From the NCBI GenBank assembly GCA_944324485.1, contig CALUWM010000006.1, positions 1 through 64,000 on the forward strand: a stretch of 64,000 nt of DNA, given 5' to 3'. Source of the DNA: Candidatus Gastranaerophilales bacterium (lineage in GTDB: Bacteria; Cyanobacteriota; Vampirovibrionia; Gastranaerophilales; Gastranaerophilaceae). The notes beneath the pieces were generated by a model. It worked only from the letters and a program-made list of their open reading frames with translations, ran no database searches and had not been told where the DNA came from. The position numbers were made by a program, and so were the translations under genes. Below are positions 1 through 64,000 of this stretch, piece by piece (the stretch's first letter is position 1; every line of letters begins with the position of its first letter).

Positions 1-53
1 CTTCCTGCCATAAACGGCATTTTCTTGAGGAATTTCTGCCGTAATTTATACAT
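1..53 (-). CDS. Possible 5' end of a gene running off the window
   Basis: An ATG on the minus strand opens a frame (MYKLRQKFLKKMPFMAG) that stays open to the window edge. It is basic and could be an N-terminus downstream of serC. Upstream only a weak purine stretch (GAAGTG) could act as a ribosome site. A TTGAAA / TACTAT pair with a 16-base spacer at about 152-179 could be its promoter. Seventeen codons are too few to assign a family, and the frame may be chance. Confidence 0.3.
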   Translation of the reverse strand, partial: MYKLRQKFLKKMPFMAG

Positions 54-212
54 TATCACTTCAAAAGATGTTGTCAAATTAAATTTATGAAATGGCTCTA
101 TAATCTTTTTAGTGCAATGTCATTTGTGGTTTGATTTTGTCCACATATAATATAGTATTACATAAAAAATATTTTTCAACTTTGGTAAAATAATATTTAC
201 AAAAGTTTATAT

Positions 213-1310
213 TTATTTTAAGTTTTCCTTTTCAAACTTTTCCATAAATTCAACAAGTCTATTAACGCCTTCTGTTGGCATGGCGTTATATATCGAAGCC
301 CTCATGCCTCCTACTGTTCTGTGTCCTTTTAATTGCACAAGTCCTTTTAATGAGGCTTCTTGAATAAATTTTTTGTCAAGTTCTTCTGAGCCAGTAATAA
401 AGGGTACATTCATCATTGAACGAGATGAAGGCTCAACTGTGCCTTTGAATAGTTTTGAAGAATCAAGAAAATCATATAAAATTTTTGCTTTTTGTTCGTT
501 TATTTTCTTCATTTTTTCCAATCCGCCAATTTTTTTAAGCCATTTAAATACTAAACCGCATATATAAATGCCATATGCCGGTGGAGTATTATATAGGCTA
601 TCATTATCAGCATGGGTTTTATATTTTAGCATTGTGGGGCACCATGATGGTAAATCATCTCTTATTAAATCGTTTTTAATTATTACTATTTGTACTCCTG
701 CCGGACCGACATTTTTTTGGACTCCAGCGTATATTAAACCGTATTTATTTATTTCAATCGGTTCTGATAAGAAGCATGACGACATATCTGAAACTAAAGT
801 TTTTCCTTTAGTGTTTGGCAATGTCTTAAATTTTGTTCCATAGATTGTATTATTTTCGCAAATATAAACATAATCTGCTTCAGGTGTTATATTTAAATTT
901 GAACAATCAGGAATATAAGAGAAATTTTTATCTTCCGATGTTGCTATTTTATTTATTTTTCCATATTTTTGTGCTTCTACATAAGCTTTTTTTGCCCATT
1001 GTCCAGTTACAATATAGTCTGCTGTTCCGTTTTTAAGAAGATTAATCGGAACCATAGAGAATTGTAAGTGTGCTCCACCCTGTAAAAATAATACTTTATA
1101 TTCGTTTGGTATGTTAAGCAAATCTCTTAAATCTTTTTCTGCTGTTTTTATAATATTATCGTATATGCTTGAACGGTGAGACATTTCCATAACTGACATG
1201 CCGGAATTTTGATAATTCAGCATTTCATCTCTTGCTGTTTCCAAGACTTCGACAGGTAATACTGCCGGTCCGGCTGAGAAATTATAGACTCTGTTATAAG
1301 TATTTGTCAT
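213..1310 (-). CDS. serC: Phosphoserine aminotransferase
   Basis: SerC is the PLP enzyme that converts 3-phosphohydroxypyruvate and glutamate to phosphoserine, the second step of serine synthesis; it also serves pyridoxal synthesis in some bacteria. The N-terminus YNFSAGPAVLP and the PLP-lysine region around residue 200 (YAGVQKNVGPAG) are typical, and 365 residues is the normal family length. I place the start at the ATG preceded by AAAGGAGAC. A longer frame reaches 1355 but lacks a ribosome site and would overlap miaB. It is the last gene of a run with miaB and a homocitrate/isopropylmalate synthase-like gene. Confidence 0.95.
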   Translation of the reverse strand: MTNTYNRVYNFSAGPAVLPVEVLETARDEMLNYQNSGMSVMEMSHRSSIYDNIIKTAEKDLRDLLNIPNEYKVLFLQGGAHLQFSMVPINLLKNGTADYIVTGQWAKKAYVEAQKYGKINKIATSEDKNFSYIPDCSNLNITPEADYVYICENNTIYGTKFKTLPNTKGKTLVSDMSSCFLSEPIEINKYGLIYAGVQKNVGPAGVQIVIIKNDLIRDDLPSWCPTMLKYKTHADNDSLYNTPPAYGIYICGLVFKWLKKIGGLEKMKKINEQKAKILYDFLDSSKLFKGTVEPSSRSMMNVPFITGSEELDKKFIQEASLKGLVQLKGHRTVGGMRASIYNAMPTEGVNRLVEFMEKFEKENLK

Positions 1311-1330
1311 TTTTGTCTCCTTTATAATAT

Positions 1331-2644
1331 TTATAGACTTTTTGCGAAGCAACACCAGGTTGAAGCTTTTTCAATTTCGACATCAACAAATTGTCCTATT
1401 TTATATTCTTTGTTGTCTGTTAAGTGAACAACTTTGTTGTTTCTGGTTCTTCCTTGGAATACTCCGTCTTTAATGCCGTCAATTAGTATTTCTAAGGTTT
1501 TTCCTATATATTTTTCGTTTGATTTCAAGTGTGCTTCTTTTACTTTTTCGTTTAAAATCTGAAGTCTTTTTTTCTTAGTTTCTTCATCAATAAATAAATC
1601 TGTCATTTTTCCTGCTTTTGTAATTGGTCTTGGGGAGTATGCGGCCGTATTTGAATAATCAAGTTCCAGCTCGTCTATTATATTAATTGTATCTAGAAAT
1701 TCTTCTTCTGTTTCACCTGGAAAACCAGCAATAAAGTCAGATGTTATTGTGACATTTTTTATATTTTTTCTTATTTTTTGAACAATATTTTTATATTGTT
1801 CAACATTGTATCGTCTGTTCATTGCTTTTAAGACTCTGTCGTTTCCGGATTGCATTGGAATATGAAAACATTCGCAAATTTTTTTAGAGTTCTTAACTGT
1901 TTCAATAACTTCATCCGTAATGTCAGTTGGATAAGAGCTTGTGAAGCGTATTCTGAATTTTCCTTCAAGTGCATCAAGTTCTCTTAACAGTTTTGCAAAA
2001 TTTGGTTTTCCTTCAATGTTTTTGCCGTAGCTGTCAACATTTTGTCCTAAAAGAGTTATTTCTTTATAACCTTTAGATAGAATGTCTTTTGCTTCTTTAA
2101 TTATAGCTTCAACACTTCTTGAGCGTTCACGACCTCTTGTGTATGGTACAACACAATATGAACAAAAATTATTACAACCTTCCATTATAGATAGCCAAGC
2201 ATTGACGTTTTTTTCTCTTTTTATTTCATAATTTTGTTCTTCTATTGTATTTTTTTCTTTTGTTGCACAAATTCTATTTTCGTTTATTTGTTTTAATAAA
2301 TCCGGTAGTTCATATATATTTTGGGGACCTATGACTAAATCTAAATATGGAAATTTTTTTAAAAGATTTTCTCCTTCAAGTTGTGCTACGCAGCCTGCAA
2401 TAACAATTTTTGTATTTTTTCCTTGAAGTTTTCTTTCTTTTTTTATTCTTCCCCAATTTCCAAGACGTGAATATGCTTTGTCAGCTGATAATTGTCTTAT
2501 TGCACAAGTATTAACGATAAATAAATCGGCATCATTTTCGTTATTTGTTTCAATATAATCAAAATGAGAAAGCATACCTAAAATTTTTTCTGTGTCATAT
2601 TTATTCATTTGACAACCGAGAGTATCAATAAATATTTTCATCAT
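1331..2644 (-). CDS. miaB: tRNA-2-methylthio-N6-dimethylallyladenosine synthase
   Basis: MiaB is a radical SAM methylthiotransferase that adds the 2-methylthio group to i6A37 of tRNAs. The N-terminal domain holds the three cysteines for the second iron-sulfur cluster (in LGCQMN, NTCAIR and AGCVAQ). The radical SAM motif is CNNFCSYC at about residue 157, followed by YTRGRERSR, and the last 65 residues resemble a TRAM RNA-binding domain. MiaB rather than RimO or MtaB fits the CVVPYTRGRE context. The start ATG overlaps the stop of the upstream synthase by four bases, so the two are probably translationally coupled. Confidence 0.94.
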   Translation of the reverse strand: MMKIFIDTLGCQMNKYDTEKILGMLSHFDYIETNNENDADLFIVNTCAIRQLSADKAYSRLGNWGRIKKERKLQGKNTKIVIAGCVAQLEGENLLKKFPYLDLVIGPQNIYELPDLLKQINENRICATKEKNTIEEQNYEIKREKNVNAWLSIMEGCNNFCSYCVVPYTRGRERSRSVEAIIKEAKDILSKGYKEITLLGQNVDSYGKNIEGKPNFAKLLRELDALEGKFRIRFTSSYPTDITDEVIETVKNSKKICECFHIPMQSGNDRVLKAMNRRYNVEQYKNIVQKIRKNIKNVTITSDFIAGFPGETEEEFLDTINIIDELELDYSNTAAYSPRPITKAGKMTDLFIDEETKKKRLQILNEKVKEAHLKSNEKYIGKTLEILIDGIKDGVFQGRTRNNKVVHLTDNKEYKIGQFVDVEIEKASTWCCFAKSL

Positions 2645-3945
2645 ATTATATGTGCTCCAGGTACATGTTCCGGTCTTTCCATTCTTTCTTTTAGTGCACC
2701 CGAAGGAGAATAATAAGGATCTACGGTCATAATTTTTGCTGCTATATCCGGATAAAAATAAATAAATCTAAGCTCGCTGTCTGTTAGAGGTTTTTGTGTA
2801 TGAACGTTTGCATATCGTGCAAGTTCAAGGATATTTCTTGCTTCATTTTCGTCATGGAATTCTAATTCAAGTCCTTGGAAAACATTTCTAAATCCTTTAA
2901 TGCCGCCATATTCTCCAACTGTTATCATTCGCCCTGTTTCTATTATTTCAGGTTCACCTCTGCCAAGCTCTTCGAAATCATATAGTTCGTAGTTTCTTCT
3001 GTTCTTTAGAGCTCCGTCTGCGTGAATTCCTGATTCATGGGCAAAAGCATTTGCACCAACTGCTACTTGATTTATGGGAATCGGTACACCAAATGCGTAG
3101 CTTGTATATTTTGCAAGTTTCCATGCTTTTGAAATATCTATTTGAGGATCGATTTTATATTTGTCTTTAAAACCGCTTGATTTCATTATTGCAAGTAAGC
3201 ATGATACTAAATCTGCATTGCCGGCTCTTTCTCCCATACCGTTTATTGCAGTATTAATCCATGCGTCAACTCCGGCATCAATTGCGGCACGTGCACCCAT
3301 CACAGAGCATGCGACAGCCATCCCGAGATCATTGTGAAAATGGAGTTCTATATCCATTTTAGTTTCTTTTGCAATTTCAAATATTCTTTCATATGCTTTT
3401 GTCGGATCGTCAAATCCTAAGGTATCACAATACCTAAATCTTGTAGCTCCGTATTTTTTACACTCTTTAGCATATTCAATTAGATAATCTAAATCTGATC
3501 TTGAAGCATCTTCTGCATTTACTCCAATTATTTTTGCATTTTGACTTATTGCTTCATTCAATGCCTCTAATGTGTCATTTAGAACATCTTTTGGTGTTTT
3601 TTTGCCTTGATATTTACCGTTTATCATTTGGTTTGATGTAGATTGGCTTAAATTTATATATTGAAGTTTAGGTACGTTTTTAAATGATTCTTTAACATCA
3701 TTTTTTATTGCTCTCATCCAACCGGAGAGTTTTGTTTTGTTTATAACACCTCTTTCAACAAGTTCGAGATTGCCGTTAAGATAATTTATCTCGTGCCTTG
3801 TTGTCGGAAAACCAAATTCAGATTGGTTTATTCCCATTTCGTTTAACATAAGATTTATTATTGTTTTTTCTAGTTTAGCAAGCCCTAATCTTGAAGTTTG
3901 GACACCATCTCTGTTTGTTACATCTACAAATTTAATATAGTTCAT
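2641..3945 (-). CDS. Homocitrate/2-isopropylmalate synthase family protein (DRE-TIM)
   Basis: This is an acetyl-CoA-dependent aldol-type synthase of the HMGL-like TIM-barrel family. The metal site is visible as HFHNDLGMA, with NGMGERAGNADL and HESGIHADG further on, as in homocitrate and isopropylmalate synthases. The usual N-terminal RDG.Q motif is present in the variant form VTNRDGVQTSR. There is no long LeuA regulatory domain: 434 residues is homocitrate-synthase size. The neighbours (miaB, serC) do not reveal the pathway, and no other alpha-aminoadipate, nif or leucine gene lies in the window. Homocitrate synthase is my first guess, but the substrate is unproven. A GAGGGA ribosome site precedes the ATG. 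Confidence 0.75.
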   Translation of the reverse strand: MNYIKFVDVTNRDGVQTSRLGLAKLEKTIINLMLNEMGINQSEFGFPTTRHEINYLNGNLELVERGVINKTKLSGWMRAIKNDVKESFKNVPKLQYINLSQSTSNQMINGKYQGKKTPKDVLNDTLEALNEAISQNAKIIGVNAEDASRSDLDYLIEYAKECKKYGATRFRYCDTLGFDDPTKAYERIFEIAKETKMDIELHFHNDLGMAVACSVMGARAAIDAGVDAWINTAINGMGERAGNADLVSCLLAIMKSSGFKDKYKIDPQIDISKAWKLAKYTSYAFGVPIPINQVAVGANAFAHESGIHADGALKNRRNYELYDFEELGRGEPEIIETGRMITVGEYGGIKGFRNVFQGLELEFHDENEARNILELARYANVHTQKPLTDSELRFIYFYPDIAAKIMTVDPYYSPSGALKERMERPEHVPGAHII

Positions 3946-3971
3946 ATTCCCTCAAATTATCTAGTAAGGAA

Positions 3972-3980
3972 ATTATAACA
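3972..3980 (-). promoter_or_regulatory. Extended -10 promoter of the synthase-miaB-serC run
   Basis: On the minus strand the nonamer TGTTATAAT is a textbook extended -10 element. It lies about 27 bases before the ATG, leaving room for a short leader with the GAGGGA ribosome site. No good -35 box is needed or seen. The same nonamer recurs before gshB. Confidence 0.55.
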
Positions 3981-4052
3981 CAATGGTATTTAAAAAAATA
4001 ACTTTAAATTATGTTACAAATATTTTAAATTATGGGTTGCATTATTTTTAAA

Positions 4053-4082
4053 TTGTATTACAATATTCGTATAGATTATAAT
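4053..4082 (+). promoter_or_regulatory. Sigma-70 promoter of the small membrane protein gene
   Basis: TTGTAT, an 18-base spacer and a perfect TATAAT lie 30 bases before the GTG start of the next plus-strand gene. The intergenic stretch is shared with the divergent synthase gene. Confidence 0.55.
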
Positions 4083-4111
4083 TCTAGTATTAGTCATTTT
4101 TTGAGGTAAAG

Positions 4112-4915
4112 GTGCAAATTAATAGTCTTACAAAATGTTGCAAACCGAGACAATTCGGAAGTAGTGCAACTGAAAGCAGTCCCAAGGGGAAAAGAGTACG
4201 ATATAAGCACTATGAGGAGATGAATAACGAAGTACTTGGTACGTACTGTATTGCGAAAGCATATAATACTGTGCAAAGTAGCAGAAAAATGAAGTTGCGA
4301 AACTCAATACCTGAGATTACTGCATTAGCAATAGGAACAAGTTTAGCATTAACCCAACCCGGAAAATTAGCGTCAAAGGCTGCAAAGGGGTTGGGTTTTT
4401 TAGCGATGTTAGCTGGATTTAATGCTTTAATAGATAAAACAGGCACTCTTATTAGTAATTTTGTCGAGAAGAAATCTTCTAAGAGTGAAGCAGATGATAA
4501 AAAAGCTGCATTGCTTGGAATTGGTGCAGGTGCTGCTATTTTTGGAGTTGCTGTAACAAGCTTATTAGTTGCCCCAAGGTTAACAAGTAAGTTTTTATCA
4601 AAGTCAGGTAATGTTTCAAAGTTTCTTTTATCTGAAAAAGATAAATTGGCAAATGAATTAAATAATTCAAAAGTTGGCAAATTTGTTGAAAATAGTGTCA
4701 ATCCGTTTATGCGAAAGCATAATAAACTATCTGGCGCTCTTGCTGGACTATTCCCTTTTGGTGCTATTATAGGTGGGGCTTTTGCGAATAATGCTTTAGA
4801 TAATTCTTTATCTAGTGATGTTAGAAAAAACGCTACTAATAATTTTATTAAAGCTAAATTAATTCAACGAGAAGCAAGAAGACATTTTGATCAAATAGAT
4901 GCTAAGGAAATTTAG
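4112..4915 (+). CDS. Lineage-specific glycine/alanine-rich membrane protein
   Basis: I do not recognise a named family. The 267-residue protein starts at a GTG behind a GAGG ribosome site. It has a basic N-terminal 60 residues, then at least three hydrophobic segments rich in Gly and Ala (about residues 72-105, 130-155 and 205-225), separated by a charged lysine/serine linker. It shares the pattern SLLVAPRLTSKFLSK and a later PFGAIIGGAFANNA segment with the protein at 61484-62470 (ALLAPKIASKITK, PVIGGILGGICADKA). A looser resemblance links it to the protein at 18738-20591. The three look like members of one family. Function is unknown and membrane location is inferred. Confidence 0.7.
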   Translation: MQINSLTKCCKPRQFGSSATESSPKGKRVRYKHYEEMNNEVLGTYCIAKAYNTVQSSRKMKLRNSIPEITALAIGTSLALTQPGKLASKAAKGLGFLAMLAGFNALIDKTGTLISNFVEKKSSKSEADDKKAALLGIGAGAAIFGVAVTSLLVAPRLTSKFLSKSGNVSKFLLSEKDKLANELNNSKVGKFVENSVNPFMRKHNKLSGALAGLFPFGAIIGGAFANNALDNSLSSDVRKNATNNFIKAKLIQREARRHFDQIDAKEI

Positions 4916-4933
4916 TTTTAAATTACTTTAATT

Positions 4934-4960
4934 AAAAAGGATGCAAATTGCATCCTTTTT
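4934..4960. terminator. Bidirectional intrinsic terminator
   Basis: AAAAAGGATGCAA pairs perfectly with TTGCATCCTTTTT around a single central base. Both strands therefore carry a GC-containing stem followed by five U residues. It separates the convergent membrane protein and glycosyltransferase genes, and overlaps the glycosyltransferase stop codon. Confidence 0.9.
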
Positions 4961-6653
4961 AATGTATTGTGTCTTTATATATTTTATAAACTTTACCGCT
5001 TTTTATTTGTTTAAATTCTTTTTTATTGTCTAAATCAGTGATTTTTGTTCTTGTTAAAATATATACGTTTTTCTTTTTGTTTTTATTTATGTATCTGACA
5101 AGCTCATCATAATTATCTTTATTGCTTGTAACAATATATTTAATTTTCTTTTTTGGATTCAAAATAGAATATTTTGCACTAAAACCGTACGTTACTGTTT
5201 GTGAATTTTTTTGCTTGTTAATAAATGCAGCATACTCTTCTAGTTCATCTTGAGCAAAGCTTGTGTAATATGGAATTCCAAAATCGCAGGTTACATAGAC
5301 TACTCCTATCATTAATGCAAGATGGAATATGAAAGTTTGAAACAATTTCTCTTTTTTAATTGAATCTATTGCATATAAAGAGATTATAAATATATATATC
5401 AAGGAAGGAATTGCAAAGGTTGTTGCGTTGTCAATATAAAATTCTATATCTTCGGGTAATATAGCTTTATATACAAGCGCAAACACTATCCCTAAGAAAG
5501 AAATTATTGCAAAAAGAATTGAGTTTATGTAATTAGAAACTTTGAGTTCTTTTTTGTTCTCATCATGTTGTATAGCTCTATACCATAAATTCCCAATAAT
5601 AAGCGACAAAGCAGGAAACATAGTTAAAATATATGGTGGGAGTTTTGTGCTTGCACTTGAGAAAAATAAAAAAGTACAAATTGCATAAGTATAGGCAAAT
5701 GCTAAAACTCTTGAATTTGTTGTTTCAAGTTTAAAAAGATTTTTGTCTTTTATTCTTTTTATGAAGGCATTTGTGTCTTTAGATAATGTGACTATAAAAT
5801 TGAATGTCCAAGGTATTAGCCCAGCTAGAATTATTGGAACATAAAATAAAAAAGGTTGCTTTCTTCCAAGACCTTCTGAATTTAAAAGTCTGGCAAAATG
5901 GTGCTTTAGTATATACATATTAATCCATTCACTACCATGAACTTTGTAAATTAGAATATGCCAAGGCAGTGCTATTAATAAAAACAGTGCAATTCCTGGA
6001 AGAATATAAATTGGTTTAAATATTTCTTTTAGTTTGTTAAATATTAGATATGTAAAAAATACAACCATTGCCGGTACTGCAAGCCCTATAAATCCTTTTG
6101 CAAGAATTGATATTGCCATAAAAATATAACCAAAATACCAGCAGATTTTTTTTGATTTTTCTTTTTTAACAAATAGCGGTAAAACCGCACAATAAATTGC
6201 ACACATTGAAAAGACCATAAAATTAAGATCTAGTATAGCAACATGTGTAAAAACTAAAAACCAAGCTGACGCCAATAATACGCTTGCACTTAAAAAACCG
6301 TATAACTTGTCGTTTAGAATTTTTTTAGCAAAGAAATATGTAAATAATACTCCAAAACTACCTACCAAGCCTGTTGCAAAACGGCTAGCAAATATACTTT
6401 GTGTATTAAAAAATTTATATGATAATACATTTAGCCAGAAATACAGAGGTGGTTTTTCTAAAAACGGTTCAAAATTTAATATAGGTGTTAGATATTCTTT
6501 TGTAAGATACATATACTTGCTCATATTTACATATCTTGTTTCATCGATATCAATTAAGGGATATATTCCTATATTTGAAAAAATAAAAAGTATACACCCT
6601 AATATTAATAAAAGGATATAGCAAGGTTCTATATCTATTTTTTTATTATTCAT
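4959..6653 (-). CDS. ArnT-like (GT39-type) membrane glycosyltransferase
   Basis: This polytopic protein of 564 residues looks like a polyprenyl-phosphate-dependent glycosyltransferase of the ArnT/PMT (GT-C) class, which moves a sugar from a lipid carrier onto lipid A, glycan or protein on the outer face of the membrane. The first periplasmic loop carries the hallmark acidic motif DIDETRYVNMSKYM and FLEKPPLYFWLNVLSYK. About eleven hydrophobic segments follow, and a soluble tail of about 100 residues ends the protein. The start codon directly abuts the mazG stop, so it is transcribed with mazG. The acceptor cannot be told from sequence. Confidence 0.82.
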   Translation of the reverse strand: MNNKKIDIEPCYILLLILGCILFIFSNIGIYPLIDIDETRYVNMSKYMYLTKEYLTPILNFEPFLEKPPLYFWLNVLSYKFFNTQSIFASRFATGLVGSFGVLFTYFFAKKILNDKLYGFLSASVLLASAWFLVFTHVAILDLNFMVFSMCAIYCAVLPLFVKKEKSKKICWYFGYIFMAISILAKGFIGLAVPAMVVFFTYLIFNKLKEIFKPIYILPGIALFLLIALPWHILIYKVHGSEWINMYILKHHFARLLNSEGLGRKQPFLFYVPIILAGLIPWTFNFIVTLSKDTNAFIKRIKDKNLFKLETTNSRVLAFAYTYAICTFLFFSSASTKLPPYILTMFPALSLIIGNLWYRAIQHDENKKELKVSNYINSILFAIISFLGIVFALVYKAILPEDIEFYIDNATTFAIPSLIYIFIISLYAIDSIKKEKLFQTFIFHLALMIGVVYVTCDFGIPYYTSFAQDELEEYAAFINKQKNSQTVTYGFSAKYSILNPKKKIKYIVTSNKDNYDELVRYINKNKKKNVYILTRTKITDLDNKKEFKQIKSGKVYKIYKDTIH

Positions 6654-7415
6654 TTAATCCTCTTTTCCTGTAATTTTTTTAGCTTTTGACCAAAGTTCGT
6701 TGTATTCTTCAAAAGTTAAATCTTCTATATTTTTGTTGGTTAACTCTTCCAGTTTATTAAATCTTTTTATGAATTTTTTATTTGCTTTACTGAGAGCCAG
6801 TTCGGGGTCTATATTGTTCCATCTTGCTATATTTACAAGAGAGAAAAATATATCACCTAACTCTTCTTCTTTTTCATCTATTGTTTTTGCATTTTCAAAT
6901 TCTTTAATTTCACTTAAAAAACATTCAAAAACTTGTTTTTCATTTTTCCATTCGAACCCTGCCCTTGCAGCCTTTTTAGATATTTTCATACAGTATAATA
7001 GTGCAGGCAGCGTTGATGGGATTCCGTCTAATATTTTCTTTCTCTCTTTTTTTTCTTCGGCTTTTAATTTTTCCCAGTTTTGTAATATTTTTTTAGTGTC
7101 TTTTGTTTTTTCTTCGCCAAAAACGTGTGGATGTCTGTGAATTAGCTTATTATTTAAAATTTCAGCTACATCTTCAATGTTGAATTCATTATTATCGTCT
7201 GCAATTTGGGAATGTAGAAGAACTTGAAGAAGCACATCTCCTAACTCTTCTTTTAAGTGCTCTATATTATTTTCATCTATTGCTTCAACTGCTTCATATG
7301 CTTCTTCAAGCATGTTTTGTCTTATTGTTTTGTGAGTTTGGGCTCTATCCCATTCACAACCGTTTGGTGAGCGTAGTATCCGTATTGTTTTGATTAGTTT
7401 TTTTAGATTATCCAT
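6654..7415 (-). CDS. mazG: Nucleoside triphosphate pyrophosphohydrolase MazG
   Basis: MazG hydrolyses (d)NTPs to NMP and pyrophosphate, and is thought to clean the nucleotide pool and influence stress signalling. The N-terminal domain has CEWDRAQTH, EEAYEAVEAI and EELGDVLLQV, the metal-binding EExxE/ExxD pattern. A second MazG-like half carries EEELGDIFFSLVNIARW. At 253 residues it matches the family length. It is the first gene of a two-gene unit with the glycosyltransferase and is transcribed away from the permease gene. Confidence 0.93.
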   Translation of the reverse strand: MDNLKKLIKTIRILRSPNGCEWDRAQTHKTIRQNMLEEAYEAVEAIDENNIEHLKEELGDVLLQVLLHSQIADDNNEFNIEDVAEILNNKLIHRHPHVFGEEKTKDTKKILQNWEKLKAEEKKERKKILDGIPSTLPALLYCMKISKKAARAGFEWKNEKQVFECFLSEIKEFENAKTIDEKEEELGDIFFSLVNIARWNNIDPELALSKANKKFIKRFNKLEELTNKNIEDLTFEEYNELWSKAKKITGKED

Positions 7416-7534
7416 TTTATGCTCTCTTGTTTTTCTTACTATATCACAATAAAAAATCTTTTTATACTTTACTAAACATATTTTTAAGATATGATTAGTA
7501 TATTGACTATTTTATTATTTTAGTGAGGAGAATT

Positions 7535-8857
7535 ATGGAACATTTACATCAATTTGTTTCCAATAATGCAATTGTAACTTCTGCGATAATTTTATTAGTT
7601 GCTTATGTATTTATTGCATGGGAAAAAATACCAAAAGTTGTAATCGCTCTTTTGGGCGGCTCTTTAACATTATTTTTAGGTTTGCTTGCAACCGAAAAAA
7701 CAAAAGAAAATATTGCATCATATTTTGTTTCTTTTATTGATTTTAATGTAATATTTTTGCTTGTTTCAATGATGATTATAGTTCATATTGCTTCTAAGTC
7801 AGGCATGTTTACTTGGCTTGCAAATGAGATTTTGAAAAAGACAAAGGGAAAACCAAAGTTGGTTTTGGCTGCATTAGCTGTATTTACTGCGGTTGCTTCA
7901 GCTTTTTTGGATAATGTTACAACAGTTATATTGGTTATGCCAATCACATTTGCAGCTTGTAAGTTGTTGGATATAAGTCCGATACCTTTTTTGATTAGTG
8001 AAATTTTCTGTTCTAATATCGGCGGAACAGCTACTTTAATAGGAGATCCTCCAAATATAATTATCGGATCTGCTGCAAATTTCAGTTTTATGGATTTTGT
8101 TCGTGAATTAACAGGTGTTGTATTTGTTATTATGACTGTTGTTATAGCTTTGCTAATCTTTATATACAGAAAAGATTTGAAATCTTCGCCTGAAAAAATG
8201 GAGCTTGTGTCAAAAATTGATAATTCTAAATCAATTACTGATATGAGTCTTGCTATTCGTTCAGGCGTAGTATTATTGCTTGTAATTTTAGGTTTTGTAT
8301 CTCACGATATATCTCATATTCCTACATTTTTAATTGCAATGATTGGGGCAAGCGTTCTTTTGATATTTGAAAAACCATCAGAAATTTTAGTTGAAGTTGA
8401 ATGGAACACTATATTTTTCTTTGTAGGTTTGTTTATTATAATTGGTGGGTTGGAAGAATCAGGCGGAATTGCTCTAATGGCAAAGTGGCTTCTTGATGTT
8501 ACGCAAGGTTCTCAAACAGCTACTTCAATGATTATTTTATGGGCTTCAGGTATTTTATCAGGTGTAATTGATAATATTCCTTATACTGCTACTATGGCTC
8601 CAATGATTGCTACAATTGAGGATGCAATGGGACATACTTACGCACACCCTCTTTGGTGGTGCTTGGCTTTAGGAGCTTGTCTTGGCGGAAACATGACAAT
8701 AATTGGTGCAGCAGCAAATGTAATAGTTTCGGAAAATGCTGCCAAGGCCGGTTATCCGATTTCATTTATGAAATTTTTGAAATATGGTATAATTGTAACT
8801 GCGATATCTTTGTTGATATCTGCGGTGTATATTTATTTTAGATTTTTAGTTCATTAA
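7535..8857 (+). CDS. ArsB/NhaD-type ion transporter (SLC13/citrate transporter fold)
   Basis: A membrane permease of 440 residues with about 11-12 hydrophobic segments in two repeated halves. The signature motifs of the ArsB/NhaD/CitMHS superfamily are present: [30 protein letters not shown] in the first half and [34 protein letters not shown] in the second. The substrate could be Na+/H+ exchange, arsenite or a dicarboxylate, and cannot be fixed from sequence. An ATG preceded by GAGGAG is chosen over a GTG twelve bases upstream. Its stop overlaps the ruvB start (TAATG), suggesting coupling. Confidence 0.85.
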
Positions 8858-9921
8858 TGATTATTTCTGATAACGAAAATATAAAAAATACTAAAGCACT
8901 CAAGCAGTCAAATCCTGACTTGAGTGCTTCTTGTATGCAAAATGAAGACTGCTATGAAAAAAATATTCGTCCTTTGAATTTTGATGATTATATAGGTCAA
9001 ACTTCTATAAAAGAAACTTTAAAAATTTCTATCGAAGCAAGCAAAAAAAGAAAAGTTCATCTTGATCATTTGTTGTTTTACGGACCTCCGGGGCTTGGAA
9101 AGACTACACTAGCAAGTATTATTGCAAATGAACTTAATACAAATATAAAAATAACATCTGCACCATCTATTGAGCGTCCTCGTGATATAATCGGTATTTT
9201 GATGCAAATGAAAGAAGGGGAAGTTCTTTTTATTGACGAAATTCATAGGTTAAATAAAATTGCAGAAGAAATTTTATACCCTGCAATGGAAGATTTTGCT
9301 ATTGACTTAACAACAGGTAAAAGTCAAAGTGTTAAAACTTTAAGAATACCTATTCAAAAGTTTACTCTAATAGGCGCTACAACAAAAGCCGGTGCGCTTT
9401 CGGGTCCATTAAGAGATAGATTTGGAATTATTCATCGTCTTGAATTTTATACCGCGGATGAATTAAGTAAGATTGTAAAAAGAACAGCTCAAATTTTAGA
9501 TTTTAAAATAGATGATGATGGAGCAATGGAGATTGCAAAACGTTCTCGTTGCACTCCAAGAATAGCAAATCGTTTGGTTAAAAGAAGTGCTGATTGGGCT
9601 ATTGTTAAGGGTGATGGAGTTATAACAAAAGATGTTGCAATGGCAGCTCTATCGGCTCTCGATATAGATGAAATCGGCTTGGATGTTACTGATAGGGCTT
9701 TGTTAAAATTAATGATTAAGTCATTTGACGGTGGACCGGTAGGAATTGAAACCCTTGCTGTTGCTTTAGGTGAAGATATACGAACAATTGAAGATGTGTA
9801 TGAACCTTATTTGATACAAAAAGGCTTAATTGCAAGAACTCCAAGAGGTAGAAAGGCAACCAAACTTGCGTATGAGCATATGGGGTATAAAGTAGAAACT
9901 GCTCAATTAGGTTTGTTTTAG
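8857..9921 (+). CDS. ruvB: Holliday junction branch migration ATPase RuvB
   Basis: RuvB is the hexameric AAA+ motor that works with RuvA to migrate Holliday junctions. Walker A is GPPGLGKTT and Walker B is LFIDEIHRL; sensor/finger parts are [18 protein letters not shown], and the C-terminal winged helix is present with [18 protein letters not shown]. The first 30 residues before [13 protein letters not shown] are an extension of low conservation, encoded across a strong inverted repeat. Translation could also start at the in-frame ATG at 8935. Neither start has a good ribosome site; the first overlaps the permease stop codon. Neither ruvA nor ruvC lies nearby. Confidence 0.95.
8894..8929 (+). 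repeat. Strong hairpin inside the ruvB 5' end
   Basis: AAGCACTCAAG (8894-8904) pairs perfectly with CTTGAGTGCTT (8919-8929). An inner TCA/TGA extends the stem past a three-base bulge to a five-base loop. No U-run follows, so it is not a standard terminator. It sits between two possible ruvB starts and might attenuate or uncouple ruvB from the permease gene. Confidence 0.6.
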
Positions 9922-10277
9922 TATTTATTTAACAGTTTTTTTGTTGCTTCAAATATACTTATAGGACTTCCGTTAGAAGGATAGACATTATTCTTTGCAC
10001 ACATATATAGTAAAATTTGACTTATAACAAGTGATGAATTTATCGGATTTTTGGTCATAATTTCTATTTTTTGATTTCCGATTTCAATTAAAAGCCCTTC
10101 GCCTTTTGTATTTTTTAAACCGGATAAAATAACTTCATCTTCATGTAACAAGTTTGATAAACAAGGGTTTTCCACAATCATTCTTGTTTTTTGTGTAATT
10201 TCATCAAGATTGCTTGATTTAAGGGTTTTTCTTAGGTTTGGATTTATTGTTAATTTTGTGCCAAAAGTTATATTCAT
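9918..10277 (-). CDS. Hypothetical protein, 119 residues
   Basis: No family is recognised. The protein is soluble, without a signal peptide or membrane segment, and mixes beta-type stretches ([24 protein letters not shown]) with a C-terminal helix. It is the last gene of the csaB / his fusion / acyltransferase run, 20 bases after the acyltransferase gene. Its stop overlaps the convergent ruvB stop by four bases, leaving no room for a terminator. Reading-frame integrity and operon position support a real gene. Confidence 0.6.
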
Positions 10278-10297
10278 ACTTATGTAAAACGTAAAAA

Positions 10298-10981
10298 TTA
10301 ATTTCTTTGTTTTATATAAATATCGTAATTTTTCTTTAAATCAGCATAGAGCCTGTTTAGGTCGTCTTCTATTTTTTTGCGTATTTTTTCAATTTCTTCT
10401 TCATTTGGATTTTCCGGAATGTATATAGGATCACCAAATAACATTACGAGATTTGTGCCTATAAGTGGAAATCTAAATTCGTCCCATGAATTAAACTTTA
10501 AAAATCTTTTTTGCGGACTCCAATAAACAGCGGGAACTATTGGAACTTTTGCCATTCTCGCTATTTCAATTATTCCTTTTTTTACAATTCTATTTGGACC
10601 TTTGGGGCCATCTATTGTTAGAGCTCCATTTATATTTTCATTTTGAATTCTTTTTATAAGTTCAAAACTTGCTTTAGCACCACCTCTTGTTTTTGAGCCT
10701 CTTACTGTTTCCACTCCAACAGCATTTGCTGCCCTTGAAATTATTTCTCCATCTTTTGAACTTGAGACCATTATACAAGTTTTTCTGTTTAAATTACATG
10801 AAAAAACTCCGCATTGATGAGCATGCCAGAGGGCAAACATACATTTTTCTTTTGGGTAATTTATACAGTTGCATTTGTAGAAAATTTTTTCAAATTTAAA
10901 CAAATTGACTACAAGAAAGCAAATAATTTCAAGTTCGTATTTCTTTTTTAGTTGTTTGATTTTTTTGATTAAGTTGGACAT
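10298..10981 (-). CDS. DUF374 / lysophospholipid acyltransferase family protein
   Basis: The 227-residue protein fits the DUF374 family, which belongs to the acyltransferase (LPLAT) superfamily and is thought to acylate a membrane lipid. Visible landmarks are FALWHAHQ (the HxxxxD-like catalytic region), VSSSKDGEIISRAANAVGVETVRGSKTRGG, and ALTIDGPKGPNRIVKKG with IEIARMAKVPIVPA. One hydrophobic stretch near residues 17-30 could anchor it to the inner membrane. A tandem AGGAAGG ribosome site precedes the ATG. The neighbouring CsaB supports an envelope role for the locus, but the exact lipid acceptor is unknown. Confidence 0.82.
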   Translation of the reverse strand: MSNLIKKIKQLKKKYELEIICFLVVNLFKFEKIFYKCNCINYPKEKCMFALWHAHQCGVFSCNLNRKTCIMVSSSKDGEIISRAANAVGVETVRGSKTRGGAKASFELIKRIQNENINGALTIDGPKGPNRIVKKGIIEIARMAKVPIVPAVYWSPQKRFLKFNSWDEFRFPLIGTNLVMLFGDPIYIPENPNEEEIEKIRKKIEDDLNRLYADLKKNYDIYIKQRN

Positions 10982-10999
10982 TTCCTAACCTTCCTGAGT

Positions 11000-12232
11000 T
11001 TATTTTTTAGTTCTTGAAGTGAGATTATTTCTAACATCATCAATGGTTACATTATTTTTGGACATATATACAAAAAGATGATACATTAATTCTGCCGCTT
11101 CCCATGCTAATCCTTCGGTTTGTTCAAAATTCACTGCTTCAAAGGCTTCTTCCATTATTTTTTTCTTTAACAAGAATTCATCTCTAAATAATGTTGAAGT
11201 ATAGCTGTTTTGAGGCATTTTTTCTTTTCTGTCTTCAATTAGTTCATATAGTTCTTCAAATGTAAAATCTTTATCCTGAAAACAGCTGAATCTGTTAAGA
11301 TGACAAGAATTACCCTTTTGCTTAACTGTAAAAAGTATTGCATCTCTGTCGCAATCAAATTTCGCATTAAGTAGTTCTTGATAATTTCCGTGTTTTTCTC
11401 CTTTTGTTCTTAGTGCATTTCTGGAGCGTGAAAAATATGTGCATATACCTTCTTGAAATGATTTTTTAAGTGATTCGGGACTACTGTATGCAAGCATTAC
11501 AACTTGTTTTGTCATTTTGTCTTGTACTATTGTGGGGATAAGTCCGTTTTGTTTTTCAAAATCAAGACAAGCGCAAAAAGCATCTTCGAGGGTTATTTTG
11601 CCCGTATAAATACACATTCCAAGTTGTGAATTGATATTATTTTTTTCAAGTTCTACGATTTCTTCAATTGATGAAATACCGCCTGCTGCGGTTATAGGTT
11701 TTGAGGTTGAAGAAGCTATTTCTTTTATGAAATTAATATCGGCGCCTTGCATCATACCTTCTCTTTCAACAACGGTAAATACAAAACCAGAGCAGTAATC
11801 TTCGAATCTTTTAACGTAATCTATGGTAGAAAATTCGCTTACTTCCATCCAGCCTTTGGTTGTTATTTTACCGTCTCTTGAATCAATAGCAACAAGGACT
11901 TTTGATTTAGGTAATTTTGACAAAAAGTCTTCGCTTGCTGCTGTTCCGATTATGATTTTTTTAGCTCCCCAAGAAAGAACTTTTTTGGCTTTTTCTATTG
12001 TTCTTATGCCGCCACCTACTCGTGCCGGAGCAATTTTACATATTTTTTTAATTAATTCTTCGTTATTTTTTCCGGTATTTAACGCACAATCAAGGTCAAT
12101 AACAGCAACTTCGCCAAATCTTGAGTAGTATTTTGCAAGTTCTAATACATCTTCACGTTCAAGAACTTTATTTTTTCCCTGTTGAAGTTGTACAGCTTTT
12201 CCGTCCATTAAATCAATGCTTGCTACAATCAT
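11000..12232 (-). CDS. hisA/hisIE: HisA-HisI-HisE trifunctional histidine biosynthesis fusion
   Basis: Three histidine enzymes occupy one chain of 410 residues. Residues 1-228 form a HisA barrel (ProFAR isomerase) with catalytic-type D7 (ASIDLMDGKAVQL), GGGIR at 73-77, D117 in VAIDSRDGK and AAGGIS at 182-187. Residues 230-320 form HisI (PR-AMP cyclohydrolase) with SRSR 268-271, KGEKHGN 277-283, the metal aspartates in DCDRD 293-297, and zinc cysteines C310 and C317. Residues 322-405 form HisE (PR-ATP pyrophosphatase) with KKKIMEEAFEAV and EAAELMYHLFV. Together they cover steps 2-4, in the order E, I, A. HisI-HisE fusions are common; HisA fused in front is unusual. No frameshift is visible. 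The start overlaps csaB (ATGA). Confidence 0.92.
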   Translation of the reverse strand: MIVASIDLMDGKAVQLQQGKNKVLEREDVLELAKYYSRFGEVAVIDLDCALNTGKNNEELIKKICKIAPARVGGGIRTIEKAKKVLSWGAKKIIIGTAASEDFLSKLPKSKVLVAIDSRDGKITTKGWMEVSEFSTIDYVKRFEDYCSGFVFTVVEREGMMQGADINFIKEIASSTSKPITAAGGISSIEEIVELEKNNINSQLGMCIYTGKITLEDAFCACLDFEKQNGLIPTIVQDKMTKQVVMLAYSSPESLKKSFQEGICTYFSRSRNALRTKGEKHGNYQELLNAKFDCDRDAILFTVKQKGNSCHLNRFSCFQDKDFTFEELYELIEDRKEKMPQNSYTSTLFRDEFLLKKKIMEEAFEAVNFEQTEGLAWEAAELMYHLFVYMSKNNVTIDDVRNNLTSRTKK

Positions 12233-13257
12233 TTTTGCCCCCGATTATCTGTTAAAACTTTATCTATTAGACTCCAGTCAAACTTTCTATATTCTTTTGT
12301 TATATTTTTGTTATTTAAAAGGAATTTTATTTTATTTTTTAGTTCTTCTTTATTGTAGCTATCTAGGTTAATAGCTTCAATGTTTAGTTCTTTTGCAAAT
12401 GTTTCTAATTTTTTATCATAAATAAGCGCAAAAGTTTTTACGTTGAGTGCATGAGATATTAATACCCCATGTAGTCTTGTTGATATCATATATTTTGAAT
12501 TATTTACAATTTCAATAGTTTCTTTGATTGGCTTATTTGGTATATAGTTTGCCTTTATGTTCTTTTGTTTTAATAATTCTATAAACTGTTTACATGGTTT
12601 TTCATCTATTTCGTCTTGGAAAGAAAAAACGCTTATTTTTTTATTTGAACAATTTTCTTCAAGAGCATCGGCTAAGTCTTTTAAAAATTTTTGATTTATA
12701 TTTTTAAAATCCCTTAACTGGACTATTATTTCTTCTTCTTTGTTGTCTTTAATTTTAATATCTTCAATAATTGAATATATGGGGTCTGAAAGTAAGTTTG
12801 GTTTTAAATTCCATTTTTTTAAAAGTTCGTAGCTGTTTTCATCTCTTACTGAAATAAAATCTGTTGTTTTAAGAATCCATTTTGTAATAAAGGTTTGAAT
12901 TTTACCGTTTATGGGTTCTATACCTTGAGCAAAGATTATTGTCTTTTTAAGGAATAATTTTGCAGTTAAAATTATAAAAAGATAATAAAACAGGCTAAAA
13001 TTGCTGGTTTTATTTTGTAGGAGGCTTCCGCCTCCTGAAATTAGTATGTTACAGCTAGTTATTGCTATAAAAATTTCAAAGAGATTCTTAAAGCCGTATG
13101 TTTTAACATTGTACTTTTCTTTTACAATATCTTTATTAGAACATAAAACAGAAACATCAAATCCTAGTTTTTTAAGATGATTTGAAAGAGTATAAAATAT
13201 TGCCTCGTCTCCAAAATTATTGAAACCGATATAACCCGATACCAATACTTTCTTCAT
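12229..13257 (-). CDS. csaB: Polysaccharide pyruvyl transferase CsaB-like
   Basis: CsaB-type enzymes add a pyruvate ketal to cell-wall or exopolysaccharide, in Bacillus the anchor for S-layer proteins and in cyanobacteria widely conserved. Family marks are VSGYIGFNNFGDEAIFYTL at the N-terminus, the glycine loop ISGGGSLLQNKTS, FAQGIEPI, SVRDENSYELLK and the late STRLHGVLISHALN. Length (342) is typical. It leads the operon with the his fusion and the acyltransferase. No ribosome site is evident before the ATG. The pyruvylated polymer here is unknown. Confidence 0.85.
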   Translation of the reverse strand: MKKVLVSGYIGFNNFGDEAIFYTLSNHLKKLGFDVSVLCSNKDIVKEKYNVKTYGFKNLFEIFIAITSCNILISGGGSLLQNKTSNFSLFYYLFIILTAKLFLKKTIIFAQGIEPINGKIQTFITKWILKTTDFISVRDENSYELLKKWNLKPNLLSDPIYSIIEDIKIKDNKEEEIIVQLRDFKNINQKFLKDLADALEENCSNKKISVFSFQDEIDEKPCKQFIELLKQKNIKANYIPNKPIKETIEIVNNSKYMISTRLHGVLISHALNVKTFALIYDKKLETFAKELNIEAINLDSYNKEELKNKIKFLLNNKNITKEYRKFDWSLIDKVLTDNRGQK

Positions 13258-13307
13258 ATAATTATTATTATCATAAAATCTGCTTTTTTAAAAGTTTTTA
13301 ATCTTTG

Positions 13308-13336
13308 TTGTACATTTTTTTTATTTAAAATAAAAT
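13308..13336 (+). promoter_or_regulatory. Promoter predicted to give a leaderless SDR mRNA
   Basis: TTGTAC, exactly 17 bases, then TAAAAT. The SDR gene's ATG lies only 7 bases after the -10 box, where transcription should begin, and there is no Shine-Dalgarno sequence. The mRNA is therefore predicted to start at or within a base or two of the AUG. Confidence 0.55.
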
Positions 13337-13343
13337 ATTTTTT

Positions 13344-14144
13344 ATGGATAAGAATATTTTAATAATCGCTTCTAATTCAGAACTTGCTTCTGAAACAATT
13401 AAAGAGCTGAAGAACAAAAGTTTTAATATATATGCGACATCAAGAAAAACAGGTTTGATTGATGAAAATGTGCATGAATTTTATCTTGATGTAACAAATG
13501 AAATGGATTTTATTCATTTAAAAGAGAAATTTTTTAATATAAAGTTTGATGTAATTATAAATTTTGCAGGTATTGCTATTGCAGGTGCCATTGAAGAATT
13601 AAATGAAAATGATTTTAAAAAGCAAATAGATGTTAATTTGTTTGGGTTATTAAGAATAATAAAATATTTTTGTCCATATTTATCTGAAAAAGGCAGATTA
13701 ATTAATATAAGCTCTATGGCGGGCTATGGTATTTTTCCTTTTTTGAGTCCGTATTGTATTTCTAAAGCTGCTTGCGATATATTATTGAATTTGTATTCTA
13801 TTGAAAGCAATAAAAAAGTTGTTTCGATTCGTCCCGGTGCAGTTGCAACAAAATTTTGGGATAGTTCACTGGAATTAAATAAAGAGGTATTAAATAGCAG
13901 TAGTAAAAAGTTTAATCTTCAAAAAGAATTTCTTGTGAAAAATGCTGAAAGAAATTCTTTACATGCGACTAATCCTATATATGCCGCTAAAAAAATAGCT
14001 GAGATAGTGCAACTTAAAAATCCAAAAGCGGTATATAATATTGGTTTGGATGCAAAATTTGCAAAGTTAACCAGATTTTTGCCTCAGGATTTTGTTAACA
14101 ATTTAATTAAAACAGTTTTAAAAATGAGAATATCTAAGAAATAA
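13344..14144 (+). CDS. Short-chain dehydrogenase/reductase family protein
   Basis: A Rossmann-fold SDR of 266 residues. The catalytic triad is visible as S in NISSMAG, then Y and K in SPYCISKAA, and NFAGIA matches the NAG motif. The nucleotide-binding loop, usually TGxxxGxG, is degenerate (IIASNSELASETI), so cofactor binding may be altered, although RPGAVATKFW after the active site looks normal. The next gene, a B12-type radical SAM enzyme, begins one base after its stop, so the two probably act in one pathway, perhaps on a lipid or secondary metabolite. The substrate is unknown. Confidence 0.82.
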   Translation: MDKNILIIASNSELASETIKELKNKSFNIYATSRKTGLIDENVHEFYLDVTNEMDFIHLKEKFFNIKFDVIINFAGIAIAGAIEELNENDFKKQIDVNLFGLLRIIKYFCPYLSEKGRLINISSMAGYGIFPFLSPYCISKAACDILLNLYSIESNKKVVSIRPGAVATKFWDSSLELNKEVLNSSSKKFNLQKEFLVKNAERNSLHATNPIYAAKKIAEIVQLKNPKAVYNIGLDAKFAKLTRFLPQDFVNNLIKTVLKMRISKK

Positions 14145-14145
14145 A

Positions 14146-15552
14146 ATGAAAAATAATCAGAAAATATTTTTTATATACCCGCCTTCAGTTGTTATGAATA
14201 GGGAAGATAGATGTCAGCAGCCTACCTCTGAAACGATTATCATTCCTCCTTTACCTCCTATTGACATGATGAGTTTGTCTGCAATAGCTAAAAAAAGAGG
14301 GTATGAAACAAAATTTAAAGATTATAGTTTAAAAAATGAGACTGTTTATGATTTCTTGAGAGATTTAAGGGTCTATAAACCGGATTTTTTGGTTTTAAAT
14401 GTAGCTTCTACAACTTTGGAAAAAGATTTATCGATTTTAACGCAAGCCAGGGATTTACTTGAAGACACTGTCGTTATAGTAAAAGGGGCTGTATTTAATT
14501 TTAACTCATATGCTATAATGCAACAATATCCTGAAATTGATATTGCTTTAAGGGGTGAAATTGAACCTGCGTTTGATGAGATAATTCAATATGAGGATTT
14601 AAAAAAAGTTAACGGCATTACATATCAGATAGATGAAAAAATTGTCTCCACTCCAGATAGAAAATTGAGTGAAAATCTTGATTATCTTCCGTTTCTTGAT
14701 AGAGATTTGATTGATAATTCCTTTTATGTTCGTCCTGACACAAAACAGGCTCAAACTATAATCAGGGTCTCAAAAGGATGTCCTAATCATTGTTTCTTCT
14801 GTTTAGCTACACCTTTGAATGGAAAAAATGTAAGATATAGAAGTGTTGAATTGGTTTTAGAAGAGATTAGGGAATGTGTTTTAAAATATAATATTAAAAA
14901 TTTTATATTTTGGTCTGATTTATTTAATTTTGACAATGGTTGGGTTCAAAGGCTTTGTAAATATATTATTGATTCCGGCTTAAAGATAAATTTTTCCGCT
15001 AATACCAGAGTGGATACTATTGATTTAGAAACCTTAAAGCTTATGAAAAAAGCTGGTTGCAATCTTTTATCTGTTGGTTTAGAAAGCGGAAGTCAAGAGC
15101 TGCTTGATAAAATGGGTAAAAATATAACATTAAAACAAGCAAATGAAGCAATTTCATTGATTAAAAAGGCAGGTATTCAGGTATATGCTTATTATGTTAT
15201 AGGGTTGCCTTGGGAGACAAAAGAAACCCTTGAACAGACATTTTATTTTGCAAAGAAATTAAATACAGAATATGCAAGTTTTTATACAGCAACTGCGCTT
15301 ATGGGTACAAGATTTTATGATTATGTAAAGAAAAACAGACTTGGCGAAATAAATTATGAAAAGCCATATTTTATACCAACTGTAAAATCTTATTCGCTTA
15401 GCGCTGAAGAAATATATGAGTATAATAAAAAAATGAATAGAAATTATTATTTAAGACCTTCATATATTCTTAAGATGGCAACAAACATAAATTCAATAAC
15501 AAAGTTTAAATCCTATTATGATACATTTATTAAGCTAGTTAGAAAATCCTAG
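14146..15552 (+). CDS. B12-binding-domain radical SAM protein
   Basis: The 468-residue protein has an N-terminal cobalamin-binding-like domain (about residues 8-150; FFIYPPSVVMN, then LAIKKRGYETK-type helix and LNVAST) and a radical SAM domain with CPNHCFFC near residue 213, followed by RYRSVELVLEE and the NTRVDTID / SVGLESGSQELL segments. Such enzymes methylate or rearrange lipids, hopanoids, tetrapyrroles or peptides. The C-terminal 60 residues resemble no domain I can name. It is coupled to the upstream SDR gene. Its stop overlaps that of the convergent ZIP gene by four bases. Confidence 0.85.
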   Translation: MKNNQKIFFIYPPSVVMNREDRCQQPTSETIIIPPLPPIDMMSLSAIAKKRGYETKFKDYSLKNETVYDFLRDLRVYKPDFLVLNVASTTLEKDLSILTQARDLLEDTVVIVKGAVFNFNSYAIMQQYPEIDIALRGEIEPAFDEIIQYEDLKKVNGITYQIDEKIVSTPDRKLSENLDYLPFLDRDLIDNSFYVRPDTKQAQTIIRVSKGCPNHCFFCLATPLNGKNVRYRSVELVLEEIRECVLKYNIKNFIFWSDLFNFDNGWVQRLCKYIIDSGLKINFSANTRVDTIDLETLKLMKKAGCNLLSVGLESGSQELLDKMGKNITLKQANEAISLIKKAGIQVYAYYVIGLPWETKETLEQTFYFAKKLNTEYASFYTATALMGTRFYDYVKKNRLGEINYEKPYFIPTVKSYSLSAEEIYEYNKKMNRNYYLRPSYILKMATNINSITKFKSYYDTFIKLVRKS

Positions 15553-16394
15553 TTTATTTCAAGTAAAACAAGTGCAATTCCCATAATAAGTAAACCAATA
15601 ACTACTCCCGAGATTGAATAATGCCCCGTATCATAGTCTTTTGAAAGAGGTAAAAGCGTATCCAGTGATATGTATGTCATAATTCCTGCAACAAGAGAAA
15701 ATAAAATTCCAATACAAAGATTTGGAAATAATGATTTAATAATAACAAAGCCGACTATACCGCCGATTGGTTCTGCCATGCCTGACAAAAATGAATATAA
15801 AAAAGCTTTTCTCTTGGAGTGTGTTGCTTGATAAACAGGGATAGAAATAGCCATGCCTTCAGGAATGTTGTGGATTGCTATTGCAATAACAATACCAATA
15901 CCAAGCATGACATCTTGTGCTGTAAGAAAGAACGTTGCAAGTCCTTCAGGAAGATTGTGGATTGCTACAACGACAGCAGTTAAAATTCCTGCTTTTTTGA
16001 TTTTTCCAATAGAAATAATTGCATTTTCATCTTCTTTGCAGTCTGTACTATCTATGTGTTGTTCGTTAGCACCAAGTTGTTTAGTAAACATCTGACTTTG
16101 CAGGTGGTCAGGAATAAAGTAATCTATTAAAACCGCTGTTAAAATTCCTATTGCAAAAAACAAAATAGCAAGGAAGAGGTAATTTTCTCCAAGCTGGCTT
16201 TTTATCATTTCACATGATTCAGGGTATAAATCAACAAGAGATATAAATAGCATAACTCCTGCCGATAAACCTAAGCCAAATGAAAGAAATTTTAGCGAAT
16301 TTTCTTTTATAAAAAATGTAACAAACCCGCCAAGAACTGTCGAAAGTCCGGCAAGTGTTGATAATATTAAAGCAATCAAATATGAATTTTCCAT
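15549..16394 (-). CDS. zupT: ZIP family metal transporter, ZupT-like
   Basis: An inner-membrane importer for zinc and other divalent cations. Eight hydrophobic segments are visible in 281 residues. The two metal-site helices carry the family motifs AIHNLPEGLATFF and AIAIHNIPEGMAIS; the loop between TM3 and TM4 is acidic with His and Cys (QHIDSTDCKEDENA). Order and spacing follow E. coli ZupT closely. It is transcribed alone, convergent with the radical SAM gene. No Zur-type operator was recognised upstream. Confidence 0.9.
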   Translation of the reverse strand: MENSYLIALILSTLAGLSTVLGGFVTFFIKENSLKFLSFGLGLSAGVMLFISLVDLYPESCEMIKSQLGENYLFLAILFFAIGILTAVLIDYFIPDHLQSQMFTKQLGANEQHIDSTDCKEDENAIISIGKIKKAGILTAVVVAIHNLPEGLATFFLTAQDVMLGIGIVIAIAIHNIPEGMAISIPVYQATHSKRKAFLYSFLSGMAEPIGGIVGFVIIKSLFPNLCIGILFSLVAGIMTYISLDTLLPLSKDYDTGHYSISGVVIGLLIMGIALVLLEIN

Positions 16395-16454
16395 AAAAAA
16401 ATTATAGCATTAAAAAATTAAATCAAATAAAAAGAGTAATTATTTGAATATTAT

Positions 16455-16483
16455 TTGACCATGGATATTTGCTTGGTTAAAAT
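16455..16483 (+). promoter_or_regulatory. Sigma-70 promoter of the small secreted protein gene
   Basis: TTGACC, a 17-base spacer and TAAAAT form one of the best promoters in the window. The start would lie about 27 bases before the ATG, with a GGAG ribosome site in the leader. Confidence 0.7.
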
Positions 16484-16516
16484 ATAGTTAGGTATAGGAT
16501 TATATTTGGAGTTGTT

Positions 16517-16927
16517 ATGAAAAAGGCTATATATTTATTTTTTGTTTTATGTGTTTCCGGTAGCGTTTTTGCAATGGATACGGTTTTTGATTCTATGGAT
16601 AAGGCGACTGAAGTAAAGTTAGCACCCGCTATTAATAACACAAAGAGCACTACTTCAACAACAAATGTTAATTCCGTATATAGATCAACTTCTATAAAAG
16701 AAGAAAAGTTCAATAGCGCACTTGTTAATCTTGATGATGCTCAGGTTGAACTTAGACAAGAGCTTGCGGTATTAACTTCTAAATATAATGAAGCACTTAA
16801 TGAAAAAGCTAAAGCTATTGCAAATTGTAAAGCTTTAAAGAAGGAAATAAATGAAACTAATAAAAAAATGAAGAATGTAGATAAATCAAAAAAGATGATA
16901 AATAAAAATTTGCAAAGTGCTCAATAA
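16517..16927 (+). CDS. Small secreted coiled-coil protein
   Basis: No family is recognised. A classic Sec signal peptide (basic MKK, hydrophobic core, cleavage expected after GSVFA near residue 19) precedes a Thr/Asn/Ser-rich linker. From about residue 58 to 130 the chain is charged and heptad-like (VELRQELAVLTSKYNEAL and so on), predicting a coiled coil. The mature protein of about 117 residues should be periplasmic or exported. It stands alone between the ZIP and sigma factor genes. It has a strong promoter and a good ribosome site. Confidence 0.72.
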   Translation: MKKAIYLFFVLCVSGSVFAMDTVFDSMDKATEVKLAPAINNTKSTTSTTNVNSVYRSTSIKEEKFNSALVNLDDAQVELRQELAVLTSKYNEALNEKAKAIANCKALKKEINETNKKMKNVDKSKKMINKNLQSAQ

Positions 16928-16955
16928 TGTCATCATGTAAATAGATGATGACATT
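16926..16955 (+). terminator. Hairpin overlapping the stop codon of the secreted protein gene
   Basis: AATGTCATCAT and ATGATGACATT form a perfect 11-bp stem around an 8-base loop. The stop codon lies at its base. The nearest U-run comes about 10 bases later, so it may be a weak terminator or an mRNA-stabilising 3' structure. Confidence 0.5.
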
Positions 16956-17020
16956 GTAGCTTGCTTTTTAGACAATATTAAACATAGACAATTTGACATT
17001 GGGGATTTTAAGAGCTAAAA

Positions 17021-17845
17021 ATGAGTCAGACAACAGACATTGATTCATATAAAAAAATATCTAGACTATCAGACGAGCAAATTTCACAGCTTTGGGAACA
17101 ATATTTGGAAGATAGAACAAATAAATCGGTTAGGGATAAACTGATTGTTCAGTATATATATCTAGCCAGATATGTTGTAGGTAGAATTAAAGTTAATTTG
17201 CCGGCAAGTTTTACATTTGATGATATTGTATCTTTTGGGATTGAAGGTTTAATAGATGCTATTGAAAAGTATCATCCTTCAAAGGGTGCAAAATTTGAAT
17301 CATATGCACTAATGAGAATAAGAGGTGCAATAATAGATAAAATTCGTTCTTCTGATTGGTTGCCACGAACTTTGAGACGAAAAATAAAAGAAATTAAAAT
17401 AGCAACTGAAAGATTGAAACAGCAAATAGGCAGACCTCCTACAACAAAGGAAATCGCAGATGTTATGGGGCTAAGCGAGGAAAAAGTTGTTGAAATAATG
17501 TCTGCTGATGTAACGGTAAATTCTATCTATGATAAAAAAGGTACAGGTGAGGATAGCGTTGAAATAATTGATACTATCGAAGATGAAAATTCGCAACGTC
17601 CGGAAGAGAAAATTGAAAAAACTGATGCAAAAAAAGAGTTGCAAATGGCACTAAGGAAATTGCCAGAAAGAGAAAGAACGCTTTTGGTTTTCTATTATCA
17701 TGAAAACATGACCTTAAAAGAAATTGGTGAAGCTATAAACGTTTCAGAGTCTAGAGTTTGTCAATTACATGCTCAAGCAATCATGAAGCTTAGAAATATA
17801 TTGTCAGCAAATAGAAGTGAAAGACTTAATAAAAGTATCATTTAA
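17021..17845 (+). CDS. fliA: FliA/WhiG-type RNA polymerase sigma factor
   Basis: An alternative sigma-70 factor of the sigma-28 group, which in other bacteria directs flagellar or developmental genes. Region 2 is clear (FTFDDIVSFGIEGLIDAIEKY, KFESYALMRIRGAIIDKIRSSDWLPR, the typical DWxPR end). Region 3 has RPPTTKEIADVMGLSEEKV, and region 4 has LPERERTLLVFYYHENMT with the helix-turn-helix KEIGEAINVSESRVCQLH. Region 1.1 is absent, as expected, and 274 residues is normal. A FliO-like protein is encoded 6 kb away, but no flagellin, hook or FlgM gene is in the window. The target regulon may not be flagellar. Confidence 0.85.
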   Translation: MSQTTDIDSYKKISRLSDEQISQLWEQYLEDRTNKSVRDKLIVQYIYLARYVVGRIKVNLPASFTFDDIVSFGIEGLIDAIEKYHPSKGAKFESYALMRIRGAIIDKIRSSDWLPRTLRRKIKEIKIATERLKQQIGRPPTTKEIADVMGLSEEKVVEIMSADVTVNSIYDKKGTGEDSVEIIDTIEDENSQRPEEKIEKTDAKKELQMALRKLPERERTLLVFYYHENMTLKEIGEAINVSESRVCQLHAQAIMKLRNILSANRSERLNKSII

Positions 17846-17868
17846 TTTTTTAATTTTATTTTTTCTTG

Positions 17869-17877
17869 TGCTAAAAT
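17869..17877 (+). promoter_or_regulatory. Extended -10 promoter of tpiA
   Basis: TGCTAAAAT is an extended -10 element between the sigma factor gene and tpiA. A weak TTTAAT lies 17 bases upstream as a -35. It would let tpiA be expressed apart from the sigma gene. Confidence 0.45.
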
Positions 17878-17913
17878 AACTTTCGTAAGTATTTTTTATA
17901 AGGAGTTATTATT

Positions 17914-18684
17914 ATGGCAAGAAGACCTATTATTGCTGGTAATTGGAAAATGAACAACAATAAAGCTGAAGCAAAAGAACTAACAGATGGTATTATGTAT
18001 GGAATAAGCCAGTTGGATGCTTCAAAGATGCCTGAAGTTGTTTTAGCACCAACATATACTGCTTTATGGCAGGTTTATGATTTGATAAAAAATGAACCAA
18101 AACTTTCACTTGCTGCTCAAAATGTTAACCCTAATCCGTCTGGAGCATATACAGGTGAAATTTCATTAGATATGTTAGCTGATTTTAAAGTTAAGTTCGT
18201 TATAATTGGACATTCGGAACGCCGTCAAATGTTTAATGAAACTGATGAATTTATAAATCAAAAAGCCCTTGCTATCTTAGAAAAAGGCTTAATACCTATT
18301 ATTTGTTGTGGTGAAACTTTAGAACAAAGAGAACAAGGTGTTACGGATTCTCACCTTGCATCTCAAATAACTAAAGCATTTAAGGGAATTTCTCCAGAAG
18401 ATGCTAAAAAGTCAGTTATAGCTTATGAACCTATTTGGGCAATAGGAACAGGTAAGTCTTGTGATGCAGTTGAAGCAAATAGAACAATAGGTGAAATAAG
18501 AAAAGTTATAAAAAATTTATACAGCGCAGAAGTAGCTGATGCTATTAGAATTTTATACGGTGGTTCAGTTAAACCTTCAACTATTGTTGAACAAATGGCA
18601 CAATCGGAAATAGATGGCGGTTTGATTGGCGGAGCATCTTTAAAGGCGGATAGTTTTATTGAATTGATTAAGGGTGCTATGTAA
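17914..18684 (+). CDS. tpiA: Triose-phosphate isomerase
   Basis: This cytoplasmic glycolytic enzyme interconverts DHAP and glyceraldehyde-3-phosphate. Active-site residues are visible: GNWKMN (Lys), IGHSERRQ (His), and the catalytic Glu with loop 6 in AYEPIWAIGTGKS, then the phosphate-binding YGGSVKP and GGLIGGAS. Its 256 residues match the family. The ATG follows an AAGGAG ribosome site with 8-base spacing. It is monocistronic by its own promoter and downstream terminator. Unlike many bacteria, it is not next to gap or pgk here. Confidence 0.97.
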   Translation: MARRPIIAGNWKMNNNKAEAKELTDGIMYGISQLDASKMPEVVLAPTYTALWQVYDLIKNEPKLSLAAQNVNPNPSGAYTGEISLDMLADFKVKFVIIGHSERRQMFNETDEFINQKALAILEKGLIPIICCGETLEQREQGVTDSHLASQITKAFKGISPEDAKKSVIAYEPIWAIGTGKSCDAVEANRTIGEIRKVIKNLYSAEVADAIRILYGGSVKPSTIVEQMAQSEIDGGLIGGASLKADSFIELIKGAM

Positions 18685-18704
18685 TAATTTATTTTATGAA
18701 TTAT

Positions 18705-18735
18705 ATTAAAAGGCTCTTATTAAGAGCCTTTTAAT
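18705..18735. terminator. Bidirectional intrinsic terminator
   Basis: ATTAAAAGGCTCTTA pairs perfectly with TAAGAGCCTTTTAAT around one central base, giving a 15-bp stem with U-rich ends on both strands. It separates tpiA from the convergent membrane protein gene. Confidence 0.9.
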
Positions 18736-18737
18736 AT

Positions 18738-20591
18738 TTAATCATCATCTTCTTTCTCTTGTTTTTCCTTTAATTCTTCTTGTTTTTCTTTTAATTCTTC
18801 AGCTTTTTCTTTTAATTCTTCAGCTTTTTCTTTTAATTCTTCAGCTTTTTCGTTTTTGCTGATATTTATTTCTTGTTGTTCTTTTTCTTGTTGCATTTTT
18901 TTGATTTTTTGTTTTATTTTACCTGCAGGTTTTACCATTAAAACCGGAACTAGAAAACGAACAACAAGAGTGAATATTGTTAGTGATTTAAATTTGCTTA
19001 ATTTTTTACCATACCCGGAGGCCAGTTTATCTGCAAGCGTTTTTATTTCTTCATCTGTTATATTATTAATACCTTTTTTTACAAATTCTTTTGCTATACC
19101 CTCTGGATTATTTAATTTTTTACAACTTTCTTTAATTGCATTCGATAAATCAGGTATTTCTTTTCCTTGATTGTTATTTACCAGTTGTTTTATATTATTT
19201 TGTATTTCTAAAGAATATTTTGTTTTGCCTTTATTGATTAATCCATCTAACAGCCAATCTATTATAAATGCAGCTGAACTTGAAACAGCAGTTACAAGTA
19301 CTGTTTGAATATTAAGACCAAGCTTTTGATCAGGATCAATTTTTTTAGAGCGCAGAGTATTTTGAACCCAATAAGATGTGAGTAATATTGATTCTATATC
19401 TGCCATTCTGGCACTCGGTTTTTTGGCTTTAGAAAGAAGTTTTACGCTATTTTCGCCAAAGTTTGTCATTGAGAGCTTTTCTATGCCTTTAGAAAGTCCT
19501 TTTGCTATGTTGTCGGTTACATTTCCTGTAAAGGCTACATTGGTTGTATTATTTGAATTTTTATTTAAAATTGCACTAAAGTATTCTTTGTCTTTTTGGA
19601 ATTGTTGTGATGTTATTAAAGTAGAATAATTTTTAGATAAGTTTTCTTTTTCAAGTGCTTGTTGTTTTTCTCTATTTTTCTTTGCAAAAATAAAAGCAAC
19701 AGTAGCCGGTAATAATAAGCTTGATATTTTTGCTTTCATGATTGCCGTTATCCATCCTGTCGAATTTTTCCATAAAGATTCAAAAGCTTCATAAAGAGTG
19801 GTGCCACTTTTGCCATTTTTTGTTTTATCTATCAAGTTTTTTACAAAATTAGGATTTTTATTAAAGATTTCTACGTGGTTTTTGCATGTATTAACTAATT
19901 CTTCTGCTTTATTTTTAATTAAATTTTCATTTGGTTCATATTCAATTTTTTTAAATAAAGCTTTTATATATTCGGTAATTTTTTTGTATCCTTGATTATC
20001 TTCTAAAGCTTTTCTAAGTAGCCCTTTTCTTTCTTTTGAAGGTTTATATTGTTTTTTTAGGATTTCTTTTGCAAGTTCTTTAGCTTTATCACTATCTGCT
20101 TCTAAAACTGTTATTTTATTATTTTCATCAATTTTAAGTAATTTAAGGTTGTTTTTTATTATATCAACTGCTTTTTTAACTATATTTCCGCCTATTGTAA
20201 AGCTTAAAAAGCTACCTAAAAATGCTTGTAAAAAGTTTTTGGTAGCTATCATTTGTTTATCTTTTTCGTCTGTATCTTTTGTTTTTAGCACCAGTAAAGG
20301 CTTTAAAATGCCTGCAATAAGCATTGCATAGATTGCATTATATGCTGCTTCATTGTCATAAACAAAGTCTATAAGCTTATTTAGGGGTCTATTTTGTACA
20401 AAAGCCTCTCCGATTTTACCGGTTATTTTTTGACCTTCTGAAATTGCAGACCCGCTAAAGCTCACTGCCTCTGCGGGTCTGGTTTTTATATGTTGTTTTA
20501 TATTTTTTTGCTCATCAAATTCATACTGTCTCGATTTGAGCTTATTTGTTGTTTGCTTACTTATTGGCGAATATTTATATTTTACTTTCAT
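18738..20591 (-). CDS. Large lineage-specific membrane protein with C-terminal heptad repeats
   Basis: No named family is recognised for this 617-residue protein. A basic N-terminus is followed by AVSFSGSA near residue 42; a similar NVAFTGNV recurs near residue 350. Hydrophobic segments lie at about 80-100, 130-150, 290-305, 430-455 and 545-560. Charged lysine-rich helical stretches separate them. The tail is four near-identical heptads (AEELKEK type) ending in EKEDDD, a predicted coiled coil encoded by a 21-bp tandem repeat. The layout recalls the smaller proteins at 4112-4915 and 61484-62470. An AGGTGTC ribosome site precedes the ATG. Confidence 0.7.
   Translation of the reverse strand: MKVKYKYSPISKQTTNKLKSRQYEFDEQKNIKQHIKTRPAEAVSFSGSAISEGQKITGKIGEAFVQNRPLNKLIDFVYDNEAAYNAIYAMLIAGILKPLLVLKTKDTDEKDKQMIATKNFLQAFLGSFLSFTIGGNIVKKAVDIIKNNLKLLKIDENNKITVLEADSDKAKELAKEILKKQYKPSKERKGLLRKALEDNQGYKKITEYIKALFKKIEYEPNENLIKNKAEELVNTCKNHVEIFNKNPNFVKNLIDKTKNGKSGTTLYEAFESLWKNSTGWITAIMKAKISSLLLPATVAFIFAKKNREKQQALEKENLSKNYSTLITSQQFQKDKEYFSAILNKNSNNTTNVAFTGNVTDNIAKGLSKGIEKLSMTNFGENSVKLLSKAKKPSARMADIESILLTSYWVQNTLRSKKIDPDQKLGLNIQTVLVTAVSSSAAFIIDWLLDGLINKGKTKYSLEIQNNIKQLVNNNQGKEIPDLSNAIKESCKKLNNPEGIAKEFVKKGINNITDEEIKTLADKLASGYGKKLSKFKSLTIFTLVVRFLVPVLMVKPAGKIKQKIKKMQQEKEQQEINISKNEKAEELKEKAEELKEKAEELKEKQEELKEKQEKEDDD
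18769..18852 (-). repeat. Four tandem 21-bp repeats in coding sequence
   Basis: Four consecutive 21-bp units share the core TTTAATTCTTC; the middle two are identical and the outer two differ by a few bases. Each encodes one seven-residue unit of the coiled-coil tail. Copy number is likely to vary by slippage without breaking the frame. Confidence 0.9.
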
Positions 20592-20654
20592 GACACCTAT
20601 ATAAAACTACTGAATATTAAAGTTTGCTATTATTTTATCTTTTGTTACAAATTT

Positions 20655-21632
20655 TTATACATTTAAGATTACCGATTTTTTTGAATTTATGTATTGTTCT
20701 ATTTTGTTTACAATTATTTTTTCGAATTTTATATTAAAAATATTGTTAATTTCATTTATAAAAAAGCATGGGCTTGTTAAATTTATTTCAATTATTTTTC
20801 CGTCTATAACATCTAATCCTGCCATATAAATACCGTCATATTCAAATTTTTGTTTTACGTAATTTTCTATTTGTTTTTCTTTTTGATTTAATTGAGCAAA
20901 TTTAAGAGTATTTTGATTATGTTCATTAAATTTGAAATCATTGTTTGTTGCGATTTTAGTAACGCAATAATCAAAAATTTCACCGCAAATGTATATTAAT
21001 CTTTTATCTCCATTTTTTATTTCCGGCAGATATTCTTGAACCATTACAGATGTTTTATAATCATTGGTTGCTGTTTTTATTATTGTATTAATGTTTTTAT
21101 CATTTTGATTAAGATAGAAAACACCCGAACCGAAACACCTGTTCAAGGGTTTTATTATTATTTCTTTTTTCTCAAAAAGAAATTCTTTAATTATTTTTTC
21201 ATCTGATGCAACTATATTCTCAGGTATTATCTCGGGGAATTCGTTTATATAAAGTTTCTCATTTTTTTCTCTTATTGCTTTTGGAGAATTCATTATTATT
21301 GTATCTTTATTTTTAACGCTGGATAATATATAACTTGCATTGATATAGTCAATGTCTACCGGAGGATCCGGTCTAAAGAAAATTATATCAAAACTATTTA
21401 AGTCTATTTTTATAGTGTTTTGTTCTTTTTTTATATTTTCATTTTCTATATATGTTTTATAACAAAGTCCGAAAGGTTTATTGAACTCAATTAAAAGTTT
21501 ATTTTTTGTTGTGATAAATACGTTATAGTTTCTATTTAAAAACTCCCAAATTAGCCAAAAATTTGTTACTAGTTTATTGAATTCGAAGTATTTATATTCA
21601 ATTTCGTCTATCACAATTAATATATTTTTCAT
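20655..21632 (-). CDS. gshB: Glutathione synthetase (ATP-grasp)
   Basis: GshB joins gamma-glutamylcysteine and glycine. The ATP-grasp landmarks are present: FFRPDPPVDIDY (substrate site, usually RxDPP), NSPKAIREKNEKLY, VMVQEYLPEIKNGDKRLIYI, and the C-terminal EINLTSPCFF that matches EINVTSPT in known enzymes. The glycine-rich ATP loop is RCFGSGVFYL. Length (325) fits. No gshA is in the window, so the full pathway is not shown, and a related ATP-grasp ligase is possible. The gene has an extended -10 box six bases before its ATG and no ribosome site. Confidence 0.85.
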   Translation of the reverse strand: MKNILIVIDEIEYKYFEFNKLVTNFWLIWEFLNRNYNVFITTKNKLLIEFNKPFGLCYKTYIENENIKKEQNTIKIDLNSFDIIFFRPDPPVDIDYINASYILSSVKNKDTIIMNSPKAIREKNEKLYINEFPEIIPENIVASDEKIIKEFLFEKKEIIIKPLNRCFGSGVFYLNQNDKNINTIIKTATNDYKTSVMVQEYLPEIKNGDKRLIYICGEIFDYCVTKIATNNDFKFNEHNQNTLKFAQLNQKEKQIENYVKQKFEYDGIYMAGLDVIDGKIIEINLTSPCFFINEINNIFNIKFEKIIVNKIEQYINSKKSVILNV

Positions 21633-21638
21633 AAACAG

Positions 21639-21669
21639 ATTATAACAAATAAAAATTTTAGTGTATAAT
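21639..21669. promoter_or_regulatory. Divergent promoter pair with predicted leaderless starts
   Basis: On the minus strand TGTTATAAT (21647 down to 21639) ends six bases before the gshB ATG. On the plus strand TATAAT (21664-21669) ends six bases before the ATG of the small Cys-rich gene. Neither gene has a Shine-Dalgarno site. Transcripts should begin at or next to the start codons. The two -10 boxes are only 19 bases apart, so polymerases must compete. Confidence 0.55.
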
Positions 21670-21675
21670 ATTTTT

Positions 21676-21882
21676 ATGAAAAATTGTCCTTTTAAAAATG
21701 ACGTGTGTGATGAAAATTGCGCATTGTTTATAAAATCAGATGAGTTAAATGAGTTAGTAGCAAACAGATTAAAATCAATAGGTGTGATTACTTATGGAGA
21801 AAATGGTGTTTGCTCTTTAAAAAACATGGCTTTGGCACAAAGCAGATTTATTTTTGAAAACACCAAAGTTTTTAAGAACTAG
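21676..21882 (+). CDS. Small Cys-rich protein, 68 residues
   Basis: No family is recognised. The N-terminus holds closely spaced cysteines (CPFKNDVCDENCALF) and a further Cys lies at GVCSL, which could bind zinc or an iron-sulfur cluster. The rest is a short helical stretch. I start it at the ATG behind a TATAAT box rather than at a GTG 15 bases upstream, because that GTG lies within the promoter. It precedes the TPR gene by 12 bases and is probably the first gene of the long plus-strand run ending with hpt. Confidence 0.6.
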   Translation: MKNCPFKNDVCDENCALFIKSDELNELVANRLKSIGVITYGENGVCSLKNMALAQSRFIFENTKVFKN

Positions 21883-21894
21883 ACGGAGATAAAA

Positions 21895-22944
21895 TTGTTA
21901 AGAGAGAATATAATTTCTGAGTTAAAAGAAAAAATTAAGCAAAATCCTAATGATATAGATAACTACAAAAATCTTGCTAATTATTATATTGGAAGTAATG
22001 ATTTGAATAACGCCATGCTTGTGTATGGAGAAATTTTAAAAATTTCTCCAAGCGATTATCAATCTTTAATAAATCTTGGTAGTATATATTTTTTCAAAAA
22101 AATGTATTTTGAAGCGATAGAATGTTACAACAAGGCTATTGTAACAGAACCAAATAATTATGCTTCATATTATAATTTGGGTAATATATATGCTGAAATC
22201 GATAATTTTGAAGCTTCTTTGTCAAATTACGAGAAGGCTTTAAAGATAAACCCAGATAAAGCTGAAATATATAATGCCTTGGGGTATCTTTATCAAGATG
22301 TCGATAACTTGGAAACAGCGTCTAAATATTATCTAAAAGCTATCGAAATTGAACCGGTTAATTATGAATATTATATTAATGTCGCAAATGTTGAACAAAA
22401 AAAAGGCAATAATGTGGATGCTTTGGTTTATTATGAAAAAGCAAGTGAGATAAACCCTGAAGATGAAAAAGTTACACTTTGCCTTGCAAATGCTTATGCT
22501 GCTGTTAAAAATTTTGATAAAGCATTAAAATTATATGATAAAGCTATTGAATTAAATCCTTCTTATTATTCTGCTTTGGTTTGTAAAGCAATTGCTTATT
22601 GTGATATTAATATGGCTCAAGATGCAATAAGTTTTTTAAAAGAAGCTATTGAAATAGAACCTGATAAGGCAAATGCTTATATTTTACTTGCTAACATCTT
22701 AGTTGATGAAAAAAGGTTTGAAGAAGCACTTTTGATATATAAAACAGCTTCTAAGATATTAACTAAAGACCCTAAAATTTCTGCATTTATAGCAAACACT
22801 TATGTTATGTTAGGCGATTATGTGCAAGCTGTTAAGTATTATAAAAAAGCTATTAAGCAGGCTCCAAAAGATAATGAAATAAAACTAATATATATTGAAA
22901 TGGCAAATAGCTACATAAATACTAAATTGAAAGGTTTACAATAA
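21895..22944 (+). CDS. TPR-repeat protein
   Basis: A helical-repeat scaffold of 349 residues made of about nine tetratricopeptide units. Typical units include YYNLGNIYAEIDNFEASLSN and ALKINPDKAEIYNALGYLYQ, with the W-LG-Y-A-P pattern and 34-residue spacing. No signal peptide or enzymatic domain is seen, so it is probably a cytoplasmic protein-protein interaction module. The start is a TTG with a GGAG ribosome site six bases upstream; no ATG fits. It belongs to the operon with the membrane protein, FliO-like and sugar genes. Confidence 0.88.
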   Translation: MLRENIISELKEKIKQNPNDIDNYKNLANYYIGSNDLNNAMLVYGEILKISPSDYQSLINLGSIYFFKKMYFEAIECYNKAIVTEPNNYASYYNLGNIYAEIDNFEASLSNYEKALKINPDKAEIYNALGYLYQDVDNLETASKYYLKAIEIEPVNYEYYINVANVEQKKGNNVDALVYYEKASEINPEDEKVTLCLANAYAAVKNFDKALKLYDKAIELNPSYYSALVCKAIAYCDINMAQDAISFLKEAIEIEPDKANAYILLANILVDEKRFEEALLIYKTASKILTKDPKISAFIANTYVMLGDYVQAVKYYKKAIKQAPKDNEIKLIYIEMANSYINTKLKGLQ

Positions 22945-22946
22945 GG

Positions 22947-23348
22947 ATGAGTGTAAGATTTAGTGACAGGATTATATCAATATTAGCTTATTTTACATTT
23001 GGAATTTTTAGTATAATTTGGATTGTCTTTGCAAATCTTACAAAGAAAACCATGAGCTCTTTTCTTGTGTTTAATTTGTATCAAGCGATTTTTATATCGG
23101 TAGTTTTGGCTGTTATTTCTCTTTTATATAGCATTTCGATAAATTTAATCAGTGTAATACCTCTTATTGGTAATTTTGCTGAATGGTTTGATGTATTTTT
23201 TAATCAAACGCCTTTGTATTTTACATTTACAATTTCTGGGCTATTGGTAACTATTTTGGTTATGTATTTATCTTTAATGTCTTTATTTGGAAAAAAACCT
23301 TATTTACCAATGGTTTCTGATGTAATATCTTCAAATTTTGGAGGATGA
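22947..23348 (+). CDS. Small polytopic membrane protein (Tic20/DUF4870-like)
   Basis: The 133-residue protein has four hydrophobic segments (about 10-30, 40-65, 70-82 and 90-112). The SSFLVFNLYQAIFISVV segment recalls the RFNxYQA region of Tic20/DUF4870-type proteins; that resemblance is weak and the call is tentative. An AAGGA ribosome site overlaps the end of the TPR gene. Its own 3' end provides the GGAGG site for the FliO-like gene, a sign of tight translational coupling. Confidence 0.6.
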   Translation: MSVRFSDRIISILAYFTFGIFSIIWIVFANLTKKTMSSFLVFNLYQAIFISVVLAVISLLYSISINLISVIPLIGNFAEWFDVFFNQTPLYFTFTISGLLVTILVMYLSLMSLFGKKPYLPMVSDVISSNFGG

Positions 23349-23349
23349 T

Positions 23350-23760
23350 TTGAAAAAAAATATATTTTTTCTTTTAAACTTTTTTTCTTATGCTTATTGT
23401 TTAGCAGATGAGTTGAATTTAGAAGATGAAGAAATCAAAAATGCTTTAAGTCAGAATGTATATGAACCAAATTATTTCAGCTTATTTTTAGGTTTGTTTT
23501 TGGTCGTTGGTTTAATATATTTAACCGGTTTTTTATATCAAAAATTGTCAAAAGTTAGGATTAATACTGAAAATGATTTTATAAATAAGCCGCAAGTTTT
23601 AGCTACAACATCATTAGGGCAAGGAAAAAACATTCATGTAATTAAGATTAATGATGATTATATTTTAGTTGGAGCAACTCAAAACAATATCTCTTTTTTA
23701 AAGGATTTAGATAAAAATTATATTATAGAACAGCTGAGGAAAGTTGATGAAAACAGTTAA
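23350..23760 (+). CDS. FliO-like flagellar export/assembly membrane protein
   Basis: FliO helps assemble FliP, the core of the flagellar export gate. This 136-residue protein has a signal-like hydrophobic N-terminus, an acidic stretch, one strong membrane segment (YFSLFLGLFLVVGLIYLTGF) and a cytoplasmic domain whose LGQGKNIHVIKINDDYILVG follows the FliO pattern of a conserved GxGxxIxVIxVxDxYxLxG. A TTG start is chosen because GGAGG lies five bases upstream; an in-frame TTG 12 bases earlier has no such site. No fliP, fliQ or fliR is next to it, so the assignment to flagella is uncertain. Confidence 0.62.
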   Translation: MKKNIFFLLNFFSYAYCLADELNLEDEEIKNALSQNVYEPNYFSLFLGLFLVVGLIYLTGFLYQKLSKVRINTENDFINKPQVLATTSLGQGKNIHVIKINDDYILVGATQNNISFLKDLDKNYIIEQLRKVDENS

Positions 23761-24610
23761 AATTGGAAATAAGAAAGTAGGATTTGGCGAGCCGGTTTTT
23801 ATAATTGCCGAAATTGGAATAAACCATAACGGTTCATTAAATACTGCTAAAAAATTAATAAATATAGCTCATCTTTTTGGCTGTGATGCTGTTAAGTTTC
23901 AAAAAAGGACAATTGAAAAGGTATACAGTAAAGAAGAACTTTTAATGCCTCGCCAAAGTGTTTTTGGTGAAACCAACGGAGATTTAAAACGTGGATTGGA
24001 ATTTGGGTATGAGGAATATAAAGAAATCGATAAGTATTGTAAAGAACTTGGAATATATTGGTTTGCATCGGTATGGGATGAAGATAGCGTAGATTTTTTA
24101 GAAAAATTTAATGTATGCGCTCATAAAATTCCGTCTGCGTGTATAACGGATATTAATCTTTTAAAGCATGTTAAAAAGACAAACAAGCCTATTTTTTTAT
24201 CAACAGGCATGTCAACTATGGATGAAATAGATAATGCTGTAAAAATACTTGGAGAGGATAATATCGTGCTGTTTCATTGTACATCGACTTATCCGACACA
24301 AAATAATGAAATAAATTTAAAAGTAATTCAGACTTTTAAAGATAGATTCAGTTGTCCTATCGGATATTCCGGACATGAAAAAGGAATTGTTCCTTCTACT
24401 ATTGCAGCTGTTATGGGTGCATGTGCGGTAGAAAGACATATTACGCTTGATAGAACCATGTGGGGTTCAGATCAGGCAGCAAGTCTTGAACCTGAAGGAT
24501 TAAGGAAATTAGTCCGAGATATTAGAAATGTTAAGGATTTTATGGGCGATGGTATAAAAAGAGTTTATGATTCCGAATTGCCGATAAAAAAGAAATTGAG
24601 GAGAGTTTAA
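23747..24610 (+). CDS. neuB: Nonulosonate (sialic acid-type) synthase NeuB
   Basis: NeuB-family enzymes condense phosphoenolpyruvate with an amino sugar to form sialic, legionaminic or pseudaminic acids for surface glycans. The barrel motifs are clear: AEIGINHNGS, CDAVKFQKR, HKIPSACITD, STGMSTMDEI, HCTSTYPT, GYSGHEKG and ERHITLDRTMWGSDQAASLEP. At 287 residues it lacks the C-terminal SAF (antifreeze-like) domain found in most NeuB/SpsE proteins, which usually closes the active site. The start overlaps the FliO-like gene by 14 bases with AGGA upstream. A KdsC-like phosphatase follows directly. Confidence 0.88.
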   Translation: MKTVKIGNKKVGFGEPVFIIAEIGINHNGSLNTAKKLINIAHLFGCDAVKFQKRTIEKVYSKEELLMPRQSVFGETNGDLKRGLEFGYEEYKEIDKYCKELGIYWFASVWDEDSVDFLEKFNVCAHKIPSACITDINLLKHVKKTNKPIFLSTGMSTMDEIDNAVKILGEDNIVLFHCTSTYPTQNNEINLKVIQTFKDRFSCPIGYSGHEKGIVPSTIAAVMGACAVERHITLDRTMWGSDQAASLEPEGLRKLVRDIRNVKDFMGDGIKRVYDSELPIKKKLRRV

Positions 24611-25098
24611 TGGTGTTAAAGTTATCAGATTCTATAAAATTTGTTGTAAGTGATTTTGATGGAGTTTTTACGGATGGATCTGTTTATTTATCTGAAAATA
24701 ATGATGTTCAAAAAAGATTGAACTTTAAAGACATCATGGGGGTTTCTTTGTTGTTAAAAGCCGGTATAAATTTTGGCATAATTTCAGGTGAAAAAAGTAA
24801 TATTTTGAATTATTTTAAAGATAAATTTTCAATCAAAGAAATTCATGGCGGTATAAGACAAAAAGGCATTGTTCTGGAAGATATTATGCAAAGGTATGGT
24901 TTAAAATCTAATCAGGTTTTATACATAGGTGATGATATTAATGATATTCCTGCTTTTGATTTAGTAGATTTTAAAGTTGCTCCAAAAAATTTAAATCCTG
25001 TTTTAAAATTTAGTGTACAGGATTTGCAAATAACCGAAAATTATGGCGGAGATGGTGCAATAAGAGAAATAGCAGACATGCTGGTGAATTTAAAATAA
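24610..25098 (+). CDS. KdsC-like HAD phosphatase
   Basis: A tetrameric-type HAD phosphatase of 162 residues from the KDO-8-phosphate phosphatase group. Motif I is SDFDGVFTDG, then NFKDIMGVSLLLKAG and ISGEKS (motif II), with GDDINDIPAF (motif IV) and the C-terminal GGDGAIREIADM that completes the neighbour's active site. It starts on the last base of the neuB stop (TAATG). Beside NeuB the likely substrate is a 9-phosphorylated nonulosonate rather than KDO-8-P; no kdsA or kdsB is nearby. That choice is inference. Confidence 0.85.
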   Translation: MVLKLSDSIKFVVSDFDGVFTDGSVYLSENNDVQKRLNFKDIMGVSLLLKAGINFGIISGEKSNILNYFKDKFSIKEIHGGIRQKGIVLEDIMQRYGLKSNQVLYIGDDINDIPAFDLVDFKVAPKNLNPVLKFSVQDLQITENYGGDGAIREIADMLVNLK

Positions 25099-25099
25099 A

Positions 25100-26818
25100 A
25101 TGTTTTTAATGAAAATATATAAATATATTCATAATTTGTTTTTGTCTGTTGAAAGTTTTAACAGACAAATTAATCAATACAAAATAATATCAAAAGAACC
25201 TGCAATTCCTTCTTATGCTTATATTAATTGGGGCTTGCATTTAATAAATTCGGGAAATAAAGAGAAAGGTATAGAAAAATTAAAACAAAGTGTTTTAATG
25301 AATAAATCAAACCCTGAAGTATATTTAAATTTAGGTGTTGCATATGCTCAGGATAATAATTACGATGAAGCTTTAAAGAATTTTAGGAAAGCAGTCAGAC
25401 TCGATAAAAATAATGCTCGTGCATGGGGTTATTTGGCTGGAATTTATGCTGAGTCTGATGAGAAAAATCTTGCAAGATCCGCTTTTGAAAAATCTCTACA
25501 ATTAGATAGAACCAATCCTGTAACTTATTATAATTATGGAGTTTTTTCGATTAAAAATAATCAAAAAGAAGTTGCAAAGTCTTTGTTTAAAAAAGCATAT
25601 ATATTAGATCCCATGAACGTTCAACCATTATTAATGTGGGGTATTATATTACTTCAAGAGGAAGAATATAAAAATGCTTTTTCGAAGTTTATAAAAATAT
25701 TAGCTCAAGAACCTTTTCATTCTGAAGCATTGTATTTGTGTGGTTTATCATCGTTGAAACTTAAAAATTACAATGACTGTATTGCGTTTTGTAAAAAATG
25801 TATTGGTTTAAACCCTCAAAAAATTGAAAATTATATTTTAATAGTCGAAAGTTACTTGAATTTAGGTGAAAAAGATAATTGTCTTGAGGCGTTTAAAAAA
25901 TACGAACCATATTGTTTAAATGATTGGAAATATTATAATTCCTGGGGAACTGCTTTTCAGACATTTGAGATGTGGAGTGAATCAGTGGAAAAATTTAAAA
26001 AATCCATTGAATTAAAAGATGATGAGTTTATTTCTCATAATGCACTTTCTTATTCATATTTAAAATTAAATAACTTTGACGAAGCAAAAATTGAAATACA
26101 AAAAGTTTTGGAGCTAAATCCTGAACTTGCAAGTCCTTATTATAATTTAGGAAAAATATATTTAAATGAACACTTGTATAAAAATGCAATAGATAATTTC
26201 AAAAAAGCTGTTTCTTTGGATGCTTCTTTAAAACATATATATTTTGATATTGCTTCTGCTTATCATTTGTCGAATGATTCCAAAAATGCTGTTAAATATT
26301 GGCTAAAATCAGCAGAATATGATAAGAGCAATCCAAATATATACGTAAATTTAGCATTATCATACTTAAATGAATTTGATGATAAATTGAAAGCTTTAAG
26401 GTATATTAGAACTGCATATGAACTTGATAAAAATAATTCAGAAATTGTATTAAAGTATGGTTTAATTTTGTTAAAATCTGATGATATTTATAGAGCAAAA
26501 GAAAAGTTTGAAGAAGCTTATCAAATTAATCCAAATTTAAGTTTGGCACTTTTGGCTTTTGCTGAATGTGAACTTAAATTGAATAACCCTGAAAAAGCGT
26601 TGCAACTTTTAGAAAAATGTAGTGAAGAATTAAACTCAAGAAAAGATTTTATGCTAATTAAAATGTATGCTATGACTGAAATTTCAAAAAAACAACCCGA
26701 AAATATTGAAATTAAAAATGCAATTTATGAAATTTGTGATAAAATGATTAAAGTCTTTGGAGAAGACGAAGAAATAGAAAGTATTAAAAAACAATTTTCT
26801 CCAATTAACGAGGTATGA
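25100..26818 (+). CDS. Large TPR-repeat protein
   Basis: A 572-residue solenoid of about fourteen TPR units after a 35-residue N-terminal helix. Examples are AYINWGLHLINSGNKEKGIEK, VYLNLGVAYAQDNNYDEALKNFR and ASPYYNLGKIYLNEHLYKNA. There is no signal peptide, and no enzymatic domain is seen. It begins one base after the phosphatase stop, with a second possible ATG nine bases on. TPR proteins next to sugar synthesis genes sometimes serve glycosylation or assembly, but no glycosyltransferase domain is visible here. Confidence 0.87.
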   Translation: MFLMKIYKYIHNLFLSVESFNRQINQYKIISKEPAIPSYAYINWGLHLINSGNKEKGIEKLKQSVLMNKSNPEVYLNLGVAYAQDNNYDEALKNFRKAVRLDKNNARAWGYLAGIYAESDEKNLARSAFEKSLQLDRTNPVTYYNYGVFSIKNNQKEVAKSLFKKAYILDPMNVQPLLMWGIILLQEEEYKNAFSKFIKILAQEPFHSEALYLCGLSSLKLKNYNDCIAFCKKCIGLNPQKIENYILIVESYLNLGEKDNCLEAFKKYEPYCLNDWKYYNSWGTAFQTFEMWSESVEKFKKSIELKDDEFISHNALSYSYLKLNNFDEAKIEIQKVLELNPELASPYYNLGKIYLNEHLYKNAIDNFKKAVSLDASLKHIYFDIASAYHLSNDSKNAVKYWLKSAEYDKSNPNIYVNLALSYLNEFDDKLKALRYIRTAYELDKNNSEIVLKYGLILLKSDDIYRAKEKFEEAYQINPNLSLALLAFAECELKLNNPEKALQLLEKCSEELNSRKDFMLIKMYAMTEISKKQPENIEIKNAIYEICDKMIKVFGEDEEIESIKKQFSPINEV

Positions 26819-26819
26819 A

Positions 26820-28079
26820 ATGGGGCTAGTAGTTCAAAAATTTGGCGGAACATCAGTTGCAGACAGTGAAAAGATTAAAAATGTTGCAAATGCTGTAATC
26901 AAAGAAAAACAATTAGGAAATAGTGTTGTAGTTGTTGTTTCTGCAATGGGACATACGACTGATAACTTAATTAAGCTTTCTAAAGAAATCACTACCATGC
27001 CAAATTCTCGTGAAATGGATGTTTTATTATCCACAGGTGAATTAATCTCAATGTCTTTGCTTGCTATGGCTATTAATGAGGCTGGTTTTGAAGCTATAAG
27101 TTTAACCGGATATCAAGCAGGAATTAAAACCGAAAATTGTCATACGCATGCCAGAATTTTAGATATTGAGACTTCACGTATAAAAAGACATTTGAACGAA
27201 GGTAAAGTTGTCGTTGTTGCAGGCTTCCAAGGATTTTGCGAAGATTGCGATATAACTACTCTTGGTCGTGGCGGTTCTGATACTACCGCTGTTGCTTTAG
27301 CATGTGCGTTAAATGCTGATAGGTGTGATATTTATTCTGATGTGGAAGGGGTTTATACAGCAGATCCTAGAGTTATTAAGACAGCAAGAAAATTAGAAGA
27401 AATTTCTTATGATGAAATGCTTGAGCTTGCAAGAGTTGGAGCAAATGTTTTACATCCCCGCTCAGTGGAAGCAGCAAAATTAAATAATATGAAAATGAGA
27501 GTAAGAAGCTCATTTAAACTTGATGATTTAGGAACTTTGATAATAGGAGTTGATGATATGGAATTAAATAAACCAGTTACTGGACTTGCTTGCGACACAT
27601 CTCAAATAAGAATTGTTATTTGCGATGTTGAAGATAGACCAGGGAATGCCGCAAAATTATTTAATTTGCTTGCAGAACACGATTTAAGTGTTGATATGAT
27701 TATTCAATCTTATGCTAGAAATATGAAAAACACTAATGATATTGCATTTACTATTGCAAAATCAGACATGGTAAAATTTGATGCGTTAAAAGAGAAAATT
27801 AATGAAATTGTAAAAGCAAGTAATATTTTTATTGACGAAGATATTGTGAAAGTTTCAATTGTTGGTGCCGGAATGATTGATAGACCTGGAATAGCAGCCA
27901 AAATGTTTGATACACTTGCTGGTCAGAATATAAATATAAAGATGATTTCAACAAGTGAGATAAAAATAAGTTGTCTTGTTGAAAAGAAATATTCTGAATT
28001 AGCAGCAAAAGCACTTTGTACTGCCTTTAACTTGGACGGTGCTAAAGTTGCCGATGTAAAAGGTGATTTACCCTCATAA
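26820..28079 (+). CDS. lysC: Aspartate kinase
   Basis: This enzyme phosphorylates aspartate, the entry to lysine, threonine and methionine synthesis. The kinase domain (1-250) shows VQKFGGTSVA, TTLGRGGSDTTAVALA and SDVEGVYTADPR, plus ANVLHPRSVEAA. Two C-terminal ACT domains (about 265-340 and 345-419) predict feedback control by lysine and/or threonine, as in the Bacillus/cyanobacterial single-function type. A GAGG ribosome site overlaps the end of the TPR gene. Its presence in this operon looks like housekeeping co-transcription. Confidence 0.95.
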   Translation: MGLVVQKFGGTSVADSEKIKNVANAVIKEKQLGNSVVVVVSAMGHTTDNLIKLSKEITTMPNSREMDVLLSTGELISMSLLAMAINEAGFEAISLTGYQAGIKTENCHTHARILDIETSRIKRHLNEGKVVVVAGFQGFCEDCDITTLGRGGSDTTAVALACALNADRCDIYSDVEGVYTADPRVIKTARKLEEISYDEMLELARVGANVLHPRSVEAAKLNNMKMRVRSSFKLDDLGTLIIGVDDMELNKPVTGLACDTSQIRIVICDVEDRPGNAAKLFNLLAEHDLSVDMIIQSYARNMKNTNDIAFTIAKSDMVKFDALKEKINEIVKASNIFIDEDIVKVSIVGAGMIDRPGIAAKMFDTLAGQNINIKMISTSEIKISCLVEKKYSELAAKALCTAFNLDGAKVADVKGDLPS

Positions 28080-28082
28080 TTT

Positions 28083-29423
28083 ATGAAAAGTATTGTAGAA
28101 AATTTTTTAAAAAAATATAAAATTCAAAATGAAAATATTATTATGGGATTTTCATCTGGACCTGATAGTACTGCTTTGGCTTTAATTTTGAGCAAGCTGA
28201 AAAGTAAATATAATTTAAATTTGATTCTTGCTTATTTTAATCACAATTGGCGAATTGATGAAGTAAAAAATGAAATTAGTTTTACAAAGAAGTTTGCAAG
28301 TGAAATTGGTGCTTCTTTTTTTATAGGTGAGGCTCCTTTGAATTCTAAAAAAAATGAGGAAGTTGCCAGAAATTTAAGATATTCTTTTTTTGATGAATGT
28401 TCTAAAAAGTTTAATTCCAGAGTTGTTATGCTTGCTCATAATAAAAATGATAATATTGAAACTTTAATATATAGATTAATTAAAGGCACTTCAATTAGAG
28501 GTTTGTGTTCAATTCCTGAAAATAGAGGTATATTTTTTAGGCCTTTATTGAGTGTAGAAAAATTTGAAATTTTGAATTATTTAAATTCACATAATCAAAG
28601 TTATTTGATTGATTCATCAAATTCTAATCTTAAATATAAAAGAAATTTAATTAGAGAAAAAATTTTACCTATATTTTCTGAGATTAATACCAATTATGTT
28701 AGTGCTATTGATATTTTAATTAAAAATTCAATTTCATCAAGAAAAATTATTGATTCATTTCTTTTTTGCGAAAAAGAAAAAGTTGTTAAAGAAAATAAAA
28801 TTATAAGAAGTAAATTTTTACTGTTAAATCAAGAAATAAGATTTGAAATTTTAAATGATTTTTTAAGTGTTTATTTGAAAAATAGAGACTATAAAACAAT
28901 CTTAAAATTTGATAATTTTATTTTATTAAATGAAAATTCCAAGTGTTCAATAAATTCAAGTAGTTTTTTATCAATTAAGAATGATGAAATTTTTATTTAT
29001 ACAAAAAAAATGAAACATGATATTGAAATTGTTATAAATGATGTTGGATTGTATGAGTTTTCAGATATTGTATTTAAAATAGAAAGATTTTCTTATCCAA
29101 TTTGTAATTTTCCAAAATCTAATGAAAATGTATGTTTTGTTTCTTTTGATACTAATAGTACTTTTCCTTTGGTGTTAAGATATCGTAAGAATGGTGATAT
29201 TTTTTCTCCATTTGGTTTAAAAAAAGGTAAAATGAAGTTAAAGGATTACTTTATAAATCAAAAAATATCTCAAGAAAAAAAAGACGAATTTATTTTATTG
29301 TGTAAAAATAATGAGGTCTTGTGGATATTAGGTGAAAAGATTAGCGAAAAATGTAGAGTTAAATCCACTGATTGTTATAAATTATCTTATTTTAAAAAGG
29401 ATTTAAATTATGAGAAATATTAA
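28083..29423 (+). CDS. tilS: tRNA(Ile)-lysidine synthase
   Basis: TilS attaches lysine to C34 of the CAU-anticodon tRNA(Ile) so that it reads AUA; it is essential. The PP-loop is GFSSGPDSTALAL (the second Gly of the usual SGGxDS is Ser-Gly here), followed by YFNHNWR, ARNLRYSFF and LAHNKNDNIETLIYRLIKGTSIRGL. The C-terminal region (about 350-440) carries the RYRKNGDIFSPFG motif of TilS. Length 446 is normal. AUA codons are frequent in this AT-rich sequence. It is followed by hpt with a 14-base overlap, the classic tilS-hpt pairing. Confidence 0.92.
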   Translation: MKSIVENFLKKYKIQNENIIMGFSSGPDSTALALILSKLKSKYNLNLILAYFNHNWRIDEVKNEISFTKKFASEIGASFFIGEAPLNSKKNEEVARNLRYSFFDECSKKFNSRVVMLAHNKNDNIETLIYRLIKGTSIRGLCSIPENRGIFFRPLLSVEKFEILNYLNSHNQSYLIDSSNSNLKYKRNLIREKILPIFSEINTNYVSAIDILIKNSISSRKIIDSFLFCEKEKVVKENKIIRSKFLLLNQEIRFEILNDFLSVYLKNRDYKTILKFDNFILLNENSKCSINSSSFLSIKNDEIFIYTKKMKHDIEIVINDVGLYEFSDIVFKIERFSYPICNFPKSNENVCFVSFDTNSTFPLVLRYRKNGDIFSPFGLKKGKMKLKDYFINQKISQEKKDEFILLCKNNEVLWILGEKISEKCRVKSTDCYKLSYFKKDLNYEKY

Positions 29424-29940
29424 TGATTTAAAAGTTTTAATTGATAGAGATACCTTAAGTAAAAGAATTAAGGAACTAGCTGATGAAATCAATTCTTTTT
29501 ATGGGTGTGAAAATACACTTACTCTTATTTGTATTTTAAGAGGGGCTGTAATGTTTTATGTTGAGCTTGCAAAACATTTGAAAATGCCTGTTAAAATGGA
29601 ATTTGTTACTTTATCTAGTTATGGCAATAGTGAAAAATCTTCCGGCAAGGTAAAAGCTCTTAATTTAGCTATTCCCGATTTAGAAAATCAAAATGCTTTA
29701 ATTGTTGAAGATATTATTGATACGGGCTTAACTTTGGATTTTCTTTTGAAATTTATCAAGAATAATTGCAAAGTTAAGGATGTGAAACTTGCAGTATTGT
29801 TTGATAAAAAATGTGCACGAAAATTTGATATCGAACCTGATTTTTCAGCTTTTGATGTGGATGATAAATTTATTGTCGGGTTCGGATTGGACTATAATGG
29901 TTTTTATCGAAATTTAGATTATGTTGGTTATTTTGAATAA
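29410..29940 (+). CDS. hpt: Hypoxanthine phosphoribosyltransferase
   Basis: This purine-salvage enzyme makes IMP or GMP from hypoxanthine or guanine and PRPP. The PRPP-binding motif is LIVEDIIDTGLTLDF, the base-specificity region DVDDKFIVGFGLDYNG, and the flexible loop TLSSYGNSEKSSGK. At 176 residues it is of normal size. An AAGGA ribosome site lies inside the end of tilS. It closes the long plus-strand run, and only one base separates its stop from the convergent spmB stop, with no terminator visible. Confidence 0.95.
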   Translation: MRNINDLKVLIDRDTLSKRIKELADEINSFYGCENTLTLICILRGAVMFYVELAKHLKMPVKMEFVTLSSYGNSEKSSGKVKALNLAIPDLENQNALIVEDIIDTGLTLDFLLKFIKNNCKVKDVKLAVLFDKKCARKFDIEPDFSAFDVDDKFIVGFGLDYNGFYRNLDYVGYFE

Positions 29941-29941
29941 T

Positions 29942-30475
29942 TTATAAGAAAAAAATAGAGCAAATCCAAATTGCTGCTATAATTCCTACTATATCTGCAA
30001 GAATACCTGCAAGAAGAGCATGTCTGAATTTTTTTATTCCAACGGCTCCAAAATATACTGATGCCACATAAAAAGTTGTTTCGGAACTACCCGTTATAAC
30101 TGCTGCAAGCTTTGTGGCATAAGAATTTGCACCTGTTTGATTAATTATATCTGATAAAACTCCCAGCGTTGCTGAGCCGGATAATGAACGAGTTACCATT
30201 AAAATAGTTGTTTCTATTGGGATATTAAAGTAGTCTAAAATGGGTTTTAACATGTTCTGTAAAATATTAATTGCTCCGCTTGCTCTAAATATTGCCGTAC
30301 AGACAATTATTGCAATAAGATATGGAATTATTTTTATAGCAATATTAAAACCTTCTTTGGCGCCTTCTGTAAAACTTTCGTATGCTGGAGTTTTTTTATA
30401 TAGTGAGTAACATAAAATAATTGTTATTATAAATGGCAATATATACACAGAAAGCGTGTTTAGAATTTTAATCAT
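29942..30475 (-). CDS. spmB: Spore maturation protein B-like membrane protein
   Basis: SpmB is a four- to five-span membrane protein with a nucleoside-recognition (Gate) domain; in Bacillus it acts with SpmA in spore core dehydration, but the pair is widespread in bacteria that do not form spores. Visible marks are EGAKEGFNIAIKIIPYLIAI, FRASGAI and RSLSGSATLGVLSDII with the helix TKLAAVITGSSETTFYV. Its 177 residues match the family. It overlaps the end of spmA (ATGA). The solute moved, if any, is unknown. Confidence 0.9.
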   Translation of the reverse strand: MIKILNTLSVYILPFIITIILCYSLYKKTPAYESFTEGAKEGFNIAIKIIPYLIAIIVCTAIFRASGAINILQNMLKPILDYFNIPIETTILMVTRSLSGSATLGVLSDIINQTGANSYATKLAAVITGSSETTFYVASVYFGAVGIKKFRHALLAGILADIVGIIAAIWICSIFFL

Positions 30476-31047
30476 TTAAAATGCCTTTCTAGAATCTTCA
30501 CAAAAAATAATGCTGAAAGAAAAGCAATTGAAGTAACTATTAATGTTGGAATGATTATTTGAGATGGATTGTCCATTTTAGCGGCACTTAATATTGCTAT
30601 TACAACTGCCGGTACAATTTGAAAGCCCGCTGTGTTTATTGCAAGAAAAGTACACATAGAGTTTGTTGCTCTTTGCTTGTTTTTGTTTTCTTTTTGCATA
30701 TTTTCCATTGCTTTTATACCAAAAGGTGTTGCTGCATTAGTTAATCCTAAGGCATTTGCAGATATATTTAGAGCAATGTTTGAAAGTGCATCGTTATTTT
30801 CTTTTAAATCCGGAAAAATGTATAAAAGCGGTTTTTTAATACATTTTGAAAAAATATCAATCAGCCCTGATTTTTTTGCAATGTTTATTATTCCAAGCCA
30901 AAATCCCATAATTCCAATTAATGCAAATGAAATTTCTACGGCTCTTTGGCTGGATTTCAACATTTCATCTACAACAATATCCATTCTATTGTTAATGGTT
31001 GCACAAATAAAAGATATTAAAATTAAAAAAATAAAAATATAATTCAA
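30472..31047 (-). CDS. spmA: Spore maturation protein A-like membrane protein
   Basis: The partner of SpmB: 191 residues, about four membrane segments, and the Gate domain with GFWLGIINIAKKSGL, NISANALGLTNAATPFGIKAMENMQ and FLAINTAGFQIVPAVVIAI. The start is a TTG with an AGGA site seven bases upstream; no ATG is available. It follows the acidic repeat protein by nine bases, so all four minus-strand genes here are likely one transcript. No sporulation gene is present in the window, so a vegetative membrane role is likelier. Confidence 0.9.
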   Translation of the reverse strand: MNYIFIFLILISFICATINNRMDIVVDEMLKSSQRAVEISFALIGIMGFWLGIINIAKKSGLIDIFSKCIKKPLLYIFPDLKENNDALSNIALNISANALGLTNAATPFGIKAMENMQKENKNKQRATNSMCTFLAINTAGFQIVPAVVIAILSAAKMDNPSQIIIPTLIVTSIAFLSALFFVKILERHFK

Positions 31048-31056
31048 TTTTGTTTC

Positions 31057-32385
31057 CTAGGTTTTATTCTTGAATTTTGACAAGAAGTACTCTTCACCTT
31101 TTTCTGTAATTGTATATTTTATTATATCATCAATATTTATAGTATTTATGTATTTTTCTCTAATTAAGGCTTCAGTTATTGACATATCGGCGATTTTTCC
31201 GGTTGCAGGAAAAATTTTAGAATTGATGAATTTCATAGAAAAACTTTGTTCGTGCAGTATATTTTTAATGTAATATGCACAAATTAAGAATGTATCAAAA
31301 AGTTCATTTACCCCGAAGCTTGAAAGAAAAAGCGAGAAATCTATTGTTGGACCTTGATATTCAGTTTGTAAATTTGTTTGTTGAATTTGGTTTGTTTCTT
31401 CTTCTTTGTTTATATTCTCCTCAGGGTTTAAATTGAATTGATTTTCATTAGAAAAATCAATTTCAACTTCATTTAATACTAATTCTTGTTCGCTCTTTAT
31501 TTCTTCTTTTGTTATGCTTTCATTATTATTTTGAATTATTTCATTGTTTTTGATTTCCGGCGGTGTTTGATTTTGCGAAATTATCTTAATTTCATTATTT
31601 TGAATTGGATTATTTTCTTCCAGTGCATTATTTAAAGCTGTTATAGTTATTTCTTGTCTGGTTGGCGTGTTTTCTTTTTCATCAGACAAGAAAATATTAT
31701 CAATTTTTACTTGATTGTTATCATGGTATATTTCTTTTTCGTTTTCTATTTTTATAGGCTGTGCTTTAACTTCTTCTTTAATATCAAATTTTATTATATT
31801 GTCTTCTTCTTTATCGTTTTCATTTTGGCTTGATATTTTTAAGTCATTATTTATTGATAAATCTAATGATTCAATTTCGTTTTGCGCCAGTTCGATTATT
31901 TCTTCTATATTGCTTTTAGTAGAATTTGCTTCTGCAATGTTTTTATTTTCAAGTTTAGTTGGCTCAATTACTTCAGGAGTTTTTGTTTCAGGTTCAATTT
32001 GTTTTATTTCAGGTTTAACTTGTTCAACTGTTTCAGGGGTTTTAGCGACTAATTCAGGTTGAAGCGTAGTTGGCTCAATTACTTCAGGAGTTTTTGTTTC
32101 AGGTTCAATTTGTTTAATTATTTCAAGATTTTTAGCAGAACTTGGCTTGTCTTCTGTAATTTTATTTTCAAAATTTTGAGATTTATTTGCGAGTTCTTCT
32201 ATTTCTTCAATAGATTTTAAATTTTCATTTACGATTTTTACTTTTTTAATTTTAGAAACAAATTCTTCACTTGCGTTAAAAATATACGCAAAATAAATAT
32301 CCATCTCTCTTTGCGTAACAAGTTTATCGTTGGATTCAAGTATAAATTCGCTTTTCTGCGATTTTATTTTGATATTGTAGTACAT
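31057..32385 (-). CDS. Acidic, low-complexity repeat protein, 442 residues
   Basis: No family is recognised. Residues 1-60 form a small folded-looking domain (YYNIKIKSQKSEFILES then a helix) that resembles the 42-residue product of the gene just upstream. Residues 70-340 are acidic and disordered, rich in E, N, I and P, with the phrase KQIEPETKTPEVIEPT repeated. The C-terminal 95 residues (from GPTIDFSLFLSS) look globular and helical and could be a winged-helix-like module. There is no signal peptide or membrane segment. The AGGAAAA ribosome site precedes the ATG. Confidence 0.68.
   Translation of the reverse strand: MYYNIKIKSQKSEFILESNDKLVTQREMDIYFAYIFNASEEFVSKIKKVKIVNENLKSIEEIEELANKSQNFENKITEDKPSSAKNLEIIKQIEPETKTPEVIEPTTLQPELVAKTPETVEQVKPEIKQIEPETKTPEVIEPTKLENKNIAEANSTKSNIEEIIELAQNEIESLDLSINNDLKISSQNENDKEEDNIIKFDIKEEVKAQPIKIENEKEIYHDNNQVKIDNIFLSDEKENTPTRQEITITALNNALEENNPIQNNEIKIISQNQTPPEIKNNEIIQNNNESITKEEIKSEQELVLNEVEIDFSNENQFNLNPEENINKEEETNQIQQTNLQTEYQGPTIDFSLFLSSFGVNELFDTFLICAYYIKNILHEQSFSMKFINSKIFPATGKIADMSITEALIREKYINTINIDDIIKYTITEKGEEYFLSKFKNKT
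31956..32115 (-). repeat. Pair of perfect 49-bp direct repeats in coding sequence
   Basis: 31956-32004 and 32067-32115 are identical. The 111-bp spacing is a multiple of three, so recombination between copies would delete or add 37 residues without a frameshift. They encode the repeated PETKTPEVIEPT phrase. Confidence 0.92.
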
Positions 32386-32397
32386 TTTTTCCTAATT

Positions 32398-32526
32398 CTA
32401 TTGTGCGTGTTTTTTCAAAATTTCTTCACGCCATTTTTCAAGTTGTTGCTCAACAAATTCGGCGTCATCAGATGAAAATTCTATCTCAAGTTCACCTTTT
32501 TTCATTTTAAAAACATATTGGGGCAT
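32398..32526 (-). CDS. Small protein, 42 residues, related to the N-terminus of its neighbour
   Basis: A short gene with an excellent TTAGGAGTG ribosome site seven bases before its ATG and a TAG stop 12 bases before the next gene. The product begins MPQYVFKMKKGELEIEFSS and continues into an amphipathic helix with WREEILKKH. The layout, a basic beta-hairpin with the Y-x-K-x-K pattern then S-x-D and an acidic helix, echoes residues 1-40 of the 442-residue protein. A TATAAT at 32554-32559 on the minus strand may be its promoter. Function unknown. Confidence 0.7.
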   Translation of the reverse strand: MPQYVFKMKKGELEIEFSSDDAEFVEQQLEKWREEILKKHAQ

Positions 32527-32596
32527 TTATTCACTCCTAAGTAATACATTAACATTATAATAAAAACCATGCTCTAAATCTTCTATTTTTTAAGTA

Positions 32597-32626
32597 TTGT
32601 AAAAAAAATATATATATTTTTTACAA
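32597..32626. repeat. AT-only palindrome between divergent genes
   Basis: TTGTAAAAAA pairs with TTTTTTACAA across a ten-base AATATATATA centre that can itself fold. It lies in the 239-base region between the divergent small gene and the TPR gene. It could melt easily or bind a regulator, but no known site was recognised. Confidence 0.5.
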
Positions 32627-32765
32627 AAAAGGCATGAAAATTTGAAAAATTTTAAAAAATTGTTAAATTATTATTGTAAAAGAGCCTATTTTTAATCCAT
32701 TTGTATGACTAAACGATATATATTTTTTTCTATAATACATTTGGGGAAAGAGTCGAGGTCTTGAT

Positions 32766-34274
32766 TTGTATAATTCTATCTATCCGATAAATATAAATTA
32801 TAGAAAACATAATCAATTTAATTCTCCAAAACCGGATGCTGAAAATCCGGATACTTCTGTTGTTAGCGAAGAAAGTAAAAAACAAAATACTTTTCCTAAT
32901 GGTGCAAAAGTTGCAATTGATTATACAAAAGGTCAAATAAATATTTCTCAAGTTTTAATGGATTTTAGAAATACTATTCTTGCAATAAATGCACCGGATG
33001 ATGTTAGACAAGAGGTTTCAGATTATTTAAATCTTGTTGAAAAAGAATCTCATAAAGAAAACCCCTCTCGCGATATTATAATTGCCAATTTAAAAAATGC
33101 TTCGAAAATTTCTGATGCGTTCATAACAAAAAGCTTAAAAAAAACCTCTAATGTTGTTGAGGGTTGGATTGATGCTTTATTTTTGCAAAAAATAAATTTA
33201 AAAGCTGACCCCGATGAAATAAATCCTGACTTTTTGCTTGAATTTCCTCAAAGTGCAAAAGAAAAAATAGAAAAGGAAAAACCATCTTCTTTTGTCTTAA
33301 CTCCAAGCGGTAAAACCGATACTGTTTCTATTAAAAATAGCAGTGTTTCTGCAATTGACGTAGATGACAATTTGCCCGATATCGCAGAAACAAGTACAGC
33401 GAATGATTTTCAAGTGATTAATGATGAAGATATCGAGATAGAAAATGAATTCGAGATAGATGAAGAACATGATTTAAATTCATCTCAAGCTGTATCGCCC
33501 AGTCCATATGCACCATTAAGCGATGCAGATATTAAGGCAAGAGAGTTATATATTTCAGCTAAAAATATGCCTCAGACAAATCAAGGCGACACTGATGCTT
33601 TAAATTTTTTAAATGAAGCTTTGGGCATACTTTCTGATAGTGATTCTTCAAATGAAAATATTAAAGCAGCAATTCATTTTGAAAGGGGAAAAATCTTTGA
33701 TGATTATGATTATGTAGATTTTGCGCTAAAAGATTATTGGCAGGCTACAAAAGCACAGGAATTGAATTTAAAATCTCAGGCTTTTTTCCGTTCTGCGTCA
33801 ATTTATGATGAATTTGGTGAGTTTTCTCCTGCGTTAAATAATTATTTATCTGCAGTTGCATATAGTGGTGAGGCTGAAAATCCAAATATTCAATCAAAAG
33901 CATTAAGTAGTATTGCTGGTCTTTATGCAAAACAATTTGATTCTGAATCCACTGCTGAATATTCAGAGCTTGCTATTGATGTTGCAGTTGATAGCAATAA
34001 TGAGAATTTGATTGCAAATACTTATTCAAATAGTGCTCAAAATTTTCAATATATTGGAGATAACGAAAAAGCATTAAACGGGTATAAAAATGCGCTTAAA
34101 ATATTTTCTAATACTCAAGAAAGTTACGAACAAATTGCCTATAATTATGAGCAGGCTTCTTTGGTTATGGCGAAACTAGGTAATCAAGCTAAGGCAAGGA
34201 AGCTTCAAGCAAAGGCAAATCTATATTATCAAAAAGCTCAACTTCAAGAGGGGCAACTGGAAGCAGTAAGTTAA
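32766..34274 (+). CDS. Protein with acidic N-terminal half and C-terminal TPR domain
   Basis: Residues 1-245 of this 502-residue protein contain a helical segment (FRNTILAINAPDDVRQEVSDYL) and an acidic disordered stretch. Residues 250-490 form about six TPR units (IKAAIHFERGKIFDDYDYVDFALKDY, ANTYSNSAQNFQYIGDNEKALNGY). No signal or enzyme domain is seen. The start is a TTG seven bases after GAGG. The last 86 bases overlap the end of aroB on the other strand, so the C-terminal KAKLYYQKAQLQ region and the AroB tail share DNA. Confidence 0.8.
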   Translation: MYNSIYPININYRKHNQFNSPKPDAENPDTSVVSEESKKQNTFPNGAKVAIDYTKGQINISQVLMDFRNTILAINAPDDVRQEVSDYLNLVEKESHKENPSRDIIIANLKNASKISDAFITKSLKKTSNVVEGWIDALFLQKINLKADPDEINPDFLLEFPQSAKEKIEKEKPSSFVLTPSGKTDTVSIKNSSVSAIDVDDNLPDIAETSTANDFQVINDEDIEIENEFEIDEEHDLNSSQAVSPSPYAPLSDADIKARELYISAKNMPQTNQGDTDALNFLNEALGILSDSDSSNENIKAAIHFERGKIFDDYDYVDFALKDYWQATKAQELNLKSQAFFRSASIYDEFGEFSPALNNYLSAVAYSGEAENPNIQSKALSSIAGLYAKQFDSESTAEYSELAIDVAVDSNNENLIANTYSNSAQNFQYIGDNEKALNGYKNALKIFSNTQESYEQIAYNYEQASLVMAKLGNQAKARKLQAKANLYYQKAQLQEGQLEAVS

Positions 34275-35250
34275 TTTTTTCATTTTGAACTTTTTTGTCG
34301 TGAGTCATTAGTTCAACAATTTTTTCTTTTTTGAACTTAAGTTTTTTATTCGTTAAGGAGAATTTATCTATTAAGAAATTTATTTTGTTGTAATATGTTT
34401 CATCAATTTTTCCAAGTTTGTATGAAAGTTTATTTGCACACTTGATTCCGTAGGATACAGCTTCTCCGTGTGATATTTTTTTGTATTTTAAATATGTTTC
34501 AAAGGCATGAGCGTACGTATGTCCAAAGTTTAAAATTTTTCTTAGGTTGCTTTCTTTTTTATCCATTGTAACAACATTAGCCTTTAAAGATGCACAGCAG
34601 TTGATAATTTCTGTTATTTCGTTTCTAACATCTTTTGTTTGATTGACTGTTAAAATGTCTTCTAAATTATAAAATTTTTCACATTTGCATGATTTTTCAA
34701 TTAGAGCATATTTTATAATTTCGCCAAGTCCGCATTTATAGTTAAATTCATCCAATGTATTTAAAAACATAGGGTCAATTAATACTTTGTCTGCAAGATA
34801 AAATGTGCCTATTAAATTTTTACCATAGGATGTATTATAGCCTGTTTTTCCGCCTATTGAAGAATCGCACATTGCAAGCAGAGTTGTTGGTATTTGAATT
34901 AACTTAACTCCTCTTAAAATAATGCTTGCGCAATATCCTGCCATATCTCCGATAACACCGCCGCCAAGCGCTACAATACAGTTTTTTCTTTCTATTTTTT
35001 CTTCTAATAATTTATTTAAAATATGATTGCAAGTTTTAAAATTTTTATATTTTTCTCCATCTTTTATTATTATGATTTTTCTTTCGTTAAATTTATATAA
35101 AATTTCCGGATACAATTTAGCAATTTTTGTATTTGTTATTAAAAAACAATTTTTAATATCTATAAAATCTTGAATTTTTTTAGATAATTCATTTTCGATT
35201 AATATTTCACTTTCGTTTTTTTCTGAGTTTTTTATATATATTTTTTTCAT
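34189..35250 (-). CDS. aroB: 3-dehydroquinate synthase
   Basis: AroB cyclises DAHP to 3-dehydroquinate in the shikimate pathway, using NAD and zinc. Motifs seen are DGEKYKNFKTCNHIL, ALGGGVIGDMAGYCASIILRG, IPTTLLAMCDSSIGGKTGYN, and the zinc ligands in GEIIKYALI, LNFGHTYAHAFE and HGEAVSYG. Length (353) is normal. It is the last gene of gmk-coaBC-nif3-aroC-aroK-aroB and overlaps aroK by four bases. Its last 28 codons overlap the convergent TPR gene. Confidence 0.95.
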   Translation of the reverse strand: MKKIYIKNSEKNESEILIENELSKKIQDFIDIKNCFLITNTKIAKLYPEILYKFNERKIIIIKDGEKYKNFKTCNHILNKLLEEKIERKNCIVALGGGVIGDMAGYCASIILRGVKLIQIPTTLLAMCDSSIGGKTGYNTSYGKNLIGTFYLADKVLIDPMFLNTLDEFNYKCGLGEIIKYALIEKSCKCEKFYNLEDILTVNQTKDVRNEITEIINCCASLKANVVTMDKKESNLRKILNFGHTYAHAFETYLKYKKISHGEAVSYGIKCANKLSYKLGKIDETYYNKINFLIDKFSLTNKKLKFKKEKIVELMTHDKKVQNEKINLLLPVAPLEVELFDNIDLPLLEASLP

Positions 35251-35753
35251 AAATTTTTATTTATTTCTTCTGCAATTTCTTTAATAGTTTTATTGTCAGT
35301 TTGTATTGTTATATTTGCTTTATTATAAAAAGCTTCTCTTTGAGCAAGTAATTTTTTAATTTCTTCTTTAGGGTTATCAACTAAAAGCAAGGGTCTATTT
35401 TTATCTTTTTTGATTCTTTCAAATATTATATCAGGATTTGTTTTTAGGTAAATGGTTTTTATATTTTTTTTAAAAAGAATCTCTCTGTTATTTGGATTTA
35501 AGATTATTCCTCCACCTGTTGAAATAATATATGAATCGTTTTTTATTATTTCATTTAGAATATTATTTTCACATTCTCTGAATTTATCTTCACCAAAATT
35601 TTTAAAAAAATCTTTTATTTTTATCTGATACTTTTTTTCAAAAATATCATCCATTTCAAAAAGTTTAACTTTAATGATTTCACTTAATTCTTTTGCTACT
35701 GCTGTCTTTCCACTACCCATCATTCCAATGAGTGCAATTTTTTTATATTTCAT
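35247..35753 (-). CDS. aroK: Shikimate kinase
   Basis: This enzyme phosphorylates shikimate at the 3-hydroxyl. The P-loop is GMMGSGKTAVA, substrate-binding residues lie in FEMDDIFEKK and DKFRECENNIL with STGGGIIL, and the lid arginine is in DKNRPLLLV. It is 168 residues long and a typical NMP-kinase fold. It overlaps aroC upstream by 11 bases and aroB downstream by four. Such tight packing suggests translational coupling of the three shikimate enzymes. Confidence 0.94.
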   Translation of the reverse strand: MKYKKIALIGMMGSGKTAVAKELSEIIKVKLFEMDDIFEKKYQIKIKDFFKNFGEDKFRECENNILNEIIKNDSYIISTGGGIILNPNNREILFKKNIKTIYLKTNPDIIFERIKKDKNRPLLLVDNPKEEIKKLLAQREAFYNKANITIQTDNKTIKEIAEEINKNL

Positions 35754-36867
35754 TTATCCTCTTTTGATAATTTTGAAATGCTAAATCAATATCTTCCTTA
35801 CAATCGCTTCCGAATTTTTCAAGAAAGGCATCGAGTATGATTATAGCCGACATATTTCTTGCAACCACTCCACAGGCTTCAACAGCACAGTTGTCAGCTC
35901 TTTCAAAATGCGCCGTTGTTTTTTTGTGAGTTTTTATTTCAACGCTATTTAAAGCTTTTTTCATGGTTGGTATTGGTTTCATAGCAATTTCTATAATTAT
36001 ATCTTCTCCGTTTGTCATTCCGCCTTCAATACCACCTGAGTTGTTTGTTTTATGATATATTTTTCCGTCTTTTTCAAAAATTTCATCGTGTGAATTTGAA
36101 CCGCTATATTTTGCATAGTCTTTTCCAAGCCCTATCTCTACTGATTTTACAGCCGGAATTGACATCATGGCTTGTGCAAGTTTACCATCTAATTTTTTGT
36201 CCCAATGCGTATAACTTCCAAGTCCAATTGGAGGGTTTTTAATGATTATTTTTATTATTCCGCCAAGAGAATCACCGTCTTTTTGATAATTTTTTATATA
36301 GTTTTCAAAATCTTTTTTGTTTGTACATTCTCCGATTGATATAACTTCTGATTTAAAAGTAATATTGTAATATTTAAGTATATTTTGACAAATTGCACCA
36401 ACTGCAACTCTTGTTGTTGTTTCTCTTGCGCTAGAACGTTCCAGAACATATCTTATGTCATCAAAATTGTATTTAACTGCACCTGCGTAATCTGCATGTG
36501 CCGGTCTTAATTTTGTAATTTTTTTTTCTTTTATTTTTTCTTTTATTTCTTTTGCAAGTTCTTTGTCGATTTTATTAAAGTCGATTTTTTCAACACTCAT
36601 CGGATAAAGCCAATTTTGCCAGTCATTGTTGCTTATTTCGATTGATATCGGGCTTGCTGTTGTGGTTGAAAAGCGGACTCCTGAAACTATTTTGATTTTA
36701 TCTTTTTCTATCTTCATCCTGCCTCCCCTGCCATATCCGCTTTGTCGAGAGGCTAATTCGGAATTTATAAAGTCAAAATCCAGTTCATAACCAAAAGGTA
36801 TTCCTTCGATTATAGCATTTAGTTTTTCGCCGTGTGATTCTCCAGATGTTAAAAAACGTATTGCCAT
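35743..36867 (-). CDS. aroC: Chorismate synthase
   Basis: AroC makes chorismate from EPSP using reduced FMN. Family signatures are visible: TSGESHGEKLNAIIEG at the start, RQSGYGRGGRMKIEKD, RPAHADYAGAVKYNFDDIRYVLERSSARETTTRVAVGA in pieces, and SGGIEGGMTNGEDI near residue 280. At 374 residues it is the normal bacterial length. It lies between nif3 and aroK. EPSP synthase (aroA) is not in this window. Confidence 0.96.
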   Translation of the reverse strand: MAIRFLTSGESHGEKLNAIIEGIPFGYELDFDFINSELASRQSGYGRGGRMKIEKDKIKIVSGVRFSTTTASPISIEISNNDWQNWLYPMSVEKIDFNKIDKELAKEIKEKIKEKKITKLRPAHADYAGAVKYNFDDIRYVLERSSARETTTRVAVGAICQNILKYYNITFKSEVISIGECTNKKDFENYIKNYQKDGDSLGGIIKIIIKNPPIGLGSYTHWDKKLDGKLAQAMMSIPAVKSVEIGLGKDYAKYSGSNSHDEIFEKDGKIYHKTNNSGGIEGGMTNGEDIIIEIAMKPIPTMKKALNSVEIKTHKKTTAHFERADNCAVEACGVVARNMSAIIILDAFLEKFGSDCKEDIDLAFQNYQKRINEI

Positions 36868-36876
36868 TCTATCCTC

Positions 36877-37620
36877 TTATATAACAGTCCAAGGTTTTTC
36901 TTCTTGTGCGATTATAACTTCAACTTTAGTTTTTGCAATTAAACCTTGAATTAATGGAAGTACAGGAAGCTCTGATTCAAAATGTCCAATATCAGCAACT
37001 GCAAATCCTTCGACTTCAAGAGCTTTATGGAATTTGATGTCACCTGTTATATAAAGATCTATATCGTAATCTTTTAGCTTGTCTATAAAGCTTCCTCCGG
37101 CACCTGCACATACTGCGACATTTTTAACCGTATCTATATTATTTGGATTTATAAGTTTTAAATGTTCAAGATTTAGTGCTTGTTTTATATTTTTTATCAT
37201 TTGATCTAAAGCAAATTCATCTTTTAGGTGAGATATTTTGATATAGTCTTCTACTGTTATAAGATTTTGTAAACCTAATACACCGCAGAGAGCGTCTGTT
37301 GTTGAACCATATGTTTTATCAAGATTTGTGTGTGCGCAATATACACAAATATTATTTCTTATGGCTTCAGCTATAAGGGAATTATCAATTTTTTTAATTG
37401 AATTAAAAATTAAAGGATGATGTGTGATAATTAAATCGCAATCATTTGTAACTGCTTGCTCCAGTACATCTCTGGTAAAAGAAAGCGCAACAAGCACCTT
37501 ATTTGTATAATCGTGTTCAAGATTTATTTGCCAGCCTGAATTATCCCAAGGTTCAGCAAGTTCTAATGAAGCATATTTTTCAATTTTTGAAATAATGTAA
37601 TCTGTTTTAATCACAAACAA
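36877..37620 (-). CDS. NIF3/YqfO-family dinuclear metal protein
   Basis: A 247-residue member of the Nif3/DUF34 family (also annotated as GTP cyclohydrolase type 2-like). The metal ligands are visible in DLIITHHPLIF, YCAHTNLDKTYGS and the C-terminal DIGHFESELPVL. It lacks the central PII-like insert of longer homologues. The biochemical role is still debated; proposals include GTP hydrolysis and metal handling. It sits between coaBC (14-base overlap) and aroC (nine-base gap). Confidence 0.88.
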   Translation of the reverse strand: MFVIKTDYIISKIEKYASLELAEPWDNSGWQINLEHDYTNKVLVALSFTRDVLEQAVTNDCDLIITHHPLIFNSIKKIDNSLIAEAIRNNICVYCAHTNLDKTYGSTTDALCGVLGLQNLITVEDYIKISHLKDEFALDQMIKNIKQALNLEHLKLINPNNIDTVKNVAVCAGAGGSFIDKLKDYDIDLYITGDIKFHKALEVEGFAVADIGHFESELPVLPLIQGLIAKTKVEVIIAQEEKPWTVI

Positions 37621-38785
37621 CCTCCAAAATTTTTCTAGCAGTGTTGTCTTTTGTGTCTAAGTCCATATTTATAATTTTACCACTTTTTTCAATAATTGTA
37701 ACCTTGTTTTTGTCTGTGTTTAGTGCAATATTTACTTCATTTGCAATAATATAATCAAGATTTTTATTTTTAAGCTTTTCTTTTGCTCTGTTTATGTAGT
37801 CATCGTCCGTTAAACAAAAGCCTATTATTTTTTGATTGTTTTTTTTGTTTTGGGCTATTGTTTTTATTAAATCAGGATTTTTTACAAGTTCAAGTATGAA
37901 TTCATTATCTATATTTTCTTTTATTAGTTTCTTTTCTGATTTGTTTTTTGCTTTGAAATCACACACTGCTGCCGCCATAATTAAAATGTCAAAATCATCA
38001 TTGCTTTCAATTTTATTAAGCATTTCTTCTGCTGTATTTACGTTAATGAAATTGTATGGTACATTTTCAAGTTCAACTGTTGAAATTGCTAGAACATCAA
38101 AACCTTTTCTGTATGCCCATTTGCATATTGCTTTTCCCATTTTGCCTGATGAAAAATTACTTATACAGCGAACGTTGTCAATTGCTTCTTTTGTGCCTCC
38201 AAGAGTTACGATTATTTTTTTATTATTATTTTTTTTGTCTTGAAAAATATTTCTTAAGCTTTTTTCGTATATTGTTTCTATGTTTGCCAGTCTTCCAATT
38301 CCTGATGTTTTGCAAGCTAAAAAACCGCTTTCGGGATTTACAAAATCAACATTTAGTTTTTTTAGTTTTTCAATATTTTCCTGTATAATTGGATTATTCC
38401 ACATATTTGTATTCATAGCAGGTGCCATTAGAATTGGCTTTTTTGTAGATAAATATGCGCAGAAAATACTGCATAATAAGTTATCGGCTATTCCTTGAGC
38501 ACATTTTGAAATTGTATTTGCGCTAATTGGTGCAATGACAAAGATATCTGCCCATTCAACAAGATTAATATGTTCAACGTTTGTTCTTGGACTAAATTGT
38601 TTGAAATAAACTTCGTTTTCGGTTAAAGTTTCCAGTACAAGAGTGGATACAAAATTAACTGCATTATCTGTTAGGACAACTTTTACATTATAATTGTTTT
38701 TTTTATATAGCCTTATTAATTCATATATTTTATATGATGCAATTGATGAGGTTATGCCAATTAGGATATTTTTTTTTGAGTTCAT
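37607..38785 (-). CDS. coaBC: Bifunctional phosphopantothenoylcysteine synthetase/decarboxylase
   Basis: CoaBC performs two steps of coenzyme A synthesis. The N-terminal flavoprotein decarboxylase (CoaC, residues 1-180) has GITSSIASYK, the active-site His in NVEHINLVEWAD, and APAMNTNMW. The C-terminal CTP-dependent synthetase (CoaB, residues 190-390) has VTLGGTKEAIDNVRCISNFSSGKMG, AAAVCDFKAK and the lysine-rich loop. Length (392) is standard. It overlaps gmk by four bases; gmk-coaBC adjacency is common, usually with rpoZ between, which is not seen here. Confidence 0.94.
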   Translation of the reverse strand: MNSKKNILIGITSSIASYKIYELIRLYKKNNYNVKVVLTDNAVNFVSTLVLETLTENEVYFKQFSPRTNVEHINLVEWADIFVIAPISANTISKCAQGIADNLLCSIFCAYLSTKKPILMAPAMNTNMWNNPIIQENIEKLKKLNVDFVNPESGFLACKTSGIGRLANIETIYEKSLRNIFQDKKNNNKKIIVTLGGTKEAIDNVRCISNFSSGKMGKAICKWAYRKGFDVLAISTVELENVPYNFINVNTAEEMLNKIESNDDFDILIMAAAVCDFKAKNKSEKKLIKENIDNEFILELVKNPDLIKTIAQNKKNNQKIIGFCLTDDDYINRAKEKLKNKNLDYIIANEVNIALNTDKNKVTIIEKSGKIINMDLDTKDNTARKILEVVCD

Positions 38786-39351
38786 TTTGTTTCCTTGTTA
38801 TAGATTTTGATTAGTTCATCTACTGCTTCATCAACAATTTTATTTTCAATTACATAGTGAAATTTATTAGCGTTATTTATTTCTTCTTTTGCGGCAATAA
38901 GTCTTTTTTTAATTGCTTCTTCGCTTTCGCTGTGACGTCCTCTGAGTCGTTTTTCAAGTTCTTCAAAGCTAGGGGGTTTAATGAAAATCGTAACTGCTTC
39001 CGGACATTTTTTAATTACTTGGAGTGCTCCTTGGAGTTCGATTTCAAGAAGGACACTTTTTCCTTCATTTAGCTTTTCTTCTACGAATTTTTTACTTGTT
39101 CCGTAGTAGTTTTCACTGTAATTTGCATATTCTAAGAAGGCGTTTTCTTTTATTAATTTTTCAAACTCTTCTTTTGATATGAAGAAATAGTGCATTCCGT
39201 TTATTTCACCATCTCTGGGAGCTCTTGTTGTGTTTGAAATTGAATATACAATATTGTTGTCTACTTTTTTAAAGAAATCAGCCAATATTGTTCCCTTGCC
39301 AACGCCTGAAGGACCAGTGAATATTATAAGTTTTGCTTTGTTTTTTGCCAT
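38782..39351 (-). CDS. gmk: Guanylate kinase
   Basis: Gmk converts GMP to GDP. The P-loop is FTGPSGVGKGTI, and GMP-binding residues occur in SNTTRAPRDGEINGMHYFF and EYANYSENYYGTS. The 189-residue length is typical. The lid region is RLRGRHSESEEAIKKRL. It leads a six-gene operon with coaBC, nif3 and three shikimate genes. A promoter should lie in the 112 bases before it but no clear box was found. Confidence 0.95.
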   Translation of the reverse strand: MAKNKAKLIIFTGPSGVGKGTILADFFKKVDNNIVYSISNTTRAPRDGEINGMHYFFISKEEFEKLIKENAFLEYANYSENYYGTSKKFVEEKLNEGKSVLLEIELQGALQVIKKCPEAVTIFIKPPSFEELEKRLRGRHSESEEAIKKRLIAAKEEINNANKFHYVIENKIVDEAVDELIKIYNKETK

Positions 39352-39401
39352 AATTTACCAAAATATACTAATTTATCTAATTATATAACAAACATTTATT
39401 T

Positions 39402-39430
39402 AAAAAAAAGGATGATAAATTTATCATCCT
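39402..39430 (-). terminator. Intrinsic terminator of the prepilin-like gene
   Basis: AGGATGATAAA and TTTATCATCCT (39409-39430) form a perfect palindrome. On the minus strand it is followed by eight U residues. It lies 34 bases after the prepilin-like gene's stop and just upstream of gmk. Confidence 0.88.
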
Positions 39431-39463
39431 AACCAAAACACAAAAAATAATATGAAAATATTT

Positions 39464-40390
39464 TTATTCCCAATTCATATTTAAAGTATCTTTGTTGCAG
39501 GATAATTCAAAGTTATCAATTGTATCGTCAAATCGACCTGGTCCCATTGTGCTTATTGCTGCCGGATATTCTTTTATAATTGGTCCAAATACATATTTTC
39601 CATTTGAGTATATAACGGGTCTTATTGTAATTTTACAAGGACCATATACTTTATACTCTAAACAATCCCAATAATATGCATTGTTTGTTTTTCTTTTGAT
39701 TGTTAAGCTTGCATCGACATAGTCTACTATACCGGGTCTATATTTTTTACAATTTCCGCTTGATGTTTTAAAGTACCCTTTTTGGCAGCCATCCATGTAA
39801 CCTTCAAATTGCTCAAGTCCAGGTTGGGCGCTGGAGTTTGTAGATGCGAATGGACAATTTGTTCCAATGCCACATTCAAAGCAAGAAGACGCACCTATGT
39901 TTGACCATTTGCCACTACTGCAACTTTTGCAAGAAGTAGCACCTATTGTATCTTGATAGTATCCTGCTGGACAGTCTTTGCATGCCGCTTGTCCTTTTAG
40001 GTTTTGATATTGTCCTTTGGGACATGCAATACATTTTGTTTGTTTTGTTTGACTTTGATATTGACCTTCCGGACAAATGGTGTAGTTTATTGCTGCTTCA
40101 TTGTCTGAATATGTACCAATTGGAGAGTCTTTGCAGAATGTTTTACCGGATTCGTCCTGATATTGACCTTCTGGGCATGGTTTACAGTCTTTAATTCCAT
40201 CAAAATAATTACCCTTGTTGCATACTTTAAATTTAGTACCAGGAGACACTGTGTTTTTTTCTGTAATTTTTCTAAAAACAACAGGACTAAATGCTGCAAA
40301 AAGGCAACTTATTGTAATTAAGCTTATCATTAGTTCAATTAACGAAAATGCTTTGAATGTTCTGTAAATTTCTTTTTTTATTTTTTGCAT
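39464..40390 (-). CDS. Prepilin-like protein with eukaryote-type cysteine repeats
   Basis: Residues 12-41 are a type IV prepilin N-terminus (KAFSLIELMISL with Glu at +5; the residue before the cleavage is Ala, not Gly) and a membrane helix. Residues 70-173 hold six units of 17 residues with the plan C-P-x-G-x-Y-Q and a second Cys 14 residues later: C72/C86, C106/C120, C123/C137, C140/C154, C157/C170. The unit at 89-105 has lost both (S89, Y103). This resembles GCC2/GCC3 (ephrin-receptor-like) repeats. A C-terminal domain of about 130 residues with four or more Cys is unknown. The start at 40390 has an AAGGTG site; a longer frame to 40435 does not. A surface pseudopilin or adhesin is likely. 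Confidence 0.75.
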   Translation of the reverse strand: MQKIKKEIYRTFKAFSLIELMISLITISCLFAAFSPVVFRKITEKNTVSPGTKFKVCNKGNYFDGIKDCKPCPEGQYQDESGKTFCKDSPIGTYSDNEAAINYTICPEGQYQSQTKQTKCIACPKGQYQNLKGQAACKDCPAGYYQDTIGATSCKSCSSGKWSNIGASSCFECGIGTNCPFASTNSSAQPGLEQFEGYMDGCQKGYFKTSSGNCKKYRPGIVDYVDASLTIKRKTNNAYYWDCLEYKVYGPCKITIRPVIYSNGKYVFGPIIKEYPAAISTMGPGRFDDTIDNFELSCNKDTLNMNWE

Positions 40391-40549
40391 AACAAATACA
40401 CCTTTTATAAGGTAGTTTAAATACAATTTAGCCACAAGTATAATTTTGTAGTATAGTTAAGTGTGTAATTGTTGTATTGAATTGATAATATTATTATATA
40501 CATAAATTACAATACTTGTCAATATATATAAATACAATAAAGGTAATTT
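40391..40549. promoter_or_regulatory. Divergent control region between prepilin-like gene and XRE regulator
   Basis: The region is very AT-rich and holds repeated short motifs: ACAAGTAT (40434-40441) against ATACTTGT (40512-40519), TTGTATTG (40472-40479), and TACAAT at 40422, 40508 and 40533. TATACT on the minus strand (40442 down to 40437) is a good -10 for the prepilin-like gene. The arrangement of inverted half-sites between a regulator and a target suggests operators, but no known consensus was matched. Confidence 0.45.
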
Positions 40550-40852
40550 ATGTCTACACAAGGAAAAAGACTGAAAAATATTAGAAATCGCTTAAATCTT
40601 ACTCAAGAGCAGTTAGGTTTAGCTTTAGGTATTTCAAAGCAATTTTATTCTAATATTGAAACAGATAGAACTTTATTGAATAACGAAAAATTAGTATTGT
40701 TATTTAAAGACTATAATGTAAATTTAAATTATTTATTGGGCGGAATTTTACCAATGTTTAATAACGAAAAAGGTTTAGTAGTGGATGATTTTGAGCTAAG
40801 AGTGAAGAATATCTTAATTCGGGAAGGCTTGATAAAAAATAAAGACCTTTAA
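40550..40852 (+). CDS. XRE-family helix-turn-helix regulator
   Basis: A 100-residue Cro/CI-type DNA-binding protein. The five-helix domain covers residues 5-62 with the helix-turn-helix in LTQEQLGLALGISKQFYSNIETDR. The last 30 residues are a helical tail, perhaps for dimerisation. There is no peptidase or ligand domain. It has an AAGG ribosome site and is transcribed divergently from the prepilin-like gene, which it may control together with itself. No other phage-like gene lies nearby, so it does not mark a prophage. Confidence 0.85.
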   Translation: MSTQGKRLKNIRNRLNLTQEQLGLALGISKQFYSNIETDRTLLNNEKLVLLFKDYNVNLNYLLGGILPMFNNEKGLVVDDFELRVKNILIREGLIKNKDL

Positions 40853-40867
40853 TAGGTCTTTATTTTT
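40835..40867. terminator. Bidirectional intrinsic terminator
   Basis: AAAAATAAAGACCT and AGGTCTTTATTTTT form a perfect 14-bp stem around TTAAT. U-rich tails follow on both strands. It ends the XRE gene and rpoD, which converge here, and it overlaps both stop codons. Confidence 0.9.
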
Positions 40868-41936
40868 ACACTTCTACATATTCTTTTAGTCTTTTTGAGC
40901 GATTTGGATGTCTTAATTTTCTTAAAGCTTTGGCTTCTATTTGTCTTATACGTTCACGGGTAACGCCAAATAATTGTCCGACTTCTTCAAGTGTTCTTTG
41001 CCTTCCGTCATCCATTCCAAAACGCAATCTTAAAACATCTCTTTCACGTGGAGAAAGAGAGCCCAAGACTTCCGCTAAGTCTTCTCTTAAGAGTTCATGG
41101 GCAACCGTTTTAACGGGGGCATCAGCATCTTTATCTTCAATAAAATCACCTAATCTTGAATCTTCTTCTTTTCCGATAGGGGTTTCAAGGGACAAAGGTT
41201 CTTGTGCAACTTTTATAATTTCTCTCAGTTTATTGATTGAAATACCCATTTCTGCTGATAATTCTTCTTCAGACGGTTTTCTTGCAAGTTCTTGAGCGAG
41301 TTTTCTTGTTACTTTTTTAAGTTTATTAATTGTTTCTACCATATGAACAGGTATTCTTATTGTTCTTGCTTGGTCTGCAATAGCTCTTGTGATTGCTTGT
41401 CTTATCCACCATGTTGCATAGGTTGAAAATTTATATCCTCTCTCGTGGTCAAACTTTTCGGCTGCTCTAATTAGACCAAGGTTTCCTTCTTGTATTAAGT
41501 CTAAAAATAGCATGCCTCTGCCTACATATTTTTTTGCTATTGATACAACAAGTCTTAAGTTAGCTTGAACCAATTTTCTTTTTGCAACAGCACCACTATT
41601 GCCGCCAGCTACTATCTTTCTTGCAAGATCAATTTCTTCATCTGCAGTTAAAAGTTTAATTCTGCCTATTTCTCTTAGATACATTCTGACAGGATCGTCA
41701 ACTGAAATTCCTCTTGGTACGGTTAAGTCATTTTCAGATTCACCTTCTGTATCTTGTTGATCGAAAAAGGTTGCAACGCTGGAGGTTTCAACGGTGCTTA
41801 CACCTTGAGTTCTCATAATGTTTGAAATGTTGTCTGTTTCAAGACCTGTACCTTCAAAATACTCATCTTCTTCAATCATTTCTGATTTATCCATAACATT
41901 AATTACAGAACTGTCGGTATTTCTTTTTCTACTCAT
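40866..41936 (-). CDS. rpoD: Primary RNA polymerase sigma factor
   Basis: The housekeeping sigma-70 factor. Region 1.2 is [18 protein letters not shown], region 2 contains [25 protein letters not shown] in parts and [22 protein letters not shown], and region 4.2 is [24 protein letters not shown]. Region 1.1 is replaced by an 80-residue acidic, poorly conserved head, and the long non-conserved insert of proteobacterial RpoD is missing, so the protein is only 356 residues, like cyanobacterial SigA. It follows dnaG by 18 bases with a GGAG ribosome site, the conserved dnaG-rpoD order. Confidence 0.96.
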
Positions 41937-41954
41937 TAATTATCTCCAATCTGT

Positions 41955-43829
41955 TTATTGTTGTTTTAATTCTTGAAAAATTTTTGTTGAAATTTCGAGC
42001 TTTTCTTCCGGTGTTAAATTGTTGTCTTTTAGCATTCTTTTCAACTCGTTTTTCCTGTATTGCTGTTTTAAATTTTCTAATCTTTCAAATGTTTCATCAA
42101 CTGCTTGCTTAAAGTTGTCTTGTGTTAGGTTGTTAAATTCATGCGATGAAAAAATATTATCTGAGATTTTTTTTTGTATATGCTGTTCATTATAAAACCC
42201 TAAAAAAAGTTTTTTTGCTAGTTCGTCAACATTATTTACTTCCAAAAATTTTTTGTCAATGCTTTCTAATATTTTTGAGTTTTCCTTGTCTTGTGAGTTA
42301 TATCCTGATAATTTTTCTTGTAAATAATTTTTTTTATCTTCTGTATTAGCGGCAAAAGCTAATTTTATTAAATTTTCTTCCATTAATTCATATAAGTTTG
42401 TTGTATCTCTGTTTAATGGTCTTAATTTATTTATCGGATTTTCGTTTTCAATTTTTAAAATGCCAAATTCTTCCGTTTGTTTGTTTAAGATTTGAGTTTT
42501 TAAAATTGATTCAGCCACATTTAACTTAAAAGCAGCTGCTTTTATATAATCGTCCAAAATTATAGGATTTTTAATTTGATATAAAATATCGGCAATTTGT
42601 ATGACAAGATGACTTTTTTCTTGTGGTGTCAGATTGCCTTGGATTTCTTTGTATATTTTGTTAATCTGATAATCTAATAGTAGCGGTGCTTCGTTAACTT
42701 TTTTTAAATATTCTTCACCTCCAAATTCTCTTATGAATTCGTCCGGATCTTTTCCTTGTATCTCTGAAACAACTCTAATTTCACATACATTTTCTTCATT
42801 ATTTCTAAAATTTGAGTCGTACTGCTTTATATCTCCTAAGGCGGAAAATATGTTTTTGATTACTTCTGCACCATGTTCAATTGCTTTTTTACCTGCACTA
42901 TCTGTATCAAAAGCAAGATAAATTCTTCTTGACGGGCAATATCTGCTTATTAGTTTAATATGTTGCTGAGTAAGTGCAGTTCCGCAGGTTGCAACGGCAT
43001 TTTCAACTCCACCAAGATGTGCTGATATGACATCGAAATATCCTTCCATAAAAATTACGGAATCATTTTTTGTTATAGTATCTTTTGCTCTATTTAATCC
43101 GAATAAAACACTGCTTTTATTGTAAATAATGCTTTCAGGCGAATTTATATATTTTGGCATTTGTCCGTCTAAAATTGCCCTTGCTCCAAAAGCAATTGTA
43201 TTGGAATTTACATCTTTTATGGGGATAATGATTCTGTTTTTAAAGCGATCTATAAAATTTCCGTCTTTTTCATAAACAAGACCTGCTTTGTTTAGTTCTT
43301 CTATGGTGAAACCCAGTTTAGTAAGATGAGTTTTTAGTTCAAAATTTCCCTTTGGTGCAAGTCCCAGAGAAAATTTTGAAATTGCTATTTCGTTTATTCC
43401 ACGTTTTTCTAAGTATTCAAGTGCTTTTTGATTTGATTCAAGATTGTTTTTAAAAAATTTACAAGCTTGTTCCATTGCATCGTATAGACGTTCTTTTTCG
43501 GCTTTATGAATTGATATATTTTTTAAATTTCTTTTTGGAAGTTCTATCCCCATATTTGAAGCTTGTTCTTCAATTACTTCATTGAATGTTTGATTATTTA
43601 TTTTCATAAGAAACGTAAAAACATCTCCACCTTCTCCGCATCCGAAACATTTAAAAATTTGTTTATCCGGAGTTACGACAAATGATGGTGTTTTTTCGTT
43701 GTGAAACGGGCAAAGACCTTGAAAGTTTCTACCTGTCTTTTTTAAAACTACATATTTTGATATAACATCAACTATATCTAGATTGTTTTTTATTTGCTCG
43801 ACTGCTTGCTGATATGAAACTTCCGACAT
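41955..43829 (-). CDS. dnaG: DNA primase
   Basis: DnaG makes RNA primers at the replication fork. The N-terminal zinc finger is complete (CPFHNEKTPSF with CFGCGEGGD, residues 40-68). The RNA polymerase core shows FGARAI, INSPESIIYNKSSVLFGL, the TOPRIM motifs VIFMEGYFDVISAH with GTALTQQH, and YLAFDTDSAGKKA. The C-terminal 200 residues are the helicase-binding part and less conserved. At 624 residues it is of normal length. It starts the dnaG-rpoD operon, divergent from the HEAT-repeat gene. Confidence 0.95.
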   Translation of the reverse strand: MSEVSYQQAVEQIKNNLDIVDVISKYVVLKKTGRNFQGLCPFHNEKTPSFVVTPDKQIFKCFGCGEGGDVFTFLMKINNQTFNEVIEEQASNMGIELPKRNLKNISIHKAEKERLYDAMEQACKFFKNNLESNQKALEYLEKRGINEIAISKFSLGLAPKGNFELKTHLTKLGFTIEELNKAGLVYEKDGNFIDRFKNRIIIPIKDVNSNTIAFGARAILDGQMPKYINSPESIIYNKSSVLFGLNRAKDTITKNDSVIFMEGYFDVISAHLGGVENAVATCGTALTQQHIKLISRYCPSRRIYLAFDTDSAGKKAIEHGAEVIKNIFSALGDIKQYDSNFRNNEENVCEIRVVSEIQGKDPDEFIREFGGEEYLKKVNEAPLLLDYQINKIYKEIQGNLTPQEKSHLVIQIADILYQIKNPIILDDYIKAAAFKLNVAESILKTQILNKQTEEFGILKIENENPINKLRPLNRDTTNLYELMEENLIKLAFAANTEDKKNYLQEKLSGYNSQDKENSKILESIDKKFLEVNNVDELAKKLFLGFYNEQHIQKKISDNIFSSHEFNNLTQDNFKQAVDETFERLENLKQQYRKNELKRMLKDNNLTPEEKLEISTKIFQELKQQ

Positions 43830-43980
43830 CTTCCAAAATAAACTCTAATTTAGTATTCTGTTTTGTTTTAACATCAAAACAACATGTTTTAAAGGGTGTT
43901 TAATAAAATAGTTTAAAAAAGTTTACAAGGCTTTTTCTTTGTGTTTAAATTTTCTATATTATTGACATAGCTTGGGATGT

Positions 43981-44901
43981 ATGAAAGAGTTTTTTTCTAA
44001 TGATATAATTGAATATTTGGAAAAAAAGATGAAACCAGAAACCAATTTTGTTTCTTTATTTAATGACTTAGAAATAAAATTTAAAAAGAATGAATTAAGT
44101 TTGTTATTTAATTATATTTTAAAAAATAAACACAATATTCAGCTTTTAAATGAAACAATTAGGAGAATTAATAAATATCGTTTTGTTGATAATTTGAATC
44201 CTTTGATAGACTTTATTTTAATCCAAAACCCAGAGAATGATTTTTTAAATCTTAAAGTTCTTGCTATAAAGACAATTTCAAATTATAAAAGCAAAGCTGC
44301 GCTTCAACCTTTATTATTTTGTTTAAATGATAAAAATTCAAATTATAAAATAAGACTGGCAGCTGCTGAAGCACTTGGAAAAATTGGCGATAAAAACGCA
44401 TTTGATTCTCTTATAAATGTTGTAAGTGATGAAACAGAAAAGTCTGCTTATGTAAAAGAATCAGCAGTAACTGCATTGGGTATGTTAAAAGACAGTCGCG
44501 CTTTGGATGTGTTTGATTCTATAATAAATACTAAACAAATGTTTTTGGATAAATTTTTATATTTAAAAGAGAAAATAATAGAGGCTATTTCTAATTTTGA
44601 TGTTTCAAAAGACCGTAAAGCGCTTGAAATTTTAAAGAAGACTTTAAGTGATTCATCTCCTAAGATTAGAATTAGTGCTATTGAGGCTTTAATGAATAGT
44701 GAATGTAGTGAAAATTACGAGTTAATTTTTGATTGTTTAAAATATGATTCAGATATTGAAGTAAAAAAGAACGCTTTAATTGCTTTATATAATTTAAGTG
44801 ATAGAAAAATTTTGGACGATGTAATAAATGGTGATTTTGAAGGTGTATTAAAAGATTACGCTCTTCAATTACTAAAAGTGTATGAGGATGATAATGGATA
44901 A
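43981..44901 (+). CDS. HEAT-repeat protein
   Basis: A 306-residue helical solenoid. After a 70-residue helical head, HEAT/PBS-lyase-type units repeat, for example YKIRLAAAEALGKIGDKNAFDSLI, YVKESAVTALGMLKDSRALDVF, and PKIRISAIEALMNSECSENYELI. No catalytic motif is visible, and it probably acts as a scaffold. I start it at the ATG nine bases after an alternative TTG; neither has a strong ribosome site. It overlaps queC by eight bases and leads that four-gene unit. Confidence 0.8.
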   Translation: MKEFFSNDIIEYLEKKMKPETNFVSLFNDLEIKFKKNELSLLFNYILKNKHNIQLLNETIRRINKYRFVDNLNPLIDFILIQNPENDFLNLKVLAIKTISNYKSKAALQPLLFCLNDKNSNYKIRLAAAEALGKIGDKNAFDSLINVVSDETEKSAYVKESAVTALGMLKDSRALDVFDSIINTKQMFLDKFLYLKEKIIEAISNFDVSKDRKALEILKKTLSDSSPKIRISAIEALMNSECSENYELIFDCLKYDSDIEVKKNALIALYNLSDRKILDDVINGDFEGVLKDYALQLLKVYEDDNG

Positions 44902-45532
44902 AAATGGGATAATTTTGCTATCTGGCGGACTTGATAGTTTGGTTTCTTTGGATATTGCATCAAGAAAAATGAATATAGAGCTTGCATTGATGTTTGATTA
45001 TGGTCAATATGCTTATTATGAAGAAAAGCAAGCTGCTATTGATATTGCTAATTTTTATAATTTAAAATTGAAATTTATAGATTTGCCATTTATAAAAGAA
45101 ATGAACTGTGCCAATAGAAATTTTGAAGATTTCGAATCTGTGTGGGTGCCAAACAGAAATGGTTTGTTTTTAAATATCGCTGCTTCTTTTTGTGATAAAT
45201 ATAATTATGATTTTATTGTGTTTGGTGCAAATAAAGAAGAGGGAAGGCAATTCCCTGATAATTCCGATAAATTTGTAAAAATTTCTGATGAATTTTTTAA
45301 ATATTCAACTTTAAATAAACCAATTGTTTTTGCGCCTTGTTTACAATTTGATAAAATTGAAATTGTAAATTATGCTATTGATAATAATGTGCCGCTAAAG
45401 TTTTTAAAAAGTTGTTATGATTCTTCTTTGAATACCGGTAAAAAACATTGCGGTAAATGTTTATCTTGCAAGTTATTAAAAAATGCTATTCAAAAAAGCA
45501 AAAAGCCAGAGCTTATTAAGGAAATATTCTAA
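44894..45532 (+). CDS. queC: 7-cyano-7-deazaguanine synthase
   Basis: QueC converts 7-carboxy-7-deazaguanine to preQ0 with ATP and ammonia, on the way to queuosine in tRNA. The PP-loop is ILLSGGLDSLVSLDIA, and the zinc site is formed by the C-terminal cysteines in KSCYDSS and KHCGKCLSCKLLK. Length (212) is standard. An ATG with GAGG upstream is chosen over an in-frame start 12 bases earlier. The queD, queE and folE genes are not in the window. The next gene, a DUF366 protein, starts on the last base of its stop. Confidence 0.92.
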   Translation: MDKNGIILLSGGLDSLVSLDIASRKMNIELALMFDYGQYAYYEEKQAAIDIANFYNLKLKFIDLPFIKEMNCANRNFEDFESVWVPNRNGLFLNIAASFCDKYNYDFIVFGANKEEGRQFPDNSDKFVKISDEFFKYSTLNKPIVFAPCLQFDKIEIVNYAIDNNVPLKFLKSCYDSSLNTGKKHCGKCLSCKLLKNAIQKSKKPELIKEIF

Positions 45533-46086
45533 TGAAAACACATTTTGTAGATAATGAAATTAAATATACCGGCAATCAGCTTTCGCCTCATTGGATTTAT
45601 AAAAAATTTAATATCCTTGGAGATGCCATAGTTTCTTTTATTGGTGAGGTTGATGTAAAGTTAGATGAAATGGTCGATATTGAGGATGTTATTAATAATG
45701 AGCCGATATATTCAAAGAAAATGTTAAATTTTATTATTGAATGTTTTGATTTCACTTTGGAACAGATGGTTTGGGCTCAAAGACTTTTTATTTCTATTAT
45801 TAAGGATATTATTCAGGATTTTGGGGTTTCTGTATCAAGAGATGGCGATGATTTGTTCTATGATAATCGAAAGCTTTCAGTTTCGATTGCAACAAAGTCA
45901 ATAAATTCTTGCCTTATTCATACCGCATTGAATATAATAAAAGAGGGTGCTCCTATTCAGGCATCGGATTTAACAGAGATAGGTATTATTGATGTTAAAA
46001 AATTTGCTCTAGAAGTAATGTCTAGATTTAGAGCAGAAGCTGAAAGTATAAAACTTGCAACGTACAAAGTAAGGGGTTTAATTTAA
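45532..46086 (+). CDS. DUF366 family protein
   Basis: The 184-residue protein follows the DUF366 pattern (best known from archaea): YTGNQLSPHWIYKKFNILGDAIVSFIGEVDV at the N-terminus, MLNFIIECFDFTLEQMVWAQRLF in the middle, and the block SRDGDDLFYDNRKLSVSIAT that looks like a ligand or catalytic site. The end reads AESIKLATYKVRGLI. No biochemical role is established. The coupled start with queC (TAATG) hints at tRNA modification or a 7-deazaguanine-related step, which is inference from context only. Confidence 0.8.
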   Translation: MKTHFVDNEIKYTGNQLSPHWIYKKFNILGDAIVSFIGEVDVKLDEMVDIEDVINNEPIYSKKMLNFIIECFDFTLEQMVWAQRLFISIIKDIIQDFGVSVSRDGDDLFYDNRKLSVSIATKSINSCLIHTALNIIKEGAPIQASDLTEIGIIDVKKFALEVMSRFRAEAESIKLATYKVRGLI

Positions 46087-46088
46087 TA

Positions 46089-46844
46089 ATGAATTTTAAT
46101 ACGTCAGATTACTTTGCATACAAAAAAAATAAAATGCAGTCTGAAATTGAAAAGCCAAAAAAACCAATTTCAAAGTTGAATTTTCTTTTTCAGCTTTTTA
46201 TTGCTACTTTTATAATTATCTTTATTGTAATTGTTGTATTTATTATGAAGTATTCGGCTAAAATGGATATCGAATATTCAAAAGGAGACCTGTCTTTAAG
46301 AAATCCGGATACTATGGAGAATTTTTCCGGATATACCCCTGCTGTTGAAGAAGAGCAGCAAAAAAAGATTGATAAAAGATTGATGCTTATTCAACAAGAG
46401 GAAAATGCTCCGTCTGAAGCAAGAATTATAACAAAAGAAAAAACGAACGTTGAAGTGATCGATCCTGTTCATATTGATAAGACTATAAAAGAAGCGAATA
46501 AAGTAAAAAAACAAGAGCAAATACAAATTAAAGAACAAAATAAAATATCGGCGGCTATTGAAGAAATTTCTACACATACTAAAAAAGAGCCGGAGCAAAC
46601 TTTGATTGAAAAAAATGTTATAGTAATGTCAAAAGTGCTAATCGGTAGATATTCAAATTTTGATGAAGCAAAACGAATGCAGACAGCCATAAAGACGCAA
46701 GAACCCAGTTTAACTCCTTTTGTTAGAAAAGTCGGTGATGTTTTTAGTGTTCAAATGGGTTCTTTTCAAGATTTTAATGTTGCAAAAAAACAAGCACAAA
46801 AATTGAAATCTGCTGGTTTTGATGTTTGGATATATCAACAATAA
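46089..46844 (+). CDS. SPOR-domain membrane protein
   Basis: A bitopic inner-membrane protein of 251 residues. A basic cytoplasmic head is followed by one membrane helix (about residues 30-54), then a long charged periplasmic linker rich in E, K and Q. The C-terminal SPOR domain (residues 178-251; MSKVLIGRYSNFDEAKRMQ, FSVQMGSFQDFNVAKKQAQKL) is expected to bind denuded peptidoglycan at the septum. Such proteins help cell division or remodelling. It is the last gene of the unit with queC and DUF366 and ends at a strong terminator. Confidence 0.85.
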   Translation: MNFNTSDYFAYKKNKMQSEIEKPKKPISKLNFLFQLFIATFIIIFIVIVVFIMKYSAKMDIEYSKGDLSLRNPDTMENFSGYTPAVEEEQQKKIDKRLMLIQQEENAPSEARIITKEKTNVEVIDPVHIDKTIKEANKVKKQEQIQIKEQNKISAAIEEISTHTKKEPEQTLIEKNVIVMSKVLIGRYSNFDEAKRMQTAIKTQEPSLTPFVRKVGDVFSVQMGSFQDFNVAKKQAQKLKSAGFDVWIYQQ

Positions 46845-46855
46845 CTTTATTTCAT

Positions 46856-46889
46856 AAAAAAAGAGACTTTGTTGAAAGTCTCTTTTTTT
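46856..46889. terminator. Bidirectional intrinsic terminator
   Basis: AAAAAAAGAGACTTT and AAAGTCTCTTTTTTT form a perfect 15-bp stem around GTTG, with a U-run on both strands. It separates the SPOR gene from the convergent TpsA gene. Confidence 0.92.
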
Positions 46890-46903
46890 TGTTTTATTTT
46901 CTT

Positions 46904-49900
46904 TTATTCTTCGTCATCATCATTTTTTTCGTCATCATCTTGACCGAGATCTACTTTTGCGGCTGCAGACATGATATTTGATGTTTGATCAACTGTATTA
47001 TCTGATACTTTTGAAGTTTTTGAAATTTCAACTTGTTCTCTAGGTAATTTAATTTGGTTAATCATAGAATCTATATCTGTGTCTTCAGGATCTACCGGTG
47101 GTGGTTCAGGACAATCAGCTTCTCTTGGTTTGTCGTATACCAATATAAAGTCTTCATCTGTGTCACCAAAGTTGATTGTATGTTTTTCGTATACATCTAT
47201 AACGCCATCAGGTGTATTTACTGTACCTTCAACATAGCTTCCGGTGTAATCAAAATCGGTAGGATCCTTAGTGAAATCGTTGTCTTGATTGAATCCCATA
47301 TAGTCTCTGACTTCAATATAACCTTTTGATGGTGTTCCTTCAGGTAATCCTGCTATTTGTTCAGGTGTTAAGTTAGTTTCTGAAGCATACATCTTGTCGT
47401 TTCCGTCAGTAAATAATTTATCTGTTATTATTTTAGATACTGCAAGTTCGTTATCAACAGCGTTTACATGTACTTCAGGACCTTCGTATTGTTCGCTTTT
47501 TTCATCCCATTTTTGATTTCCTGATAAATAGTATCCTGGTCTGAAGTTGCCACCTGTTGGATCTTTATCAAGTTTATCTACGTTTTGTGCAATTAATTCT
47601 ACACCGGCATCTTTGTTGTTTGCATTTTTTAAGTCAACTACTATGCTGCCGTTTGTTGGATCATTTGCATCTTTAACAGTTTCAGTTGTGATTTTTAATT
47701 TTGTTTTGTTTACATCAAGAACTGTTTTTCCTGTACCAGATCTATCAGTTGATACACTTTGTGGGAATTTGTGAGTTTTAGCTGCAACGTCTTCTGCTGC
47801 TGTTCCGGTTACGTCATCAGTTGTAACATCGCCATTTGCATAAATTTCAGTAACTGTATCTTTAGCATTAGCTGTTGCTTGTTTTATTGTTAAATCATTC
47901 ATTATTACGTCATGTCCTGATTCGATAAAGTTTTCAGGAGCTTCAAATGATGAATTTACAAATTGTATATCGCCTTTAGTATAGAATCTGTTTGCGCCAC
48001 CAGCAATATAGTCAACATTTACTGATTTTAGTGAGTCTTCACTTGTGAAAGTGTTATTACCTTTTGCATTAAATGTTAATCTATCACCATATTCAAGTAC
48101 TGGCATTGTTGTTTTTTCTGCATTAATATCTCCGCCTGTTGAAGTAATGTACATATCTTCTCCAGAGGCGATTTTTGATGTGTTGTCTATATTAACGTTT
48201 GATTCTCCTTGTTTTCCGAAATTGATAGTTTCGTATGCTTGAAGAGTTACGTCTTTCTTTGCGTTAATGGTTGTATTATCTTTAACAAACATTCCGCCTT
48301 TTGTAGCTTCAGCTTTAAGGTTTCCGTCTGCTTTTAGTGTTGAATTATCAATTTTAACATCACCTTTTTTAGATAAAAGATTCATATCATTGTTTACATG
48401 TACATTAGTGCTGTTTGTTGCAATGACATCACCTTCAGTTGATGTTACATTTAGATTATTTGCATCTGCTGTATTTATTGTAAGTTTATAGTTGATAGCA
48501 TCTGCTGTTCCATCATCAACTAATGAATCGTCTTCATTTCTATCAAATTTCAGTGAATAAGCTGCTCTTTTCATCGTAGCATTATCAAGAGTGAAGTTAC
48601 CGTTTGTTTCTAGGGTAATATCTCCACCAACTTTACCATCAGATGTTAACGGGCTAAATGTTGAGTTGTTTGCAACTGTAACATTGTTAAGACCGGTAGT
48701 TCCATCGTTGTAGAATTTGATTTCATCATATACTAGTGATGAGTTATCAATTAAAGTGTTTGAACCTTGTATTGATAATTTATCTCCTGCTGCAATTAGT
48801 GTTTGATTGTTTCCGTTTTCGTCTAAATCGCTCGATATAATTATGTTTCCTGCAAGTGAGCCATCGGAATATGCAGACAATATGTCAACATCACCTGCTG
48901 CATTTGCTATTGAATTGTGAATTTTTACTTCGCCTGCTCCTGCAAGGGTTATATTGGTTATATCGTTTTTATCAACAGTATTTGTTGATTGTATAAGGGA
49001 ATTATTAACTTCTACCTTATCAACTGATTGTACATAAGCATCGCCATTAGCAATAACTTTTGTGCCGTCCAATTTAGCTTTTCCACCATAGGAGAATATT
49101 CTAACTGCACCTGCGTTGCTTCCTTCAGGTTGATTTTTCGAACCAGCAGTGTAAATTAATGAATCTTTGACTGTAACATCTTTTCCTGCTGTTATGAATA
49201 CTTCACCGCCGTTTTGTCCTTCTGTATTAATAACTGTTCCATTTTTATCAGTTACATTTGTGTTAACTGTTTCTAGGCGTGAATTATCAACTAAAACATC
49301 TTGTGAACCAACTATCATAATGTCTCCATTTTCTTTGTTCACAAGTTTCGTACCTTTTATTACAGAATTTGAAATTTTTATATCTGATCCTGCTGCATTT
49401 GATTTATTGATAATATGAACATCACCTGATCTTATTGCAGTTTGATCAGGAGCAAGACCTGAGTTGTCTATTTCAATTGTTCTTTGTACGTCATTTTCGG
49501 TATCTTCTGCTACTTTAAGGGTATCTAGATATCCGTTTGCTAAATAATCAAATGTTACACCATCTGCTGTAATTAATCTTACATTTGAGAAAGATTGAGA
49601 GCCGTTTGATGTAATATAGTTGTGGTTGTTTCCTGTTCTAATTATTGAATCTTTATATTTTATGTTATCTGATATAATTGCGACAGATTTATTTGGATTT
49701 GCTTCGTTAAATGTTCCATCTTCGTTAAAGTGAGCAAATGTTGTTCCGTCTAAACTTACAAAAGTGTCTCCCTTTTTAAATACTATGCCGGCATCTTCAT
49801 ATGCTTTTGTATAGTTTGAATCAAAAGTGATTGAACCATAAACTCTGTTTTCACCATTTACTTCCGGAGTTGGAGATAGTTTATTAAGAACACCGGATTG

Positions 49901-50404
49901 ATAAGCTGCCATTTGTGCTTCAGTCATACCTTTTAAGTTTTGAGCACCTCTAAAGTCAAATGTTGAAACAGTGAAAGAATTTAAGTCAACTGTTGAACCT
50001 GCTCCAAACATTACACCTGCTGGGTTAATTAAAATAACTTTTCCTGTTGCTGCAAATGAATCACAAGCACCGCCGTTAATACAGGAATTTGTTATGCTAC
50101 CCATAATGTCAGATGGTCTGCCGCCTAAGACACGGTTTATAATTGTTTGAGAAAGACCGGAAAATCCAAAGTTAACTTGTTCTCCTCTGCCAACTGAAAA
50201 ATCATTCCAGTCAACCTGTCCAACGGCACCATGTTGACCGCCTATGATATTAACATCAAGTCTGTTATCAGATGTGCCAAAGCCAATGTTATTCGTATTA
50301 TTAATAACATCATTTACCGATGCTGCAAAAGCAGTTGCGCCTGTTATTGATAAAAAGGCAAGCATTGCGGTAAACGCTGTAATTTTCTTTTTAAACTGAC
50401 TCAT
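46904..50404 (-). CDS. TpsA-type secreted exoprotein (filamentous hemagglutinin-like)
   Basis: A large secreted beta-helix protein of 1166 residues exported through the divergently encoded TpsB. Signal peptide 1-28 (cut after AFA) is followed by the TPS domain (about 29-180): NNIGFGTSDNRLDVNIIGG, NRVLGGRPSDIMGSI, a Cys pair in CINGGACDSF, and ILINPAGVMFGAGSTVDLNSF, the form of the NPNGI signature. Residues 200-1000 are irregular beta-helix repeats rich in N, D, T and V (GDVDILSA, GDITLETNGNFTLDN). A proline/acid tail with one Cys (CPEPPPVDPEDTD) ends in an Asp/Glu cluster. It may be an adhesin or a surface matrix protein. No toxin domain is visible. Confidence 0.85.
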   Translation of the reverse strand: MSQFKKKITAFTAMLAFLSITGATAFAASVNDVINNTNNIGFGTSDNRLDVNIIGGQHGAVGQVDWNDFSVGRGEQVNFGFSGLSQTIINRVLGGRPSDIMGSITNSCINGGACDSFAATGKVILINPAGVMFGAGSTVDLNSFTVSTFDFRGAQNLKGMTEAQMAAYQSGVLNKLSPTPEVNGENRVYGSITFDSNYTKAYEDAGIVFKKGDTFVSLDGTTFAHFNEDGTFNEANPNKSVAIISDNIKYKDSIIRTGNNHNYITSNGSQSFSNVRLITADGVTFDYLANGYLDTLKVAEDTENDVQRTIEIDNSGLAPDQTAIRSGDVHIINKSNAAGSDIKISNSVIKGTKLVNKENGDIMIVGSQDVLVDNSRLETVNTNVTDKNGTVINTEGQNGGEVFITAGKDVTVKDSLIYTAGSKNQPEGSNAGAVRIFSYGGKAKLDGTKVIANGDAYVQSVDKVEVNNSLIQSTNTVDKNDITNITLAGAGEVKIHNSIANAAGDVDILSAYSDGSLAGNIIISSDLDENGNNQTLIAAGDKLSIQGSNTLIDNSSLVYDEIKFYNDGTTGLNNVTVANNSTFSPLTSDGKVGGDITLETNGNFTLDNATMKRAAYSLKFDRNEDDSLVDDGTADAINYKLTINTADANNLNVTSTEGDVIATNSTNVHVNNDMNLLSKKGDVKIDNSTLKADGNLKAEATKGGMFVKDNTTINAKKDVTLQAYETINFGKQGESNVNIDNTSKIASGEDMYITSTGGDINAEKTTMPVLEYGDRLTFNAKGNNTFTSEDSLKSVNVDYIAGGANRFYTKGDIQFVNSSFEAPENFIESGHDVIMNDLTIKQATANAKDTVTEIYANGDVTTDDVTGTAAEDVAAKTHKFPQSVSTDRSGTGKTVLDVNKTKLKITTETVKDANDPTNGSIVVDLKNANNKDAGVELIAQNVDKLDKDPTGGNFRPGYYLSGNQKWDEKSEQYEGPEVHVNAVDNELAVSKIITDKLFTDGNDKMYASETNLTPEQIAGLPEGTPSKGYIEVRDYMGFNQDNDFTKDPTDFDYTGSYVEGTVNTPDGVIDVYEKHTINFGDTDEDFILVYDKPREADCPEPPPVDPEDTDIDSMINQIKLPREQVEISKTSKVSDNTVDQTSNIMSAAAKVDLGQDDDEKNDDDEE

Positions 50405-50780
50405 TATGGTTCCCTTTCATAAAACAATCTTTCTCGCATCCATATGCTTATATAATATAAAAACCACATAGGGATAAAAATTTTTCAGATACAATACTCA
50501 CATTTACAAAAATTTACATTTATTTCTTGAGGAATATGTTATCAAAAAAAAATAATTAAATCAATATTTGATATAATTAATATATATTAGTATATATATG
50601 ATTTTCATATAATTTAATAATATAGCAAATTTATACCATTATTATTTTTTTATAGTAAGATAAAAATCATCAATATAATTTATTGTTAATTGAAAAAAGA
50701 TGTCTTATGATAGTATTGCACGAATTGTAAATTTATATTGTGCAAGTTCCACAGTTTAAGCGAAAAGGAATTTAAGAAAA
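50405..50780. promoter_or_regulatory. AT-rich control region between tpsA and tpsB
   Basis: A 376-base region with no supportable gene. Close to tpsA lies an AAAGGGAACC ribosome site and, further up, the AT-rich ATATTATATAAG on the minus strand, a possible -10 area. In the tpsB half, TTGCAC (50716-50721) and GTGCAA (50740-50745) form an inverted repeat across 18 bases, and TATATT lies between them. The middle (50530-50660) is mostly A/T tracts. No riboswitch or small RNA is recognised. Confidence 0.4.
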
Positions 50781-52559
50781 GTGCATATGTATTTAAATCG
50801 CGGTTTAAAAGCTAAATTGCTTGTATTGTTTACTATTTTTACACTTTCCCCATTATGTGTATTAGCAGGACCTGAGGCAGGTTCGAATTTAATTCCAAAT
50901 GGGATTGGAAATTTTGATGCTGGTGTTATTGACCAGACGAATTTGCGTCAGATAAAAGATTATGAACAGAAAATTAGAAATGACCGAGAAGAAGAACATT
51001 ACGAAGAAAAAATCGAAATGAATAAAGAAATGAGAGATAAAATGCAAGATCTCCCAAATAAAGAGGTCAGTTTTACTCTTAATTCTATTCATATAACAGG
51101 AAATACTGAATATACCGAAGAACAGTTAATGAATCTTGTGTGCCAAAAAATTGGTGATGTTGTTACAATTAACGATCTAATCGGTATGGCTAATGCAATA
51201 ACAGAGTATTATCAAAAGAATGGATATATTTCCACAACTGCTTATTTACCACCTCAAAAAGTAGAAGATGGTAATGTAGAAATAGTTGTTTTAGAAGGTA
51301 AGTACGGTAATATTACCATTGAAGGTAATAAATGGGCTAGAAAAAAATATTTAAGTGCTACTTTCTTGAAAGATAAAAATATTCAGGAAGATAAAGTGCT
51401 AAATGTAGCTGATATTCAAGAATCTTTGCGTGAATTGAATGCGACAGATTATATAAAAGGTGCCGTTGCACTTCAAGATAATGAAGATTCAGAACAATAT
51501 ACAGATTTAACATTGAATGTAAAAGACAGATTTCCTATTGATTTCGATTTTCGTTTTGATAACCAAGGTCGTTCTTCTGTCGGTTTGAATCGTTTCGTAA
51601 TATTTGCAGGAATGAGTAACTTAACAGGATTTGGTGATCAAATCTTATCTACAACTTCTCTTGCAAGAAGTTCAATAGGACAAGGTGTATTTTATTCTGT
51701 GCCAATAGGAAGACATGAAACAAAATTAAATTTAGGTTATTCTTATTCAGGTACAAAATTGGATAAAGGCATATTAAAGGATTTAGATGTTCAAGGTAAG
51801 TCCCATAGTTTCTATGTTGATTTATCCAGAAGACTTGTAAAAACTGAAAATTACAAACTATATGGTGATATTGCCTTTGATATGAGAAATACAAATACCA
51901 CTTTAAAAGGCTATGACTTGTATGGTTATAGAACAAGAGCAATTAAATTAAACTTAACTAATGTTAAAGACGATTTTTATGGTAAGTGGTTTGGTAATAT
52001 TGGTGTAGCTAAAGGTATTGATGTATTTGGTGCTTCTAATGATGCTTTTGGTGTGTACACCAGAGAAACCCCTACTAATAAAATGGTAAAATTACAGGCT
52101 TCAATTGCAAGATTGCAAGTGCTACCATGGAGAATGATGGGTATATTTACCGCTAATGGTCAATGGGTAAATAGAAATGTTTGGTATTCTGATAAAATGC
52201 AAATTGGTGGTATTTCTTCTGTAAGAGGTTTTGAAGAAGGCTATTTCCTTAGGGACTATGGTGTAACAGCTTCTGCAGAGTTAAGAGCGCCTGTGCCATT
52301 CTTAAATCATTTACCGGACAAATTAAGATTTATTGATGACTCAATCAGACTTGCTGCGTTCTGTGATATGGGTTGGTTTGGTGATTATGGGTATGGAATG
52401 CCAAGCTCAAGTTTTGTAATGAGTGTTGGCGGCGGATTGGTATTAAAAATGACAAGATATTTATCCGGTAATGTATATTTTGGTGTTCCAATAGTAAATC
52501 GTCCTGATGACGCATCAAGCTTTAGAGTTCACTTTATGATTACTTCGAATATATTATAG
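50781..52559 (+). CDS. TpsB-type outer-membrane transporter (ShlB/FhaC family)
   Basis: The Omp85-like pore that secretes the TpsA protein. A signal peptide (about residues 1-31, cut near VLAGPE) precedes a charged helical linker. The POTRA region (about 90-250) has the segments SFTLNSIHITGNTEYTEEQL and YYQKNGYISTTAYLPPQ. The beta-barrel follows, with the L6 motif VRGFEEG and the late AAFCDMGWFG strand, and an aromatic-poor end (MITSNIL). Length (592) is typical. GTG is chosen because AAGGAA lies ten bases upstream; an ATG six bases later is possible. Divergent from tpsA. Confidence 0.9.
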   Translation: MHMYLNRGLKAKLLVLFTIFTLSPLCVLAGPEAGSNLIPNGIGNFDAGVIDQTNLRQIKDYEQKIRNDREEEHYEEKIEMNKEMRDKMQDLPNKEVSFTLNSIHITGNTEYTEEQLMNLVCQKIGDVVTINDLIGMANAITEYYQKNGYISTTAYLPPQKVEDGNVEIVVLEGKYGNITIEGNKWARKKYLSATFLKDKNIQEDKVLNVADIQESLRELNATDYIKGAVALQDNEDSEQYTDLTLNVKDRFPIDFDFRFDNQGRSSVGLNRFVIFAGMSNLTGFGDQILSTTSLARSSIGQGVFYSVPIGRHETKLNLGYSYSGTKLDKGILKDLDVQGKSHSFYVDLSRRLVKTENYKLYGDIAFDMRNTNTTLKGYDLYGYRTRAIKLNLTNVKDDFYGKWFGNIGVAKGIDVFGASNDAFGVYTRETPTNKMVKLQASIARLQVLPWRMMGIFTANGQWVNRNVWYSDKMQIGGISSVRGFEEGYFLRDYGVTASAELRAPVPFLNHLPDKLRFIDDSIRLAAFCDMGWFGDYGYGMPSSSFVMSVGGGLVLKMTRYLSGNVYFGVPIVNRPDDASSFRVHFMITSNIL

Positions 52560-52580
52560 ATTCTGAATTTAATTATAATT

Positions 52581-52620
52581 ACAAGAAAGCAACGTACATA
52601 ATACGGTGCTTTCTTGTTTA
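52581..52620 (+). terminator. Intrinsic terminator of tpsB
   Basis: ACAAGAAAGCA...CGTA pairs with TACG...TGCTTTCTTGT with one internal mismatch, a stem of about 15 base pairs around CATAA. A moderately U-rich tail follows. Confidence 0.75.
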
Positions 52621-52776
52621 TTTAATTGATGTTGCAAATAAATAAGTTAGTTAAATAAAATTTAGGCATATTAATATGTTTTGAATTATCCTGTATTTTG
52701 CTTATTATTAAACATTTATTGTTTGACAACAAGCAATAAAAATTTAATTTAAGCCAGGTCTTAAAAGGTTTAGGTG

Positions 52777-53988
52777 TTATTGTTGATATGCTTGGAATAA
52801 TGGCAAGTACAATGCTAAACCTAAAAATCCAACTAATACACCGATAAATACCATTAGCAATGGTTCAATTAATTTTGTAAAAGCATCAATAACTGCGTCT
52901 AGTTTTTTATCGATAAAACTTACGCAGTGATACAAAGAGTCTCCAAGACGTCCTGACTGCTCGCCTGTTGCAATCATGAATGTCATCATTGTGGGTACTT
53001 CATTTACGCTTTTAAGTGCAACTGAAAGGTGCGTACCTTGTTGAACTTTTGAGGCTACTTGCATGATTGCTGTTTTTAATACAAAATTGTCCATTGTGAG
53101 ATTTGCTAAAAATAAACAATCTACAATTGGTATACCAGCTTCATATGATACCTGTAAAACTGCAATGAAGTTTGAAAAATTTGAAAATTTCATTAATTCA
53201 GACATCATTGGAATATGAAGTACGAATTTATCAATTGCTTTTCTAATCGTTGGATTTTGGTATGCTTGATTAATTCCAATAATCCCGCATACAATTCCCA
53301 GTAAGAATAAAAACCAATATTTTTTCATAAATACGCCCATATTCATACAGGCTTTGGTTATCCAAGGTAGGGGTTTACCTAAATTATTAAACATTTCGTC
53401 AAATGCAGGGAATACGAATACAAGCATTATAATAACAGCTACTATTGCTAATAATACAACAATTGCCGGATAGATAAGCGCTCCTATAACTTTTCCTTTT
53501 ACTGCGTCCTGTTTTTTTAGAAGCTCCAACATACGCATCAAGGTTTTATCGAGCTCTCCTGAATCTTCTCCTGCTTTAACCAAACCAATATAAACCCTTC
53601 CAAAGATATTTCTATATCTTTCAAGAGTTTCGCCTAATGTTGATCCGCCTATAATTTGTTTTCTAAATTCATGTGTAATTTTCCTTATTCTTTGAGAATC
53701 GGAATTTTGTTCTATAAATAACAGGGCTTCAATAATTGGTATACCTGTTGATGTTAATATTTCTAAAGTAGAAGTAAAATCGATTTTTTCTTTTAGGCTA
53801 AGCGCACTAACTCTTGCTACTTTCCCTTTTGTTTTTTTTCTTTCTGCTGTTTCTGCATCGGCAAATGATGTTGGAATAAGGTCCATTTGGCGAACCTTTT
53901 TTCTGGCTTCACTAATATCGGCCGCTTCTACACGTCCTGATACAACAGTTTTATTATTTTTTATTGCTGTGTATAGAAAAACTGCCAT
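52777..53988 (-). CDS. Type II secretion/type IV pilus inner-membrane protein GspF/PilC
   Basis: The polytopic platform protein that turns ATPase motion into (pseudo)pilus assembly. Two T2SSF domains (about 65-190 and 265-395) are visible: FTSTLEILTSTGIPIIEALLFI with LVKAGEDSGELDKTL, and FIAVLQVSYEAGIPIVDCL with MIATGEQSGRLGDSL. Three membrane segments are present. The ATG overlaps the stop of the ATPase gene (TAATG), which places the start there; the longer frame to 54066 would lie inside the ATPase gene. Last gene of the C-D-E-F-type operon. Confidence 0.93.
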   Translation of the reverse strand: MAVFLYTAIKNNKTVVSGRVEAADISEARKKVRQMDLIPTSFADAETAERKKTKGKVARVSALSLKEKIDFTSTLEILTSTGIPIIEALLFIEQNSDSQRIRKITHEFRKQIIGGSTLGETLERYRNIFGRVYIGLVKAGEDSGELDKTLMRMLELLKKQDAVKGKVIGALIYPAIVVLLAIVAVIIMLVFVFPAFDEMFNNLGKPLPWITKACMNMGVFMKKYWFLFLLGIVCGIIGINQAYQNPTIRKAIDKFVLHIPMMSELMKFSNFSNFIAVLQVSYEAGIPIVDCLFLANLTMDNFVLKTAIMQVASKVQQGTHLSVALKSVNEVPTMMTFMIATGEQSGRLGDSLYHCVSFIDKKLDAVIDAFTKLIEPLLMVFIGVLVGFLGLALYLPLFQAYQQ

Positions 53989-56306
53989 TATTGTTCGCCC
54001 GCCAATCCTAAAATTCTTACTTGTTCTTCTATTGATGTACTTCCTTCTAAGATATGTCTTAAGCAAGACATTTTTAGAGTTTTCATACCTTGTTTTATTG
54101 CATAATCTTCAATTTCGACATCATGTGCTCTTTGTGCAATCATTTTTCTTATTTCGTTATTTATAACCAAGATTTCCAGAACAGCCAAACGTCCTAAGTA
54201 TCCTGAGTTTTTGCAATTTGGACATCCGTGTGGCTTGTATATTTTAGTTTGTGTTAATTTTTGAATTTCAATAGGATCTGTTAAAATTTGTTTTGCTTCT
54301 TCATAACTTGGGTAGTATTCTTCTTTGCAATTTGGGCACAATTTTTTAACAAGACGTTGAGCTATAATTCCTGAAATTGTTGATGATATCAAGTAATCTT
54401 TTGCCCCCATTTCAATAAGTCTTGTAATTGTTGCTGCTGCTGAGTTAGTGTGGACTGTTGATAATACCAAGTGCCCTGTAAGTGAAGCTGATATTGCAAC
54501 TTCTAGTGTTTCATAGTCACGAATCTCCCCGATTAATATTGTATCAGGGTCTTGTCTTAGAATTGCACGTAAGGAATTTGCAAATGTGATACCGGCTTTG
54601 GTGTTTATTGAGGATTGGTTAATACCCTCAAGTTTTATTTCAACCGGATCTTCAATTGTTGTTATGTTAACAGAATCTGAGTTCATATACCTTAAAAGTG
54701 CGTATAATGTTGTAGTTTTACCTGAACCTGTCGGACCGGAGGTTAGAACTATTCCATTTGGTGAAGATACTAAATATCTTATTTTCTTAATATCATCTTC
54801 AGATGCTCCAACGATTTCAATTTTATCAGCTTTTGCTTCTTTGGAGTCCATTTGAGGTGCAAGAACACGGATTACCATTTTCTCTTTACCTGCAACGGGA
54901 AGAGTGTTTACACGGAAATCTTGTGCTTTATTTTTATACTTAAGGGTAAAAGAACCGTCTTGAGCACGTCTGTGTTCTGCGATATTCATTCTTGATAGAA
55001 CTTTAAATCTTGAAATAATTGCACTGTCAACTTTTGCAGGAATTTTAAGCGCTTCTTGCAGAGAGCCATCTACCCTTAAGCGTACCCTATATCCGACAGT
55101 CAGAGGTTCTATATGAATATCTGAAGCACGTCTGTCTATTGCCATTGTAATAATTTTATTTGCAAGTTGCGAGACAGCACTATCTGAATCTTGTATTTCT
55201 TGCTCTACTTGTTCCCATAATCCTGATGAATTAGATTCGATTTTATCATCGTCATTTATTTGTTGTAATAATTCATCTGCGTCTGATTTATCAACATTGT
55301 AATAAGTGTTAATAAAGTTTTCAAACTCCACATGTGTAACAAGCATTACTGTTGGTTTTAAACCAGTTTGATATACAATTTCATTTATAACTTTAGTGTC
55401 ATTAGGGTTAACCATACCGACTACAAGAGACTTTTCTGTCATACTTAAAGGTATAACCTTATTAATTTTGACAAAATCTTCAGGTAGAATTGATATTGCT
55501 GTTGGAAGCGCTTTTAATTGTTCGGCTGTTGCATATTTAAGACCCATTTGAGCCCCTAGAGCTTCTTTTAGGTCTTTTATTGTAACAAATCCCATTTTAA
55601 CAAGCACAGAACCAAGAGGTATTCCTTGAGCTTTACTTTCAGCAAGAGCAATTTCAAGTTGTTCTTTTGTTATAAGCTCTTCTTCAAGCAGGATTTCTCC
55701 TAGTTTTTTTGTTTGCGGAGCTTTAACTTTTGATATGTCTGCTTTTGCTATTCCGTCACCATCGTCAGCAATTTGCTGTTTTTTAGGAGAGGTTTTTATT
55801 TCAGTTTCTTCAAAAATTTCAGAATCGTCACTGTCATCACTATTATCTAAATATAGGTCTGCATCTTTAGATTCTGACTCATCTAATTCATCATTTTCAT
55901 CGATTATAAGCTCGTCATCATTTTCATCGATTATAAGCTCGTCATCATTTTCATCGATATTGTTAAAATCTTCAGAATCAAATTCAAAAGAGTCATCTTC
56001 ATCTTGTCGGACTGGATTTTTAATTGCAATGCCATATTTTGCAGAGAATTTTTTTAAAAAGGCATCAAAAAGTCGTTCGAAATTGTCTTTGGTTAAATAG
56101 ATGAACTCAATTTTGTTGTCAAATATTTTACTAACATATTCCGTTATCTTTTCCTTATTCGAGTTTGAATATACCGCAATAAAGAAAACATTATTTTGCA
56201 TATTAACGGGGACGAAAGATAATTCTTCCGCCACCGATAATTCAAACTTATCTGCTAAATCAAAATTTATTTTACCTATTAATTTTGTTATTATACTATT
56301 GTCCAT
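53988..56306 (-). CDS. Type II secretion/type IV pilus assembly ATPase GspE/PilB
   Basis: The 772-residue assembly ATPase. Residues 1-100 are a lineage-specific head, then an acidic disordered stretch (110-180) with tandem NDDELIIDE repeats. A MshEN/T2SSE-N domain follows at 200-340 (LGEILLEEELITKEQL, LPEDFVKINKVIPLS), in some relatives a c-di-GMP sensor. The catalytic core has Walker A GPTGSGKTTT, the Asp box ITTIEDPVEI, Walker B ILIGEIRDYET and the His box STVHTNSAAA. The zinc motif CPNCKEEY...CPNCKNSGYLGR is complete. It sits 12 bases after the secretin gene. Confidence 0.94.
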   Translation of the reverse strand: MDNSIITKLIGKINFDLADKFELSVAEELSFVPVNMQNNVFFIAVYSNSNKEKITEYVSKIFDNKIEFIYLTKDNFERLFDAFLKKFSAKYGIAIKNPVRQDEDDSFEFDSEDFNNIDENDDELIIDENDDELIIDENDELDESESKDADLYLDNSDDSDDSEIFEETEIKTSPKKQQIADDGDGIAKADISKVKAPQTKKLGEILLEEELITKEQLEIALAESKAQGIPLGSVLVKMGFVTIKDLKEALGAQMGLKYATAEQLKALPTAISILPEDFVKINKVIPLSMTEKSLVVGMVNPNDTKVINEIVYQTGLKPTVMLVTHVEFENFINTYYNVDKSDADELLQQINDDDKIESNSSGLWEQVEQEIQDSDSAVSQLANKIITMAIDRRASDIHIEPLTVGYRVRLRVDGSLQEALKIPAKVDSAIISRFKVLSRMNIAEHRRAQDGSFTLKYKNKAQDFRVNTLPVAGKEKMVIRVLAPQMDSKEAKADKIEIVGASEDDIKKIRYLVSSPNGIVLTSGPTGSGKTTTLYALLRYMNSDSVNITTIEDPVEIKLEGINQSSINTKAGITFANSLRAILRQDPDTILIGEIRDYETLEVAISASLTGHLVLSTVHTNSAAATITRLIEMGAKDYLISSTISGIIAQRLVKKLCPNCKEEYYPSYEEAKQILTDPIEIQKLTQTKIYKPHGCPNCKNSGYLGRLAVLEILVINNEIRKMIAQRAHDVEIEDYAIKQGMKTLKMSCLRHILEGSTSIEEQVRILGLAGEQ
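55898..55951 (-). repeat. Two perfect 27-bp tandem repeats in the ATPase gene
   Basis: Two identical 27-bp units stand head to tail and a partial third follows. They encode nine residues each (ELIIDENDD) in the acidic linker. Slippage would change linker length in frame. Confidence 0.9.
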
Positions 56307-56318
56307 TTGTATTTTTTT

Positions 56319-58211
56319 CTATAAGTCATATATTTTGTCATCTGAGAAATCTTGTCCGTCTTTTACGATATGCGGAGTAACAACAATTACAAGCTCTTCT
56401 CTTGATTTAGTGGTTGCATTGCCTCTAAAGAATGCTCCTATGAATGGAAGATCAGACAGTATCGGCATTTTTTGAACAGTTTGGGTTTCATTTTCTTTAA
56501 TTAACCCTGCCAAAACAAGCGTTTCCCCGTCTTTTATTCTTATGTTTTTTAATTCTAAATCACGTCTTTGTAAAAGCGTTGCAGCAAGTTCTTGCTGTCC
56601 AAGTTCATTTGTTGTGTAGACTTGGCTTTTAATTGTTGCGAATTCCGGCGAAATGTTCATAGAAACATATCCATCAGGTGATATAAATGGTACTATTTCA
56701 ATTAATAAACCTTCGTCAGAACCAATGTCGTATGTTCTTTGAGTAGCACTTGTTACAGTGTCTGAACCTTGTAGAATTTGACTTGTAACTGATTTTACAT
56801 AGTCTGAAGTCATATCTATGGTAGCTTTTTTACCATTTGTTACCATAATTTTTGGATTTGTAAGAACTCTACCGTTGCCGTTTTCAACCAAATATTTTAA
56901 TTGGTAAGTAAGAGCAGAATTGTTTGATTTTGTAACTTGAGTTATTGTTTCTGTTGAAGTTACGTTTCCATCAGCATCAGTACTTTCAGTTACTACTCTT
57001 GTTGGATAATGATCACCCCATATGAAAAATGGCGAAAGTGAATTTGTAGTTAGACCATCTGAAGGACTAAACCCTAGCGAAATAAAGGGTGTCCATAATT
57101 GCCAAGTGTTAGAAAATTCTTTTGAACCTGTTTCATTAAGTTCAATTACTGAAAGTTCAACATATGCCATTAGTTGTTTTTTGTCGTGTTCTTTTATGAA
57201 TTCTTTAATAACTTCTATTTGTTCAACCGATCCGCCAAAAGCCGATATTTTTCCTAATTCTGGAAAATATGTTATGGTTAGTGGGTTAGCTTTAAATGCA
57301 GACAAACCTTCGCTGCCGGATCCTGCTTCTGTTGATTCATCTCTACAAGCAACTGTTCCGCCGCCTAAGACAACATCTTCAGAGTCCGTTGAGCTTGAAG
57401 AACCTTCAGAGCCGCTTGAGTTTTTGTTGTAAAATAATGAATCACAAATCAATGTAGCCATTTCTTTTGGTGTTGTATGATTAACTTTAAAATTGTTTAC
57501 CATCGGTTTGGTGTCAAGTACCGGTAAAACTCTTTTGACTGCTGTTACATCTGCATTGCTTCCAAAAACTACAATTTGATTTGTTCTTGGGTTTGATGTA
57601 ACTATTGGTTGATTTGAAAGTCCAAATATTCTTGATTTAAATAAATTGGCATTTAAAAACTCTGCAACACTCTCAGCATTTACATATTTAACAGGCAAAA
57701 CAGTCATACTTTTTCTTGTGTATGCCAATTCGTTTGCTGCATCAAGTGTCATCACGGTTATCGTATTTCCATCCATTGTATAAGTCAGTTGTGATGATTT
57801 AAAAATAACCATGAAAGCGTCGTTTATGTTGATATTGTTTAAGTCAAGAGTGATTTTTCCCTCTACTGATTTATCAAAAATTATGTTTAACTTTGCTTTA
57901 TCTGCAAGCATTCTTAAAGCTTGTTTTAAATCAGAATCCCTTAAGGATAGATTAATTTTTGAATTTGATTTTGTAATAACGGGAGTATTATCAAGTTTTA
58001 AGGTGGTTTCTATACCTCTTGCATCAACTGAATTTATATTCAGTATACTGTTGCTGTCTCCTGATTGACTATTGTATAGATACCCACTTGAAACGCTATC
58101 AAGATATGAAACTTTGTTATTATCATATCCAAACGCAGTTTGTACCATTAACGTTAAACTTAAAATGGTTAAACAGGCTTTAGTTATGTTGCTTGCTTTA
58201 AATTTTTGCAT
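56319..58211 (-). CDS. Secretin GspD/PilQ
   Basis: The outer-membrane gate of a type II secretion or type IV pilus system. A signal peptide (about 1-28) leads to an unusual Ser/Asn-rich linker and an STN/N0-type domain (SLRDSDLKQALRMLADKAKLNIIF, residues 88-155). Secretin N-domains follow (LPVKYVNAESVAEFLN, FKVNHTTPKEMATLI), with a Ser/Gly-rich insert near residues 265-285. The secretin core has GNGRVLTNPKIMVTNGKKA and GETLVLAGLIKENETQ, ending in EELVIVVTPHIV. Length (630) is normal. A GGGAG ribosome site precedes the ATG. It lies between the GspC-like and ATPase genes. Confidence 0.93.
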   Translation of the reverse strand: MQKFKASNITKACLTILSLTLMVQTAFGYDNNKVSYLDSVSSGYLYNSQSGDSNSILNINSVDARGIETTLKLDNTPVITKSNSKINLSLRDSDLKQALRMLADKAKLNIIFDKSVEGKITLDLNNININDAFMVIFKSSQLTYTMDGNTITVMTLDAANELAYTRKSMTVLPVKYVNAESVAEFLNANLFKSRIFGLSNQPIVTSNPRTNQIVVFGSNADVTAVKRVLPVLDTKPMVNNFKVNHTTPKEMATLICDSLFYNKNSSGSEGSSSSTDSEDVVLGGGTVACRDESTEAGSGSEGLSAFKANPLTITYFPELGKISAFGGSVEQIEVIKEFIKEHDKKQLMAYVELSVIELNETGSKEFSNTWQLWTPFISLGFSPSDGLTTNSLSPFFIWGDHYPTRVVTESTDADGNVTSTETITQVTKSNNSALTYQLKYLVENGNGRVLTNPKIMVTNGKKATIDMTSDYVKSVTSQILQGSDTVTSATQRTYDIGSDEGLLIEIVPFISPDGYVSMNISPEFATIKSQVYTTNELGQQELAATLLQRRDLELKNIRIKDGETLVLAGLIKENETQTVQKMPILSDLPFIGAFFRGNATTKSREELVIVVTPHIVKDGQDFSDDKIYDL

Positions 58212-58236
58212 TTTTATATTTCTCCCAAATTGAAAA

Positions 58237-59460
58237 TTATTTTGAATTTATTATTACGTCTTCTTCTGAGACATATCTGTTTGCAGGTATTACGCCTCGT
58301 GTTGGCTGTTGAACATCATTTTGTTCGTTTGATACTGCATGATACTGTCTTCCTCCCCCTTGCTTAGGAGATAAGTATTGTGCGCTTCCATAGAATGAAG
58401 ATGATATTTTAAATTCTTCACCTATGTTTGCTTTATATAAATTTTTTCCAAGTGCAATTGTAACTGAATTTCTTGCTATATCAACCACTCTATAATCATC
58501 CAGTCTGTCACCTTTTTGTACAAAATAATCATTATTATCAAATGTTATTATTGCTGAAGGATTGGTGTCATCATACATTATGCCTGAAACTGCAATAGCC
58601 AACATTTTGACTGTTTTTTCGTCTTTTAGTCCATAACTTTCAGGTGGTTTAGGAAGTCCGGTTTTGTCATATTGTATAACTGTTTCAGGTATTTCAACAG
58701 CAATATATTTTTGAAGAGGCATAAACGGATTCGCTCTTCCTGTTGGTTTTATATCTATTACTTCTTTTTTTTCTTCAGGGGGTTGTTGTTCGTCAGGTTT
58801 AATTTCGCCAACTTCATTTTCGTTTACAACCGGAATCGTATCTTCTTTTCTTTGAGCTATTTCTTCCGGTGTTATATTATTCATTTCTTGTTGTACACTT
58901 TGAGGTGTTTGGATTTCATTTTGATTTAGATTATTTTCTTTTGTGTATTCAAGAATGTAGTAAACTCCAGCTACAACAACAACGGCAAAAAGAATAGCAA
59001 GCAAGAAAACCATTAAACTTGGTGAACTTTTGCGTTCATTTTTTCTTGGAAGGACGATTTCTTCTTCGTCATTTTTTTGTCCGTTTTCTTCCAAAGCAAC
59101 GTTTGCTAATTGTTCATCAATGTCAAAATCGCTGTCTTCACTATTTTCTTCCGTTGAATCTTTTTCTGATGTTCCAAATGAGTCAAAGGCCTTTTGTTTT
59201 GGTGAAGGAGTTTCGTTAAGAATTTGAGCTAAATCAGCTTCATTGATATCTTCGTCTATATCTGAAACAAGCTCTAACTCATCACCTAAATCAATAGTAC
59301 TTTCTTTTTTAGGCTCATTTTTAACAGGAGGAACATTTTTGACTGAAACGATATTTTCATCCGTATCATTTAAAACGTCTTCCCAAGTAACGGTCCCATC
59401 TTCTGATATTTGTATATCAGCTCCGCTTTCTATAATATCTTTTTCATCCTCAAAAAACAT
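58237..59460 (-). CDS. GspC/PilP-like inner-membrane protein
   Basis: A 407-residue bitopic protein with an acidic cytoplasmic region (1-145; several DxE runs), one membrane helix (about 150-172), a proline/glutamate-rich periplasmic linker, and a C-terminal beta domain (about 285-370). That domain (LAIAVSGIMYDDTNPSAIITF, DYFVQKGDRLDDYRVVDI) matches the homology region shared by GspC and PilP, which contacts the secretin. Position upstream of the secretin, ATPase and GspF genes gives the gspC-D-E-F order. The long acidic head is unusual for GspC. The last 35 residues are not recognisable. Confidence 0.72.
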   Translation of the reverse strand: MFFEDEKDIIESGADIQISEDGTVTWEDVLNDTDENIVSVKNVPPVKNEPKKESTIDLGDELELVSDIDEDINEADLAQILNETPSPKQKAFDSFGTSEKDSTEENSEDSDFDIDEQLANVALEENGQKNDEEEIVLPRKNERKSSPSLMVFLLAILFAVVVVAGVYYILEYTKENNLNQNEIQTPQSVQQEMNNITPEEIAQRKEDTIPVVNENEVGEIKPDEQQPPEEKKEVIDIKPTGRANPFMPLQKYIAVEIPETVIQYDKTGLPKPPESYGLKDEKTVKMLAIAVSGIMYDDTNPSAIITFDNNDYFVQKGDRLDDYRVVDIARNSVTIALGKNLYKANIGEEFKISSSFYGSAQYLSPKQGGGRQYHAVSNEQNDVQQPTRGVIPANRYVSEEDVIINSK

Positions 59461-59526
59461 TAATGTTAAACTCTTTTTCTAATACTAATAGTACCATACA
59501 TAATTGTATTTATTACCCTAATTTTA

Positions 59527-59554
59527 AGTTTACTATGACTTTTTATTTTGTCAA
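59527..59554 (-). promoter_or_regulatory. Promoter of the GspC-D-E-F-type operon
   Basis: On the minus strand TTGACA is followed after 16 bases by TAAACT, a fair -10. The leader would be about 60 bases. No other promoter is seen down to the GspF gene, which fits one transcript. Confidence 0.5.
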
Positions 59555-59565
59555 AATGTAACTTT

Positions 59566-60855
59566 TTAGTAATAATTTTCATCAAACATAAGTTCAATTC
59601 CTGCTGCTATAATTGTATCTCCGTCTTTTATTCCATACTCTCTTAATTTTTCATATATCCCCATAGAATCCATTATATTTGCAAATCTTTTAATTTGATA
59701 CATATTTCTAATATCAGTGACTGAAGCTATACGCTTTAATTTACCACATGTTACCTCATATGTATTTTTATTAAGTTTTGTGATTTCAAAATTTGAATCG
59801 TCATTATTTATTGAATCTAAATCCTCTTCTATATCAAGTTCTATTTTTATATCTTTTGTGTTTTCAAGTTTTATGTATAAGTAGTTTAAAAGTTCTTTTA
59901 TACCTTGTTTTGTGGCCGTAGAAATAATAAAAATTTCGTTTTTTGTTTTTGTTTTAGACATGAATTCTTTTTTTATTTCTTGGGCATGCTCAAAATCTAT
60001 TAAATCTGACTTGTTTAATATAATTATTTGTTCACGTTTTGATAAAGATGAATCAAATTTTTTTAGTTCTTTATTGATTTTTTTGTAGTTTTCTATACTG
60101 TTTTCAAGAGAGATATCAACAATATGCAGTAATAATTTGCATCTTTGGACATGTCGCAGAAATTCATGACCTAATCCCAGACCTTTTGATGCACCTTCTA
60201 TTAATCCCGGGATATCTGCAATAACAAATCCATCCCCATTTGGTTTTTTAACTACTCCAAGATTTGGAATTAATGTTGTAAAAGGATAATCGGCAATTTT
60301 TGGTTTTGCTGCACTAATTGTGCTTATTAAGCTGGATTTACCGGCATTTGGCATGCCTACTAATCCTACGTCAGCTATTAATTTAAGCTCCAGTTCAAGT
60401 TCTCTTTCAATAGCAGGTTCACCGGGTTCGCAAAATTGAGGGGCTCTTTTTTGTGCTGTTGCAAAGCGTGCATTTCCTCTGCCGCCTCTGCCTCCTTTTG
60501 CTATTAATACTGTCTTTTTATCCTTGTTTAAGTCTGCTATTAGTTTGTTTGTTTTTAAATCTTTGACAATAACGCCCACGGGCATTTTTATGTATAAATC
60601 ATCTCCGTTTTTACCATGACAATTTTTATTTTTGCCGTTTTCTCCTCTTTGAGCTTTGAAAACAGTTTTGTGTGTAAAATCAAGTAGCGTTGACATGTCT
60701 GATGTTGCAACAAAATATACACTGCCTCCGTCTCCGCCATCTCCGCCTGCAGGGCCTCCTTTGTCAACGTATTTTTCTCTGCGCCAAGCGAGCGCGCCAT
60801 TTCCGCCTGCACCTGAGATAATTTTTATTTTAGCTTTATCTATAAAAGCTGCCAA
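59566..60855 (-). CDS. obg: Obg-family GTPase
   Basis: An essential GTPase for 50S subunit maturation and stress control. The glycine-rich Obg fold (1-158) shows GGNGALAWRREKYVDKGGPAGGDGGDGG and GGRGGRGNARF. The G domain (159-330) has GMPNAGKSSLI, DIPGLIEGASKGLGLGHEFLRH, and NKSD. The C-terminal OCT domain is present (last 90 residues). Length is 429. The start is a TTG just after the preceding gene's stop, with no clear ribosome site, so it may rely on coupling. Confidence 0.95.
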   Translation of the reverse strand: MAAFIDKAKIKIISGAGGNGALAWRREKYVDKGGPAGGDGGDGGSVYFVATSDMSTLLDFTHKTVFKAQRGENGKNKNCHGKNGDDLYIKMPVGVIVKDLKTNKLIADLNKDKKTVLIAKGGRGGRGNARFATAQKRAPQFCEPGEPAIERELELELKLIADVGLVGMPNAGKSSLISTISAAKPKIADYPFTTLIPNLGVVKKPNGDGFVIADIPGLIEGASKGLGLGHEFLRHVQRCKLLLHIVDISLENSIENYKKINKELKKFDSSLSKREQIIILNKSDLIDFEHAQEIKKEFMSKTKTKNEIFIISTATKQGIKELLNYLYIKLENTKDIKIELDIEEDLDSINNDDSNFEITKLNKNTYEVTCGKLKRIASVTDIRNMYQIKRFANIMDSMGIYEKLREYGIKDGDTIIAAGIELMFDENYY

Positions 60856-60856
60856 T

Positions 60857-61414
60857 TTAACTTACTAACCTTTCTTTTGTATTTGAGATTTTTTTTGCTA
60901 TATCTGTTTCATTAAATTTAATAGATAAATTGTTTGGGTTTTCAAATGTTTTAAGTATTACATCAGAGATAGATTGTAACATTAAAATATATGAATTTTT
61001 GTTAATTTCTTTTTTCTTATATTTATCTTGCAAAATCATTAAATAAGGATAGCTATCTAAGGCAAAACAAGAATTTACAATTAAAATTGTGTTTTGTAAT
61101 TCTATGTCGTTTGTATCTTCGAAAACTATTGTTAAATAGTATTTCCCGAAATTATAAATTTCTAAAAGTTCTTTTTTTATTTCGTTTTTTGTAATTACAT
61201 TTTCAAAATATAAAACAAAATCATTATATAAACATTCGTCTTCAATGGTTTTATTTGGGTTTTTTATCATTAAAAAGTCTTTTATAAAACAGCCAAATAA
61301 ATTTAGGTCATTGTTAAATATTTGTTTTATTTTTGAAATTGTTATTTTATCTTCAATTTCTATATTTAAATCAAGATATTTAAAAATTTTTTCTGTTTGC
61401 ACCATATAATCCAT
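60857..61414 (-). CDS. Hypothetical protein, 185 residues
   Basis: No family is recognised. The protein is acidic and mostly helical, with no signal peptide or membrane segment (KIFKYLDLNIEIEDKITISKIKQIF; NSCFALDSYPYLMILQDKY). The frame is followed directly by obg, whose TTG start lies one base after this stop, so obg translation probably depends on it. An in-frame ATG nine bases after the first is an alternative start. A ribosome- or obg-related role is possible from context only. Confidence 0.62.
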   Translation of the reverse strand: MDYMVQTEKIFKYLDLNIEIEDKITISKIKQIFNNDLNLFGCFIKDFLMIKNPNKTIEDECLYNDFVLYFENVITKNEIKKELLEIYNFGKYYLTIVFEDTNDIELQNTILIVNSCFALDSYPYLMILQDKYKKKEINKNSYILMLQSISDVILKTFENPNNLSIKFNETDIAKKISNTKERLVS

Positions 61415-61483
61415 AATCTATATTCTACATTTTGGTTTTTAAATATCAAAGTGATTAATAAAACTTCATTATATAGTAGGATA

Positions 61484-62470
61484 TTAGTTTCTATATCCTA
61501 TTCCTGCTTTATATCCTGATATACTATATAAAATTGGTAAAATGGGTTCTATCCATTTTAATCCGGATAACAGTGAAACAGTTGCAATATCATCTGTGTG
61601 TAAACCTAAATCCATTATTTCCGGTTTTCTTTCTTTTTGTTTTTTATTTGGGCATATTACAGGGCATATAATTTTTTTTGAAATCATATTTGCAATTTTA
61701 GAGCCACCCACTACGCCTGTCAAAATAATTCCTGTTGTCATTCCTATTGCTCTTGCGGATTTTGAAGTAATTTTTGCTTTTTCTAACAATGATAAAGCTA
61801 GTCCTGCACCCACGTTGCACATAAAGATATTAGCAAGATATTGATAAACTCCTTCGTTAATTTTATCTGTTATTTTTTCTTTACTGTTTTCTTTTGTTGC
61901 TTTATCGGCACATATACCCCCTAATATCCCCCCTATTACAGGAATTGCACCATATATTGAAAGATAACCGATTTCTGAAAAAATATCTTTTGCTTGAATA
62001 TTTTGAGGGTCAGGTATGAGTTCTTTGAAAAGTTTTTTGCCGTTATTATTTTGGCTTAGGTTTTGTGTGAGTTTTTTAACTTCATTAAAAGTAAGTATTT
62101 TATTTTTGGCTTTTTCAAGCAGATTTTTTGCTTCATCTGACAAATTATTATTTTTTAGAAAATTGCCAATTAATTTTTCATTTTTCTTTTCAATTTCATA
62201 TATTGTTTCAAGAGGTTTTCTTTTTGTGATTTTTGATGCAATTTTAGGTGCCAATAAAGCACTTGTTATTGCAAAAGTCATTGTAGCGGCTTTTTTAAAT
62301 AACTCCTTTTTTGCATTTTTATCTTCATTACTTTTTTTGAAAACATCAACTGCATCGTTTGCTAAAATTATTCCTGCTCCACAAGCCATTATTTTTGGCA
62401 TTGATTTATTTAATTTTGATATTAATATTGGCTGATCAAGAAATTTTCCAAAAATTTTTAGATTATTCAT
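61484..62470 (-). CDS. Lineage-specific membrane protein, 328 residues
   Basis: No named family. Hydrophobic Gly/Ala-rich segments occur at about 22-38, 55-75, 160-185, 212-228 and 240-262, separated by lysine-rich helices. A short Cys pair lies in ICPVICPNKKQK. The block SALLAPKIASKITK and the later PVIGGILGGICADKA parallel the protein at 4112-4915. I use the ATG that overlaps the regulator gene by eight bases; the longer frame to 62512 begins with TTG and has no ribosome site. Co-transcription with the DtxR-type regulator suggests metal control, which is inference. Confidence 0.65.
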   Translation of the reverse strand: MNNLKIFGKFLDQPILISKLNKSMPKIMACGAGIILANDAVDVFKKSNEDKNAKKELFKKAATMTFAITSALLAPKIASKITKRKPLETIYEIEKKNEKLIGNFLKNNNLSDEAKNLLEKAKNKILTFNEVKKLTQNLSQNNNGKKLFKELIPDPQNIQAKDIFSEIGYLSIYGAIPVIGGILGGICADKATKENSKEKITDKINEGVYQYLANIFMCNVGAGLALSLLEKAKITSKSARAIGMTTGIILTGVVGGSKIANMISKKIICPVICPNKKQKERKPEIMDLGLHTDDIATVSLLSGLKWIEPILPILYSISGYKAGIGYRN

Positions 62471-62843
62471 TGTCTTTATACTTACTTTCTTTGTAGTTTT
62501 CCATTTTTTCAATTATTTCATCATCAATAACATGTTCTATTTTGCAAGCGTTTTTTTCTGCTTGTTCCCTGTCTATTTTGAGAACTTTCGTAAAAAAATC
62601 GGATAGAATTTTATGTTTTTTTACTGTTTTTTGGGCTTGTTCTATCCCTTTTTTTGTCATTTTTATGCCTTTTCTTCCTTCATAAATAATTAAATCTTTA
62701 TCTGCAAGCTTAATTAATGCTTCAGATACCGATGGCCTTGAAATATTAAATGCTTTTGAGATATCAATTGCTTTTATTTCTTTTTTTTCCAGTATTGTAT
62801 TGTGTATAAATTCAAGATAATCCTCGAGACTTGCACTTATCAT
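62463..62843 (-). CDS. DtxR/MntR-family metal-dependent repressor
   Basis: A 126-residue iron- or manganese-sensing repressor. The N-terminal winged helix shows SASLEDYLEFIHNTI, then ISKAFNISRPSVSEALIKLADKDLIIYEGRKGIKMTKKG. The dimerisation/metal domain has HKILSDFFTKVLKIDREQAEKNACKIEHVIDDEI, with C and H of the CxxxHxx(D/E) metal site (ACKIEH) and the downstream Glu. There is no SH3-like C-terminal domain, so it is MntR- rather than DtxR-length. Its promoter carries two copies of a 16-bp palindrome, predicting autoregulation. Confidence 0.9.
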   Translation of the reverse strand: MISASLEDYLEFIHNTILEKKEIKAIDISKAFNISRPSVSEALIKLADKDLIIYEGRKGIKMTKKGIEQAQKTVKKHKILSDFFTKVLKIDREQAEKNACKIEHVIDDEIIEKMENYKESKYKDNE

Positions 62844-62844
62844 T

Positions 62845-62898
62845 GTTAGGCTCTCCTTACTTTTTTCATATAGTAAGGCAAACCTAACTTAATGTCAA
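62845..62898 (-). promoter_or_regulatory. Autoregulatory promoter-operator of the DtxR-family gene
   Basis: On the minus strand TTGACA (62898-62893), a 17-base spacer and TACTAT (62875-62870) form a sigma-70 promoter. Between and around them the 16-bp element GTAAGG-N4-CCTAAC occurs at 62873-62888, in the spacer and touching the -10, and in inverted orientation at 62845-62860, where it contains the AAGGAG ribosome site. The element has the TTAGG-like half-sites of DtxR/MntR/SirR operators. Two sites 28 bases apart would block polymerase and perhaps translation when metal is bound. Confidence 0.78.
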
Positions 62899-62990
62899 TT
62901 AGTACTCATAAATAATTTTAAAAATATAATTATATTTATTTGGCTATAATGCAGGAAAGACATTTAGATTGTATAGATCGTACAATTATT

Positions 62991-63166
62991 TGTTATAGTG
63001 AATTTGATAGTTAATATATTTTAATTTTTCTTGCATTTATAACATGTTTTATATATGATTTCTTTGTTATTAGATTACCTTTTCGGTTATTACTTCCAAA
63101 TGGTATTTTAACCAGCCCGTTCCATAGGGGTCAGGATTAAACCGAAAAAAGAAAGGACAAGAAACT
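62991..63166 (+). promoter_or_regulatory. Promoter and structured leader of rpsB
   Basis: TGTTATAGT (62991-62999) is an extended -10 that would give a leader of about 160 bases; TATAAT at 62945-62950 could start a longer one. In the leader TTTTCGGTT (63080-63088) pairs with AACCGAAAA (63140-63148), enclosing two small hairpins (TGGT/ACCA at 63101-63114; CCC/GGG at 63117-63129), a three-way junction just before the AAAGGAC ribosome site. This is the shape expected for autogenous control of a ribosomal protein operon. I cannot match it to a known S2 leader family. The remaining bases back to the regulator promoter contain nothing else I can support. Confidence 0.5.
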
Positions 63167-63928
63167 ATGGCAGTAGCTACTTTAGTAGAATTATTGGATG
63201 CAGGTGTACATTTTGGTCACCAAACTCAAAAATGGAATCCGAAGATGAAACAATATATTTTCGGAGCAAAAAATGGTATTTATATTATCGACCTTAGAAA
63301 AACCTCTGATTTATTAGATAAAGCTTACGAGGTTGTTAGAAAATTTGCTTCACAAGGTAAAAATGTTTTATTTGTCGGAACAAAAAAACAAGCAGTCGAT
63401 GTAGTTGCTCAAGAAGCTGTTCGTTGTGGCGGATATTACATTAATCGCCGTTGGTTGGGCGGTATGATGACTAACTTTGAAACAATCAGAGGCAGAGTTA
63501 ACAAATTAAGAGAACTGGAATCTTTCTTAGAATCCGGTGCTGCAAATAAATTACCTAAAAAAGAAATTGCTCAATTAACAAGACAAGTTGCAAAACTATC
63601 AAAAACTTTGGGCGGTATTAAAGAAATGAAAGGTATGCCTGATATTTTGGTTGTTATTGATCAGAAAAAAGAACTTATTGCGATTAAGGAAGCTAACAAG
63701 CTAGGTATTCCTGTTGTATGTTTAGCTGATACTAATGCTGATACTGATGGAATTGATTATATCATCCCAGGTAATGATGATGCTCTTCGTTCAATCAAAT
63801 TAATTACATCAAAAATGGCAGATGCTGTTTTAGAAGGAAAAGAATTAAGAGCAAATAATGCTAAAACATCCGGTAAAATTGAAAAGGTAGAAGCAAAAGA
63901 CGCTAATGCCGAAACGGTTGAAGCATAA
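63167..63928 (+). CDS. rpsB: 30S ribosomal protein S2
   Basis: S2 binds late to the small subunit and is needed for S1 binding. Family marks are [64 protein letters not shown] and [23 protein letters not shown]. Length (253) is standard, with a lysine/alanine-rich tail. An AAAGGAC ribosome site nine bases before the ATG lies at the base of the predicted leader structure. It is followed by tsf after 25 bases, the near-universal rpsB-tsf order. Confidence 0.97.
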
Positions 63929-63953
63929 GTTATAGAATTAGGAGAAAATAATT

Positions 63954-64000
63954 ATGGAAATAAAAGCATCAATGGTAAAAGAATTAAGAGATAAAACCGG
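63954..64000 (+). CDS. tsf: Elongation factor Ts, 5' end
   Basis: The first 15 codons (MEIKASMVKELRDKTG with the last codon cut by the window edge) match the start of EF-Ts, the nucleotide exchange factor of EF-Tu. An AGGAG ribosome site stands ten bases upstream. Position right after rpsB supports the call. Confidence 0.9.
   Translation, partial: MEIKASMVKELRDKT

Follow-up and report, generated by a model that had tools for sequence, protein, structure and literature searches.

A prepilin-like protein with a cysteine-repeat stalk in Candidatus Gastranaerophilales as a putative modular type IV pilin

What kind of protein is encoded by a single open reading frame that joins a prepilin segment to a GCC2/GCC3 cysteine-repeat rod, a kind of rod mostly known from animals and algae? 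The question arises in the Gastranaerophilales, non-photosynthetic relatives of cyanobacteria. Minor pilins can set what a type IV pilus sticks to, and how gut bacteria vary this choice is poorly known. The gene, whose product is called P0001 below, lies in a window of 64,000 nucleotides, which is the whole stretch of DNA analysed (contig CALUWM010000006.1 of assembly GCA_944324485.1, genome G000 in the comparisons). The features of the gene and its product are the following.

39464-40390, minus strand: gene for P0001, a modular prepilin-like protein of 308 amino acids plus stop; the start codon is ATG, with AAAAGGTG, which resembles a ribosome-binding site, 5' of it.
40349-40390, minus strand: leader peptide, residues 1-14, MQKIKKEIYRTFKA, probably cleaved before F15; A or G occupies position -1 in all 41 distinct N-termini from the retrieved loci.
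40262-40348, minus strand: prepilin hydrophobic helix, residues 15-43, with E19 at +5 and P36 at +22 (AF2 helix, comparison of N-termini, N_methyl profile).
39872-40222, minus strand: Cys-repeat stalk, residues 57-173, with units of 15, 17, 17 (Cys-less), 17, 17, 17 and 16 residues followed by C173 (PF07699, AF2, Foldseek match to Mst1).
40076-40126, minus strand: degenerate unit, residues 89-105, with both Cys replaced (S89, Y103), by Cys count; similar units occur in sibling loci L031, L034 and L036.
39467-39871, minus strand: C-terminal head, residues 174-308, an orphan (homologue search in 27 sibling genomes, AF2).

A polar leader of 14 residues is thus followed by a hydrophobic helix starting FSLIE, the Cys repeats and a C-terminal part of 135 residues, and this fusion of prepilin segment, PF07699 stalk and head in one intact reading frame is the layout of a modular pilin. 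P0001 is likely to be a minor modular type IV pilin, probably displayed at the filament tip, with an adhesive head on a disulfide-braced rod. Within this explanation we infer cleavage, oxidation, assembly at the filament tip, head display, adhesion and the choice of head by regulation. The leader would be removed by prepilin peptidase, and one disulfide per repeat would be closed by VKOR-linked oxidation. The PilB/PilC/secretin machine would then insert the protein, most likely at the tip, since a subunit of this bulk would be hard to accommodate in the shaft. The rod would keep the head at a distance of a few nanometres, and there the head may bind a ligand on the host, on food or on another microbe.

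The class III signal of P0001 is complete. The leader is followed by FSLIELMISLITISCLFAAFSP, with A at -1, a hydrophobic residue at +1, E+5, a hydrophobic helix and P+22. In prepilins, the A/F junction is the site of cleavage, E+5 serves subunit docking and P+22 allows the helix to melt on polymerisation. The retrieved loci supplied 41 distinct prepilin-like N-termini; all have F+1 and E+5, as the search pattern demanded, and 40 have P+22, which was not demanded. A preliminary description of this DNA had recognised the prepilin cleavage and helix motif, and the motif is indeed present, with conserved N-termini across the family and siblings that pass the N_methyl profile (PF07963; 22.3 bits in L087, 29.8 bits in L088), whereas P0001 itself, at 18.9 bits, stays under the curated cut-off of 21.2. 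The AF2 model places a helix at residues 2-33, and the stalk begins soon after it. No small pilin beta-module was seen between helix and stalk by HMM or AF2, the model being of low confidence (35-53) just after the helix.

The link to a type IV pilus suggested in the same description is supported by an assembly cluster at 52777-58211, in the same window as P0001:

52777-54066, minus strand: PilC/GspF-type platform protein (T2SSF, 149.7 bits).
53988-56306, minus strand: PilB-type assembly ATPase (MshEN and T2SSE, 417.9 bits).
56319-58211, minus strand: secretin of the PilQ/GspD type (129.5 bits).

The genome also encodes a prepilin peptidase and a VKOR-type disulfide enzyme, and two further T2SSE-family matches of PilT-like size lie on contigs C24 and C35. 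These assembly genes could also serve a type II-like system, and a surface protein might borrow the prepilin segment as an anchor or export signal without ever polymerising, to stay in the inner membrane or be released by such a system. That no pilin globular domain can be recognised where the helix passes into the stalk would agree with this explanation, but the residues needed for filament assembly are kept throughout the family (E+5 in 41/41, P+22 in 40/41) and the PilT-like ATPase matches favour a retractile pilus, which makes a never-polymerised protein unlikely.

The surroundings of the gene and its head bear on a second alternative. Upstream of P0001 the following elements were found:

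40493-40522, minus strand: consensus sigma-70 promoter of P0001, TTGACA - 18 bp - TATAAT; the promoter and its surrounding bases also occur in sibling genomes G002, G020 and G023.
40550-40852, plus strand: divergent XRE-type HTH regulator of 100 amino acids adjoining P0001 (HTH_3, 46.7 bits); its homologues adjoin many paralogues.

The stretch with P0001 between gmk and rpoD is an insertion present in some genomes and absent from others. Little or nothing separates these two genes in most sibling species; the pair of HTH and prepilin genes is present there in G000 and G002 and evidently also in G020 and G023, whose contigs break off within the prepilin gene, and in G003 and G008 the HTH gene is followed by the contig end. 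The promoter region is common to G000, G002, G020 and G023 (sigma-70 match 12/12), and the HTH regulator of this locus shows about 80% identity. The coding sequence behind the conserved promoter differs strongly in stalk and head, P0001 and its G002 counterpart sharing 36% over the best stretch. Divergent XRE-type HTH genes adjoin many other family members as well. Upstream of the member on contig C44 (L124, about 110-250, minus strand), two TTACCAAwATGTG copies surround a TTGACT-16-TATAAT promoter and form a candidate operator for the XRE regulator of that member.

The head itself has no credible homologue of residues 171-308 in the 27 sibling genomes (best other match E 0.08) and no PHROG was found for the protein, so no ligand is proposed; AF2 gives the head a pLDDT of about 24-35 and no confident fold. 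A head private to P0001 is what might be expected of a decayed or silent member, left after recombination among paralogues with a shortened stalk and a non-functional head. Most paralogues carry an N-terminal EGF/TNFR-like Cys block that P0001 lacks, and its 308 residues make it shorter than nearly all complete members (23 others have 416-739 amino acids, two have 216 and 227). Decay is nevertheless quite improbable: the reading frame is intact, still retains 20 Cys and is preceded by the ribosome-site-like sequence, and the full-consensus promoter and the regulator are kept across four species.

The stalk accounts for the eukaryote-like appearance of the protein. Cys residues in the repeat region lie at positions 57, 69, 72, 86, 106, 120, 123, 137, 140, 154, 157, 170 and 173. 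Exact 17-residue units with Cys positions 14 apart start at 72, 89, 106, 123 and 140 (n=5, consecutive); in the unit at 157 the second Cys comes one residue early, 13 apart, in a unit of 16 residues, and the leading unit, 57-71, has 15. The six units of exactly 17 residues first described are thus five exact units and two near-units, with the 17-residue periodicity and the 14-residue spacing upheld in the exact ones, and the Cys positions confirm the double loss (S89/Y103) reported for one of them. The proposed resemblance to GCC2/GCC3 repeats holds well, since the curated profile PF07699 ('Ephrin_rec_like') matches P0001 far above its cut-off (E 9.5e-19, 67.4 bits vs 23.1) in three stretches; judged by this profile match, the Cys-repeat pattern is not chance. 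AF2, run on a six-sequence alignment, predicts short regular strands and strand pairs with a 17-residue period throughout, the Cys-less unit included, at a pLDDT of 72-94 over most of the stalk.

The nearest solved relatives are eukaryotic, in line with the eukaryote-like scaffold proposed in the preliminary description, both by sequence (the Chlamydomonas mastigoneme protein Mst1, E 3e-26, and ELAPOR1) and by fold. A Foldseek search of the PDB with the P0001 model returned Mst1 (8wa2) first, with a best E of 3.5e-9, followed by ELAPOR1 and TNF receptors. Chain E of 8wa2 superposes at 2.1 A over 138 columns, and matches to 8wa2 and 8tx1 range from E 3.5e-9 to 5.8e-8, the long rods superposing piecewise only. 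The Cys-rich part of Mst1 is a single rod domain of 26 nm with 26 disulfides (PMC11015965); by analogy, the stalk of P0001 would be a few nanometres long. Mst1 (PDB 8tx1, 8wa2) resembles the stalk in repeat sequence and predicted fold and is likewise a long disulfide-braced rod, found in an extracellular filament. In contrast to P0001, it is a eukaryotic homopolymer with an ordinary signal peptide and Ig and polyproline parts, and it has neither a prepilin segment nor a head.

Three sibling species show the same loss of both Cys in a unit that appears homologous (TPIGNYSDSQASTSYTP, SPSGSYVNSQGATNYTP and SPVGTYVDLKKQSNYKN). All units without Cys1 also lack Cys15 (4/4, Fisher p 0.003, a value that overstates the evidence because the four units look homologous). 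At the level of sequence, this paired loss fits one bond per unit, and it probably goes back to a single inherited event shared by several species, not to separate losses. We considered and rejected a recent tandem expansion within P0001, as the units form no DNA-level tandem array, in contrast to a paralogue in L009 with a tandem array of 48-bp period and 4.7 copies. That the Cys repeats themselves engage an ephrin- or TNF-type host pathway, as their likeness to eukaryotic GCC2/GCC3 and TNFR-type repeats might suggest, is very improbable, for paralogues differ widely in repeat number yet keep distinct heads, which is how a spacer would behave, and Mst1, the closest relative with a solved structure, is a rod with a structural role.

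As a putative modular pilin, P0001 belongs to a large family. Of 27 genomes of the same genus searched with P0001, 26 gave matches, with at most 38 in any one genome; part of these matches reflect the general prepilin segment or the repeats only. One protein of sibling G023 (L043) has an identical counterpart in a MAG assigned to Candidatus Gastranaerophilales (L025), which places the window in that order. A search of 289 genomes from 89 genera of the class at E 1e-6 found PF07699 in no genus but this one. Weaker similar repeats occur outside it in G044 and G047, at the level of the order, and in L026-L029 of one rumen MAG, where the repeat proteins begin with an ordinary signal peptide and not with a prepilin segment. 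In the 26 complete members compared, the prepilin segment is constant, and stalk length and head differ. For the heads, by regular expression, 8 are lectin-like, 5 glycine-rich and 13 other, this last class including some lectin-like heads that the expression missed. DUF1566/Lcl_C lectin-like, glycine-rich and orphan heads are the exchangeable kinds in these modular pilins of Ca. Gastranaerophilales. Paralogues with differing repeat counts, for which a survey of related genomes had been proposed, are found among these members. With a shared prepilin anchor, exchangeable heads and often an XRE regulator of its own for each member, such a repertoire could allow a cell to vary the head that it shows.

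In the genome of the window, the family comprises P0001, two glycine-rich members (C3, C21), four N-termini truncated where a contig ends (C32, C38, C41, C44) and fragments of stalk or head at the start or end of a contig (C13, C47, C27), a count that is a minimum. The pairs C32/C38 and C41/C44 have near-identical coding starts (98% over 128 bp and 96% over 91 bp) behind different upstream DNA. Contig C1 carries a head-only lectin cassette without a prepilin start (86449-86676; L187), with a counterpart on C13 (L180). These two copies are identical over ~350 bp, diverge abruptly with indels through the variable end and match again over the final ~30 bp, a sequence pattern that suggests head-cassette exchange by recombination, and the C1 copy looks like a silent donor cassette. 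A repeat of 910 bp, 92.5% identical, lies at two contig ends of the same genome (L126 7740-8648 on C42 and L129 1-909 on C46) and breaks the assembly. Sibling genome G009 has an unusually large lectin repertoire, with 59 matches to the head type targeted by diversity-generating retroelements (DGRs) in 1.8 Mb.

In sibling species, the lectin heads of the same family are additionally randomised by a retroelement. RVT_1 matches occur in 12 of the 28 genus genomes and not in G000, and P0001 has no lectin head, so that it is not itself a DGR target. G004 holds a complete DGR (L088 1017-5005), composed of a prepilin-lectin target, a template repeat, a reverse transcriptase and a bAvd-like gene below the Pfam cut-off. 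Within the target gene (1017-2672), the variable repeat at 1916-2132 differs from the template repeat at 3240-3456 at 20 positions, 19 of them at template A. This DGR lies directly downstream of rpoD, the neighbourhood that P0001 occupies in the window. Template A likewise accounts for 24 of 25 mismatches in G016. G019 and G025 each have a template repeat with counterparts, as variable repeats, in several genes scattered over the genome; of about 60 template A, 17-31 are mismatched, vs 1-13 of the roughly 150 other bases. G025 also has a second template-like copy that provides an internal control: compared with the same targets, it differs at 28-39 of about 155 non-A positions. The dispersed loci are L092, L168, L175, L181 and L193 in G019 and L093, L170, L177, L183 and L190 in G025. 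Of nine genes with template-matched variable repeats examined from G019, G025 and G004, seven begin with the same prepilin segment, and the 5' ends of the other two lie outside the retrieved DNA. Sibling genes in L088, L170, L175, L177, L183 and other loci thus qualify as DGR targets, and the comparison of repeats provides strong evidence that the modular prepilin family, though not P0001, is targeted.

Two lines of evidence, PF07603 matches and the DGR signature, point to the putative C-type-lectin fold of the sibling heads. All 7 members compared match PF07603 (best E 2.3e-8), the scores examined being below the curated cut-off. AF2 run on the lectin-headed relative P0002 without an alignment gave a pLDDT of 37, and a profile of the sibling lectin heads found nothing in the PDB. 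The repeats at L087 2818-3030 and 4957-5169 were rejected as a template/variable pair and treated as two variable copies, because the mismatches fall on T in the coding sense and both copies look mutated. The DGRs in L089 and L095 appear to be of phage type with unrelated targets and were set aside from the family.

It is conceivable, and we put it forward tentatively, that the genus operates an antibody-like display system on type IV pili, in which the prepilin anchor is constant, the stalk is Cys-rich and disulfide-linked, and the head is diversified. One retroelement template would rewrite many dispersed prepilin lectin heads; in genomes that have lost the retroelement, such as that of the window, head cassettes would be exchanged through recombination, and P0001 would be a fixed, non-lectin member. 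Such a picture of surface variation in an uncultured gut lineage is testable. The findings link two separate fields, modular pilins and DGRs, through a eukaryote-like disulfide rod used as a spacer on prepilins, in a family that is hypermutated by a retroelement in close relatives. The rod also brings bacteria into the discussion of where the GCC2/GCC3 module originated.

Parts of this arrangement have precedents. Modular pilins carrying adhesive modules are established, and PilB and PilC of Streptococcus sanguinis, as described in the main text of the survey by Raynaud 2021 (PMC8179133), share with P0001 a prepilin N-terminus joined to an exchangeable, non-pilin functional module. S. sanguinis PilB keeps a small pilin module, whereas P0001 has no evident pilin beta-domain and a GCC2/GCC3 rod interposed; ephrin or GCC2 modules go unmentioned in that main text (PMC8179133). 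The genus of P0001 also differs in its large paralogous repertoire, in which many members have an adjoining regulator. According to earlier surveys, DUF1566 is the commonest domain among DGR targets, and putative pilin structures associated with it have been mentioned (PMC6642488). The DUF1566/Lcl_C C-type-lectin heads of DGR variable proteins, and their template-adenine-directed variation, recur in sibling family members, but not in P0001, whose head differs and whose genome is without an RVT_1 match. In Treponema denticola, one template serves several remote target genes (PMC4891356), as in G019 and G025, although many of the T. denticola targets are predicted lipoproteins and the sibling targets here are prepilin-type proteins. 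A literature search, conducted without most subscription papers, found none joining GCC2/GCC3 with pilins or DGRs with Melainabacteria.

Several other features were observed in the window. Beside the pilus cluster lies a two-partner secretion pair, a filamentous-haemagglutinin-like protein of 1166 amino acids with a TPS domain (46904-50404) and a ShlB/FhaC-type transporter (50781-52559). At 23338-24610, a FliO-like gene and then a NeuB-family gene are found between TPR-repeat genes. Finally, a 61-bp stretch occurs at 31948-32119 in two direct or inverted copies that are 93% identical.
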